Shown here: positions 1-45,340 of the stretch, one piece after another
How positions within the stretch are numbered: the first letter of the stretch is position 1
Layout of the letters: the number at the start of each line of letters is the position of its first letter
Source of the DNA: a virus
Strand: one strand, 5' to 3'
IMG/VR virus record: IMGVR_UViG_3300033150_002310
Span: 1 to 45,340 of that record
DNA length: 45,340 nt
Translations under genes and position numbers: made by a program
The notes under the pieces: generated by a model
The model's database searches: none
The model's input: only the letters and a program-made list of their open reading frames with translations
What the model was told of the DNA's origin: nothing

Positions 1-108
1 ATCGAGCTGGATCCGCTGCTTCAGCCGCTGAATATCGGTCCTGAACTGAGACGTGTCGAGTTCGCCGAGGACCTGAATTGAAACCGGATTAGTCAGCCGA
101 TTGAGCAT
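1..108 (-). CDS. Portal protein, duplicated N-terminal fragment
   Basis: This is the second copy of the first 36 codons of the portal gene, present only because the ends repeat. The start codon at 108 equals the one at 45334. The frame runs off the left edge and should be merged with the full gene at 43352-45334. It is not a separate gene. On the circle it shows that portal directly follows the 69-residue gene at 89-298, with a 20-nt overlap. Confidence 0.9.
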   Translation of the reverse strand, partial: MLNRLTNPVSIQVLGELDTSQFRTDIQRLKQRIQLD

Positions 109-114
109 CTTCTA
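1..114. repeat. Terminal direct repeat, left copy
   Basis: These 114 bases are identical to the last 114 bases (45227-45340). Joining the two copies gives one uninterrupted portal reading frame, so the sequence is a closed circle of 45,226 bp or a genome with redundant ends. A short exact overlap inside a gene is typical of an assembler closing a circular or circularly permuted genome. It is not evidence for a packaged terminal repeat of this size. Confidence 0.95.
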
Positions 115-298
115 TTCCTCTCAATCCATTATTTAACACAAATTGATTAAAAGCACCTTCTTTTCGTAATTGATTCCAACGCAACTGTGCTATTTTACGC
201 AACCGAGAATCAGGACACCGCACCGCTTGCTTTTGAATTAAATCACAATAGATACAGTGTTGGTCGTGTGGTACGCCGTGAAAGCACTTATCGGCCAT
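89..298 (-). CDS. Small Cys/His protein upstream of portal
   Basis: A 69-residue protein with a good ribosome binding site (GGAGG, 7 nt before ATG). The N-terminus holds CFHGVPHDQHCIYCD, a compact Cys/His cluster (C5, H8, H11, H14, C15, C18) that could bind one zinc ion. The rest is basic and helical. Its end overlaps the start of portal by 20 nt and its start overlaps the end of the 235-residue gene, so it is translationally coupled in the packaging operon. I do not recognise the family. A small zinc-binding accessory protein is an inference from the cluster alone. Confidence 0.7.
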   Translation of the reverse strand: MADKCFHGVPHDQHCIYCDLIQKQAVRCPDSRLRKIAQLRWNQLRKEGAFNQFVLNNGLRGIEDAQSAD

Positions 299-995
299 AG
301 CGCTTCCTCCAGAACTCTTCCGGATCCTCGTTTATAACTTGATTGAGAGCGATCGGATCCGGCGATTCAATCCATCGAAACGTAAACGGATCATATTTTC
401 CGGCCCGGAGCTGGGCCTCATACATCTCCCGCCGGGCCTGGGCACAGATACCGCTGAGGTCGAGCAGAAACCAGGGCAGCGTTTGGGCCCGTTCCGGCTC
501 GGCCTCGAGCTCCTCGTGTATGTCGCCTGTGTGATGGAGCACGAGATCCGGCCGCATCCGGCTGCCGGGCCGGTAGCGAAAGAAGTGCGTTACTCGATGT
601 TCCTGCTTAAGATTGACAATGCCCCAGCTATTCCAAAGAAAGAGGCTAACACCACGCCAAGCAAGTATCCGATCATCACTCACGTCGTCGAGAAAACAAA
701 TCCATTTGGTGTCTTCGCCGATTTCGTGCAGCCGACGCATTGCCAGGTCGCGACTGGCGATCACTTGGCCGTTGAAGTCCGGGGCCAGTTGCCACCGATC
801 GATTTCAACTATATCGAGCCAGTATTCCGGGCGGGCTTCATTCAGGATGCCGCGCACGTCCTTTGTCGGTCGATCGAGAATGGCCAGGCCACGGCACCGG
901 ATGCCCATATCGGCAAGCCAGCGCGACCCCAGTTCGATTCCGTAACGGATTGAGTGGCGCTTGTGTCCGAAATGGATATAGACCAAATCGAGCAC
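288..995 (-). CDS. Putative glycosyltransferase-like protein
   Basis: A 235-residue protein. The stretch IASRDLAMRRLHEIG, then KWICFLDDVSDD at about residues 97-108, resembles a GT-A nucleotide-sugar fold, where a strand ends in an Asp-rich metal-binding motif after a segment orienting 'A-R-(N/D)-x-A'. The N-terminal strand LDLVYIHFGH would be the first beta strand. The start overlaps the stop of the membrane protein gene at 995-1180. If correct, it is one of three glycosyltransferase-like genes here and could modify the virion or host glycans. The match rests on short motifs, so another nucleotide-binding fold is possible. Confidence 0.5.
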   Translation of the reverse strand: MLDLVYIHFGHKRHSIRYGIELGSRWLADMGIRCRGLAILDRPTKDVRGILNEARPEYWLDIVEIDRWQLAPDFNGQVIASRDLAMRRLHEIGEDTKWICFLDDVSDDRILAWRGVSLFLWNSWGIVNLKQEHRVTHFFRYRPGSRMRPDLVLHHTGDIHEELEAEPERAQTLPWFLLDLSGICAQARREMYEAQLRAGKYDPFTFRWIESPDPIALNQVINEDPEEFWRKRYGR

Positions 996-1180
996 TACAG
1001 CGGCTCCTTCTTATCCGGTAGTACGTTTTTCTGAATGACGACCTGGCCGCCGAGCACCGCATTCGGGCCGGTCATGATGCCGCCGCCGACACCGATCGAA
1101 AAGGGCGGCGCGACCACGGCCACGGCATAGAGGACGAGGAGGACAACGAGACCAACAACCAACCCTTTCAGTACGCGCAT
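995..1180 (-). CDS. Small membrane protein
   Basis: A 61-residue protein with one strong N-terminal hydrophobic segment (about residues 5-25, GLVVGLVVLLVLYAVAVVAP) followed by a Gly-rich region and a charged tail (PDKKEPL). Start and stop overlap the neighbouring genes, so it is coupled in the operon. The layout (short, single membrane span or uncleaved signal anchor) fits a lysis accessory protein such as a pinholin or spanin-type component, but no family signature is visible. Function unassigned. Confidence 0.65.
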   Translation of the reverse strand: MRVLKGLVVGLVVLLVLYAVAVVAPPFSIGVGGGIMTGPNAVLGGQVVIQKNVLPDKKEPL

Positions 1181-1551
1181 TACATTGCTCCCTTCTTCTT
1201 CCTGATCTTGCGTCGAACACCTATTCCGCCAACGAGAACGGCTACGAAAGCAAGGACACCAGCAACTACACCAAACCAGTCTCCTTCTCGTCCTTTTTCG
1301 ACCACTTCAACCGGATTCACGGTTTCGACAGCATCCTTGGCCGCACCGACGATGTCCTCAGATGGCACACCAAGTACCTCATCCGGCTGCAACCCAGTCT
1401 GATCGATACCGCGCTCGACCACAATCGGCTGCCCGTCAGGCCCCGTTGCCACCTCGGTATAGCGACAAGAAAAGGCGGCAACGACCAAGAGTCCGGCAAA
1501 CAAATAGGGGTAAACCCTACTCAAAAATGATTCTACCTTCTGTACCAGCAT
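1180..1551 (-). CDS. Membrane protein with two hydrophobic segments
   Basis: A 123-residue protein. The first hydrophobic segment (about residues 14-30) ends in AAFSC, which weakly resembles a lipobox. An acidic central part follows, then a second span (about 93-112, VVAGVLAFVAVLVGGIGV) and a very basic tail (RRKIRKKKGAM). The second span plus basic C-terminus looks like the end of a holin or a membrane anchor. It lies directly after the terminase gene and overlaps its end. A GAGGAG ribosome binding site precedes ATG at 1551. Holin is possible but unproven. Confidence 0.65.
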   Translation of the reverse strand: MLVQKVESFLSRVYPYLFAGLLVVAAFSCRYTEVATGPDGQPIVVERGIDQTGLQPDEVLGVPSEDIVGAAKDAVETVNPVEVVEKGREGDWFGVVAGVLAFVAVLVGGIGVRRKIRKKKGAM

Positions 1552-2987
1552 CGGTCAACTCCTCTCTTTCCGGTTCCTGATTTTCCAAATAGTTGTCGCT
1601 CCCCGCTGTGACCACAAACGGGATCTGGCGTCTCCTCATAGCTCCATAGTTGTAGAGCCCGAATTGTATGCCGACAGGATCGGAATATCTGAATCCGGGG
1701 ACGACCGGTGATGTTGCTGGGACGAAAGGCCTCCCGCAACCGCTCCAATCCGGCATCGATGCTGTTATCTACCATCGTATTGAATATCAGCCCGTATTCG
1801 GCCGCGCGCTCCACAAAGGATTGCTGTTGCTGGCCGAGCACACTGGGTTTCGCCGGACCGAACTGCGGATCGCAGAGCCGCCACAGCACCGGTTCGCGCC
1901 CCTCCAGGGCCTTAATCCGAGCGGCCCAGTCGGAGAAGGCGATGAATTTCCGGCCCTTTGACATGTCATAATCCGGATCTTCGCGGTAGATAACCAGCCG
2001 CTCGCCGTCATCATAGACCGCAGCCCAAATCGAAACGGTCGGGCGCGCATGGTGGGGATCGCTAACCATGACGCGCGGGATATGCAATGGAATATCTGTC
2101 GGCTCGATAATGGCATGGTCGCCAAAAGTCGAAACGATCTGCTGAGTCAGCATATTAAATCGACCATACCGGCGCGCCTCCCGCTCGGCATCGGTCATGG
2201 CGGCATCGTCCAAAAAGGCCTCGAAGGCGGCGCGATCCAAATAGGGATTATCCGTGAGCGGATCACACTGAATCAGCTCGACATCGGCCCGCTCGTTGCC
2301 GAGCAGATCGGCAGCGATCCAGGCGCAATTCGGACCGATGGGAGTGAGACTCCAATAGACACGGCCCTTTTTGTCAACGAGCCCGCGCTTGACGGCAATA
2401 TAGGTCTTCCTATCAATGGGCTCATCGATGAATACGAGATCGACAGCAAACCCCTCGAAGCTCATATCCTTCGTCGCCTTCTGCTGCGTCGCCGCACCGA
2501 GAACGAGCTCCGATCCGTTTTCCCAAATGATCTTTCGCGGAATGCCCATGTTCCCGGTCTTGATCTCGTATTTCATGCCCTTCGGCACGAGCTTCCGAAA
2601 CTTCTCGATGAAGATCTCACCGATACCGCGTTCAAACGGGAGCCCGCTCAGAAACAAGCACCGATTCGGCACGGCAATGGGCAAGCCGTCGGTCCGAAGA
2701 ATCCAGGAACTTGCCGGAACCTCTTCGCGCGGCCCCAGTTTGCCGACTTCCCAGACGCGATAGCCCCAGGCCGCCGACATCGCCAGGGCGGCGAGGGCCT
2801 CGGTCTTGCCCGCGCGGTTACCGGCAGCGAAAATAACAACGGGCGCGGTACTGGTCAGGAACTGGTTTTGGACACGATGCGGCTTAAAGTGAAGAAGCGG
2901 GGCCTTCTTCCGCCGCCTCTCCAGTTCCGCCAGTATCAGCGCTTCCTGGAGCAGGAGTTCTCTCTTGTTTGGTTTGCTCATTTTCAT
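1533..2987 (-). CDS. terL: Terminase large subunit (packaging ATPase-nuclease), likely frameshifted near its end
   Basis: A 484-residue packaging motor. Walker A is FAAGNRAGKTEA (near residues 54-65), Walker B is VDLVFIDEP (near 182-190), and WSLTPIG follows as the coupling motif. The RNase H-like nuclease half shows acidic motifs in RVMVSDPHHARPT and LWRLCDPQFGP. After SYEETPDP the frame turns basic (KSGTGKRGVDRCWYRR). The +1 frame instead reads FVVTAGSDNYLENQ and an acidic tail ending at 1517, which would supply the third nuclease acidic motif. Removing one G of GGG at 1620-1622 restores it. The start overlaps the small subunit by 104 nt and lacks a clear SD, suggesting translational coupling. 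Assignment firm, C-terminus uncertain. Confidence 0.93.
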   Translation of the reverse strand: MKMSKPNKRELLLQEALILAELERRRKKAPLLHFKPHRVQNQFLTSTAPVVIFAAGNRAGKTEALAALAMSAAWGYRVWEVGKLGPREEVPASSWILRTDGLPIAVPNRCLFLSGLPFERGIGEIFIEKFRKLVPKGMKYEIKTGNMGIPRKIIWENGSELVLGAATQQKATKDMSFEGFAVDLVFIDEPIDRKTYIAVKRGLVDKKGRVYWSLTPIGPNCAWIAADLLGNERADVELIQCDPLTDNPYLDRAAFEAFLDDAAMTDAEREARRYGRFNMLTQQIVSTFGDHAIIEPTDIPLHIPRVMVSDPHHARPTVSIWAAVYDDGERLVIYREDPDYDMSKGRKFIAFSDWAARIKALEGREPVLWRLCDPQFGPAKPSVLGQQQQSFVERAAEYGLIFNTMVDNSIDAGLERLREAFRPSNITGRPRIQIFRSCRHTIRALQLWSYEETPDPVCGHSGERQLFGKSGTGKRGVDRCWYRR

Positions 2988-3495
2988 TTACCAATCCGAG
3001 CAGCCGCCGTTTTTCTTCGACCAGCCGCTGTAGCTGCTCGTCGCTGAGTTTCTCCAAAGAGAGGTGCAAATGGAGGTGATTGCTCGCGGCCCGCCGCCGC
3101 ATCTTACCGAACCGCTCGGCGAGATAGCGGGCGCGGGACACGTCACCGGTCTTGAGCGCCCGGCTATAGACCGCGAGGTCGACGAGCCCGAGGCGGTGAG
3201 GCAGCTCGGCCTCGACCTGCTGCGAGAGCCAGCGCGCGAAGGCCGGTTGTAGCATCCGGCGCAGCACCTCTTCCGGTGTGAGCTGGGCTTGCTTGGCAAT
3301 CTCATTCGTGAAAATGGCACCATTGAGTACGGCAGCGAGAATCAGCCAGTCCGTATTCGACGGCGCATAGGGCAGCTCGGCGTTCGACAGGGCCTTCCCC
3401 AATTGCAGAGCCCGATCAGCTATCGAGTTCTTAATCGGTGTCGGCTTGCGCCGCACCTTGCGCCGATAGATGTCAGAAGAGCCTTCGCTTGGCAT
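2884..3495 (-). CDS. terS: Terminase small subunit (probable)
   Basis: A 203-residue protein just upstream of and overlapping the large terminase. After a basic N-terminus comes a helical segment with a possible DNA-binding helix-turn-helix (TNEIAKQAQLTPEEVLRRML, about residues 77-96). A helical core then precedes the oligomerisation-type coiled segment (LSLEKLSDEQLQRLVEEKRR, about 145-164) and an Ala/Gly/Glu-rich disordered tail. Gene order, size and helical layout are those of small terminase subunits, which select the DNA and hand it to the motor. Sequence similarity in this family is always low, so the call is mainly positional. Confidence 0.75.
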   Translation of the reverse strand: MPSEGSSDIYRRKVRRKPTPIKNSIADRALQLGKALSNAELPYAPSNTDWLILAAVLNGAIFTNEIAKQAQLTPEEVLRRMLQPAFARWLSQQVEAELPHRLGLVDLAVYSRALKTGDVSRARYLAERFGKMRRRAASNHLHLHLSLEKLSDEQLQRLVEEKRRLLGLVNENEQTKQERTPAPGSADTGGTGEAAEEGPASSL

Positions 3496-3889
3496 TCTTT
3501 CTCCAGCGGATTTCCACTACGGTTCGGGATTGCGGTATGATGCGCAAGAGAATCGCCGTATTGAATCGGGGCACGATTAGACTGAGTAGCGCTGTTTCCA
3601 ACCGGAGTCGGTCGGATTTGTTGCCGATTCCGGGCACGAAGTATTCAACATGGGTAAAGGGTATCGGCCGTTTTCGCTTGCGCTCGTGCTGTTTTAATCG
3701 CAAAGCGAGACATTGAGTCTGCCCCACGTACAGAATCGAATCATCGGCCCCGGTCAAAAAGTATACCGTCGGGATCAACGGAGCAACTTCGCCGCGCCGA
3801 ATTCGTTCGAATCCGTCTTGGTTGAAGAGCGGCCCGGCAAGATGCTTAACGATCCAGGCGGTTTCCAGATCCCGCTTATTTTTTTCCAT
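3473..3889 (-). CDS. GIY-YIG family homing endonuclease, free-standing
   Basis: A 138-residue protein. PTVYFLTGADDSILYVGQT is a GIY-YIG core in variant form (VYFL for GIY, LYVG for YIG). It is followed by LALRLKQHERKRKR, which holds the catalytic Arg/His region, and by RLETALL with the metal-binding Glu. A basic tail could bind DNA. The gene sits between tail-type genes and the terminase operon and overlaps the small terminase start by 23 nt. No obvious split gene lies beside it, so it is a free-standing mobile gene. Its ribosome binding site is weak. Confidence 0.85.
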   Translation of the reverse strand: MEKNKRDLETAWIVKHLAGPLFNQDGFERIRRGEVAPLIPTVYFLTGADDSILYVGQTQCLALRLKQHERKRKRPIPFTHVEYFVPGIGNKSDRLRLETALLSLIVPRFNTAILLRIIPQSRTVVEIRWRKNAKRRLF

Positions 3890-3890
3890 T

Positions 3891-4415
3891 TTAATAATTC
3901 AATCCCATAAACCAACGATTATGGCCGTCGATGTTGAATAAGAATATGGGGAACCACCGCGCCTGGGCCCAGCGCCAATCGCTCTTTTTTACGAAGAATC
4001 CAAAATGCCAAAGAGTTGGATCTTTTTCATCCCACCAATAATGCGGATAGTTAATATTTCCGTTATAAGTGGCCCCTGTCATAACACTTGCGCCAGGCAT
4101 AGAAATACATGTATATCCATTGGGTACCATACGATAATCCCACGGACCGGCCATGGCTTCGAATGACGGCATAATCAACCATACGAAACTAACAGAAGAG
4201 GCCGGTAAGAGCTGATCACCTTTTCTGAACCGCAAACTGCAAAGATGGTTTAAATTGTGATAGTGAAGAGCTCGTTCATTAACATCACGTTGAGTAGCGC
4301 AATTTATTGCTGCTGGTTGAATTTTATAAAATGATTTGAGATTGCGTTCGACCCAACTGAAGGCTTTATAGATCGTATCAACATCACCTGTGTAGGGGTA
4401 GAGATTTTCACCCAT
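3891..4415 (-). CDS. Unknown protein, possibly virion-associated
   Basis: A 174-residue Trp/Tyr/Asn-rich protein (e.g. NINYPHYWWDEKDP, HFGFFVKKSDWRWA), a composition common in beta-rich receptor-binding or tail accessory proteins. It follows the 163-residue gene with no gap (stop at 4416, ATG at 4415) and so probably works with it. Base composition is more AT-rich than the terminase genes, which hints at separate acquisition. No family recognised. A role in the tail is inferred from context only. Confidence 0.65.
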   Translation of the reverse strand: MGENLYPYTGDVDTIYKAFSWVERNLKSFYKIQPAAINCATQRDVNERALHYHNLNHLCSLRFRKGDQLLPASSVSFVWLIMPSFEAMAGPWDYRMVPNGYTCISMPGASVMTGATYNGNINYPHYWWDEKDPTLWHFGFFVKKSDWRWAQARWFPIFLFNIDGHNRWFMGLNY

Positions 4416-4907
4416 CTATCCATTCTCCGCTAATGTGATCACCACACCCGGTAGTGACCAGCCATTTATTCGTTTGCCTTCACCCCAAACTACATCCCAA
4501 CCACATCGATATCCATTCCAATCCGATGGAATTACATACGACGCCGCCGTAAGATCGAGCATCGCAATCGGCGGCCAGACAGACAAAGGAGCCGTCCATG
4601 CATCAAATACACCGCAATAGGCCATCGTAGGATCTGATCCTTGATATTGTTCCCACAAATTATGAATATAGACTTCAAAGCAATTTTCACGATCCGTTTG
4701 AGTTAAACTGGCCGCCGTAATAACCTCATTCGGCCAAAACTCCGGATCAATTGTTATACCCACCATTATTTGGTGACCGGTTCTATTGTAATCAATCTGC
4801 TTTGACCAATATACGGGGAGCGGTTGTGACACCGGCGAATCCCCGCCAGCGACCTTCATTATTCGCTCGATCAGATCCCTGTATTTATTGTGAACGTCCC
4901 AACTCAT
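4416..4907 (-). CDS. Unknown protein, possibly virion-associated
   Basis: A 163-residue protein, acidic and Trp-rich, with likely beta segments (GHQIMVGITIDPEF, LPGVVITLAENG). The start at 4907 overlaps the end of the preceding gene by 23 nt, and the next gene begins at once after its stop. Together with the downstream 174-residue protein and the upstream LamG protein it forms a small block that may encode host-recognition or tail-tip parts. No motif identifies it. Confidence 0.65.
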   Translation of the reverse strand: MSWDVHNKYRDLIERIMKVAGGDSPVSQPLPVYWSKQIDYNRTGHQIMVGITIDPEFWPNEVITAASLTQTDRENCFEVYIHNLWEQYQGSDPTMAYCGVFDAWTAPLSVWPPIAMLDLTAASYVIPSDWNGYRCGWDVVWGEGKRINGWSLPGVVITLAENG

Positions 4908-5160
4908 GTTCGGCTATCTCTTCAAATACGTCCATAAACTGCATCACTTCGTCCCGCAAAGTGGGCTCCCAATCGGCCCGATCCGGCTTGTCGAAGAGAA
5001 CGACACATGGCCCGATCGTAACGACGCGGCCCGGATCGATCCCGAGCGCCTCGGCCGCCGCCTCGACCTGCTGCGGTAACGGGCAGAAGGCGAGGTCGAG
5101 ATAGGCGATACGCGGGTGTGGGGGCCGAAACCAGGCCGAATCGTTTTGCCAGGCCGCCAC
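4885..5160 (-). CDS. Small acidic protein, GTG start
   Basis: A 91-residue protein starting VAAWQNDSAWFRPP at a GTG preceded by GGAGG. The frame is open further upstream to 5523, but that extension crosses the coding part of the MPWK gene and the LamG C-terminus in other frames. The GTG overlaps the TAG stop of the upstream small gene (TAGTG), a normal coupled junction, which is why this start is chosen. The protein has a strand-helix look (RVVTIGPCVVLFD) and an acidic helical C-terminus. Family unknown. Confidence 0.6.
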   Translation of the reverse strand: MAAWQNDSAWFRPPHPRIAYLDLAFCPLPQQVEAAAEALGIDPGRVVTIGPCVVLFDKPDRADWEPTLRDEVMQFMDVFEEIAEHELGRSQ

Positions 5161-5301
5161 TACTTCTTCCTCCGCCGCCGCGCAGGCCGTCGCGACTCGG
5201 GCACGTTGGCGTAGAGGGCACGGATGCTTTCCCTTCACCTTTCCCGTCTCGGCATTGACGACAACATACTGACTGCCACGTTTTACGACTTTCCAGGGCA
5301 T
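5160..5301 (-). CDS. Small basic phage protein (MPWKVVKR type), apparently frameshifted
   Basis: ATG at 5301 has a strong GAGGAGGTGATC leader. The first 27 residues (MPWKVVKRGSQYVVVNAETG...) resemble small proteins common in phages that continue to a motif like RALYANVPES and a basic tail. Here that continuation (IRALYANVPES, then RRPARRRRKK and a TAG overlapping the next GTG) is present but in the +1 frame. Dropping one base in the GGGAAA run (plus-strand 5228-5233) joins the halves into about 46 residues. Either a real mutation, a sequencing error or a +1 shift. Function unknown. Confidence 0.6.
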
Positions 5302-5303
5302 GA

Positions 5304-6200
5304 TCACCTCCTCGGTAACGACGGCGGGTGGAGCCCGCTCAGGCGATGGTATGGTGCAATCAGCGGCCTGGCCTGCCGCCGCCGTGCCTGCTTTATCAAC
5401 AGCTTCCTGAGATCGTACGGTACCTGGTCCCCGGTACCGGAACAGACCAGACCGGAGGCGCGCCGACGCCGGGTCGGAGCGCGCTCGGTCTCCTCCTCGC
5501 TGAGCCCGGATACGGGAACCCATTCGGGATTATATTGATTCCGGTGAAGATCCGGATTGCCGCTCTTCGAATTGGCGCAGAGGTCGCCGCTACCCTCCTC
5601 GAGCCGCCAATAGCCAATCAGCCCGGTTTCGCTCGTGTCGAGTATCTTATTGTAGTTGTCGGCGATTTGCTGATCCGTGCGCGCGACCGACCACATCCGC
5701 AATTCGTCGAGGCACCAGTCACCGTTGTGGCTGACAGTCGGATCGCCCCAGAAAAGGCCCAGGGTATTATGCCGTCGCGTCTTCGTAGTCGTATCGCCAA
5801 GATCAACGCTCTTCACCCGGCTGCCGTCGATCAGCACCCGCATCTCGCCCGAGGTCGAGTATTCGAAAACGCAGGCAATATGGTGCCAGCCGGTGACGGA
5901 GTCGGCATCCCAATCGGTCTGCTCAATACCAATACTCCAAGAATTACCATCAACGTCATAAACGAGAAACCAAAGCCATGTATTAGCACTCTTATCAAAA
6001 TAAATATAAAAATCGAGATTATTGCTTGCGTCACCTTTGCGACAAATATAGCCTTGATCGGTGACGTCGCCGAAGTGGATCCAGAACTCAAGAGTCAACG
6101 AATCGGTATCGAAAACGTCATCGTCCGGTGCGTAGAGGGCCTGGTAATCGGCACTGAATCGGATCGCCCAATTGGTGTAGAACGGTGCCGAGTCGACCAT
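5304..6200 (-). CDS. LamG/concanavalin A-like lectin domain protein (probable host-binding)
   Basis: A 298-residue protein. Residues about 15-215 have the layout of a laminin-G/jellyroll domain: LTLEFWIHFGD, then WHHIACVFEYS with the usual 'W-H-H' turn, then MRVLIDGSRVKSVDLGD, then CLDELRMWSVARTDQQI and GLIGYWRLEEGSGD. Such domains bind carbohydrate and are common at phage tail tips. The last 70 residues are Arg/Pro-rich and unlike the domain, so the true C-terminus may be shorter or frameshifted. The next gene's ATG lies 3 nt beyond its stop. Binding to a host surface sugar is an inference. Confidence 0.8.
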   Translation of the reverse strand: MVDSAPFYTNWAIRFSADYQALYAPDDDVFDTDSLTLEFWIHFGDVTDQGYICRKGDASNNLDFYIYFDKSANTWLWFLVYDVDGNSWSIGIEQTDWDADSVTGWHHIACVFEYSTSGEMRVLIDGSRVKSVDLGDTTTKTRRHNTLGLFWGDPTVSHNGDWCLDELRMWSVARTDQQIADNYNKILDTSETGLIGYWRLEEGSGDLCANSKSGNPDLHRNQYNPEWVPVSGLSEEETERAPTRRRRASGLVCSGTGDQVPYDLRKLLIKQARRRQARPLIAPYHRLSGLHPPSLPRR

Positions 6201-6460
6201 TAATTACCTCTGCCCTCCAGTATTCGCTGCTCTTCCTCTTCCATTTGACGACATTCTTCTTTTACGTCATCGGCATACATAATAAACGGCGCGCCCAGCA
6301 ACCAAATACAGAATATCACGCCGAACCCGAAAACACCATAGAGAATCTTTCCTACGATTTCGGTTACCGATTCTGCTTGGTAGGCCTCATGTGCTACGGC
6401 ACTCCCGAATATGGCCCAGCATATAATGAGAAGGAGTTTGTAGGCAGTCTTACAGCTCAT
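6200..6460 (-). CDS. Small membrane protein, holin candidate
   Basis: An 86-residue protein starting MSCKTAYKLLLIICW, with ATG at 6460 behind a GAGGAGGG leader. The longer upstream frame is ignored because it covers the methyltransferase in another frame. Two hydrophobic segments are seen: about residues 7-23, signal-like, and about 37-62 (GKILYGVFGFGVIFCIWLLG), followed by a highly charged Glu-rich tail. Two spans with a charged cytoplasmic end is a holin-like plan. Its ATG overlaps the methyltransferase stop as ATGA. Lysis function is plausible only. Confidence 0.65.
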   Translation of the reverse strand: MSCKTAYKLLLIICWAIFGSAVAHEAYQAESVTEIVGKILYGVFGFGVIFCIWLLGAPFIMYADDVKEECRQMEEEEQRILEGRGN

Positions 6461-7026
6461 GCCGTGCCCTCCTCTCGCTTGACGATCAGGCCCTGGTGGT
6501 CCTCGGCGAAGACCAGCTCCCATTCGGGGTGGTCCCGCAAGAAGTCCGTGACGGCGACGTCGACGGCCGCCGGGCCGCAACAGTCCGATCCCCGCTCGCC
6601 CCAGTCGTGAAAGGCGATTGCGCCGCCGACTGTCACGAGGGGCGTGACGGCCTCGAGATCTGCCAAAACGGCAGGATAGGTGTGATTGCCGTCGATGTGG
6701 ACGAACCCGAGCCGGGCGCGGTGCTCGCTATCCGGCTCGAACCCCTCGTTGTCGGTGCGGATCGCCGCGGCCAGGTCCTTGCTGGTGCCGAGGACGTGGA
6801 CGCACCGGTTCTCGACCGAGGCCTCTGGCCACATGCTCGAGTCCGTGCCGGGCATGGCGGCGTTATCGACGAGGTAGAGCCACCGCCCCGGCTGCCGGGC
6901 CTCGGCGAGGACGTGGGCCGAGCCGCCTTGGAATACGCCGATTTCGGCGACATCGCCTAGTTTCGAGTACTCGCGGCACCAGGCACGGAGCCGCTCCAGC
7001 TGCTGCTCAGTTTGTAGCGTCTGCAT
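6457..7026 (-). CDS. Class I SAM-dependent methyltransferase (Methyltransf_24-like)
   Basis: A 189-residue protein starting MQTLQTEQQ behind GAGGAG; the upstream extension overlaps a conserved gene and is rejected. AEIGVFQGGSA is the glycine-rich SAM-binding loop, LYLVDNA the second strand with its acidic end, and GFVHIDGNHTYPAVLADLEA followed by GGAIAFHDWGERGSD gives the later strands. This arrangement is typical of small sugar- or cephalosporin-hydroxylase-like methyltransferases found in glycan gene clusters. With the glycosyltransferase-like genes it may methylate a sugar. The substrate cannot be read from sequence. Confidence 0.85.
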   Translation of the reverse strand: MQTLQTEQQLERLRAWCREYSKLGDVAEIGVFQGGSAHVLAEARQPGRWLYLVDNAAMPGTDSSMWPEASVENRCVHVLGTSKDLAAAIRTDNEGFEPDSEHRARLGFVHIDGNHTYPAVLADLEAVTPLVTVGGAIAFHDWGERGSDCCGPAAVDVAVTDFLRDHPEWELVFAEDHQGLIVKREEGTA

Positions 7027-7342
7027 CGTTCTCCTCTTCTCCATTCGGCCGCCGCCCGAGCCGGTACGGCCAGAGCCAGCATTCCCGGGCCGGGCAGGTC
7101 TTGACCAGGGCGGGCTGGTAGCCCATGCATTCAATGCAGTGGTTCCGGATGGCGGCGAGGGGGGTCGTGACCTCTCCGGGCCGCCTGGGACGGTGGTGGA
7201 TCTTGCCCCGCGAACCCCGCTCTTTCTGGGGGTTTTGCGAGCTAGAATCGCTCCGCGCCGGGGGGCAAGGGGGTTGGGTCGAGTCGGGCCGCTCGGAGCG
7301 ATTCTGGGGCCGAAAACCCCGGGTTTTGTCGGTGCTGCTCAT
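7007..7342 (-). CDS. Conserved phage Cys-rich protein with CxxC...C...C motif
   Basis: A 111-residue protein. The N-terminal 55 residues are Pro/Ser/Arg-rich and disordered. The C-terminal half carries AIRNHCIECMGYQ, then KTCPARECWLWPYRLGRRP, a four-cysteine zinc-type motif seen in small phage proteins that often sit next to DNA-modifying or homing genes. The ATG at 7342 is preceded by AAGGAG and overlaps the stop of the LAGLIDADG gene. The family's function is unknown to me; a zinc-stabilised nucleic-acid-binding role is inferred. Confidence 0.75.
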   Translation of the reverse strand: MSSTDKTRGFRPQNRSERPDSTQPPCPPARSDSSSQNPQKERGSRGKIHHRPRRPGEVTTPLAAIRNHCIECMGYQPALVKTCPARECWLWPYRLGRRPNGEEENDADATN

Positions 7343-7815
7343 GGCTGCCGCTTCTCCTTTCGTTGCGTGTAGTTGTTTATCCGTGTCTGGAGCCGACAGA
7401 GGTCATAGAGCCGCTGCCGCTCCCGCTGGATTTCGTCGGGCAGACGGCGGCCGCGCCCGGCTCCGTAGGGGAACTGGGCCAGGCACTTGGCCTGCTCCCG
7501 CTTGATTTGCAGGTAGGGGAGCAGGAGTTTCGCGACGTAGACGGCGGCCTGGCCGGTTACGGTCCACATCCACATTCTGTATTGCCGCTTGGCCCCCGAC
7601 TTGGGGTTAAAATCGCAAACGGAGCCGCCGAGGACCCGTCGGAGGTGCTCGAGGACTGCCAGGTTGGCACTCGCGGCTTGAACCACGGGAGCAAACTGAT
7701 ATCGGTTTTTGCGACGTTGCCGTGTGATAAAGATTGAGCCGTCGGCATCAATGTAGCCAGCGCAGTAGGCCAGTTCCTTGACTGAGCGGATCAGGTCGTC
7801 ATCGGGTCCGTTCAT
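7339..7815 (-). CDS. LAGLIDADG homing endonuclease (single motif), free-standing
   Basis: A 158-residue protein with one LAGLIDADG motif, YCAGYIDADGSIFI (about residues 17-30), followed by the beta-saddle type region (YQFAPVVQAASANLAVLEHLRRVLGG) and a basic C-terminus. A single motif at this size implies a homodimer that cuts a near-palindromic site. It is the first gene of the leftward operon, directly behind the twin promoter element and an AGAAGGAGG leader. No split target gene is visible beside it, so it has probably inserted as a free-standing mobile gene. Confidence 0.88.
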   Translation of the reverse strand: MNGPDDDLIRSVKELAYCAGYIDADGSIFITRQRRKNRYQFAPVVQAASANLAVLEHLRRVLGGSVCDFNPKSGAKRQYRMWMWTVTGQAAVYVAKLLLPYLQIKREQAKCLAQFPYGAGRGRRLPDEIQRERQRLYDLCRLQTRINNYTQRKEKRQP

Positions 7816-7837
7816 TGCTGCCTCCTTCTCTCTCCGT

Positions 7838-7883
7838 GGGGGCGGACTCCCCCTTTTTTTTCTCTCTCTTTCTCTCCCTTCTC
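7838..7883. other. Hairpin with T run inside a polypyrimidine tract
   Basis: On the plus strand GGGGG-CGGACT-CCCCC is followed by eight T residues, the form of a Rho-independent terminator for rightward transcripts, just upstream of the leftward LAGLIDADG gene. From 7847 to 7883 the plus strand is all pyrimidine (37 nt). On the leftward transcript this would be a purine-only leader. It may block antisense transcription, or be a triplex-prone tract beside the putative origin. Short stem, so moderate support. Confidence 0.45.
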
Positions 7884-7931
7884 ACCTATATAAACGAATC
7901 AGCGAGCCGATTTGTGCATGAAAAGTCTTTC
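7881..7931 (-). promoter_or_regulatory. Twin promoter element, copy A (leftward operon)
   Basis: Read leftward, this contains ACTTTTCATGCACAAA, a 7-nt variable stretch, GCTGATTCGT and then TATATA-GGTGA. The same arrangement recurs once, at 16098-16150 in front of the helicase gene, with the 16-mer identical and the spacing conserved. No TTGACA-like -35 box is present. It lies 66 nt before the first leftward gene. A phage-specific promoter or activator-dependent promoter is the likely reading. Confidence 0.7.
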
Positions 7932-9030
7932 ATCTGAACGATTTTTAATCTGGGGCCGGGCCGGGACCGTTCCGGGCCGGGCCGGGGCGGGGCGGCTGCC
8001 AGACTGACAGCGGAGCCGTAGGAGCCGTTCTCGTGCCCGCTGTTGGCTCGGCAACCGGGGCCGGGCCGGGGGCCGCGCGGGGTGGTGCGGCACGATCCTG
8101 GGGCCGCTGCGGGCCTGCTGCGGGGCGAGGCGGCGCGGGCGGGCCGTAGGAGCCGCTCTCGCGCCCGCTGCTGGCCCGGCGGCGGGCCGCGCGGGGGTCG
8201 GGCCGGGCCGGGGCGGCCGGGCGATCCTGGGGCCCTCGGCGGCTCCTGCGGGCCGCGCGCCTCTGCCCGGTTTTAGAAGCCGTAATGGGGGCGGTTCCGG
8301 GGTCTGGTCGGGTCCGGTATATCTTCAACACAATACAAATAAAAAGGAAACCCGTAATAGATAGTAGTAAAGGGCTGGACTGGTATGGCGGCCGGGCCCG
8401 GACCGGGCTCGGTTGCCGTACTAGTCCAGCCCTTTACTACTATCTACTACGGGGTTCCTTTTTAAAAGGGTTGAAGTAGAGATATACCGTACCATACCTT
8501 ACCCCGGGTCCGTAGCCGTAGCCGTAATAGGACTAGGCCTATATACAGTATATGTAGCCGCCTCTACTCCGGGCCCGTAGCCGTAGCGGGGCCGGTATAT
8601 TGCCTATTTGTCCGATGCTGTAGAGTATGGGATACGGAAGGGCTGGTGCGGATCCGACTTATGCCCCCGCGCGGCCTCGGCCCCCGCGGCCGGGGCGGCG
8701 GCCGGGGCGGCGGCTGCCAAAGTGGCAGGCACAGTTCTTGCTCCGGCAGCCGGGCCCGGTTCTTGCTCCGCTGCCATTTCGGCAGCCGGTCGGAGCAAAT
8801 GCCGTGCCGGAGAGGATTAAAAATTTCGTACTTGACCGAGCAAATTCCGTGCCGATATATATATATATATTAAAAGATTGTAACAATTTGGTCGGCCGCG
8901 GCTACCTATATATATATCATGATTGATACGATACCGGCCGCAGTACCGGCTGGCTGCAACCGCAGCCGTTACTGATCGATTGTGATACATGTAGTACCGG
9001 TACCGCGGCCATACCGCTACAAATTGTGTC
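7932..9030. other. Long non-coding divergent region, candidate replication origin
   Basis: About 1.1 kb between the divergent operons with no credible gene. It starts with a very GC-rich block (about 7948-8275) containing an imperfect direct repeat of about 120 bp: copy 1 begins near 8012 and copy 2 near 8143 (shared GGAGCC-type cores, GCCCGCTG, CGATCCTGGGGCC). Then come the nested inverted repeat at 8316-8488, short repeats of CCGTAG near 8507-8530 and 8570-8590, two copies of GTTCTTGCTCCG (near 8732 and 8759), and TA runs near 8852-8872 and 8907-8917. This mix of hairpin, repeats and easily melted DNA is what a phage origin looks like. Function inferred. Confidence 0.5.
8316..8488. repeat. 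173-bp nested inverted repeat (giant hairpin)
   Basis: Inner arms 8341-8385 and 8419-8463 pair over 45 positions with only three mismatches; one (8382/8422) is a G-U wobble in the plus RNA and another (8357/8447) a wobble in the minus RNA. The loop of 33 nt is GC-rich and partly self-complementary. Outer arms extend the symmetry: GGTATATCTTCAAC at 8316-8329 against GTTGAAG (8470-8476) and GATATACC (8481-8488). The inner stem begins with AAAAA and ends with TTTTT, so it could be a bidirectional terminator, but it is far longer than needed for that. Confidence 0.9.
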
Positions 9031-9059
9031 TTGACAGCTCCCTAATTGCATGATATACT
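9031..9059 (+). promoter_or_regulatory. Consensus sigma-70 early promoter
   Basis: TTGACA (9031-9036), a 17-nt spacer and TATACT (9054-9059), with TG just before the -10 box. This is nearly ideal for host sigma-70 RNA polymerase and lies 33 nt before the first rightward gene. It is the natural start point for early transcription after DNA entry. Confidence 0.88.
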
Positions 9060-9092
9060 ATTCTGGAGCAGCTAAACGAAAGGAGACGTAAC

Positions 9093-9566
9093 ATGAGAAT
9101 TGAATTGTTCTTACACGATTGTGATAGTGAAGTAGAATATAAAATAACAGAAACCGGAGAATTAGTTCCCACTACGCTATCGTTAGGATTAAGACCACCA
9201 ATTCCACCGGATCGACCGGACATTTCCGATCCATCCCTAATCACATATACTATACTCCATGAAATGGGACACATTCATACTTTACCACTACTTCCCAAAT
9301 TCGGCATACTCAATTTCATTGTTGGTGATAAAGGACATATTTTTGTTTTCGAATTGGTAGCATGGTCATGGGCTATCCGGCGCTATAAGCGAGTATTTGG
9401 TAAAGAAAACCTTGACGCACTAATCAGCTATGCGCTATACTGTCTCGAGACATATAAACCGAATTTAGACCGAGAAGAAATAGAGGACACAATTCGGTTC
9501 AAGACACCGATTGAAATACTCGAAGACTATGGTATCATTGAACCGGTAGAGGAGGAATTGGTATGA
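9093..9566 (+). CDS. HExxH putative zinc metallopeptidase-like early protein
   Basis: A 157-residue acidic protein and the first gene behind the early promoter (leader AAAGGAGACG). ITYTILHEMGHIHT (about residues 50-63) carries an HEMGH zinc-binding motif within a predicted helix, as in zincin metallopeptidases. A possible third ligand lies in FVFELVAWSW, a helix with a conserved-looking Glu about 26 residues on. The family is not recognised. Early, strong expression suggests an action on the host, for example cleavage of a host protein, but this is inference. Chance occurrence of HExxH is possible. Confidence 0.6.
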   Translation: MRIELFLHDCDSEVEYKITETGELVPTTLSLGLRPPIPPDRPDISDPSLITYTILHEMGHIHTLPLLPKFGILNFIVGDKGHIFVFELVAWSWAIRRYKRVFGKENLDALISYALYCLETYKPNLDREEIEDTIRFKTPIEILEDYGIIEPVEEELV

Positions 9567-9790
9567 GAAATGCAGAACAAAGACAGTACCGTAAAGCGAT
9601 AGCGCTACTCCGTCAACGTCTCGGCCGACAGACAGCCGGACTACTTTTTCGAGCTGCGTGCAATCCAGCTCTGCAAGAATTTCTTGGACAACACTATGAC
9701 AGGTTAGTAAATTTGGCCAAAAAGGTGTTAGCCGATCATGCTACATATTCCGTTGCGTTTCAGAAAACAGTATGGGAATTGTTTGAATAG
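9563..9790 (+). CDS. Small basic early protein, unknown
   Basis: A 75-residue helical protein (RQYRKAIALLRQRLGR, then HYDRLVNLAKKVLADH) whose ATG overlaps the stop of the HExxH gene by 4 nt behind GAGGAGG. It is coupled with that gene and so probably made in similar amounts. No motif recognised; host takeover function is possible because of its early position. Confidence 0.6.
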   Translation: MRNAEQRQYRKAIALLRQRLGRQTAGLLFRAACNPALQEFLGQHYDRLVNLAKKVLADHATYSVAFQKTVWELFE

Positions 9791-9801
9791 GAGGAAAAAC
9801 C

Positions 9802-9939
9802 ATGCAATGGATAGTTTCTGCTGCCGACATTATCTACCGCGGCCGCGGTCTTGCGGCGTTAGCTGAATACTTGAATGAATTAGAAAAAATAAGTATTATG
9901 CCGGATCAAATTGAAATTGACGGCGTTAAAATTCTTTAA
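9802..9939 (+). CDS. Small early protein, 45 residues
   Basis: ATG at 9802 is preceded by TAGGAGGAAAAACC and the frame ends at TAA 9937-9939: MQWIVSAADIIYRG, then RGLAALAEYLNELEKI and a short acidic end. Spacing and ribosome binding site match its neighbours. A 14-bp palindrome ACCGCGGCCGCGGT lies within the coding sequence. Function unknown. Confidence 0.55.
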   Translation: MQWIVSAADIIYRGRGLAALAEYLNELEKISIMPDQIEIDGVKIL

Positions 9940-9960
9940 CAAATACAGCCGCGGTACTCT

Positions 9961-10001
9961 TGTCGTCTCGGTATCGCGGCCGCGACAGAAAGGAGACGAC
10001 A
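9961..10001. promoter_or_regulatory. Inverted repeat with inner palindrome before the Cys-rich gene
   Basis: TGTCGTCTC (9961-9969) and GAGACGACA (9993-10001) are perfect 9-bp arms. The loop holds a 12-bp palindrome TCGCGGCCGCGA (9974-9985). The right arm includes the AAGGAGACG stretch that elsewhere serves as ribosome binding site, so folding could hide it, although a second AAGGAAG lies closer to the ATG at 10015. It could act as operator, RNA switch or processing site. Confidence 0.5.
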
Positions 10002-10014
10002 GAAAGGAAGTACC

Positions 10015-10677
10015 ATGACGACGTATGTTGATTACGAAGAGGATGCTTTTGTTGTGGTAGTCCGGACAGAAAGCGATAATACGAAGACAGGAAATGTGCC
10101 GCAAGTATATATCCTGTCGCGTGCTTTCTTGTCTGAACCTTCTACTGATACGTACTGGCAAGCATGCCCAAATAGCTGTCCGCATAAACGTCATGATTGC
10201 TATGTGCGCGCACAAAGTATCTACGCGTTGAGAAAAGGATACTGCGCAGCAAAAGAAAGAGGAGAAGTACTTCCGCTTTCTCGGTATTGTGATCCGGTCG
10301 TTGACGTAGTCCGGTTGGGTGCATTTGGAGAACCCGGTTTCCTTTCTTCCAAATTCTTCCGGTTGTTACGCCGTGCTTTCCCTAACGCTACCATACTTGG
10401 CTACTCCCATGCATGGGATAGTAAGCACTATCGCACGCTGCGACAGTACTGTATGGCGTCATGCGAAACGGAAGAGGAAGTAAAGCGTGCTATAAAGAAA
10501 GGTTATCGCGTATTCTACTGCGGAGAAACGCGGCCGAACATTGCACCTTTTGTGCTCTGTCCGAATACCAAGCAGAAACAGGAAGGAAAAAAGCACCCCA
10601 TTCAATGCGCGCAGTGCCGTTTGTGTTGCGGTCGACAGAAAAGGAATACGGTACACATTTGGAATTTGCCACACTAA
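10015..10677 (+). CDS. Cys-rich phage protein (GP88/DUF7227-like)
   Basis: A 220-residue protein with many Cys and His residues: QACPNSCPHKRHDCYVRAQ (about 49-67), then RLGAFGEPGFLSSKFFRLLR, GYSHAWDSKHYR, MASCETEEEVKRA, and at the end CAQCRLCCGR with TVHIW. This order (N-terminal Cys cluster around 'CYV', a 'R-x-G-x-x-G-(D/E)' motif, an 'ASC' turn and a C-terminal C-x2-C-x2-C-C) matches a phage family of unknown role that may bind metal or Fe-S. It lies alone behind an inverted repeat. Biochemical function unknown; family assignment is by pattern memory. Confidence 0.65.
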   Translation: MTTYVDYEEDAFVVVVRTESDNTKTGNVPQVYILSRAFLSEPSTDTYWQACPNSCPHKRHDCYVRAQSIYALRKGYCAAKERGEVLPLSRYCDPVVDVVRLGAFGEPGFLSSKFFRLLRRAFPNATILGYSHAWDSKHYRTLRQYCMASCETEEEVKRAIKKGYRVFYCGETRPNIAPFVLCPNTKQKQEGKKHPIQCAQCRLCCGRQKRNTVHIWNLPH

Positions 10678-10687
10678 AGGTGCACCC

Positions 10688-10789
10688 ATGGAAGTACTGA
10701 TCATTAGTTTTTGGTTGTCATTGTGGTATGTATGCCACATTGAATATAAATGGATACGGTGTAATCGTAACCTATGGCAAAATAGGTAA
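10688..10789 (+). CDS. Tiny membrane peptide, 33 residues
   Basis: ATG at 10688 with AAAGGTG 8 nt upstream opens MEVLIISFWLSLWYVCHIEY and a basic end, stopping just before the next gene's leader. The hydrophobic N-terminal half could span a membrane once. It fills the gap between two genes neatly, which supports it, but so short a frame could arise by chance. Confidence 0.4.
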   Translation: MEVLIISFWLSLWYVCHIEYKWIRCNRNLWQNR

Positions 10790-10798
10790 GGAGGAACT

Positions 10799-11197
10799 AT
10801 GGCAAAACTAAACACTAAGCATGCGTACGCTATCGCGAAATGGGTTAAGAAAGTACCGGAAGAAGAAGGAAAGTATCGGTTAGCATTACGTAGCGATTGC
10901 CGATTATTGCGCGCATGGTACACACATATATGCGGCCGCAGTACCACTAACGGCTACAAAATTGTGCGCGATTATCGGCCGATCAGCAAAAAGGAAAAGC
11001 GTATGCGCCAGCAGTATTTAGTGGAGCTACTAATCGGTTTATTGAATTGGGCATACTATCACGGCTACCAATTGGAAGCTATCGCCCCGGAATATCGGCA
11101 CGCGTTGCGTTTAGCTCGAATACGTGCAGCAGCCGCACAATTCGATCCTGACGCAAAGACATATCCCAATATAGATTACATAAAAGGAAGAAAGTAG
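10799..11197 (+). CDS. Basic early protein, unknown
   Basis: A 132-residue, strongly basic, Tyr-rich helical protein (KYRLALRSDCRLLRAWYTH, LVELLIGLLNWAYYHGYQ) with a TAAGGAGGAACT leader. The last gene of the AT-rich early block before a new promoter. High basicity would suit binding to nucleic acid or an acidic host protein. No family recognised. Confidence 0.6.
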   Translation: MAKLNTKHAYAIAKWVKKVPEEEGKYRLALRSDCRLLRAWYTHICGRSTTNGYKIVRDYRPISKKEKRMRQQYLVELLIGLLNWAYYHGYQLEAIAPEYRHALRLARIRAAAAQFDPDAKTYPNIDYIKGRK

Positions 11198-11201
11198 ACG
11201 A

Positions 11202-11230
11202 TTGACAAAGGAGGCCGTTTATGGTATCCT
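11202..11230 (+). promoter_or_regulatory. Sigma-70 promoter before the VWA/MoxR module
   Basis: TTGACA (11202-11207), 17-nt spacer, TATCCT (11225-11230), preceded by TGG as an extended -10 feature. It lies in the only gap of this region, 42 nt before the ATG at 11272, and would drive the metallopeptidase-VWA and MoxR genes and those beyond. Confidence 0.8.
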
Positions 11231-11271
11231 TGCGATAATTGATGTGAGCAGAAGAAACGAGGAAGAGAGCT

Positions 11272-12717
11272 ATGCGTACACTAACGGAAGCACAAAGGAA
11301 AATAGTTGCTAATGACTTCGGTCGGATTAGCAAATTCTTTCCCACAATTACAATGCTACCGGTCTATGTGGTACCGAACAAAAAGCTACCAAGTGCCTAT
11401 GCGGCGCTCTGCCGATCAAAGGAAGGGAAGTACTATTTGCTTTTGTCGGCACGGTACTTCCGCCTTTCCCGAAGTAATCAACGGTGCGGTATTTTGCTCC
11501 ATGAACTACTGCACCGATTGCTTGAACATATAACGCGCAGTCCGGCAACTATGAAAAATTTGCCCCGATTAAATGAACCAGTTCCCAATCAGCCATCTAT
11601 GGAAGTGCTCAATCGGGCGCGGCTTTTCTGGAATTTAATTACAGACTGCTATATAAACGAATGGATAAAATTCTGCACGGATTTTGTTATAGCTCCGGGA
11701 AGCATGGAGTTCAAGAACTTCATAAGTTCCAGCTATACTACACCGGCGGCCGATCCGGAGATTAGTTTGGTTGATTTTTTCTGGAAGGTTTGGCCGGAGT
11801 TTGCACTACAACGTAAATGGGATCGGTTTAATAGAATTTTAAATAACATGCAAAAAAAGGTAGAAGAGAAACGAAAGCTGGAAGCCGAGTGCAACGAAAA
11901 GCTCGAAGAATCGGCAAAAAAGATAAAACGAAATGAAATCAATGCGGGTAGTGAATCCGATCCGCACCCGCTTGTCTTGGAAGGGAATAGTGCAGTAGTC
12001 CGGCGCTTTTACCGGCCGGTTCTGCCGCCGACCGGGCTCTATACTCCGACCGGGCGGCGCTTTGATATTACCGGTGTATCCATTTATTTGCAGCGCTGGC
12101 TCGAGTACGGGGCCCGGGAAGAGGCCACTCTGCGGCCCCGCTTCGCTCGGCGGCGACCGCTATGTTATCCGGAAGTAGTCCGGCGGCAGCGACCGGGACT
12201 ACATATTATCCTTGACGTATCGGGCAGCATGGGATTCGCCGAAATAGTGCTGGCTCTGAAACTAATTGCCTTCTATGTGGACAACGGGTGGCGTGTTTGG
12301 TTCTATGCGGGGGATACTCGGTTGCTCTGCGACTACGAATTGAGCGGCACGGGCTATCGTTACTTTCGGGAAGCTCTGCGCCAAACGGAAGAAGAAGGAA
12401 ATTTGAGACCGTTTCGGTACCTTATACCGGCTGGCGGCGGTACGAATTATCGGGATGTGTGGAGAGATATTCAGGCGAAAACGGCGAATGTGCCCGAAAA
12501 ATACCTTTGGCTGGGTGATTTAGATAATTATTCTTGGCCTCTTGATATTGGTCGTCGGCAGCTGGCGTGGGTCTGTTTCTTGCCTCACGAAAAGCCAAGT
12601 TATGTGAACTATTATGTTAGGGAAGCAAAAGCTCCGGCAGCTCGTTGTGGTCCGATTTTTGCGGTACACACATATACGGGTAACTTAGTAGAATTCGTTC
12701 CCAAAAAGAAGTCGTAG
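11272..12717 (+). CDS. Metallopeptidase-like and VWA domain protein (DUF2201 type)
   Basis: A 481-residue protein with two domains. N-terminal: CGILLHELLHRLLEH at about residues 72-86 (HELLH zinc motif), followed by NLITDCYINEWI, which fits the third-ligand helix of the DUF2201 metallopeptidase domain. The middle is a coiled, charged linker (about 190-225). C-terminal: LHIILDVSGSMG at about 311-322, a complete DxSxS MIDAS motif, then GGGTNYRD near 387 and LGDLDNYS near 416 for the other metal contacts, so a functional VWA domain. It lies 14 nt before the MoxR ATPase. Such pairs remodel or load proteins or metals in other systems; the target here is unknown. Confidence 0.88.
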   Translation: MRTLTEAQRKIVANDFGRISKFFPTITMLPVYVVPNKKLPSAYAALCRSKEGKYYLLLSARYFRLSRSNQRCGILLHELLHRLLEHITRSPATMKNLPRLNEPVPNQPSMEVLNRARLFWNLITDCYINEWIKFCTDFVIAPGSMEFKNFISSSYTTPAADPEISLVDFFWKVWPEFALQRKWDRFNRILNNMQKKVEEKRKLEAECNEKLEESAKKIKRNEINAGSESDPHPLVLEGNSAVVRRFYRPVLPPTGLYTPTGRRFDITGVSIYLQRWLEYGAREEATLRPRFARRRPLCYPEVVRRQRPGLHIILDVSGSMGFAEIVLALKLIAFYVDNGWRVWFYAGDTRLLCDYELSGTGYRYFREALRQTEEEGNLRPFRYLIPAGGGTNYRDVWRDIQAKTANVPEKYLWLGDLDNYSWPLDIGRRQLAWVCFLPHEKPSYVNYYVREAKAPAARCGPIFAVHTYTGNLVEFVPKKKS

Positions 12718-12731
12718 TAAAGGAGGTAGTC

Positions 12732-13940
12732 ATGAGAAACCGTAACACACTGAAGCAGTTGGTTCAGTTGTTGGCAGAGCGGCAGATCACGCCGATGCTC
12801 TGGGGCAAGCACGGTGTCGGGAAGACGGCGCTTGTGCGGGAGCTGGCGGCGGAAACCGGCCGAAGTCTGCGGATTCTTTATTTGGCAACGCAAGAGCCGG
12901 GTGACCTAATCGGGATTCCCTACCAGCGCAATGGCCGCACTGAGTGGGCACCGCCTACTTGGTGGCCGGAAAAGGGAGAGAAAACCATTCTCTTCTTGGA
13001 CGAATTCAACCGGGCTCCGCGTTTCGTATTGAGTGCCATACTGCCCCTATTAACTGAGCGGCAGCTGCACGGGCAGCGGCTGGCTGATGACGTGTGGATC
13101 ATTGCCGCCAGCAATCCACCTTCTGTGGACTATGAAGTAACCGGATTCGATCACGCACTGGCTGGCCGGTTCGTTCACCTTCTGGTTTCGGAGTCGTGGG
13201 AAGAGTGGCGGAACTGGATAAGGCAACAAGTAGATTTACCCTTTGAAAAATTATTCGAATCCTTCGACTTTCCAGAGCAGAAAGAAGAAAAAAATATCTT
13301 GCAGAACCCGAGTCTGGCCGGAAAGATAACGGAAGATGCTCTAAAACAATTACAAATTATGCGCACCACCAACCCGCGCAGCCTCACCTGGGCGTTACAA
13401 ATGGTTGCGGCACCACAATTTAAGAACCTGTCTGCTGCCGCCCAGATCGAAGCACTGGTGGGACTCTTGCCCTATGATGACGGTGTGGCCTTGTGGCGGG
13501 CTCTGTTAGATACCCAAACCCATACGGCGCACGACAGTATCAATACTTGGTTGTGCCATTTTCTTTCGCCAAATAGTAATTATACAGTGCGGCGGCAGGC
13601 GTGGTTGGCTATTCCAATTTTGATGCGCGGTCAGGCGCTACTTGAGGCTCTCGTCCAGGAAGTTAAAGATCGGATTGAGAAAGCTCCAACTCCCTTTCCT
13701 AAGGATAACTACGATACCTTCTACCGACAAATTGTTGGCCGCCTGTTTGAGATCTGGAAGATAGCAAATCACGGAGGTATCGATAAGGAAGTGCTCGAGG
13801 GAACATTAGCGGGGCTCACGCAGCTTTTCAAGAAGCACTTTGAGTTGCGCGAGTTGAGGCGAGCGGTGGAGAGCTTTGCCTTTTCGCCTGAAAAAGAATT
13901 CAATACGCTTGTTGAAAACGTTTTTAACCAGGCTTTCTAA
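12732..13940 (+). CDS. MoxR-family AAA+ ATPase
   Basis: A 402-residue AAA+ protein: Walker A WGKHGVGKTALVREL (about residues 23-37), an ATQEPGDLIGIP loop typical of MoxR ATPases, Walker B TILFLDEFNRAP (about 87-98), sensor 1 IIAASNPP, and ALAGRFVHL with the arginine finger. The C-terminal 200 residues form a helical lid and an extra helical domain. It is tightly linked to the upstream VWA-metallopeptidase gene (AAGGAGGTAGTC leader). MoxR ATPases act with VWA partners as chaperones in complex maturation; an anti-host or virion assembly role is open. Confidence 0.92.
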   Translation: MRNRNTLKQLVQLLAERQITPMLWGKHGVGKTALVRELAAETGRSLRILYLATQEPGDLIGIPYQRNGRTEWAPPTWWPEKGEKTILFLDEFNRAPRFVLSAILPLLTERQLHGQRLADDVWIIAASNPPSVDYEVTGFDHALAGRFVHLLVSESWEEWRNWIRQQVDLPFEKLFESFDFPEQKEEKNILQNPSLAGKITEDALKQLQIMRTTNPRSLTWALQMVAAPQFKNLSAAAQIEALVGLLPYDDGVALWRALLDTQTHTAHDSINTWLCHFLSPNSNYTVRRQAWLAIPILMRGQALLEALVQEVKDRIEKAPTPFPKDNYDTFYRQIVGRLFEIWKIANHGGIDKEVLEGTLAGLTQLFKKHFELRELRRAVESFAFSPEKEFNTLVENVFNQAF

Positions 13941-13952
13941 TAGGAGGTAGTC

Positions 13953-14180
13953 ATGACTAATTTGGTTATACACATTGAGAATCAGGCCTTTTGCCTTTCG
14001 TGCGGTTATCGTCGCCTTTTTTCTGCAGCGCTTGAAAGGGCAGTGCTGCAAGGCATACCCCTTTCTGCTGTTTTTCTTTTACTGCGAAAGGCCGTTACCG
14101 TTCCGGAGCTAAAGATAGAATATCGGACGCGGCGGCTGCGCGGTAAACGGACCTGTCCCGATTGTGGATGTGAGATCTAA
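13953..14180 (+). CDS. Small zinc-ribbon-like protein
   Basis: A 75-residue protein with AFCLSCGYRR at the N-terminus and TCPDCGCEI at the end, together a four-cysteine zinc-binding pair. Between them is a hydrophobic helix (LSAVFLLLRKAV). It has a TAGGAGGTAGTC leader, follows MoxR by 12 nt and precedes the polymerase by 10 nt. A small nucleic-acid- or protein-binding accessory is inferred. Confidence 0.65.
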   Translation: MTNLVIHIENQAFCLSCGYRRLFSAALERAVLQGIPLSAVFLLLRKAVTVPELKIEYRTRRLRGKRTCPDCGCEI

Positions 14181-14190
14181 GGAGGCAATT

Positions 14191-16104
14191 ATGAGCTGGG
14201 AGCGAATCTTTCCCGTTTTTCTCGATACCGAAACGGAGCCGATTAAACCGGGTAGTCGACCCGTTTTCGTGGCCGGGGCCTTCAAGGTCGGCAGCAAGGT
14301 GGAAGTCTTCACCAAGCAAGAAGAGTTTCAGTTGCGGCTCCTGCGGCTTATTACAATGGGGAGCGGTGATCGGGTGCCGATTTTGGTGGCACACAACCTG
14401 GCCTTCGATTTGATGGCAGCCGATCTGGAGCGTTGTATCCAGTGGTATGCCAGTTTTCATCGGCCCTGTCTGTGCTGCACGATGCTCTGGGACGCGCTTC
14501 AACGATTGGCTCGTACCGACTGCGAGGGCGAGCCGATCCTTCGCGATCTGGAATCCGTGGCCGATGAGGCGAAGGCGGGGGATGAGAAAGTTCGACTGAG
14601 TTTTCGTCGCGGGCAGCTGACGGAGGAGCAGCGGGCCTACTTAGTGCAGGACGTTCACCTTACCGAACGGGCCTTCTTGCGGCTGCTGAAGCGGGATCCG
14701 GGGCCCAACTGGGATATTCTAACTGAGCACACCCTTGCCGCCTGGGCGCTCGAGCGGCTCAGCCTTACCGGGCTGCCCATCGATATGGAAGAGGTGCGCT
14801 CCCTCCAGCGGCGGCTCCAGAGCCAGCGCCGGGCGGCAGCCAAGAAGCTGGCGGCCGTAGGTTGGTATGTCCCGGCTCGGACGGGGGCCCGTGGTGGCAA
14901 ATACAAAGCGAAGCTGGATGAGAAGAAGATACGGGCCGATATAGAAGCCCATCTGGAATCACACGGGGTGCAGCCGCTTCGCACCGAAACCGGTCGGGTG
15001 GAGATAAGTAAGGAGGTGCTGCAGACAATTAACGCACGTTATCCACATCCGAGCCTCGAGGCGCTCTTGCGCTACAAAGAGGCCGATAAGATGCTCAGCA
15101 CTTATATCTCGGCCTGGAAGGAGTTCTACAATCCGGATACGGGGCGGATCCATCCCACCTATTTTCCGCTACTCCACACGGGCCGTACGTCCTGTGCCCG
15201 GCCGAATCTCCAGAACCTACCCAAGCGGAGCGGGAAGGTCTGGATTCGACGCTGCTTCCGGCCCTCTTCCTCTGCGGCGGTCTTTGTCGAAACGGACTAT
15301 CGCCAGCTCGAGCTCGCCTGTTTGGCCCAGATTCTACCAGGGAAATTGCGGGAGATGATCCGAAGGGGAGAGGATGTTCATAGGTATCTGGGAACGATAT
15401 TCTACGGCAAACCGGCGAAGGAGATTACAAAGGAGGAGCGGTTCCTGATGAAGGCCAGTAACTTCGGTCTGCCTGCAGGAATGGGGCCGCGGAAGTTCGT
15501 GACCCACTGTGCCCGGCAGGGGCTCGTCATTACGCTGGATGAGGCCGCCCGGTTGCGGGATGCTTGGCTTCGGGCCTTTCCGGAGTTTCGGCAGTGGCTG
15601 GCCGAGCAGGAACCGCCAGAGCTCCACGGTGCCACTCGGGCGAAGTTCTTGAGCCCAAAACAGCTGGTGGCGGTCCTGCGCCGACTGGCTCAGACTCCGG
15701 ATGCACCGTCGGACCTGATAAAAGAAGTGCAGCGGGGCCGGAGCTCGCCGCGCCTGGAGCGGTGGCTGATGCGGCGGCGGGTGCAGATAAAGGACTGGCA
15801 CGGTGTCTGGCTCGAGCGGCACCCGGTGTCCTATACCGTTTATCGGAATGCCCAGTTCCAGGGGCTGGCGGCGCGGCTTACGAAGCGGGGGCTCGTTCAG
15901 CTGACGCTGGCCGGTTACCAAATTTGTGCGTATGTCCATGACAGCTATTTAATCCAACTCGAGGATGTAAAGGAAGTGGACAAGATCGAGGAGATCCTGG
16001 CCAGGGAGGCGCGGCAGCTGTTGCCGGATGTGTACGACGAGAACACACCGACGGAGCAGATTGTGGAGTCTACTATCTATCCCAATAATTGGGCCGATGA
16101 ATAA
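14191..16104 (+). CDS. Family A DNA polymerase with 3'-5' exonuclease
   Basis: A 637-residue replicative polymerase starting MSWERIFPVF behind TAAGGAGGCAATT; an upstream frame extension lacks a ribosome site. Exonuclease motifs: LDTETEP (I, about 11-17), VAHNLAFDLMA (II, about 65-75), AYLVQDVHLTERA (III, near 150). Polymerase motifs: A is ETDYRQLELACLA (about 367), B is RFLMKASNFGLPAGMG (about 415-430) and C is AYVHDSYLIQL (about 580). Motif B has PAG where E. coli Pol I has IYG, so the O-helix tyrosine is replaced by Ala, as in some phage branches with small residues there. Motif C reads HDS rather than HDE. It replicates the phage genome with the helicase downstream. Confidence 0.95.
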   Translation: MSWERIFPVFLDTETEPIKPGSRPVFVAGAFKVGSKVEVFTKQEEFQLRLLRLITMGSGDRVPILVAHNLAFDLMAADLERCIQWYASFHRPCLCCTMLWDALQRLARTDCEGEPILRDLESVADEAKAGDEKVRLSFRRGQLTEEQRAYLVQDVHLTERAFLRLLKRDPGPNWDILTEHTLAAWALERLSLTGLPIDMEEVRSLQRRLQSQRRAAAKKLAAVGWYVPARTGARGGKYKAKLDEKKIRADIEAHLESHGVQPLRTETGRVEISKEVLQTINARYPHPSLEALLRYKEADKMLSTYISAWKEFYNPDTGRIHPTYFPLLHTGRTSCARPNLQNLPKRSGKVWIRRCFRPSSSAAVFVETDYRQLELACLAQILPGKLREMIRRGEDVHRYLGTIFYGKPAKEITKEERFLMKASNFGLPAGMGPRKFVTHCARQGLVITLDEAARLRDAWLRAFPEFRQWLAEQEPPELHGATRAKFLSPKQLVAVLRRLAQTPDAPSDLIKEVQRGRSSPRLERWLMRRRVQIKDWHGVWLERHPVSYTVYRNAQFQGLAARLTKRGLVQLTLAGYQICAYVHDSYLIQLEDVKEVDKIEEILAREARQLLPDVYDENTPTEQIVESTIYPNNWADE

Positions 16105-16150
16105 CTTTTCATGCACAAAAACGGAGGCTGACTCGTATATAAGGGTGAAG
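16098..16150 (+). promoter_or_regulatory. Twin promoter element, copy B (helicase operon)
   Basis: ACTTTTCATGCACAAA (16103-16118), 7 variable bases, GCTGACTCGT (16126-16135), then TATATAAGGGTGAAG. It overlaps the polymerase stop codon and ends 23 nt before the helicase ATG. It matches copy A at 7881-7931 in sequence and spacing. A sigma-like gene lies in the operon it would drive. The downstream half slightly resembles T7-type promoters, but no T7-type RNA polymerase is encoded. Confidence 0.72.
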
Positions 16151-16172
16151 AACAAAAAAGGGGGGAACTGCA

Positions 16173-17606
16173 ATGGCAGCAAGTAAATTTCGGTGTCCGG
16201 CCTGCGGCAGAGGGGAGTATTCCTTCGCCGCTCCATGCTGCGACTATTGCGGCGTGGATCACGGGGCCTATCTCAAGCAATTCAGTCCGTCCGGGCGGCA
16301 GCTCGCTACCGATCCGGTTACGGCAGTGGCGACCTATCTTGAGGCCTGCCCGAACTTTGCCTATTCTCGCATCCATGATGGCTGGCTTTGGGTTGCTGGC
16401 GAGCACTGTGTCGAGATCTATTTACACCGTCCATACACATTAAACTATCTTGTAGATCTATTGATGGCACAGGGAGTGCCGAACGTCAGGCCACGTCACA
16501 TTAACTCGATAGTGGTGCGGCGGGCTCTCCTTAACCTATATCTCAAGGGCTCGGTGCGGCAGGTTGCTACCATGGGCCGAATGGTTCCCTTTGTTGAGCA
16601 GGGGAAGGTATCCCCCGGACTATATCCAATTCGCGACTTGGGGCCGAACCAGTTTTATTACTATCTTGGTACCGAAATCACACCGAAACGTAACCCTGCC
16701 TTAGTAACTCAATTCCTCAACTCTCTTTTCCTAAAGGATGCCCGGGATCGTCGAGCTTTCTATCAGTTTCTGGCTTATGGACTGGTTCGGCCCCTTTATC
16801 TTTTTTCGCGTTGCCCCTTCATGCTCATTGCGGCGGCCGCAAACGAACAGGGAAAGACTACATTGGCCGATGCCTACTCCCTCTTGCTCACCGGCGAACT
16901 CGCTGTGGGGCTGTCGTTCGATGTGTATATGAATGTACCGGAGCGTGTTATCAACCAATTCGTAACAACTCGAGTACCGGTGATTCTCTTTGACAACGTG
17001 CCGGGCGATAAACTTTCTTATTACAGCGAGCGCTTTGCCGATTTCATAACTCGCAGTCAGTTCACGACTTACCGCCTTGGCGTTGGCGGCAATATGCAGC
17101 GATATAATGATTTGATCTTTATTGTCACCAGCAATAATCCGATTCTGACGGATGAGCTCGCCAGCCGCGCCTATATGATAAATGCCTACTGTGTGAGCAA
17201 GGCGAAGAAAAAGGAGATTCTCGACCGGCTCCGGGCCAACCGGTCGGAGCTCATGGGGGCTCTGTTGTGGGAAGTGCAACACGCGTGGCAGAAACAGCCG
17301 CCGCCAGTGAGCTGCAAGACACGGTTTTCAAAATTTGCTGAGCTGACTAATCGCCTTTGTGGTGGCTTTTTCTTGCCGAGCGTGACGGGTTGTTCAGTTC
17401 TCGGCCAAGCAATACTTCGGGTTTTTGATGTACTCGATGCCGAAAAATTGCCCGTGAGTGAGATAAAACGGGTGCTTACTATGTTTAACAATCCGGAATT
17501 TGTGATGGCGCGGCAAGATCAGCAAATAACGGAAGCAAAAATAAAAGCGGAAAGTAAAAAAGTTGGTTTGAAGGTAAACAAAGACACAGTAGAAAGGAGG
17601 CAGTAA
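16173..17606 (+). CDS. Zinc-finger SF3/D5-like replicative helicase
   Basis: A 477-residue protein. The N-terminus has FRCPACGRG and APCCDYCG (Cys 8, 11, 22/23, 26), a zinc ribbon like those of primases. The ATPase core has a Walker A variant AAAANEQGKTTLADA (about 218-232), Walker B PVILFDNVPG (about 268-277) and sensor-like LIFIVTSNNP (about 314-323), the order and spacing of superfamily 3 or D5-type helicases. It probably unwinds DNA for the family A polymerase. Whether the N-terminal part primes is unclear, since no primase catalytic motif is obvious. The C-terminus is Lys-rich. Confidence 0.85.
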   Translation: MAASKFRCPACGRGEYSFAAPCCDYCGVDHGAYLKQFSPSGRQLATDPVTAVATYLEACPNFAYSRIHDGWLWVAGEHCVEIYLHRPYTLNYLVDLLMAQGVPNVRPRHINSIVVRRALLNLYLKGSVRQVATMGRMVPFVEQGKVSPGLYPIRDLGPNQFYYYLGTEITPKRNPALVTQFLNSLFLKDARDRRAFYQFLAYGLVRPLYLFSRCPFMLIAAAANEQGKTTLADAYSLLLTGELAVGLSFDVYMNVPERVINQFVTTRVPVILFDNVPGDKLSYYSERFADFITRSQFTTYRLGVGGNMQRYNDLIFIVTSNNPILTDELASRAYMINAYCVSKAKKKEILDRLRANRSELMGALLWEVQHAWQKQPPPVSCKTRFSKFAELTNRLCGGFFLPSVTGCSVLGQAILRVFDVLDAEKLPVSEIKRVLTMFNNPEFVMARQDQQITEAKIKAESKKVGLKVNKDTVERRQ

Positions 17607-17607
17607 A

Positions 17608-18060
17608 ATGTACAGCCACGAAAAGATTCAAGAAATTATCGATCACACGGTTCAGGCCTATGCGTCATACGTAGATGACGTAACTCAAGAAGATCTCAGG
17701 CAGGATCTTTGGGTGCACTATCTGGGTTCGGAAGATCTGAAGTCCCAGCCTGTGGCATTCTTGTACACCAGTTTTAAGAATAAGTTGCTCGATATTCTCT
17801 ATAAGAGCAACAAGTATCTCAATAAACACGAGATACCCTATCAATCAAGTGGAATAACTCTGCCACCCCAAGAAGATAAAAACCTGGCAGAGGTGGAAAT
17901 TTACGATCTCATTGATCAAGCTCCGGACCACCTAAAGCCTGTTCTGAAGCTGGCTTATGAAGGTGTTGAGGATCCCTGGAAGGAGCTCGAAATTTCAAGG
18001 CGCGAATGGTACTATCGACTGAAGGCGGCCGGTGACTGGCTGCGTCGACAGGGGGTGTGA
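17608..18060 (+). CDS. Sigma-70-family-like transcription factor
   Basis: A 150-residue protein with ECF-sigma proportions. VTQEDLRQDLWVHYL (about 27-41) resembles region 2.1 and AFLYTSFKNKLLDILYK (about 52-68) region 2.2-2.4. The C-terminal part, APDHLKPVLKLAYEG then WKELEISRREWYYRLKAAGDWLR, matches region 4 with its helix-turn-helix. The gene lies within the operon served by the twin promoter and the phage lacks an RNA polymerase, so reprogramming of host polymerase to those promoters is an attractive inference. A shorter linker and weak conservation leave room for another HTH role. Confidence 0.7.
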   Translation: MYSHEKIQEIIDHTVQAYASYVDDVTQEDLRQDLWVHYLGSEDLKSQPVAFLYTSFKNKLLDILYKSNKYLNKHEIPYQSSGITLPPQEDKNLAEVEIYDLIDQAPDHLKPVLKLAYEGVEDPWKELEISRREWYYRLKAAGDWLRRQGV

Positions 18061-18061
18061 A

Positions 18062-18874
18062 ATGGAGATCTATGAAGAACTCACACGGATGAACCTTCGT
18101 AACAGCGATCCGTATTACAGTCTGAGTCGGCTGCATTGTTTCAGTCGATGCCCCAGACAGTATTACTATCGCTATGTCGAGCAGCGGCCGGAGCCGTTGA
18201 AGTACTCGCTTCTCTCCGGAGCGGCGTTGCATAAGGGCCTGGAAGTTCACAACCAGCGCCGTTTCAAGGAGGGCAAGAAGAGCGGGCTGAAGGAAATTCT
18301 CGAAGTCGCCCGCGAATTCGTGCGCTACCATTACCATGAAGGCGAGCACGAGGGCGAGGAATTGCCCGAAGCCGATTGCGTTGACAGATTGGTCAAGGAG
18401 GGCAAGCCCCCAACGGATAAATACTGCAAGGAGGTAGAACAGGAGGCCGTCGGTTCGCAGATAGTGGAGGCGATAGAGGCCGAAATGAAATGGGAATTCG
18501 AGGGCGAACCATTTCTCGGCTATGCCGATCTGGTGCTCTCGGGAGTGGTAATCGATTATAAGTTTTTGAGCCGCCGACACAACAAGGACGCCCTCATTTA
18601 TTCGCCCCAGCTGAATCTCTACGTTGTCCACTATCAGCGCCCGGCGGCCTATATCCAGCTCCTGCGCGGCAAGGATTTCGCCTCGTTCGAGGTGGCGGAG
18701 ACAACTGAGGAGTCCCAGCGCCTGACACTTGACTGGGTGCGGGATACAATTAAGGCCATAAAAGTAGCGAAGCAGACTGGCCACTTCCCTCGCCGGGAGG
18801 CGGCCAGCTGGGAATGCAAGTCGTGTGTCTTTCGTGACAGGTGTTTTAAGGGTTCTGTTATCGTAAGGAGGTAG
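18062..18874 (+). CDS. Cas4/RecB-like PD-(D/E)XK nuclease with Fe-S cysteines
   Basis: A 270-residue protein starting MEIYEELTRMN, ATG two bases after the sigma-like stop with AGGGGGTG before it. LHCFSRCPRQYYYRYVE (near residues 21-37) gives the first cysteine and the typical RecB N-terminal motif. FLGYADLVLSG then VVIDYKFLS (near 155-172) is the D...D-Y-K catalytic core. WECKSCVFRDRCF at the end gives C-x2-C-x5-C. Together these form a Cas4-type four-cysteine cluster site. It probably processes DNA ends or recombination intermediates. No cas1 or CRISPR array is present. Confidence 0.88.
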   Translation: MEIYEELTRMNLRNSDPYYSLSRLHCFSRCPRQYYYRYVEQRPEPLKYSLLSGAALHKGLEVHNQRRFKEGKKSGLKEILEVAREFVRYHYHEGEHEGEELPEADCVDRLVKEGKPPTDKYCKEVEQEAVGSQIVEAIEAEMKWEFEGEPFLGYADLVLSGVVIDYKFLSRRHNKDALIYSPQLNLYVVHYQRPAAYIQLLRGKDFASFEVAETTEESQRLTLDWVRDTIKAIKVAKQTGHFPRREAASWECKSCVFRDRCFKGSVIVRR

Positions 18875-18876
18875 TC

Positions 18877-19212
18877 ATGGTCGACATCCGAAAGTTCACC
18901 GGTACGTACTTCTGCGCGAAGGACGTGGAGAACGGGCCCATTGTCGTGACGGTTACGGGCTGCCAGCTCGAGCAGATCACGTCCCTGAAGGGGGAAGTTG
19001 ACGAGCGGCTCGTCCTTACCTTCCAGGAGACGCCGAAGAAGCTCGTGCTGAAGAAGTCAATCATCGAGCGGCTCGTGGCCGATTTCGGCACCACTGAGAC
19101 CGACGATTGGATCGGTCAGCAAATCGAGCTCTACCAAGAGGATACGACATTTGCTGGCCGGATGACGAAGGGCCTGAGGGCTCGGAAGTATGTACCGCAA
19201 GAGGAGGAGTAG
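18877..19212 (+). CDS. Conserved phage DNA-metabolism accessory protein (KLVL/DDWIG type)
   Basis: A 111-residue protein with VDIRKFTGTYFCAKDV, then LVLTFQETPKKLVLKKS, then TDDWIGQQIELYQE and a Lys/Arg-rich end. This pattern is that of a widespread small phage protein encoded next to recombination nucleases. The strand-rich layout would suit an OB-like fold, so single-strand DNA binding is possible but not established. Clear AAGGAGGTAGTC leader, 2 nt after the nuclease gene, so co-translated with it. Confidence 0.65.
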   Translation: MVDIRKFTGTYFCAKDVENGPIVVTVTGCQLEQITSLKGEVDERLVLTFQETPKKLVLKKSIIERLVADFGTTETDDWIGQQIELYQEDTTFAGRMTKGLRARKYVPQEEE

Positions 19213-19221
19213 GCAAGGAAC

Positions 19222-19257
19222 GGGGCGGGTCCGACCCCGCCCCATCCCCCTCTTTTA
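19222..19257 (+). terminator. GC hairpin, possible attenuator
   Basis: GGGGCGGGT then CCG then ACCCCGCCCC forms a strong stem of about 9 bp with one bulge, between two genes. A CT-rich stretch ending in TTTT follows after about 9 nt, so it is not a classical terminator. It could cause partial termination or protect the upstream mRNA end. Confidence 0.4.
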
Positions 19258-19270
19258 TCCGGAGGAAGTC

Positions 19271-19561
19271 ATGCGTGGTAGACTCTTGACTTATTTTTCG
19301 TGGCGAGAGCGGCAGCGGCTTCGGGACATTTGGCGGTTCCTGAAGCAGGGCGGCACCCGGCAAGAGCTGGATGCCGAGTCGCTCGATTTGCTGCGGCATT
19401 ATGAGCGGCTGAAGCGAGCCGCGCGGGTGCGGCACCTGTCACAGGACTGGCGCACGAATGATGAATATCAAGCTTGGTTACGGGCCAATCGGTTGCCACT
19501 GAGGCCCTTTGATAAGAAGCTATACATGCGTTGGTATCGACAGAAGAAGAGGATCGAATGA
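19271..19561 (+). CDS. Basic helical protein, unknown
   Basis: A 96-residue, very Arg-rich protein (MRGRLLTYFSWRERQRLRD ... DKKLYMRWYRQKKRIE). ATG at 19271 follows CCGGAGGAAGTC; the longer frame from 19190 overlaps the previous gene and has no ribosome site. The charge suggests nucleic-acid binding. No motif recognised. Its stop overlaps the ATGATG start of the next gene. Confidence 0.6.
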   Translation: MRGRLLTYFSWRERQRLRDIWRFLKQGGTRQELDAESLDLLRHYERLKRAARVRHLSQDWRTNDEYQAWLRANRLPLRPFDKKLYMRWYRQKKRIE

Positions 19562-19842
19562 TGGAAGTAGATTTGTTGCGTTTGCTGGAAGTAATTGTGG
19601 CGGCGGCGGTGGCCGTCGGCTATGTTCGGGCTCGGCTGGATCGGTTTGAAGACCGGTTCGCGCGGTTCGATTCGGCAATTGAAACCATAAACGAGCGATT
19701 ACGATATTTGGAAGTCAGCCAAGCATGGAGGAACGGTTATGATTCTCGACGATCAGATCTTTGTGGTTTTGGCTCCTCTGGGGTTACTAATCCTTCTCCT
19801 GATATTGGGGGAACTGCGGGCAATTCGGCGGCAGATCAGTAA
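19558..19842 (+). CDS. Membrane-anchored coiled-coil protein, possible lysis/spanin-like
   Basis: About 94 residues from MMEVDLLRLLEV. One N-terminal hydrophobic segment (VIVAAAVAVGYV) is followed by a coiled coil (RARLDRFEDRFARFDSAIET, INERLRYLEV) and a Ser/Gly-rich tail. An N-terminal span followed by a coil resembles XhlA-type haemolysin or inner-membrane spanin proteins. A second short membrane ORF starts inside it in another frame (19739), reminiscent of overlapping lysis genes. The Ser/Gly-rich tail may only be the shadow of that second ORF. No other lysis gene is recognisable nearby. Confidence 0.55.
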   Translation: MMEVDLLRLLEVIVAAAVAVGYVRARLDRFEDRFARFDSAIETINERLRYLEVSQAWRNGYDSRRSDLCGFGSSGVTNPSPDIGGTAGNSAADQ

Positions 19843-19861
19843 GAAGAGGAGGCGGCGATGA
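19739..19861 (+). CDS. Nested 40-residue single-span membrane peptide
   Basis: ATG at 19739, with TGGAGGAACGGTT upstream, encodes MILDDQIFVVLAPLGLLILL, then LILGELRAIRRQISKKRRRR, ending in TGA that overlaps the next gene's ATG as ATGA. A hydrophobic stretch of about 17 residues followed by a basic tail is a classic small membrane protein. The good ribosome site and the coupled stop argue that it is translated. It overlaps the C-terminal part of the coiled-coil gene. Together they could be a lysis or membrane pair. Confidence 0.6.
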   Translation: MILDDQIFVVLAPLGLLILLLILGELRAIRRQISKKRRRR

Positions 19862-20568
19862 AACGAGAACGGAGAAAGTTAGCGGTGGTGACTGTCGGTA
19901 AGCGGATTACCTTTGCGGAGGAACATTGGTGGACGCAGTCTACGGGACTCTTATTGAATCGGTGTGGTTTTAATATCGAATATGCGCGCACAGATAACCA
20001 CGAGCAGGTAGTGGCAGAATATCTAAAGCAGCATATTGATCAGAGAACACAATATAACTGGTTGCTCTTTGTCGATGTGGATTTCTTTGTTCTCGATCCG
20101 GCCCGGTTCAAAGAAGTCCTTTTGGATATTTATTTTAATCGTTATGCCCTGGCCGGTATACTTCAGAATGCCAATCATCTTCCGGGCACACCGGATTACA
20201 TCGCTCCGGCCTTTGCTCATTTTAATTTAGAATGGTGGCGGGAATATGCCGATGAGCGGCCGGAAGTAAAAACTATCGATGCCGACGTGCTTGGACTCTA
20301 TACGGATTACTGCCAGCTTTATGACGGTCCCATACGGGCTTATCCACCGGCGCATAGCCTGATTCCGCGCTGGCGGCTTGCTGATGGTACAATATACGGT
20401 ATTGGTTCCTACTATCCCGAACTCGGAGCCGTGCATGTCTATTGTGCACGGGATGAGAAATTTTCGAAGGAGCTGTCTGTGTGGCTTGGACGGATTGCAG
20501 CGGATATTTACAAAAGGAGGATTGAAAATGCGACACGAACCGAGCGCGATGACGCCGGGCAAGGGTGA
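19858..20568 (+). CDS. GT-A glycosyltransferase-like protein with DxD motif
   Basis: A 236-residue protein. The N-terminal strand LAVVTVGKRITF is followed at about residues 62-77 by WLLFVDVDFFVLDPAR, a hydrophobic strand ending in DVD as in the metal-binding DxD motif of GT-A enzymes. YAPAFAHFNLEWW-like segments (APAFAHFNLEWWREY) and DYCQLYDGP may form the acceptor region. The acceptor could be DNA, a virion protein or a host surface sugar; its place in the replication operon, not among structural genes, slightly favours DNA or host modification. Substrate unknown. Confidence 0.65.
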   Translation: MKRERRKLAVVTVGKRITFAEEHWWTQSTGLLLNRCGFNIEYARTDNHEQVVAEYLKQHIDQRTQYNWLLFVDVDFFVLDPARFKEVLLDIYFNRYALAGILQNANHLPGTPDYIAPAFAHFNLEWWREYADERPEVKTIDADVLGLYTDYCQLYDGPIRAYPPAHSLIPRWRLADGTIYGIGSYYPELGAVHVYCARDEKFSKELSVWLGRIAADIYKRRIENATRTERDDAGQG

Positions 20569-20743
20569 TGCGCCCCGGCCCCGGTTTATTCCCGCAACTG
20601 AGTATGAGTGGCGCTGGAAATTGGCGTTTGAGTCGCCGACTTGTCCTCGGTGCGGCGGGCAACTCTGTATCGTTCATGGAGTACGCGGTAAATGGATTGC
20701 GTGTATGAGAAGAGATTGCAATTTCGAAAGGAGGCTAACATGA
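20528..20743 (+). CDS. Small zinc-ribbon protein
   Basis: A 71-residue protein starting MRHEPSAMTPG behind AAAAGGAGGATTG, overlapping the glycosyltransferase end by 41 nt. SPTCPRCGGQLCIVHG and WIACMRRDCNF give C-x2-C ... C-x4-C, a zinc ribbon. Probably a DNA- or RNA-binding accessory. Family not recognised. Confidence 0.6.
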   Translation: MRHEPSAMTPGKGDAPRPRFIPATEYEWRWKLAFESPTCPRCGGQLCIVHGVRGKWIACMRRDCNFERRLT

Positions 20744-21003
20744 ATTGTCCAGAAATCGGCTTGGTGTTTTCTGATAACGCAAAGGCTCTGATTCCGTTAT
20801 CGGATATCAAGGCTATTCAAATTAAACCAGCGTGGCCAGCCCGGACGGAGCAGGCGGAGGTACGGATCTACTTTAGCCCGGCTGGATTTATTCGAGCCGA
20901 TATGAACAAAGAGCAACTGAGCAGGCTTGTTAATGCCGTGATCGATGCGTGCTACTACACTGCCGTTAACTTACGGGAGAAAAAAGAGGAGAAAGAAAAA
21001 TGA
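20740..21003 (+). CDS. Small protein, unknown
   Basis: An 87-residue protein (MNCPEIGLVFSDNAKALIPL ... REKKEEKEK) with AAAGGAGGCTAAC before ATG. Predicted beta strands at the N-terminus (ALIPLSDIKAIQIKP, AEVRIYFSPAGFI) and a charged helix at the C-terminus. It overlaps its neighbours by 4 nt on each side. No family recognised. Confidence 0.55.
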   Translation: MNCPEIGLVFSDNAKALIPLSDIKAIQIKPAWPARTEQAEVRIYFSPAGFIRADMNKEQLSRLVNAVIDACYYTAVNLREKKEEKEK

Positions 21004-21179
21004 GTCTCGTGATCTGGCCGTGGCCGGAGTCCCGTTATCGAAAGGTCAAACTGCCCGATCGGTGGCGGGTCAAGAAGGCTGCGCGGTTGCTGAAACGGTG
21101 CCGAAACCGGCAGGCGATCGAGTACTTGGAGGAACTGGTGAATAAAGAGGAGGGACAAAATGGGCAAGCAGAAGCGTGA
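21000..21179 (+). CDS. Small basic protein, 59 residues
   Basis: ATG at 21000 overlaps the previous stop (ATGA) and encodes MSLVIWPWPESRYRKVKLPD followed by a basic helical part (WRVKKAARLLKRCRNRQAIE), ending at TGA 21177-21179 inside the start of the next gene. The preceding coding sequence GGAGAAAAAAGAGGAG supplies a ribosome site. Tight overlaps on both sides support a real gene. Function unknown. Confidence 0.5.
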   Translation: MSLVIWPWPESRYRKVKLPDRWRVKKAARLLKRCRNRQAIEYLEELVNKEEGQNGQAEA

Positions 21180-21564
21180 ATATCTCGAGCAGGTGGCGAC
21201 AAAAATGGAGCCGGAGTCGTTGAAGTATGATAGGTATAAGCCGCCGATGGCGTTGTTACCAGCCGAGGCCCTCATCGAGGTGGCCCACGTGCTCGGATTC
21301 GGGGCCAAGAAGTATAAGCCCCACGCTTGGCGGCGTGGCATCCACTACAGCCGGTTGTACGCGGCGGCGCTCCGGCACCTCTTCACCTGGTGGGAGGGAG
21401 AGGGGCTGGACCCGGAGAGCGGATTCCACCATCTGGCACACGCCATCACCAATCTCTTGTTCCTGTTGACGTACGAGCGGTGTGTGCTCCGCTATGGGCC
21501 ATACGATGACCGGCCCGCGACGGTAGAAAAGGAGGAGCGGGATGACAAGGCTCGAGATGATTAG
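21160..21564 (+). CDS. dATP/dGTP diphosphohydrolase-like protein (DUF5664 type)
   Basis: A 134-residue all-helical protein: YKPPMALLPAEALIEVAHVL, then GFGAKKYKPHAWRRGIHYSR, then ALRHLFTWWEGEGLDPESG and FHHLAHAITNLLFLL. The KY..WR..I..S.....A..RHL..W..GE..D.ESG..HLAH....L.FL. signature is that of phage dATP/dGTP diphosphohydrolase N-terminal domains, which hydrolyse purine dNTPs. It may adjust nucleotide pools for the phage polymerase. PurZ, the partner in 2-aminoadenine phages, is not seen, so no modified-base claim is made. Confidence 0.8.
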   Translation: MGKQKREYLEQVATKMEPESLKYDRYKPPMALLPAEALIEVAHVLGFGAKKYKPHAWRRGIHYSRLYAAALRHLFTWWEGEGLDPESGFHHLAHAITNLLFLLTYERCVLRYGPYDDRPATVEKEERDDKARDD

Positions 21565-21766
21565 AGAGCGGATTAAAAAGGTACGAAAATGGTTGTCGAC
21601 TTTGGAGCAAATTCAGGATGAGCTTTTTAGCTGGGAGTTTAATGTGGCCCATGTGTTTTCGGAGCCCATAGACGAATTGCAGGACGTTCTTTGTGTTCTT
21701 GAAGGAGAGGAGGCGATTTATGAGCGAAAGAAAAATGAGAACGGATTTTCTCGAAGCGGCTCGTGA
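21542..21766 (+). CDS. Small helical protein, unknown
   Basis: A 74-residue, helical, charged protein (MTRLEMIRERIKKVRKWLST ...) with AAAGGAGGAGCGGG before the ATG, overlapping the diphosphohydrolase end by 23 nt. The next small gene starts inside its last 47 nt. Coiled-coil character; no motif. Confidence 0.5.
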   Translation: MTRLEMIRERIKKVRKWLSTLEQIQDELFSWEFNVAHVFSEPIDELQDVLCVLEGEEAIYERKKNENGFSRSGS

Positions 21767-21887
21767 TGAGCTATGGATGCTGCGTGCCGAAATAGATGAG
21801 ATCCGGATTCAGTTAGAACGGATGGAGCGACGGATCAACGAGGCACTTTATCAGCTCAGGAGATGGAGGGAGCAATATGCAGATTAG
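21720..21887 (+). CDS. Small coiled-coil protein, 55 residues
   Basis: ATG at 21720 with GAGAGGAGGCGATTT upstream; MSERKMRTDFLEAARDELWM then a heptad-like run (EIDEIRIQLERMERRINEAL). Probably a short dimeric coiled coil. Overlaps both neighbours in other frames. Function unknown. Confidence 0.5.
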   Translation: MSERKMRTDFLEAARDELWMLRAEIDEIRIQLERMERRINEALYQLRRWREQYAD

Positions 21888-22324
21888 ACACATCTTTTTA
21901 TTCGGCGAGCTCTCGATGCCGCGGCTGACCCGTGACGTGCTCGATGCCGCCGTCAACCCGGAGGGCGTGCATCTGGTGGCACTATCGGGCGGACGACCGG
22001 CTCGAGACCCGGGCCATCGGCGACGTAGAGAGCGGGTACGTTGTCTTGCTTGCAATGGGATCAAAAGGATTGCGGTTCGCACATCGGTATTCAATCGTAG
22101 CAATACACGAACCTTATTTAGCGGGTGTAACAGAAGATCCAGCAGCACAAGCAGTAGAACGGCTTGCTTTAGAAAAAGAACGAAAATATTTTTATGATTT
22201 GCTTACTGAATTAACAGGTAGACAGCGGGCGTGGTGGAGAAAAAAATTGAAAGGAAAATCGATGCTTTATTTAGAACCAGCAGAAGCAAAAAGGTATGGA
22301 TTGATTGATTCGATATTTGGATAG
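21877..22324 (+). CDS. ClpP-like serine protease, frameshifted
   Basis: From ATG 21877 frame 0 reads MQIRHIFLFGELSMPRLTRD ... VHLVALSGG, the first strand and helix of a ClpP/crotonase-like fold. The +1 frame then gives GDVESGYVVLLAMGSKGLRF (catalytic Ser in the S-G position), IVAIHEPYLAG (catalytic His) and YLEPAEAKRYGLIDSIFG, the ClpP C-terminal signature. Dropping one G in the GGGCGG run at 21987-21992 joins them. The distance between the halves is shorter than in cellular ClpP. Base composition turns AT-rich from about 22035 to the end, so the 3' half appears to have been replaced. It lies outside the capsid genes, so head maturation is unlikely. Confidence 0.7.
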
Positions 22325-22333
22325 GAGGTAATT

Positions 22334-22743
22334 ATGAAAAGAAAAAAGCCATTGATTTATGATAGGCCTTGGGACAAGCGCTTTTTAATAAGCCTGGATG
22401 TGGTGGTCGATGTTTTAGAGCACATCGACTTGCTTATGAATTAGCGTTTGGTCCCATTCCTAAAGGAATGTTAGTACTTCATAAATGTGATAATCGTCGT
22501 TGTTGTAGACCGGGGCATCTTTTTCTCGGAACTCAAGCGGATAATATGAAAGATATGACTAAAAAAGGACGCAGTTTACGAGGTGAACGACATCCAAATA
22601 GTACACTATCAGAAAAACAAGTATTAACAATTAGAAATCTTAAACAGCGCGGGCTGAAAGTTTGTGAAATAGCAAGACAAATTGGATGTTCATATAACGC
22701 AGCATATGATGTTCTCAGAAGAAAAACTTGGAAATGGTTATAG
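22334..22743 (+). pseudogene. HNH homing endonuclease, decayed by internal deletion
   Basis: ATG at 22334 (leader ATAGGAGGTAATT) opens MKRKKPLIYDRPWD, homologous to MSSKKPLIEDRPWD of the intact HNH gene at 23418. In frame the reading stops soon after. From about 22371 another frame continues with GQALFNKPG, RAHRLAYELA, then LHKCDNRRCCRPGHLFLGTQ (the HNH core) and a C-terminal HTH (EIARQIGCSYNAAYDVLRRK). Some 35 residues present in the intact copy are missing at the junction, where TTGGGAC could have recombined with a TATGGAC-like site. AT-rich like its relative. Confidence 0.8.
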
Positions 22744-22753
22744 GAGGTGAGTT

Positions 22754-23406
22754 GTGCGAACTATCGTACTGCCTGATATCCACTATCCCAAACACGATCC
22801 AGCGGCATTGCGGTGGGCGCTGCGATATGTCAACGAGCTGCAGCCACGCCGCGTCATCCTCCTCGGTGATGTGATCAACCTGGACGCCGTGAGCCGGTTC
22901 CCGATGCCGAGCCGGGTTGTGACAAATTTCCCTACAGAAATCCGTAAGTATAGGGCTTTTTATCAACGACTGGTCCGGCGGCTGCCGCGGGATCAGCGGC
23001 TCCAGTCCTATCTCGTCAAGCGGGCCCCGGCTCTGGCCGAGCTGCCTGATCTCCAGCTCAAAGAGTTTCTCCGGTTGCCGAAGTCGTGGAAAATTATTCC
23101 GTATCCGACCGGTATCTGGGAGGAGCAGGGCGTGATTTGTATGCATGGCCAGAAATATTCCCAGAGCTGTGTCCAGCGCTACATTAAGTTTGGTTGCAGT
23201 ACGGTGTCTGGTCACAGTCACATCGCGTCACTGTCTATGTCCGGCGGCAGCCAAATGGACGGCAGATTGTTAATGCCGAACTTGGCTGTTTGTGTAAAAT
23301 ATTACAGGGATATAGCTCTCCGCTTGTTGATTGGTGTCATGCAATAGGCATTATTGAGAAGGGAGAAATACAAGTTATTACTCGTCAAGGTGCAGTTATT
23401 GCATAA
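22754..23406 (+). CDS. Calcineurin-like metallophosphoesterase, frameshifted
   Basis: GTG start at 22754 behind AGGAGGTGAGTT. Metal-binding motifs: VLPDIHYPKHD (D-x-H), VILLGDVINLDAVSRF (GD), ICMHGQKYS and then VSGHSH. The frame-0 end (IASLSMSGGS ...) is unlike the family, whereas the -1/+2 frame reads HRVTVYVRRQPNGRQIVNAE, LGCLCKIL and WCHAIGII, the expected phage phosphoesterase C-terminus. An extra CA in AGTCACATCG (23217-23225) explains it: GHSHR is restored by removing two bases. The 3' part is AT-rich, as in the HNH gene behind it. Probably acts on nucleic acid or nucleotide phosphates. Confidence 0.85.
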
Positions 23407-23417
23407 AGGAGGTAAAA

Positions 23418-23906
23418 ATGTCATCAAAAAAGCCACTAATAGAAGATCGTCCTTGGGATTTTTGGTCAAGATTAGAAATTAAGTCTTTTGATCCAGATGT
23501 ATGTTGGGAGTGGTGTGGTGGTTATTTTCCTGACGGATATGGGTATGCATATTTTAATGCAAGAGATAAGCGTTGGCGGGCCCATAGACTTGCATATAAA
23601 CTTGCTTATGATAAAGATCCAGGTAATTTATGTGTTTGTCATAAATGTGATAATCCTGCCTGTTGTCGTCCAAGTCATTTATTTCTTGGTTCTCATAAAG
23701 ACAACATGCAAGATAAAGTTAAGAAAGGACTATCATTGTCTGGATCAAAACATCCTCGTGCTAAATTAACAGAAGCACAAGTAAAACAAATTCGTAAAAT
23801 GGTGGAACAAGGCATTCCACAATATATATTAGCAAAACGTTTCAAAGTTTCTCAATCAACAATAAATGCTATTATAAAGAAAAGAAACTGGGCGACACTC
23901 GAATAA
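23418..23906 (+). CDS. HNH homing endonuclease, free-standing, intact
   Basis: A 162-residue protein with AAAGGAGGTAAAA before ATG. The N-terminal part (CWEWCGGYFPDGYGYAYFN then RAHRLAYKLAYDK) precedes the HNH_3 core CVCHKCDNPACCRPSHLFLG (about 75-94) with DNM downstream. The C-terminal LTEAQVKQIRKMV and YILAKRFKVSQSTINAII form an HTH for DNA binding. It is strongly AT-rich in a GC-rich genome and ends the rightward operon next to the shared terminator. A paralogous, decayed copy lies 1 kb upstream. Confidence 0.9.
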   Translation: MSSKKPLIEDRPWDFWSRLEIKSFDPDVCWEWCGGYFPDGYGYAYFNARDKRWRAHRLAYKLAYDKDPGNLCVCHKCDNPACCRPSHLFLGSHKDNMQDKVKKGLSLSGSKHPRAKLTEAQVKQIRKMVEQGIPQYILAKRFKVSQSTINAIIKKRNWATLE

Positions 23907-23937
23907 AAAATGCCCGCCGGGCCGAAACCCGACGGGC
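23905..23937 (-). terminator. Rho-independent terminator of the leftward structural operon
   Basis: Read leftward: GCCCGTCGGG, loop TTTCGG, CCCGGCGGGC, then ATTTTTT. The stem is 10 bp with one mismatch and lies 40 nt beyond the stop of the giant virion protein gene. On the plus strand no T run follows, so it mainly serves leftward transcripts, though the stem could also slow rightward polymerase arriving from the HNH gene. Confidence 0.88.
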
Positions 23938-23976
23938 GAATATAGAAACCCCGGGGCTGGAGAGAAGAACAGCAGC

Positions 23977-26900
23977 CTATTCTGATCGCTTCATGATGTG
24001 CTCGGCAAGGAGGCGGAGCCGGTTGCCGCGCGGGCTCCGGAGAAAGCGCTCGACGAATTTGACATCGGTGGCCTTCTGGGCTTCGAGCACCGTCGCCCGG
24101 ACCAGGCGGTTCCAGACGTTCAAGAATGCCATGCCGAACCGCAGCCGCAACCGGGTATCCTTCGAAGTCGAGTACAGCCGGGCCAGCTTCGAAGCGGCGC
24201 GGGCAAGCTTATAGACATTGGACTGATGCGCGAGCCGGTTCGGATCCAGCAACCGGCTCCATACATATTCTCTGTGCTGTGGATCGAGCATGGGCTGGTT
24301 TTCGAAGGCCACGATGAGGTTCGGCAACATATCGACGGGCACCTTATCGTAGAGGGTATAGGGCGTGCGGCCGACGTAATCGACGAGCTTCTCGGCCCAT
24401 TCTTCTTCAGTCCGCTCGAGGGTCAGCCAGACGCCGCCGATGTAGACATGCTTTCGCCCCGCCTTCTTCAGCTCGGTGGCGGCCTCGCGCACGCGCCGTT
24501 TGAATTCGTCGATGTCGCCTTCCTTCAGGGCCTCGCGCGCGCTCCAGGCCCGGGCCCGGAGCAGGTCTATTACCGGATCCTGCATTTCCTTTATCAGCTC
24601 GCCTACGTCCTCGGGCCGGAGCATTTCCATTGCCAGCCGGGCCCCAATCGTTTTCGGCGTAGCATGGCGCACGCTGATGCCGAGGGCCGCGCCGAGAATC
24701 CGCTCGAGAATGGTCCGCTGGTGGAGTGTATACGGACTCGGCGGTCGCTGGGCATCCTCGATCTGTTCCCAGGCAGAGACAATCGTTCGCGGCAAAGCGA
24801 GGCTTAGCGTATCCCTGAACATCGAGGCCGCCATCTGTCCGAGCCCGGCCCCGCGATAGGTGATTTCCTCCTGCCGCCACGGATCGACACCGGTGAAGCG
24901 CCGCACGACCCAGTCGGTAACGGGGTGGCTGAAGACCAGCTGACTAATTGGTGTGAGTGCCGTGCCGACGAGCCAGCCGAATTCGCCGCCGCTCTTCATA
25001 TTTTCGAGCATCGGCCGCATCAAGCCGCCGGGCTGGGCGAAAACATCGAGCAGCATGTACTTTCGCAGCGAGAGAACATATAGCCCCCACGGCGTTGGAA
25101 TAACGAGGCTCGTCACATAGTGGAAAAAGGCATCGAGCTCATTTCGAGCCCGTACCGTTGCCTTGAAGTCCTGATAGGTCCAATTGGTCATCGATAGCGC
25201 GAAGGTATTCCAGGCGAAGTTCAGGCCCGCCATCCGGAGCATAATCCGAGGCTGGAGCGTTACGATGTTCTTGAGAATGCGGAGGGCCTCGTAGGTGAAG
25301 CTCGGTACAAAGGCACCGACACCGGGCAGAACACGAAGACGCCGAATGAGTGGCGGCACCATACCGTATTGCTGCATGAAGAGCTGAACCATGAGCTGGG
25401 CCTGCTCGATGCCGTGCTGTTTCGTTAGCTCCATCATCGTGGCAAATTTGGCCCGGGCGTCGAGCAGGGCGTATTCGCGATCAAAGAAGTTGTGGATAAC
25501 GGACTTGTCGCTATACATCCGGACCACGAGATCTCGAGTAAGCGAATTCGGTAGGATCTTCGAAAGGAATGGTGTTTGTATCTTTTCCAGCTTAATCCGG
25601 GCCCGGCGCAGTGCCTCCTGGGTCTCGGCCAGGCGGCGCTGTAGCTGAGTCGTACTCTGCCCCCGCTCCTCCTTGGCCAGAATTTCGTTTATCAGTTTGG
25701 TTTCGGCTCCTTCGAGCAGCTCGATGGCGTGCTCCACCCGGCGCATTTCATATCGGTGCTGCTTCTCGACCAGTTGTCGCCACTCCTTACGCTGCCGCCA
25801 GCGCTGCATGCGGCCCGAGCCGAACATTTCCGCAGTCGGCGAGGCGACAGTTGGCGAAAGCAGGCCGGTGAGCATGCCGCGCCGGAATACCTGAATATGG
25901 AGCTCGGTAATGCCGTTCTTTCCAATGAGGGATTCGAGCTTTACGCCGTTTTCGTAGGCCTCGAGGATATCACTAAAGGCCTTGAAGTTGTGGTTCCAAT
26001 CGCGGCTATGCGGCCGGGCCCCGAGCGCCGCCGAGGTGTACATATTCGTGAGGTGGTTGGTAAACCACGTACCCAGATTTCGCGTGATCAGGTTGCGGTA
26101 TAGGAATTTGGTAAATCTCTGTAGCGGTCGGCTGCCGCCACGGAATACGGTCTGATAGAGTTTCGTTATTAGCGGCGACTCGAGCACGTCCTCTCGGAAC
26201 TGCTCCATCTTGGCCTCGAGCACGCGCCAGCCCTCGTCCCAAGCGTTCATTTCACGAATCAGCTTCTTGCGGACCCACATGCCCGAGAGCGGGCCGAAGG
26301 ATTTGTTGGGCTCGATATAAGTCCATTCGCCGTGCCGATCGACAGGCACACCGGGCGGCCCCGCTTTGACACCGGCTCGGCTCGGCGGCTTCACCCAGCC
26401 GTTTTGCAGTCCCCATACATAATAGATCTTATTTCGTACAAGATCCGACCACATCGAGCGGAGCGCCTGGATTTGGAGCTCGAGGTCGCCCATTTTCGCG
26501 CCGCGCAGGGCCATTTGCTGGCTGCTCGGCGGCTTGATCGGGCCACCCTCGATGATATCCGAGCGCCGCAGCTTGCCGCGCTTTATCTGCTCGCGAATCC
26601 ATGCATTGGCCTCGCGCATGGCCTTGTTGATATTCGTGGGCTGGAATCGCGCTTCGCCCTCTCCGGGCACGTTGAAGCGCTGCTCCCGTACCTTGCCCGT
26701 GCGCGGATCGTGCCACAGGACGCGGACGACGCCCGGGGTGCGCTGGACCTTCAGGTGATCAAACCGCGGCCAGTTCAGGAGCGGTGGTGCGAATTTGCTG
26801 ACGCCGGGCCGCGCGGGCATGAACTGTCGCACGTCTTCGCTGGAGAGCGTATCGAAGATGGCCTGCCAGACCGAGCGCCGCATCTTCTCGCCGAACCCCT

Positions 26901-29900
26901 TGTCGATTATACCGGCTTCCTCCAGGGCCTCGATGAAGGCGTGGCGCTCTGTCTCGAGCATCTCATACATCCGCTCCACCGCCGCCGTCACGCCCTCCTT
27001 CGGCCGCTCGCCAGTAGAGAGCCACTCGTGCAGTGCGGCGCGCCCCTCCGGTCCCCATTCGGCCAGTTCGACCAGCGCCTCCTCGAGCCGCCGCCGGTGG
27101 GGCTCGGCCAAGAAGTGACTGGCCTGGTTTTGAATTGCCATGAGCACGCGGCGGCCGGTGGGGTTCTGGGGCAGGAGGAGCAGGTCGGCATTGATGAAGC
27201 TGGCCGCGTCCTCCTTGGCGACCTGCCGGAGGATCTCGAGGTGGTTTCGGAATTGCTTGACGGTGCGGGCAAACACCTCGTCCAGCGCGGGCAGCCCCCA
27301 CTCGAAACGGCCATAGACCCGCTGTGCGACTTTATTCACCAGCAGATCGAAGCTCTCCGGCTTGAGCCAGCCCTTGCGATAATCGATGGCGTGCTGATCA
27401 CCCTGTTCGGCCAACCAGTCAATGGCCTCCACGAGTTTCTGCCGCCACCGTTCCGGGATCCAATCGGCCGCGCCGCCGCTTGCGATGTGGTCCCGCACGG
27501 CCAGGCGCAGGAGGCGATGACGGCTGCCAGCCGAGAGTCGGGTACGGAATCCTTCCTCAATGGGTCGGATATTCGCCGGGGGCTTTTCGGCAATGGAGGC
27601 CCGCTTTGCCATTTCGAGCTGGGCGAGGTCGATTGAGAGTTCCTCATACAGGCGTCGCCATTGATAATTCTCCTTGTTGCGCAGGAATTCCCGGAACTCG
27701 CTGACCTCCTTTACCATCTTCTTCCGGGCCGTCACCACCTTCTGTCGGCGCAGTCGGCGATAGCTGTTTAGGGCCCGTTCTAGCTTAGCCACGGCGCGCC
27801 GCCATTTAATATTTGGCTTCCGGTAGACGGCCTTTATCCGGCGCATTCGCCGCCAGGTACGATAGGCCGAACCGTATCGGGGATGATCCTTTACCCAGGC
27901 CTGGAAATCCGGATCATTTAGATTGATTCGGTTATAGCGCCGGAGGGCCTCGCGGTACCGGCGCGTTGCCAGCTGGGCGGCGGCGCGATAGCCGCTTTCG
28001 AGCTGCGTCTCCGCATTCGCCATGCGCCAAGCTCGTTTCCGTGAGGCCCGGGCGAAACGCTCCCAATGAAGCAGATCCTCTTTGTGCTGGCGATAGGCTT
28101 CGAAAGCCAGTTCGCCCTGTTCGATGTAGGCGAGGTGGCGTGTGAGCCGTTCCGGTGTCGCCCAGCGGTCGAAGATATTCATCCAGTATTCGGCCAGGTG
28201 GCTGCCCTTTTCACTGCTCCGCCACCGTTCCAGTCGTGGCCGAATGCGCTCTCGGTAGAGCTGCGAGAAGGTCGAGGAGTCGGAATCGAGCCAGAGCTGC
28301 TGCGCCTCCATGACGAGGTGGGTAATGGTCTTGTCGACGCGGCCCTCGTTGGCGGCGCGTTCCCATTCGGCCAGTTCGGTTTCGGCCAGGGCTCGGCGCT
28401 TCGCGGCGTCGGCGATCAGGAGCGGCCGCCGGGGCTTCGCCGGGAGGAGTTTATTCAAATAGGGGATGCCGGAATAGGACCGCTCCGGAACGACGGCGAG
28501 CTGGGCCAGCTCCGGGCCAAGTCCGTCGAGGGCGGCCTGCATGTAGCGCTCCACATCCGGCAGCCCGACCTGGAGCCCGCGCTCGAGCCGGGCTTCCATG
28601 TCACTGAGCAATCCATTGAGATAGTCGATCTTATCCGTCTTCGCCAGCCCACTCCGCTCCATGAGTTTCAGATGGGCCCGCCACTTCTTGAATTCGGCCT
28701 GTCGGACCTCTTCCGGCATCCGATTCAGTGTGCGCCGCAGCCGCCGGGCACCGATTCCGTAGGCGACGGCGAAGGTCGGATCGGCATTGAAGACGGAACG
28801 GAGCACAGACGGAATCGAAAATGGATTGAGGGACATCTCGGCAGCCGCCGCCATGAGGCGCGGCACCTGATAGCCCTTGAGCATGAGTCGCCGCCCCCGC
28901 TCCGATATCGGTATCTTCTTGAGCAGGTCCTTTACGGTGTATTTACCGACCTTGCCGAGGCGGACCGCCTTCAGCCCCTTGAATGCGATGGGGGCCGCGA
29001 CCAAAGTCGTCACGGGGTCATCCAGTATGGCCTGTGTTATGTCTATCGGCAGATCTCGGGCGATGGCGGAGAGGGTAGCGAAGTTGAGCCAGACATGATC
29101 GAAGAATCCGAGATCCTTCCGGTCGAGCTGCTCGCTCAGGTACTCCCACGCGCCCTCATTTGCGGTACCAAAGAGGAATTTCCTGCCGACTTCGAGCGGC
29201 GGCGGCAATTCCCTCTTGGCCGGGATTGTCTGTGTCAGTTGGGCCACCAGATCGGGCCGCTCGGCTGCGATCCGGGCCGAGAGCAGCTGCTTGCCCAGCC
29301 AGGCGAAGAGGGGGTCAAGGGGCCGCTCTACAATCATGCGGCCGCGCTCACCAGCAACCTTCTTCACCAGGCCGCCGAGCTGTTCCCAGGCGAAGCTGAC
29401 AACGCGAAGGGCCAGGGCGGGCAGGGTATCGGATTGCAGAACCCGCGCCTTGGCATTCTCGAATTCTATCCGCACATCCTCGTCTCGGAATACGGCCTTC
29501 AGCCATGCCTGGCGCTCGGCCGCAATGGTTTCGTCGAGGGCCGCAGTCAATTCCTCCTTGCTGATGAAGCCCTCGCCGCCCAATAGCCGATTGGCCTCCT
29601 CGATGCGCCGGGGATAATCTTGCATCTGCCAGTCGATATACGATTGAACCCATTTCTGAAATCGACGAAGGGGCGGCGCTTCTTCGAAATAGGCCTCAAA
29701 TGGCGGAGCCGTAATGACGCCATTACCATGATCGGTACGAGTTCTCGCATAGAAATCTTCCCAAGACGAGGCCGAAAACAGCTGGTGGAGCAATATCCGA
29801 CGCCGTTTCGGATCCAGTCGCCGAAGGAATTCTATCATTTTTGGCGTCGGTTCCCGCCCGGTTATTTCCTTCAACAGATTGAGGACATCGGTTAGGTTAC

Positions 29901-30960
29901 CGGTGGCGCGCGCGTCGAATTCTTGACCGGCCAAGTGCCGGAAAAAGGCCTTGGGATTACCGGTGGGGGCCCGGCTGCGAATGAGGACCTCGTACTTATT
30001 CCGGGCCTGTTTGAAGAGGGGCAAGAGCCGCCAATCGAAGTCGCCGGTTGGGTCGAAGGCCTCGGGCGGCGCATCGACGCCCAGGTGCTCAAGCTTCGCC
30101 TGCCGCATTCGGCGTGTGGTGACGATACCGAGATCGCGATTGAAGGCGGCAATGAGCTTCTTATCGACAGTCGGCTTCCGCCCGAGCAGGTAGGAGAGGG
30201 CCTGGGCATCGGCCTTATATTGTGGAAACGAAGAGGGATCGGCCAGGTAGACGGCCGCCCGCTCGGCAATGCTCCGGATGTTGTCGGGTTCGATTTTCTG
30301 CGGATCCAGTCCGTAGCGGGCGGCCACCTCCTTAACGGCTTCGGCCCGGACCCAATCCACCTCTTCCGGATCAGTGAGGGTGCTGTTCTCGAGCGCGACC
30401 TTCAACAGCGCCGCGGCCGCCACGCGCTTATTCAGCTCGGGCGGACCGACGGTATCCCAGGCGGCACCGTAAGTCAGCTCGAGGAGGCCCTCAACGGCCT
30501 CGCGCCGCTGGTGGTAGTCTCCGAGTGTGCGCCGATTCAGCTTGAGCCCGCGCTTCTCGAGGACCCGGTCGATTTCGTCTATCTGCCCTTCCTCGAAGAT
30601 GCGGAGGACCCGCTTCGGATCGGGGCCGGGAGTATAGAGCAAATCGGCCTCGAGCCCGAAGGCGGACTCGAGATCGTCCGGCACCTGGAGCATTCGCATG
30701 AGCTCTTGCGGCGCGGCGCGCGGCATGGGCTCCTCCCTGGCCGGTTGCGGATCGGGACGGAGCCGAGTCGGTATCCGCTGCCGTGCCGTCTGCTGCAGAT
30801 CGGCATAGAGGGCGGCCGCTAAGTTGCGCCGCTCCTCTTCTTTTATCTGACGCTCGGCCTCCTTTACCGGAGCCAGGGCGGAGGCAAACCAGCCGCGCGG
30901 CTCCGGTTCCGGAACGGCCGCTGTCGCTTCGAGGTCTTCATGTATCCAGTCTAGATTCAT
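23977..30960 (-). CDS. Giant inner virion (ejection) protein, 2327 residues
   Basis: A single frame of 2327 residues, 15 percent of the genome. The N-terminus is acidic and Pro-rich. The middle (about 930-1120) is Arg/Lys-rich and helical, e.g. YRAAAQLATRRYREALRRY. Hydrophobic helices occur near 630-680 (TTLVAAPIAFKGLKAV) and in the C-terminal third, where LLDARAKFATMMEL (about 1835), PSFTYEALRILKNIV (about 1885) and MLRMAGLNFAWNTFALSMTNW resemble large phage internal proteins. No lysozyme, RNA polymerase or protease motif was found. Last gene of a podovirus ejection cassette, it probably lies in the head core and is injected to form a channel through the envelope. Start overlaps the previous stop (ATGA). 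Confidence 0.75.
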   Translation of the reverse strand: MNLDWIHEDLEATAAVPEPEPRGWFASALAPVKEAERQIKEEERRNLAAALYADLQQTARQRIPTRLRPDPQPAREEPMPRAAPQELMRMLQVPDDLESAFGLEADLLYTPGPDPKRVLRIFEEGQIDEIDRVLEKRGLKLNRRTLGDYHQRREAVEGLLELTYGAAWDTVGPPELNKRVAAAALLKVALENSTLTDPEEVDWVRAEAVKEVAARYGLDPQKIEPDNIRSIAERAAVYLADPSSFPQYKADAQALSYLLGRKPTVDKKLIAAFNRDLGIVTTRRMRQAKLEHLGVDAPPEAFDPTGDFDWRLLPLFKQARNKYEVLIRSRAPTGNPKAFFRHLAGQEFDARATGNLTDVLNLLKEITGREPTPKMIEFLRRLDPKRRRILLHQLFSASSWEDFYARTRTDHGNGVITAPPFEAYFEEAPPLRRFQKWVQSYIDWQMQDYPRRIEEANRLLGGEGFISKEELTAALDETIAAERQAWLKAVFRDEDVRIEFENAKARVLQSDTLPALALRVVSFAWEQLGGLVKKVAGERGRMIVERPLDPLFAWLGKQLLSARIAAERPDLVAQLTQTIPAKRELPPPLEVGRKFLFGTANEGAWEYLSEQLDRKDLGFFDHVWLNFATLSAIARDLPIDITQAILDDPVTTLVAAPIAFKGLKAVRLGKVGKYTVKDLLKKIPISERGRRLMLKGYQVPRLMAAAAEMSLNPFSIPSVLRSVFNADPTFAVAYGIGARRLRRTLNRMPEEVRQAEFKKWRAHLKLMERSGLAKTDKIDYLNGLLSDMEARLERGLQVGLPDVERYMQAALDGLGPELAQLAVVPERSYSGIPYLNKLLPAKPRRPLLIADAAKRRALAETELAEWERAANEGRVDKTITHLVMEAQQLWLDSDSSTFSQLYRERIRPRLERWRSSEKGSHLAEYWMNIFDRWATPERLTRHLAYIEQGELAFEAYRQHKEDLLHWERFARASRKRAWRMANAETQLESGYRAAAQLATRRYREALRRYNRINLNDPDFQAWVKDHPRYGSAYRTWRRMRRIKAVYRKPNIKWRRAVAKLERALNSYRRLRRQKVVTARKKMVKEVSEFREFLRNKENYQWRRLYEELSIDLAQLEMAKRASIAEKPPANIRPIEEGFRTRLSAGSRHRLLRLAVRDHIASGGAADWIPERWRQKLVEAIDWLAEQGDQHAIDYRKGWLKPESFDLLVNKVAQRVYGRFEWGLPALDEVFARTVKQFRNHLEILRQVAKEDAASFINADLLLLPQNPTGRRVLMAIQNQASHFLAEPHRRRLEEALVELAEWGPEGRAALHEWLSTGERPKEGVTAAVERMYEMLETERHAFIEALEEAGIIDKGFGEKMRRSVWQAIFDTLSSEDVRQFMPARPGVSKFAPPLLNWPRFDHLKVQRTPGVVRVLWHDPRTGKVREQRFNVPGEGEARFQPTNINKAMREANAWIREQIKRGKLRRSDIIEGGPIKPPSSQQMALRGAKMGDLELQIQALRSMWSDLVRNKIYYVWGLQNGWVKPPSRAGVKAGPPGVPVDRHGEWTYIEPNKSFGPLSGMWVRKKLIREMNAWDEGWRVLEAKMEQFREDVLESPLITKLYQTVFRGGSRPLQRFTKFLYRNLITRNLGTWFTNHLTNMYTSAALGARPHSRDWNHNFKAFSDILEAYENGVKLESLIGKNGITELHIQVFRRGMLTGLLSPTVASPTAEMFGSGRMQRWRQRKEWRQLVEKQHRYEMRRVEHAIELLEGAETKLINEILAKEERGQSTTQLQRRLAETQEALRRARIKLEKIQTPFLSKILPNSLTRDLVVRMYSDKSVIHNFFDREYALLDARAKFATMMELTKQHGIEQAQLMVQLFMQQYGMVPPLIRRLRVLPGVGAFVPSFTYEALRILKNIVTLQPRIMLRMAGLNFAWNTFALSMTNWTYQDFKATVRARNELDAFFHYVTSLVIPTPWGLYVLSLRKYMLLDVFAQPGGLMRPMLENMKSGGEFGWLVGTALTPISQLVFSHPVTDWVVRRFTGVDPWRQEEITYRGAGLGQMAASMFRDTLSLALPRTIVSAWEQIEDAQRPPSPYTLHQRTILERILGAALGISVRHATPKTIGARLAMEMLRPEDVGELIKEMQDPVIDLLRARAWSAREALKEGDIDEFKRRVREAATELKKAGRKHVYIGGVWLTLERTEEEWAEKLVDYVGRTPYTLYDKVPVDMLPNLIVAFENQPMLDPQHREYVWSRLLDPNRLAHQSNVYKLARAASKLARLYSTSKDTRLRLRFGMAFLNVWNRLVRATVLEAQKATDVKFVERFLRSPRGNRLRLLAEHIMKRSE

Positions 30961-32501
30961 TCGTTCTCCGTCAGACTCTGCAAAAAGGCTGCCAGTTGTC
31001 TGCGTGTTTCGTCGTCATCGACAACGTGAACGATTTTATTTTTGATCTGCTCCCACGCTACGTTGGTTCGGGTGGGATTGCGCAAGAAGCTAAACAGGTG
31101 CTCTTGCATTTCCGGTGTGTCAAATATCCGGTGAAAGACGCTGAGCACCTTCTTGGTTCGACGCCGAGCCAGGGCGAGGGCGTACTCGCGCGGATTCGGG
31201 ACACCGGCCAGGCGGGCTTCCTCAAAGGCGTTGGATACGATTCGGCGCGTGTATGCGTCCACTCGGCTGTGAATGCGCCGAGCCAGCTGCAGTCGGGTGC
31301 GGGCAGTGACGAGTTCCTGTTGCATTTGCTTTAGTTCGGTAAAAGTACTCTGAAATCGCTGCTGCCCACCGGCGGCCTGGATGAACTTTTCGGGATTGGC
31401 CTCGATGTCGCTCAGCACCTGGCGCAGCACGGTGCCGAAATTCTGTGCCGAAATGATCGTGGCTTGCGATACGCCGAGCACGGACAGAAGTGTCTTAGCC
31501 CGGCCGAGGCGCTGGCCGATGTAGTTATTGAAGGATTTTTCGGCCTTATCGATGTCGGCCTCGGTCCGGATCTCGACGCCGAGCACGGGCACACTAAACC
31601 TGAAATTTTCCTGCATCAGTTCTTTTGTGCTCCGGTCGATGAATTCCAGATCCTGTGTGCCGATGTCCTTGATCTCAGCCGGTTCGGGTTGGGGGATGCC
31701 GAAGGCCGCCGCGGCCGCCTGGGGCTCGCTAACGGATTCGAGCCCGACACGGGCCTTTTCGTAGAATTCGGCCCGGGCCCGCCACTCTTCCCGAGCACCG
31801 GCGGCGCGGGCCTTGCTCTCTTCGGTCTTGGCCCGTTCTTGTTCTATCCTATATCGCTGTGTTGCCTCATCGAACCGCGTGGCGAGCTCTTCGCGCCGCC
31901 GCTGAAATGCCATGATATCCGTTTTGGCCTTCTCCTGTTGATCCGCATATTTATTCCTTATTTTGGCGAGCTCGGCATTGGCCTTTGCCAAAATGGCCTC
32001 GGCCTTTGCCCTTGATTTCTCGTCAGGAAATAATTCGATCATTTCCCGGAGTCGTTCTTGGGCCGTTTTTATGGCCAGCTCGTTTAATTTATTTTGTTGT
32101 TCGAGCTGTTTGGGGAGATTTTCCAACTTTAGTCCCTCGGCCATATTTTGCAAGGCCTGAAATTCATTTGTGAGGGCCATTGCGTTTTCTTTGTATGGTA
32201 AGAGGGTTTTTACTTCTTGTGTTAGGGCCTCTATTCGGCCAATCATTGCTTTATTGTATTTCTTCGTTTCCTCGAACTGATCCCGCCATTGCTGGGCATC
32301 ACGCTTGGCCTCAGCAAGTTTGAAGTCATATTCGGCCTGCCAGGATCTTATCTTGAAATCCAATTCTTTTTCGAGAAGCTGCTGCCGTTCTTTGAATCGG
32401 CGCTCTTCCTCAATTAGCTTCTTCAGGGCCATCGCAAATTGGAACTGCTGCTGGCCCAGCTGCCGCATTTCGCCGTAATACTGTTCGCCTACGATCGGCA
32501 T
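30957..32501 (-). CDS. Coiled-coil inner virion protein (probable ejection protein)
   Basis: A 514-residue protein, mostly helical with long coiled coils in the first 280 residues (FKERQQLLEKELDFKIRSWQ, RAKAEAILAKANAELAKIRN, AREEWRARAEFYEKAR) and a helical C-terminal region rich in Arg. Leader GAGGAGGCAACT. It stands between two putative core proteins and overlaps the giant gene. By order and composition it corresponds to the internal core proteins of T7-like or P22-like phages. Function inferred from position. Confidence 0.65.
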   Translation of the reverse strand: MPIVGEQYYGEMRQLGQQQFQFAMALKKLIEEERRFKERQQLLEKELDFKIRSWQAEYDFKLAEAKRDAQQWRDQFEETKKYNKAMIGRIEALTQEVKTLLPYKENAMALTNEFQALQNMAEGLKLENLPKQLEQQNKLNELAIKTAQERLREMIELFPDEKSRAKAEAILAKANAELAKIRNKYADQQEKAKTDIMAFQRRREELATRFDEATQRYRIEQERAKTEESKARAAGAREEWRARAEFYEKARVGLESVSEPQAAAAAFGIPQPEPAEIKDIGTQDLEFIDRSTKELMQENFRFSVPVLGVEIRTEADIDKAEKSFNNYIGQRLGRAKTLLSVLGVSQATIISAQNFGTVLRQVLSDIEANPEKFIQAAGGQQRFQSTFTELKQMQQELVTARTRLQLARRIHSRVDAYTRRIVSNAFEEARLAGVPNPREYALALARRRTKKVLSVFHRIFDTPEMQEHLFSFLRNPTRTNVAWEQIKNKIVHVVDDDETRRQLAAFLQSLTENE

Positions 32502-32512
32502 AGTTGCCTCCT

Positions 32513-33511
32513 CTATACTAATCCATACAGCACTTCAGCCAGCCCCTTACCGAATCCGCTACCGGCCCGGCCGCTGTAAACGACATCAAAAGCCCAGCCG
32601 AGTGGGCGGCCGCTGTAATCGACTGACTGACTTATTTCCTTACCCGGCTCGAGCCGCTCGGCGATATCGAGGAGCGGTTGCCAAAGTCGGTAGCCCTTCT
32701 TGCCGCCGTAGCCGGTATCGGCTCCGGTCTGCATGGCCTTCTTGAGTACACCGAGCCGTTCCTTTGTCAGTCCGAGATCGTATTTGGAGAACATTCCCAT
32801 ACCAAATTCCATGAGCTGATGGCCTTTCAGCTCACTGGGCAACTGGTATTCGCGCACCAGCTCCTGGAGGTCCATGGAGTACGGGTTGAAGATTTCGCCG
32901 CTGGCCAGCTTGACCGGGCCGATGTCGCGCAGGAGCTGGGCAGCGACGGCGCGGTCGACGGCTTCGGTCGGTCGCCGCCCCGTGATGGCCGCGGTGAGAG
33001 CCCCGGTCTCTTCGCCGCTGAGGAGCGCTTGCAATTCCCGGAGCGCCCCCTCCTCGCCGAACGTCCCGAGCAGTTCCCAGAGCGGTGACTTTTCTTCGGC
33101 CTGGAGCTGTTGCCGCACCACTTCCTCCAGGGCCGGGGCCTCGAGGTAGGGGGACGAGAGCATCTCCGGCTGGTAGACCAGCTCCGCCCGGGCACCGGTC
33201 TCACCGCCGCCGAGCTGGCTCGTGAACTCCTGGATCCGCTTCGCCGCCTCCTCGGCTGGCAGCCCCTGGATCTCCGTGGCCAGCTGCTCGGCCTTCTCCT
33301 TGATGTCGGATCGGAGCAGGCTGGTGGGGACATCGCCGAGGGTCATCGCTATGATATCGCGCAGCCCCAGGGCTGGGGTGGCCGCCGGTTGGATCCAGTC
33401 CCAGCTCGAGCCAAAGAAGGGCCGGGTCGCCAGGCTGCCGAGAAAGGAGTGGACCCCGAACCCAGGCAGGGCTCCGCCGTAGAATCCCAGTTCGCTCATC
33501 GCAAAGGCCAT
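32513..33511 (-). CDS. Virion protein of the ejection cassette, unknown
   Basis: A 332-residue protein with a hydrophobic, Gly/Phe-rich N-terminus (MAFAMSELGFYGGALPGFGV), an acidic helical middle and a Gly-rich C-terminus. Leader ATAGGAGGTAATCG. It lies between the gp14-like protein and the coiled-coil core protein. The N-terminus may insert in a membrane. No family recognised. Confidence 0.6.
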   Translation of the reverse strand: MAFAMSELGFYGGALPGFGVHSFLGSLATRPFFGSSWDWIQPAATPALGLRDIIAMTLGDVPTSLLRSDIKEKAEQLATEIQGLPAEEAAKRIQEFTSQLGGGETGARAELVYQPEMLSSPYLEAPALEEVVRQQLQAEEKSPLWELLGTFGEEGALRELQALLSGEETGALTAAITGRRPTEAVDRAVAAQLLRDIGPVKLASGEIFNPYSMDLQELVREYQLPSELKGHQLMEFGMGMFSKYDLGLTKERLGVLKKAMQTGADTGYGGKKGYRLWQPLLDIAERLEPGKEISQSVDYSGRPLGWAFDVVYSGRAGSGFGKGLAEVLYGLV

Positions 33512-33527
33512 CGATTACCTCCTATGA

Positions 33528-34415
33528 TTAAATACTATAAAGTTCGTTGAGAGATTTGCCTGCGACCTGAAACCGGCTACTGCCGCCACCGCCCTGCGCC
33601 ATCCTCGATAGCGCTGCCGCTTGCTGCTGCTGGGCCTGGACACCGGCAACATTGAGAAGTAGGCTGCTCAGGCCGCTGATTGCCCCCGAGGCCGCCTGCA
33701 AGCCACCAGCGAGCGGGCTGACGGCGCTGAACGGGACCTGGCTGCCGAGGCCCATAGTGATCTGGGCGAGCGGGCCGATGCGGGCCGCGGCGATCTGGGC
33801 CGCCGACTGCCGGGCCGAGATCAGCCGGTTGAAGGTGGCCGTCTCCAGCTGGTTCGTGGCGGCCAGCTGGGCAAGGAGCTGATTCTCGAGCTGGACCTGC
33901 AGCATCGTCGGATCCATGGCCATCTGCCGCAGTGTGGGCAGGAGTGCCATCCGCTGCTGTTCGGCCATGCGGGTGAGCATCGCGGCCTCGTCCTTCGCCG
34001 ATGCGCCGCCATAGAAGGTGCCGCGGGCCTTTTGGGCCGCCCGGAGCCGATTCGTATACTCCTCCGCCAGCGACTCGGGCAACGGCTGCTGAAACCGCTC
34101 GGCGACATATTGACTCATGGCCTGATAGGGGGCGGAGAGGAACGTCTGCGCTACGAGCAGCCGGGCCCGATTGAGGGCGGCGCGGGTGGCGGTGAGGGCC
34201 TCGCGCTTGGCCCGACCGAGGCTGTACAGCCCGGCTGCGGCCTCCTCCGTGTAGCCCCTTTTGTATTCACCAGTTAATTGATCCATGAGCCGCTCGAGAT
34301 ACCGCCGTTGCTTCTTGGCGGCCTTGCGCTGCTCGATACCCTGGAGGACACCTCCGGCGATCCCGGCGGCCCCACCGATGGCTTGTCCGATTACGGCAAG
34401 TGTCAACGGTCCCAT
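33528..34415 (-). CDS. gp14-like inner virion protein
   Basis: A 295-residue protein. The first 25 residues (MGPLTLAVIGQAIGGAAGIA) are a Gly/Ala-rich hydrophobic segment, then a basic helix (EQRKAAKKQRRYLERLMDQ) and a long Ala/Gln-rich helical body, ending in a Gly/Ser stretch. This plan, and its position just after the tail nozzle gene, are typical of T7 gp14-type ejection proteins that insert in the outer envelope during genome entry. Leader AGGAGGAAAA. Confidence 0.7.
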   Translation of the reverse strand: MGPLTLAVIGQAIGGAAGIAGGVLQGIEQRKAAKKQRRYLERLMDQLTGEYKRGYTEEAAAGLYSLGRAKREALTATRAALNRARLLVAQTFLSAPYQAMSQYVAERFQQPLPESLAEEYTNRLRAAQKARGTFYGGASAKDEAAMLTRMAEQQRMALLPTLRQMAMDPTMLQVQLENQLLAQLAATNQLETATFNRLISARQSAAQIAAARIGPLAQITMGLGSQVPFSAVSPLAGGLQAASGAISGLSSLLLNVAGVQAQQQQAAALSRMAQGGGGSSRFQVAGKSLNELYSI

Positions 34416-34423
34416 TTTTCCTC

Positions 34424-36103
34424 CTATTCCCAGATATCTTCTTGCACGTGACCTACCACCCGCATGCCCAGCAGCTTGAGGGTGAACGGGCGGAAAGAAT
34501 AGAGATCGAACTGTATGTATTCCGATGGCCGCAAGTCGGCCAGGTTAATCGTCAGGACGTTGTGGAACTGGGCCGAGCTGAGGGTGAAGTGGGTCAGCAG
34601 CGGCATGTCGCCGGTCGTGTAGCTGTCCCGACTGGTGCGGGCCCGGATGTAGAGTACGGTGGGCTCACTTACTGGCTCATAGTGGTAATAGAGCTCAGCC
34701 AGCTTCCAGCGCTTGGCTCGATTCGGCACGCCGAGGTTGAAGAGCGGGGTGTGGACCTGAAAGGTGTAGTCGACGCCCGGCATCGTGACGTACGTCGTCG
34801 GAGATAGGGCACCGATTTGCACCACCGGCCAACAGTTGGATAGGAGCGTCGCACCGCTGGACGTGGTGACGACGACTTCCGGCGTGCTCACATTCGATGA
34901 GTAGAGGGCACCAAATAGATATTCTTTATTGCCCAATTTGGTTCGCAGGAACGATTGGACGTCCTTATCGAGAAAGGTCTCCCAGCGTTTCCGCACCAAA
35001 TCGAAGACGAGAATAGCCGAGTTCTCCGTCGCGCCGTCAAGGGGCACGGCAAGGTAGTATTTGTTGTCATGGACGGCAGCGACGGCCTTATGGATTGCTG
35101 ACGGAGTGATGCGATCGATATATTTCTGGATTCCGCGCGAAAGCGGTTCGGAGAGGCCACCGCCAATGTCCTGTTCTAGTCGCAATATCGAATAGACACC
35201 CTTCTCGCTCAGAAAGAAGATATCGGCCCGTTCACTGCCGGAGACGTATTGGATTGTTCGTGGTGCAATGCAGCCGATTTCCTTCGACAATATCTTGATG
35301 GCGGAATTCGTAGTATCGATGCTGTTTTCGGTTGTCGGGATCAGCGCCCCATTTGACCAAACGACATCGAATAGATAAATCGATCGTCGCTTAAAGATGA
35401 TAAGTCGCGGCTCGATACTACGCAGGGGAACAACGGCAACAATATGGTCACCATCTTCCGGCTGCACTTCGAGATAGTTTGACGGATCGAAAACGGCTCC
35501 ATCCTCGATGTTGCTCCAGCGTAGTCGGGCCGGTGGCTCGGTAATCCACAAACGGCCCTGGTAAGAAGTGATCCAGTTCGGAGCGTAGCTGGAATGAACG
35601 GTAAACGGATCACCTTGTGTGCTGCAATTCCACAAAACGAGATTAGGGTAAGTCTGGTTCGTATAGGGTTCGATACCGACTATACCAATAGCGTATGAAC
35701 TGTCTGAATAACCAGCACCAATATTATAGCAAGACACAAGGGCCCAGTGTGTGGCAACATCAGCCAAACTTAGCTGGGTCATTGGTACCCAATCGAAGAG
35801 GTACGGATCGGCATTACCATTATGCCAAAGGTGATTACCAGCGTGGACGTGAACGACAAAATTGTTGTGTACTATATCGTACCACGGAATGATGGCGTGA
35901 ACAGGTTTCCACGAATATGATGCTGCCGGATTGCCCCAGGGACCGCCAATGGTGATGTCACCACAGGCCCACTTGATGGTCTCGTCCGTACTGAGATTCA
36001 CATTCTTCAGGTACGGACATTTCTTTTCGCCCATCAAAAACGGGTGGGTGTCGGCATCCAGTCCTTCTTCGGGGCCGAACCAATATTGCTCCAGTAGTTT
36101 CAT
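34424..36103 (-). CDS. Tail nozzle / tail stabilisation protein (beta-propeller)
   Basis: A 559-residue beta-rich protein. Repeated strand patterns with GRLWITEPPARLRWSNIEDG, HIVAVVPLRSIEPRLIIFKR, RSIYLFDVVWSNG and DIFFLSEKGVYSI are those of podovirus nozzle proteins (P22 gp10 / T7 gp12 class), in which a propeller core forms the end of the short tail. The C-terminal 160 residues form a separate beta domain. Start and stop of neighbours overlap the adaptor gene. This gene and its neighbours are the main evidence for a short-tailed virion. Confidence 0.82.
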   Translation of the reverse strand: MKLLEQYWFGPEEGLDADTHPFLMGEKKCPYLKNVNLSTDETIKWACGDITIGGPWGNPAASYSWKPVHAIIPWYDIVHNNFVVHVHAGNHLWHNGNADPYLFDWVPMTQLSLADVATHWALVSCYNIGAGYSDSSYAIGIVGIEPYTNQTYPNLVLWNCSTQGDPFTVHSSYAPNWITSYQGRLWITEPPARLRWSNIEDGAVFDPSNYLEVQPEDGDHIVAVVPLRSIEPRLIIFKRRSIYLFDVVWSNGALIPTTENSIDTTNSAIKILSKEIGCIAPRTIQYVSGSERADIFFLSEKGVYSILRLEQDIGGGLSEPLSRGIQKYIDRITPSAIHKAVAAVHDNKYYLAVPLDGATENSAILVFDLVRKRWETFLDKDVQSFLRTKLGNKEYLFGALYSSNVSTPEVVVTTSSGATLLSNCWPVVQIGALSPTTYVTMPGVDYTFQVHTPLFNLGVPNRAKRWKLAELYYHYEPVSEPTVLYIRARTSRDSYTTGDMPLLTHFTLSSAQFHNVLTINLADLRPSEYIQFDLYSFRPFTLKLLGMRVVGHVQEDIWE

Positions 36104-37065
36104 TATTCCAAGTCCTCCGGAATAATGCGATTGGCGTGATCGGAGAATAGCACCTCCTTTTCCCGCTGCCGCTTCAGTGCAATCTCGGCCCGTTTATAGG
36201 CGAGCAGGGCTCGCTCCGGTTCCTGCATCTCGGTATAGATATCGCTGGCAGCCCGCCAAGTGAGATATTCCGGATCGGCACCGGGCAATATCGTATCGGC
36301 ATAGAGACTGAAATGGGTAACGGGCCGAAGCCGCCTAATGGCACCATAGCGGAACTTAGTACCGGATTCGGGCCGATATAGGAGCTTCAGCCAATAATAG
36401 GTCGATTGCCGCGCCCCGGGCGGTATGAGACCGACGATATCATTGTCCGGCGACTTGAAAACAACGGGACATGTCTGAGCCGAAACGAGATTGAGTCCCA
36501 GCGGCTCGACAAGGAGCTGCCCCAATCCGACATCGATACTGGCCAGAGTCGTCGAGGTACTGAATTCGTAGAGGGCCTCATATCGATTATTGGCCAGTGT
36601 GGCTCCGGTTACCTGCCAATAGCCGCGCACCTGAAACTGCACGGTATGGGTCGGCAACCCGCCCGAAACGAGATATTCAACAGTGAGGGTATGAGTCGAA
36701 ACGAAAGTCGAAAAGGGACGGTAGCCGACCGGCTCCCACTCTTCGGCATACGACTTGAGATTTTGAGCCACGGCATAGGGATAGCGCCGGTCCCATTGCT
36801 TGTCACTCGCCTTCAGGGCCTGGTAATTCGTGGCGTCCATAACCCATACAATCTGGTCGACATCCTGCGGCACAACAAGATAGGGCTGGTCACCATAATA
36901 GGTAATCTCGTCTTCGAAATAGAGATCTCGCCAGGCGAATTCCGACTCCCAGGCATGATAGGCCCGGCGCACAGCGGCCTCGATCCGCACTGCCCATTCG
37001 GGGTCGTTGCGGCCCGTGATCCGCTGGACCTCTGTTATCATTTCGTAAAGGCTGACATCGAGCAT
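36103..37065 (-). CDS. Head-tail adaptor protein (probable)
   Basis: A 320-residue protein. The N-terminal helical part (MLDVSLYEMITEVQRITGR, VRIEAAVRRAYHAWESEFAW) and a central beta domain followed by C-terminal helices (EPERALLAYKRAEIALKRQR) match the plan of podovirus adaptors that bind beneath the portal ring. It immediately precedes the nozzle gene, the usual order. Leader GGGGAGAAAAGTA. Sequence families here are divergent, so the call depends partly on position. Confidence 0.65.
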   Translation of the reverse strand: MLDVSLYEMITEVQRITGRNDPEWAVRIEAAVRRAYHAWESEFAWRDLYFEDEITYYGDQPYLVVPQDVDQIVWVMDATNYQALKASDKQWDRRYPYAVAQNLKSYAEEWEPVGYRPFSTFVSTHTLTVEYLVSGGLPTHTVQFQVRGYWQVTGATLANNRYEALYEFSTSTTLASIDVGLGQLLVEPLGLNLVSAQTCPVVFKSPDNDIVGLIPPGARQSTYYWLKLLYRPESGTKFRYGAIRRLRPVTHFSLYADTILPGADPEYLTWRAASDIYTEMQEPERALLAYKRAEIALKRQREKEVLFSDHANRIIPEDLE

Positions 37066-37508
37066 TACTTTTCTCCCCTAACCCATTCCCGGAGCTGCTC
37101 GGATACCTTCTTCTTGAATTCATCAAATTCGGCACGCAATTCGGCAACTACACCGAGATCACCCAGCAGCCGCTGAATATCATCTCGGTGAGCAACCTGT
37201 TGTCGATCGACTTTCTCTGCCAGCTGCTTTGAGGCACTAACCAACTGCTCAGCCTGTTCGACTGCCTTTTTGACTTGCTGCCAAGCGAGCTGCAGATTAT
37301 CAATGTGCTGCTCCTGCACGGCTGATAATTCTTGCATCGATGCCTCAACGCGCTGGAGCATTGCCGCTACCTTTTTTTCCGTTTCCTTTATCCGCCTAGA
37401 GAAGGCCTCGAGGGTATCTGCTACCTCTGTTTTGCCAACGAGGCGCAGATTCCGAATGGTCTCCTCCAGGGCAGCAACACGCTGTCGGAGTTCATTTACG
37501 CTAGACAT
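37065..37508 (-). CDS. Coiled-coil protein
   Basis: A 147-residue protein that is nearly all heptad-like helix (VNELRQRVAALEETIRNLRL, ETEKKVAAMLQRVEASMQEL, ELRAEFDEFKKKVSEQLREW). No hydrophobic segment. It follows the bifunctional glycosyltransferase with an 8-nt overlap and has a CAGGAGGTAAAG leader. It could be a trimeric virion stalk or an assembly aid. Function unknown. Confidence 0.65.
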   Translation of the reverse strand: MSSVNELRQRVAALEETIRNLRLVGKTEVADTLEAFSRRIKETEKKVAAMLQRVEASMQELSAVQEQHIDNLQLAWQQVKKAVEQAEQLVSASKQLAEKVDRQQVAHRDDIQRLLGDLGVVAELRAEFDEFKKKVSEQLREWVRGEK

Positions 37509-39966
37509 TCTTTACCTCCTGAAACAAATCTCGCATCCACTCATCCGCCAATGATTCAACATCCCATTTCCGGGCAAACTGTGACCACTTCTCCGCTTCT
37601 GGTTCCGTCTGAGCCGCCAGCTTCAAAGCGGCCACCCAATCTTTCTTATCCATGTCGGATAAATTTATCCAGCCGGGATAATCGGCCATCGTTTCGGCCA
37701 AGGCCGCCGAATCGGTAGTGACGGCCCGGAGACCAGCTGCTTGGGCCTCCATGGCCGCAACGCAGCTGATCTCATCGAATCGTGTCGGATAAAGCCAGAT
37801 TCGAGCCGTTTTTAACTCTTCCGCAATTTGTCTCCAATTCACGAGGCCGCGCCGCTTTATTGCCGGATAGGAATCAGCAATGTTATAGCAGCGGGTCTGG
37901 AACTCACGAAGGAGCATCTCGTGACCCACATCCGGTATGTAACCGGCAATTTGCCGATTGGCGGCCTCGTCGAAGCTCTCGAGGAACCCGTAAAAGAGAT
38001 GCAATTCCCAGCCCTTTCGAGCCAGCCCGCTCATGATAAAGAGCTTGCAGGCTGTAATCCAGCCCCGCGTTGGACAAGAGAGGTAGACGATTTTTTTCTG
38101 TTTCGGCTCGCCTGCATACAGATGCCGTTTGAGATCGATTCCGTTGCGGGTATAGTATACCTTCGACTCCGGCACGCTCGGGTTCCGGCCGCGTTGGTAT
38201 TTGCTCAAGAAGAAAACTTTATCTATCTGCTTTACTATATCCGGCGTCCAAATCGAATCGTGCATCACGTCATGGACCCAGACATATTTTTTTCCGGCCG
38301 CAATGTGTACATTCTTGAGATATTGCGGCGCTCGCCATAGAATCACATAATCCCGATAGAGCGTCGGGTTGAATTCAGCATAGTGCCGCCAATGAACGCC
38401 TTCGTACTGACCGGGCGGATCCGCAAGGCGGCAGTAAACAGTCACAGCCAGGCCGCGCTTCGCCAGTCGCGGTGCCAGCAAACAAACCATCTTCTCACTG
38501 GCACCGAGCCCGCGTCCGTCCGTCAGCGGTCCCCAGCGAATTGAAGTGTGTGGGCAGAAAATCGCCAAGGTCGGCTTGCCACTATAGCCACCAGGTACAG
38601 CCGACTCCGGTGAAGCAAAGCCCTTATCGGCTGCATGCGGACTAATAACCAGCCGCTTCGCTACCTCAATTCGATCATTGAAAGTTCGCGTTGTGTTGAC
38701 GGCAACGGCCTGGTTGCGTGTTACATCTTCGGCACGAGCCCAGGCTACCGTATCATGATAGAGCCGCTGGGCCATTGGCGACTGATCGGTAGCCAGCACG
38801 CGCCGGGCATACATAACGGCTTCGTCCGGCCGCCCCAGCTCGCGACAGCAGAGGACGGCGAGGACATTCGGCGATACGCGGGCCGAGAAGGGATCGACGG
38901 CATGGAGTGTGTCCGGAATCTCCATGCCCTCGGCACGTCGTATTTGCTCCAGCGCCGCCTCATAATTACGCAGTCGATAGAAGAGATCGGCCCGAAGATG
39001 GAGCGGCCTTGGATCCTTCGGCTTTATCTTCTCGGCTTGAAAGGTTACATCCAGTGCTTCCCAGTAGCGCTCGAGTGCTGTCAGGGCCGCGATCTTGCCG
39101 AGATAGGCCGAAAAGACATCTTCATAATTGCCACTACGAGTCACGAATTTATCATAATATACAATCGCTTCTCGCCACCGCTCCAACCCGCGGCAGGCAT
39201 TGCCAAGGTAAAAAAGCGTGCGCGGATCGTGATTGCCGCGGATGTCCCAGTCATAGCGCATAATGATATAATTCCGAACGTCCGCAAAATGGGATTTCGG
39301 TGGTTTCAGGTGCTGTACTCGAAATGGTGCCTTTGGGTCCCGCGCCATGAAGTTAATTTTGTGTTCATGCCCTCGTTTCGGACAAAGCACCTCATGACAC
39401 GCACCGCGCCATTCATAATCCGATTTATTGACGATTCGCTCGCGCCATAGCGTCAAAATGCAGTTGCCTGCCTCATCGAAGGCGTAATCGTAGGGGAGCA
39501 TGATCGCCCCGCGCCGCCCCGCCGGGCCGAAGCAGTGATCGATAAAGAGCCGAAGCTCCTTGGCACCGACCAGCTTATCGTCCATATCCAGCCAGAACAC
39601 GATTTCGTTGCGGGCCCGATTGAAGCTGAGCTGTCGGGCCTCGGCAAAAGAGCGCAAGACACCGGTTTTGATATGGGGATGATCTTCCCAGCGCTTCAGC
39701 TCTTCGGGAATCAGCTTCCGCCCATATTCGAGCAGCGCGGGATCGACCAATTTTCGACCATTGATAACATGCCAGCCGTGGCGCTTCGCTTCCTCTATTG
39801 TATTATCTGTGCTGGCCGTATCGACAAAGATGACCTCGTCGTGTTCGTGGCCGTCTTTGAACAGCGGCTTGATTACCTCTCGATTAAACCGCTTGATATC
39901 GGCCGCACAGTTTCTGCCAATGAGACAAACCGAAATGGGTACTTGTGCTGTTCTTCTCTTGCCCAT
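37501..39966 (-). CDS. Bifunctional glycosyltransferase: GT2 domain, TPR-like repeats, GT4-like domain
   Basis: An 821-residue protein. Residues about 1-235: GT2/GT-A fold with PISVCLIGRN, EVIFVDTASTDNTIEEAKRH and IVFWLDMDDKL (DxD-like, near 130). About 240-400: helical repeats of TPR type (DPRTLFYLGNACRGLERW, AYLGKIAALTALERYWEALD, DPRPLHLRADLFYRLRNYEA). About 470-810: GT-B/GT4-like domain with GLGASEKMVCLLAPRLAKRG, VYYTRNGIDL and EISCVAAMEAQAAGLRAVTT, the E-x7-E donor-binding region. It lies between capsid and tail genes, so it probably glycosylates virion proteins or is packaged; both are inferences. Such fused enzymes are more usual in bacterial glycan clusters. Confidence 0.88.
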   Translation of the reverse strand: MGKRRTAQVPISVCLIGRNCAADIKRFNREVIKPLFKDGHEHDEVIFVDTASTDNTIEEAKRHGWHVINGRKLVDPALLEYGRKLIPEELKRWEDHPHIKTGVLRSFAEARQLSFNRARNEIVFWLDMDDKLVGAKELRLFIDHCFGPAGRRGAIMLPYDYAFDEAGNCILTLWRERIVNKSDYEWRGACHEVLCPKRGHEHKINFMARDPKAPFRVQHLKPPKSHFADVRNYIIMRYDWDIRGNHDPRTLFYLGNACRGLERWREAIVYYDKFVTRSGNYEDVFSAYLGKIAALTALERYWEALDVTFQAEKIKPKDPRPLHLRADLFYRLRNYEAALEQIRRAEGMEIPDTLHAVDPFSARVSPNVLAVLCCRELGRPDEAVMYARRVLATDQSPMAQRLYHDTVAWARAEDVTRNQAVAVNTTRTFNDRIEVAKRLVISPHAADKGFASPESAVPGGYSGKPTLAIFCPHTSIRWGPLTDGRGLGASEKMVCLLAPRLAKRGLAVTVYCRLADPPGQYEGVHWRHYAEFNPTLYRDYVILWRAPQYLKNVHIAAGKKYVWVHDVMHDSIWTPDIVKQIDKVFFLSKYQRGRNPSVPESKVYYTRNGIDLKRHLYAGEPKQKKIVYLSCPTRGWITACKLFIMSGLARKGWELHLFYGFLESFDEAANRQIAGYIPDVGHEMLLREFQTRCYNIADSYPAIKRRGLVNWRQIAEELKTARIWLYPTRFDEISCVAAMEAQAAGLRAVTTDSAALAETMADYPGWINLSDMDKKDWVAALKLAAQTEPEAEKWSQFARKWDVESLADEWMRDLFQEVKNV

Positions 39967-39975
39967 GCTTCCCTC

Positions 39976-40293
39976 CTATTTCTTCTTCGGTCGATAATCG
40001 CCCATGAAAATCCTGTGAGCGAGTTCGAGATTCAGCGGCGTATTGAAGAAATCGGGATACTTGGCCGTGATGACCAGGTAGAGATCCGTAGGTATGCTAC
40101 CCGTATATGCCATGGTTTTCTCCCGACTCATTCCGGTCGGGGCCCAAAGCCGCTCCTTCTGCCGCTTGATGTGATCGAGAAAGGCAGCGGCACGGGCCGG
40201 AAATTCGCGGCTCCAGGCCGTCCACAGCATCTGAAGCCACTCCTCAACGCCTTGTCCTTTTACGTAGCTCCTTGGATCCTTTCGCCGACTCAT
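39976..40293 (-). CDS. Small protein after the capsid gene, unknown
   Basis: A 105-residue protein starting MSRRKDPRSYVKGQG; this start has AAGGAGAGAAG upstream and is preferred to the longer frame. Helical, Trp/Arg-rich (VEEWLQMLWTAWSREFPARA), with a C-terminal segment (DFFNTPLNLELAHRIFMGD) that looks like a structured helix. Overlaps the 67-residue gene by 50 nt. Possibly a head completion protein by position only. Confidence 0.6.
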   Translation of the reverse strand: MSRRKDPRSYVKGQGVEEWLQMLWTAWSREFPARAAAFLDHIKRQKERLWAPTGMSREKTMAYTGSIPTDLYLVITAKYPDFFNTPLNLELAHRIFMGDYRPKKK

Positions 40294-40447
40294 TCTTCTC
40301 TCCTTTTTGCTTCTGTTGTTCCACCCACGCCCCGACAACCGGCGTGAGTACCTTCAGCGCCTCGCGGGCCTTGGCCCGGTCTCGAATCCGAATCAAGCCA
40401 TAGACCACGGCACGCTCCAGCCATTGTAGTGCTTCAAGTGGATGCAT
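40244..40447 (-). CDS. Small basic helical protein, unknown
   Basis: A 67-residue protein (MHPLEALQWLERAVVYGLIR ... ELRKRTRR) with CAGGAGGAGAAC before ATG. First gene after the capsid terminator candidate. The helical N-terminus and Lys/Glu/Arg-rich tail give no family hint. Confidence 0.6.
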   Translation of the reverse strand: MHPLEALQWLERAVVYGLIRIRDRAKAREALKVLTPVVGAWVEQQKQKGEKNESAKGSKELRKRTRR

Positions 40448-40461
40448 GTTCTCCTCCTGTG

Positions 40462-40505
40462 AAAAAGGGGTGGTGGGCAGTTTAACGACTTACCCAGGTC
40501 GCCCC
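40462..40505 (-). terminator. Terminator candidate after the major capsid gene
   Basis: Read leftward: GGGG, then TGGG paired with GCCCA, then CCACCCC and TTTTT. The stem is interrupted (outer GGGG/CCCC, inner TGGG/CCCA) with a 14-nt loop. Partial termination after the capsid gene would explain capsid protein excess, a common arrangement, but the structure is not strong. Confidence 0.5.
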
Positions 40506-40517
40506 ATCATTTATCCC

Positions 40518-41387
40518 TTACGGGACATACGGGAACACCTTATCGGCAGCCATGAACGCCTTCTCGGTCCGGTAGAGGAGCGTCAAATCGCAGCTGATCT
40601 GCCACCTGACCCTCAGCCCGTCCCGAGAGAGGATCTCCTGCTTCAGCGGCTGCAACCACCCGGTCGCAAGGTGCTCGGGCCGGATGGCAAACAGCTCGTT
40701 GACGGAGCTGAACCCATTGTTGAGCTCCCTATGCAGGAGCGCCCGGAACGTGCCGAAGTCGTTGACGTAGGTGTCGGTGGCGACGATCTGCTCCTTCCGC
40801 TCCGCCGGGATGAACGGAGTGACCTTCGTGCTGTACAGGGAGATCGTCCTGCGCACGTAGGGCGAGCAGTAGACCTCAGTCGGCATCTCACGGGTCACGT
40901 CCCAGGTGAGCTGAATCAGGTCGTTGAAGACCTTCTCGGTGAACGTGATACCGGAGATGCTGGTCTTGTTCGTGCTGACTATGTTGAGAATACCGTTCAT
41001 CTGCCGTGCGGTGTTGGTCGTTCCGGTAACGGCCGAGCCGCGGACGAGAGCGAGCTCGATGTCCTTCTTGAGCTCGATGATATCCTTGGCCTCGTAGTAC
41101 GCCACCGGATCGGCCATACCGGCATGTGCGACCTGCCGCTGCGTATCCGATACCATCCCGCCGACGTAGAAGATCTGAGCAATGTTGGCCGTGCGGGTCG
41201 GTACCGTCTTGCTGTTGGCAGTAAACGCCATGCCTTCGAGCTGAGCATTGGTCTGCGCAGCCCGGTAGGTATCCTCGAGCCACTGCACAAAGAAGTTGTC
41301 GACACCTACCTGCTTGACTCGAGAGAGAAGCGGTGTGTCGGCAGGGGCAACGTTGTAGATTGCATCCTGCAATGACTCCCTTATGGT
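40518..41387 (-). CDS. Major capsid protein, exon 2 (gene split by intron)
   Basis: About 289 residues of a HK97-fold capsid protein: IRESLQDAIYNVAPADTPLL opens it, then YEAKDIIELKKDIELALVRG, ARQMNGILNIVSTNKTSISG, MPTEVYCSPYVRRTISLYS and the C-terminal beta strands. No ATG with a ribosome site precedes it; the first credible codon upstream, TTG at 41372, lies inside the conserved N-terminal motif, so translation must start elsewhere. The missing start lies 0.86 kb upstream (exon 1). Splicing would give MAQLLT joined to TIRESLQDAIYNV. The exact boundary (41387 used here) may be off by a few bases. Confidence 0.85.
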   Translation of the reverse strand, partial: TIRESLQDAIYNVAPADTPLLSRVKQVGVDNFFVQWLEDTYRAAQTNAQLEGMAFTANSKTVPTRTANIAQIFYVGGMVSDTQRQVAHAGMADPVAYYEAKDIIELKKDIELALVRGSAVTGTTNTARQMNGILNIVSTNKTSISGITFTEKVFNDLIQLTWDVTREMPTEVYCSPYVRRTISLYSTKVTPFIPAERKEQIVATDTYVNDFGTFRALLHRELNNGFSSVNELFAIRPEHLATGWLQPLKQEILSRDGLRVRWQISCDLTLLYRTEKAFMAADKVFPYVP

Positions 41388-42243
41388 CTTGTCAGACCTG
41401 AGGGTGTTCTTAACGATTTCACAAGGCTATGCCTTGGACTGTACCTTAGGATGGGATGGTGCGAAAACGGCTTCGAGCATTTTATTCTTTTTTGTTGTAA
41501 GTTGGCGAAAAGTGACGGCAGCTATTCGTTCGATCATTTTTCGATGCCGTATTTGCCAGCTATATTCGGGCCGCCACTTTATATTTTTAAACGTTCGTTT
41601 ACGAATTCGGGGCATTCGGTGGTTTGTTGCTAATTTTTGGCATATGCTTTTCACTGCCTGAATATTCCACCGATTACTTCCCGAAACGCGAACAGTTGGT
41701 GGTGATGTTACAATTGAACCATCACCATCAAGAAATCCAGCAAGCCAACCGAACCATCCTACATCCCATTCCCGTCCAGTCTCTTGGCCTTCCGCAAGCC
41801 ATTTTGGCCACGTGCGGCTTGGCTCCGGCTGGCGCTTTAACCGACGCAGTAGAGCAACATCGTCCGGGTCATTATAGGTAATAGCTCGAAGCAGTACGGC
41901 AGCTTCCTTTTTCTTACCTATAAGATACGGAGCGATGGCAAGAACTACTCGACAAATGGCATTCTTTTTTCCGATTACAATTGTATAAATTTTTTTCTTA
42001 GCGTGTATTTTTGGTTTCTTACCAATGATCTGCCAAAAGATTGTAGCTGCTTTTCGCATCGGTTCGATTTCAGTCATCGTAAGCTTTATTATTCCCATCG
42101 TTGTATTGCAATTATCATTTTGTCGTGCGAAAAAGCAGCCTTCGGCATCGAGTAGTCCTGCAAGCCAACCAAGCTCTACTTTTGTCATAGCGCTTCACCG
42201 GAATTTGGGAATGTACGGAGCGAATAGGAATTCATCGACTCCA
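41388..42243 (-). other. Putative group I intron in the major capsid gene
   Basis: About 856 nt between a 6-codon exon 1 and exon 2. Near the 3' end CTAAGGTACAGTCC (around 41442-41429) resembles the conserved J8/7-P7 segment (AAGAUAUAGUCC) of group I introns, followed by a P9-like hairpin AAGGC-ATA-GCCTT. At the 5' end the exon UCACU can pair with GGUGA (near 42199) with a U-G pair at the splice site, and the helix extends with GGA/UCC, a credible P1. GGACU within the LAGLIDADG ORF start could pair with AGUCC as P7. P3-P6 were not resolved, so splice sites are provisional. Confidence 0.7.
41427..42188 (-). CDS. Intron-encoded LAGLIDADG homing endonuclease (two motifs)
   Basis: A 253-residue monomeric-type enzyme with two motifs, LGWLAGLLDAEGCFF (about residues 6-20) and FGWLAGFLDGDGSIV (about 146-160), the acidic residues intact in both (E/D at the last positions). 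It lies wholly inside the putative capsid intron: the ATG is 55 nt after the 5' splice site, and the last codons (HPKVQSKA and stop) are the P7-like intron core. It would cut intronless capsid genes at the exon junction and spread the intron. Possible maturase activity cannot be judged. More AT-rich than the capsid exons. Confidence 0.92.
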   Translation of the reverse strand: MTKVELGWLAGLLDAEGCFFARQNDNCNTTMGIIKLTMTEIEPMRKAATIFWQIIGKKPKIHAKKKIYTIVIGKKNAICRVVLAIAPYLIGKKKEAAVLLRAITYNDPDDVALLRRLKRQPEPSRTWPKWLAEGQETGREWDVGWFGWLAGFLDGDGSIVTSPPTVRVSGSNRWNIQAVKSICQKLATNHRMPRIRKRTFKNIKWRPEYSWQIRHRKMIERIAAVTFRQLTTKKNKMLEAVFAPSHPKVQSKA

Positions 42244-42261
42244 AGTGAGAAGTTGTGCCAT
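42244..42261 (-). CDS. Major capsid protein, exon 1
   Basis: ATG at 42261 with a perfect AAGGAGGATAGGAA leader opens MAQLLT. The unspliced frame continues three codons (WSR) to TGA. It lies 29 nt after the scaffold stop, exactly where the capsid gene start is expected. The last bases TCACT are proposed to pair with the intron guide. Confidence 0.75.
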
Positions 42262-42289
42262 TTCCTATCCTCCTTGTTAGCTGTCTAGC

Positions 42290-43090
42290 CTACTGACCGA
42301 GTTGTGCCTTCAAAGCAGACAGCTGAGTAGCCAGTTCGTTGCGGACCCCCCACAGTCGCTCGATCTCGGCCTCATCAGTCGTCTGGCGGAGCTGCTGCAG
42401 TACCTGTTCGTACTGCTGCTCGAGCTCCTCCAGCTTCCCGCGCGGCCCTTTCTCGCCGGACGGACCCGTCGACGGCGGCGGCGGCGACGCGGCTATCTTC
42501 TGCTGCACGGAGGCATTCTCGTTTCCGCCCTGGCCGCCCGCCCGAGCCAAAATGCCCTGGGCAATCAGCGCGGCCGTGAACGGCCCGTCGGGATCCTCCT
42601 GCAGCTTTGGATTGCGCCGCAGCACCTCATCCGTCGCCTGAAACAGATCGCTGTTTGGATCCGCCAGCTCGGGAAACTGCGTGCAGGCCCGCGTGAAGGC
42701 CTCCCGCTGCTTCAGCCGCAGCTCCTGAACCTGCTTCGCCTTCTGCCATTCTGACAGCAAGGGACCAACAACTTCTTGCACGGCCTCTTTGACGAGCTCC
42801 TTGGGCGGCGGGCTGGCAGGAGCCGGATTTGCATTGAAACCACCAAGCCCCTCGAATGAAGGGGTGGGAGACGAACTGACCGCAGCGCCGCTCTTAAGTT
42901 CCAAGAGCTCGTCCCTGACCGCTTGAAGTTGCGCCTGCAGCTCCTGAAGCTGCTGCTTATACAGCGCGGCTTCCTCTTCTGCCTGCTTTTTTTGCCCATA
43001 CAACTGTGCAATCCGCTGTTGAATGGGATTTGGTTTCTGATCCTGTCCCTGATCCTGTTGCTTCTGATCTTCCCTCCGGTCTTCACTCAT
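42290..43090 (-). CDS. Scaffolding protein
   Basis: A 266-residue protein, Gln/Glu-rich and highly charged, with a central coiled coil (KKQAEEEAALYKQQLQELQA), a Pro/Ser linker, and a C-terminal coil (KLEELEQQYEQVLQQLRQTT, ALKAQLGQ). Composition and position between portal and capsid genes are those of podovirus scaffolds that direct procapsid assembly and then leave. No protease motif. Starts inside the previous gene (8-nt overlap). Confidence 0.85.
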   Translation of the reverse strand: MSEDRREDQKQQDQGQDQKPNPIQQRIAQLYGQKKQAEEEAALYKQQLQELQAQLQAVRDELLELKSGAAVSSSPTPSFEGLGGFNANPAPASPPPKELVKEAVQEVVGPLLSEWQKAKQVQELRLKQREAFTRACTQFPELADPNSDLFQATDEVLRRNPKLQEDPDGPFTAALIAQGILARAGGQGGNENASVQQKIAASPPPPSTGPSGEKGPRGKLEELEQQYEQVLQQLRQTTDEAEIERLWGVRNELATQLSALKAQLGQ

Positions 43091-43355
43091 CCTTGGTTCC
43101 TCCTTCTTCGTTCAACTTTACTTCACTAAACAGAAAGACCTCCAGCGAGCGCAGGACTTGCAATTGCCCTAGCGCCTTCCACACGGCCGCCTCGTTGGTG
43201 AATTCGGGCAGCACCTTCATGATGTTCTGCTCCAAATCCCTTATTCGCCATCGGATCCAGGCGGCGAAGTCGCTGTCCTGCCCCTCCTTGATGATCTGAT
43301 TGATCCGGTCGAGTTCCTGGTTTTTCACCAGCTCTTCGAATTCCTGAACCGTCAT
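43083..43355 (-). CDS. Small protein between portal and scaffold
   Basis: A 90-residue acidic helical protein (MTVQEFEELVKNQELDRINQ ... LNEEGGTKDE), coupled to portal by ATGA overlap and to scaffold by an 8-nt overlap. WIRWRIRDLEQNIMKVLPEF may form the core. Many podoviruses carry a small gene at this place; its function is unknown, possibly a portal or scaffold partner. Confidence 0.65.
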   Translation of the reverse strand: MTVQEFEELVKNQELDRINQIIKEGQDSDFAAWIRWRIRDLEQNIMKVLPEFTNEAAVWKALGQLQVLRSLEVFLFSEVKLNEEGGTKDE

Positions 43356-45334
43356 GTTGCTGCCTCCTCTCCTTTTGTGGGTTGCTGATACTGCATAAGC
43401 CGCTGTAGAATCTCAGGCGGCTCGCCCTTCGCTACCTGCCCGGCAAGCTGTGATAGAAACTGCTGAAGTACCTGCTGATGTTCGGGCAGGAATATATTCT
43501 TCGCGAGTCGGCGATCGAGCAAGTTTGCAATGTAGTAGAGCAAGAACTGACGATTGAGCATGTCTGGTGCAACCTGGGCAAAGATCTGGAGAATCTGCAT
43601 TGCCAGGCTGAGCTGATACCGCCTATTGGTGTTACCGGGCGTACCGGCGGGCACCAGCGTAAAGCGATATTGATATTCGGCTTTCTTGAAAACGCGCGGC
43701 TCGGGCTCGCCGAGGACGTTGAAGTAGATCTCGTTCGGTCCGAAAGCAAGCCAGAGCTCCCAAATGCACTGATAGACACGGGCCATAACGCGCTGGAACG
43801 TCGAGGCATCCATGGACATGATCTGCTCGATCACGCCACTGACCTTATCCACCTCGAAGGCCGTGCGCCGCTCCAGCCGCCGCCCCGTGGCCGCTAGGGC
43901 CGCATCAATCGAGCCGACGAGTTCCTCGCTAAACGCCTTCAGCTCGGCCCGATCCTGCAGATACTCGTGGAGGTTCAGCGGCGTCTTTTCGAGCATTTGT
44001 AGCTCGCCGTGAACCGCCACATCGAGAATCGCGCCCGGCCCCCATTTGAAAGTCCGGGGCATCAACGGCGAGGCGGCCCGCCGGATGAAGACCGGAGCAA
44101 GCTGGATGTCGATCGCGTCGGCCGTCGCACGGTATTGCTTATTGAACTGCTTTTGGAGATCCTTCAGCATGTGGCCGATACCGTAACTTCGGAACGGCCG
44201 ACGCTCGACATCCTCAAAGTCAAATCGGAAAACGGGCCAATAGTTGAATGGATATGGATACTGGTGAAGCGCCAGTACCTGCTCCCGCTCCGGCGCGAGC
44301 CAGAGGACACATCGTTCACCGATCCCGTCGCCGTTGTAATCCAGGCGGCAGTAGATCTGATAGACCATATGCAGCTTACTATCCAAGGTTGTCTGGAGGC
44401 CGCTGTCGGCATCGCGAGCCGCCTGGTAGGTATCGGCCATGCGGGGACTGACCGTTCCCTGCTCCTCTTCCTCACTTTGCTGCTTCGGTGCGAGCAGCTC
44501 CTCGACGGCATCGGGATTGAGCAGCCCGTCCTTTGCCATCTGTCGCAACCGATCGGCAGAGTAACGGTGAATGAGGCAGACATAATCGGCATCGTGTGTG
44601 GCCTCGGAATCGATCGGAACGATGACGTCCTCAGGCTCATATGCCCGAATCCGCGGCCTGTCGGCCACCACCTGCGTATAGATCAGTTTGACGAATTTCT
44701 GTCCAGCCAGGATCTGCTGCGCCGCCTCGACAAGCGACTTCTGCGTTTCGGGCTCGATCGGCTTGACGAAGTAGTGGGCGATCAGGGTTTGAACAATCTG
44801 ATTGACATCCGTCGGCACACCGTCGGGAAATAAATCGTCGACGCTAACAACCCGTGTGGTGACTTCTGTCCGATAGTCCCAGTGCACGCCGAGAAAGGCC
44901 GTGCCCTTCGCGCCAATGTTATAAATGAGATAGCTGATTTCCTTCAGCGAATCCTCCATGTATACCTTGAACAGCCAATCGAAGAAGGCCTCACAGCTCG
45001 GCGCGAGAACGGAGGCCTTTGCGTCTCCGGCATAGAAATAGGTCACCGGATCGGCCTCGGCCACGAGATTGTAGAGAATCGGAATCCAGCGCCGGAGCAG
45101 CTTCTTAGTCAGGGGAATGGAGACATTCGACGCCTTCTTCCAGGGCTTGTTTTTGCGCTCATCCTTCCCCTTGAGCTGAAGCAGAATTTCGTGCACGTCT
45201 TTCAACCAGCCCGCTCGGGCATCATCATCGAGCTGGATCCGCTGCTTCAGCCGCTGAATATCGGTCCTGAACTGAGACGTGTCGAGTTCGCCGAGGACCT
45301 GAATTGAAACCGGATTAGTCAGCCGATTGAGCAT
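43352..45334 (-). CDS. Portal protein
   Basis: A 660-residue portal. N-terminal NPWKKASNVSIPLTKKLLRR-type segment (KPWKKASNVSIPLTKKLL) and a helical clip/wing region, then SYLIYNIGAKGTAFLGVHWD, PEDVIVPIDSEATHDADYVC and DVERRPFRSYGIGHMLKDLQ followed by KQFNKQYRATADAIDIQLAP, the typical helix leading to the stem; the C-terminus is Gln-rich and helical (barrel). Size and order fit podovirus portals, which form the dodecameric DNA gate at one vertex. The start (45334) lies in the repeated end and equals 108 on the circle. Confidence 0.9.
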   Translation of the reverse strand: MLNRLTNPVSIQVLGELDTSQFRTDIQRLKQRIQLDDDARAGWLKDVHEILLQLKGKDERKNKPWKKASNVSIPLTKKLLRRWIPILYNLVAEADPVTYFYAGDAKASVLAPSCEAFFDWLFKVYMEDSLKEISYLIYNIGAKGTAFLGVHWDYRTEVTTRVVSVDDLFPDGVPTDVNQIVQTLIAHYFVKPIEPETQKSLVEAAQQILAGQKFVKLIYTQVVADRPRIRAYEPEDVIVPIDSEATHDADYVCLIHRYSADRLRQMAKDGLLNPDAVEELLAPKQQSEEEEQGTVSPRMADTYQAARDADSGLQTTLDSKLHMVYQIYCRLDYNGDGIGERCVLWLAPEREQVLALHQYPYPFNYWPVFRFDFEDVERRPFRSYGIGHMLKDLQKQFNKQYRATADAIDIQLAPVFIRRAASPLMPRTFKWGPGAILDVAVHGELQMLEKTPLNLHEYLQDRAELKAFSEELVGSIDAALAATGRRLERRTAFEVDKVSGVIEQIMSMDASTFQRVMARVYQCIWELWLAFGPNEIYFNVLGEPEPRVFKKAEYQYRFTLVPAGTPGNTNRRYQLSLAMQILQIFAQVAPDMLNRQFLLYYIANLLDRRLAKNIFLPEHQQVLQQFLSQLAGQVAKGEPPEILQRLMQYQQPTKGEEAAT

Positions 45335-45340
45335 CTTCTA
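45227..45340. repeat. Terminal direct repeat, right copy
   Basis: Identical to positions 1-114. It contains the portal start codon and the first 36 codons. Removing one copy gives the non-redundant 45,226-bp genome. Confidence 0.95.

Follow-up and report, generated by a model that had tools for sequence, protein, structure and literature searches.

At what stage of infection, and on what kind of client, would a virus use a metallopeptidase-like VWA protein encoded directly ahead of a MoxR-family AAA+ ATPase? The question is raised by IMG/VR virus record IMGVR_UViG_3300033150_002310, whose 45,340 bases are the whole stretch of DNA analysed here (hereafter the window). A sequence-only reading had described an HELLH metallopeptidase-like VWA protein followed directly by a MoxR ATPase; indeed, both genes are intact on the plus strand and lie 14 nt apart (Table 1).

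The two proteins and their apparent transcription unit

The N-terminal part of the VWA protein carries a zincin motif, HELLHRLLEH at residues 77–86 (H77-E78-x-x-H81-x4-H86), and downstream of it NLITDCYIN (121–129), which has the form N-x3-D-x2-N. The C-terminal MIDAS is complete (D315, S317, S319, T391 and D416) and invariant across seven phage homologues. HExxHx4H, N-x3-D-x2-N and DxSxS were kept in all 15 sequences compared, drawn from diverse phages and uncultivated viruses as well as a single MAG contig; at the level of sequence, this set is a family signature, far above chance. The protein remained under every Pfam cut-off (14.2 versus 23.2, with the gathering scores of PF13203 and PF09967 considered) and matched phrog_1314 among the PHROG profiles (E = 6.1e-7). 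Its orthologue in the nearest relative of the window (L010, see below) exceeded the DUF2201_N cut-off (26.2 bits versus 23.2) and matched phrog_1314 at 1.8e-16. The protein has the make-up of DUF2201 metallopeptidase–VWA proteins of the COG3864 type, with HExxHx4H and N-x3-D-x2-N ahead of a VWA domain whose MIDAS is complete, and a metallopeptidase-like domain, a predicted zincin with intact active-site residues, is supported. The label "HNH endonuclease" given to phrog_1314 in PHROG and RefSeq looks wrong, because its members match the DUF2201_N metallopeptidase and DUF2201 VWA domains along their length (for example, L004:5225–6649, L006:4983–6119 and L008:2679–4001).

The downstream protein matched Pfam AAA_5 (PF07728, E = 2.6e-14) and phrog_1297 (E = 3.9e-38). 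Its AAA_5-type domain contains the elements of an AAA+ ATPase, with Walker A GKHGVGKT (25–32), Walker B ILFLDE (86–91), sensor-1 N128 and Arg-finger R146; ten phage homologues all share G25, G28, G30, K31, D90, E91, N128 and R146. A sensor-2-like PRS at 215–217 is also present in the nearest relative. The earlier claim that key residues are kept is therefore borne out for both proteins, with HExxH and DxSxS present in the window and conserved in distant phage homologues. The closest solved AAA sequences to MoxR were Midasin and NorQ. Two-sequence AlphaFold monomer models were poor, with mean pLDDT values of 43.0 and 50.9, the latter for MoxR.

Table 1 Coordinates of the locus and of small HExxH genes in three viruses
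Feature	Position	Strand	Basis or remark
Extended −10 sigma-70-type promoter, TTGACA-N17-TATCCT with TG	11202..11230	+	70 nt upstream of VWA start codon; same site type in L010
Metallopeptidase–VWA protein, 481 aa, phrog_1314 (DUF2201) family	11272..12717	+	ORF, PHROG match, motif residues
AAGGAGG ribosome-binding site of MoxR gene	12720..12726	+	Read directly
MoxR-family AAA+ ATPase, 402 aa, phrog_1297	12732..13940	+	Pfam, PHROG, residues
75-aa ORF, four cysteines in two CxxC motifs	13953..14180	+	Starts 12 nt past MoxR
Family A DNA polymerase	14191..16104	+	PF00476, E = 1.7e-41; 48% orthologue in L010
Small HExxH gene, window	9093–9566		HEMGH
Small HExxH gene, L010	741–1280		HELGH, weak M78/IrrE match
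Small HExxH gene, L017	4601–5059		HEIAH, SprT-like

The 75-aa CxxC ORF, for which a Pfam search gave no family above cut-off, apparently belongs to the same transcription unit as MoxR. The same apparent unit extends to the DNA polymerase, whose ORF is open from a GTG at 14164; the L010 orthologue suggests the ATG at 14191 as the start. The pair apparently forms a two-gene protein-remodelling machine, a ring ATPase with a protease-like adaptor, that is turned on along with the DNA polymerase. The ORFs upstream had been called host-takeover genes, a label for which Pfam and PHROG gave no functional match; one of them (10015–10677) matches the C-terminal part of phrog_2554, a family of unknown function, at 1.4e-26. 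The description of the virus as a podovirus has an SU10-type portal match as its sole basis.

Promoter, gene order and divergence in the nearest relative

Neither a nucleotide search of phages with the window nor single-protein scans of viral contigs yielded a match. Scanning viral contigs with the DNA polymerase and the portal identified the nearest relative, L010 (IMGVR_UViG_3300033149_007212, 45,950 bases), which keeps the order VWA–MoxR–DNA polymerase. The pair had been proposed to stand behind its own sigma-70 promoter, and the score of the site at 11202–11230 was matched or beaten by only 0.2% of 74-bp windows in the genome. A strict extended −10 pattern (TTGACA-N14-TGN-TATNNT) was absent from all 60 genomes simulated with the same dinucleotide content. 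The window has it at position 11202 and L010 at position 2059, 70 and 69 nt, respectively, ahead of the VWA start codons. The predicted promoter is supported by this conservation, and the VWA–MoxR–polymerase order behind the same promoter type in L010 is a new result. Only two further sites fit the strict pattern, position 9031 of the window and position 1766 of another contig, L012.

Of the promoter-like sites in the region, the one at 9031–9059 (TTGACA-N17-TATACT with TG) is the strongest; it precedes the small HEMGH gene. A small HExxH protein is encoded 1–2.5 kb upstream of the pair in all three uncultivated viruses with VWA first. We considered a conserved small zincin gene as part of the module; this is unsupported by sequence, the window and L010 proteins aligning only at the motif.

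Identity between the window and L010 is 24% for VWA, 47% for MoxR and 48% for the DNA polymerase. Among genes whose orthologue could be detected, VWA has diverged most. Identity is 44–100% (median 77.5) for the 22 genes on the minus strand, which cover terminase, portal and the virion side, with several virion-side genes above 90%, versus 24–59% (median 40) for the nine detectable genes at 11.3–20.6 kb, the pair included. The replication block and the virion side differ with Mann–Whitney p = 4e-5, a significance that is overstated since linked genes are non-independent. Genes at 21.2–23.3 kb are back to 79–99% identity. Judged from these identities, it is with the replication block, and not with the virion-side genes, that the pair diverges, which is a new result. 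We assign the pair to the replication block because of both the apparent transcription unit and its inheritance, as seen in the co-divergence from L010. The pair is absent from a 25-kb fragment (G002), which says nothing on this point because only the virion side is present there.

Compared with L010, the genome appears mosaic over 8–20.6 kb, with the early/replication block at 24–59% or undetectable and flanks often above 90%. Homing-endonuclease-like ORFs were seen by eye, one GIY-YIG-like (3473–3889), two HNH-like (22369–22743 and 23418–23906) and two LAGLIDADG-like (7339–7815 and 41427–42188), the ORF at 41427 also having endonuclease PHROG matches. Within the virion gene block, an 821-aa protein (37501–39966, minus strand) has two glycosyltransferase regions and TPR-like repeats. 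A giant 2327-aa ORF on the virion side (23977–30960, minus strand) has no Pfam match and is possibly an internal or ejected virion protein.

The pair in other phages and its cellular relatives

The sequence-only reading had implied that the pair is rare, which the searches contradict. A tblastn search with the MoxR protein returned 502 phage records, among which other MoxR-like ATPases may be counted. The window VWA protein found no tblastn match among phages because it is too diverged, and its family was reached through the neighbours of MoxR: with the VWA partner of Salmonella phage SP-058, 607 phage records were retrieved, 506 of them covering at least 80% of the query. MoxR lies on the same strand as VWA and within about four genes of it in every one of the 16 lineages inspected (window, L010, L017, L025, MinM2, S-TIM54, AR9, SP-058, PA5oct, AD45-P1, RHph_TM29, phiTE, BF, EE36phi1, Phosso and 24-32N). 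VWA comes first in the window, L010, L017 and AD45-P1, and MoxR in the remaining lineages. Two MoxR matches (a Vibrio phage and phage G) lacked any recognisable partner within the 4-kb flanks.

RHph_TM29, L025 and Phosso carry a DNA polymerase gene at a distance of 1.5–5 kb from the pair. In N4-like phages, S-TIM54, AR9 and phiTE the polymerase gene does not adjoin the pair, so it is not a universal neighbour. In a Manatee Spring phage with a similar polymerase, the stretch examined held no annotated MoxR–VWA pair. L025 is a Bacteroidia MAG contig (JALHRL010000022.1), possibly viral, in which the order by eye is a B-family-like DNA polymerase, MoxR, a 187-aa ORF, DUF2201–VWA and a metallophosphoesterase-like gene.

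The pair, including the peptidase–vWA fusion, was described in group 2.2 jumbo phages by Iyer et al. in 2021 (PMC7824862). In the window, likewise, the two genes are adjacent on the same strand, and the peptidase domain is fused N-terminally to vWA. Unlike in the jumbo phages, the genome is only 45 kb, the VWA gene comes first, the VWA protein is strongly diverged, and the pair appears to share a transcription unit with a family A DNA polymerase. Gp24 and gp25 of N4 (Schitoviridae), recognised in roseophages in 2009 (PMC2784036), are similar in being an AAA ATPase and a vWFA protein encoded side by side, or almost, within the non-structural half of a podovirus genome, and the N4-like members examined also keep HExxHx4H and MIDAS. 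In N4, however, MoxR precedes VWA, the genome is ~72 kb and the polymerase is ~11–14 kb away. The window pair is a divergent member of a pair already known and widespread in phages.

Cellular counterparts are CbbQO and NorQD (CGN-type), which the phage pair probably resembles, by analogy, in joining an AAA+ ring to a VWA adaptor that binds its client via the MIDAS. MIDAS mutants of CbbQO retain ATPase activity but lose client sensing and activation (PMC4660213). These systems differ in serving cellular clients (rubisco and nitric oxide reductase) and in having an adaptor without a described HExxH domain. A literature search found no client or activity for the phage pair, and the main text of a genome-wide CRISPRi-ART phage knock-down study does not mention it.

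Role of the pair during infection

We favour, with a probability of about 0.5, a model in which a MoxR ring and a VWA–zincin adaptor would remodel or process a client during the replication phase. Complex formation and both enzymatic activities (ATPase and peptidase) are inferred in this model, as are its timing and its client. By analogy with the cellular systems, the VWA MIDAS would most likely hold a specific client protein through an acidic residue exposed on it, the ATP-driven MoxR ring would remodel the bound client, and the HExxHx4H domain would nick or process it. Its own sigma-70-type promoter would probably drive transcription of the pair at an early or middle stage of infection, with the DNA polymerase gene in the same unit. 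For this reason, a phage or host protein of the replication phase is a more likely client than a virion protein made late. A chaperone or remodelling pair with a metallopeptidase-like domain, as first proposed, is supported as far as sequence can indicate; the accompanying view of it as a conflict system is not, no conflict-system partner having been found.

In a different scenario, the MoxR ring and the VWA–peptidase would fold and trim structural proteins, and the client would belong to the capsid, the tail or the virion interior. For the jumbo-phage pair, Iyer et al. proposed a part in assembling virions and in processing proteins by peptidolysis (PMC7824862). Additionally, MoxR p618 and VWA p892 of Acidianus two-tailed virus (ATV), the best-studied viral MoxR–VWA pair that we found, are assigned to tail development (PMC4124505). 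Like the window pair, they combine a viral MoxR with a VWA partner, and the two ATV proteins were shown to interact; they differ in belonging to an archaeal virus, in that the VWA partner is reported to lack a peptidase domain (PMC7824862) and in being implicated in extracellular tail development. Structural genes flank the pair in Serratia phage BF, MoxR bears a mass-spectrometry note in the PA5oct record (annotation as given there), and the giant 2327-aa protein is also diverged (43% over the compared part) and could be a client. Against assembly, the window pair lies in the polymerase unit and diverges with the replication genes, whereas virion-side genes include the well-conserved ones described above, and an early promoter is annotated ahead of MoxR in Bacillus phage AR9. 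We consider assembly unlikely in the window's lineage: promoter and gene order in L010, together with the co-divergence, appear to favour an early, replication-phase role, short of proof. The sequence-only reading had held that a pair common and essential for particle assembly in relatives would count against its own proposal; the pair is indeed common and conserved, but the co-divergence points away from assembly.

A host-directed weapon or counter-defence, in which the pair would unfold or cleave a host protein, is less likely still and is ranked last, as there is no positive evidence for it. The 24% identity of VWA would fit a changing target, and MoxR–vWA cores like that of the window occur in bacterial ternary conflict systems (Kaur et al. 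2020, PMC7159879). Unlike those systems, the window pair has no third component or effector domain: none of VMAP, iSTAND, FtsH, a beta-propeller or a vWA effector domain was found among the proteins encoded around it, and bpMoxR scored 23.7 bits against a cut-off of 27. PADLOC defence models gave nothing beyond weak, partial ATPase-domain matches (~1e-3). Moreover, the pair is conserved broadly rather than patchily, and the list of 14 core genes for N4-like phages includes a vWFA domain (PMC10783043).

Returning to the replication-phase model, we tentatively propose that, at least in the window's lineage, the pair may be a protease that remodels its client, passed on together with the polymerase unit and the conserved early promoter ahead of it, rather than the virion assembly factor proposed in the literature. 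The pair occurs in hundreds of phage records, in which its VWA protein is often mislabelled "HNH endonuclease". The polymerase-unit version in a compact genome narrows its plausible role and offers a direct test against the virion-assembly proposal.
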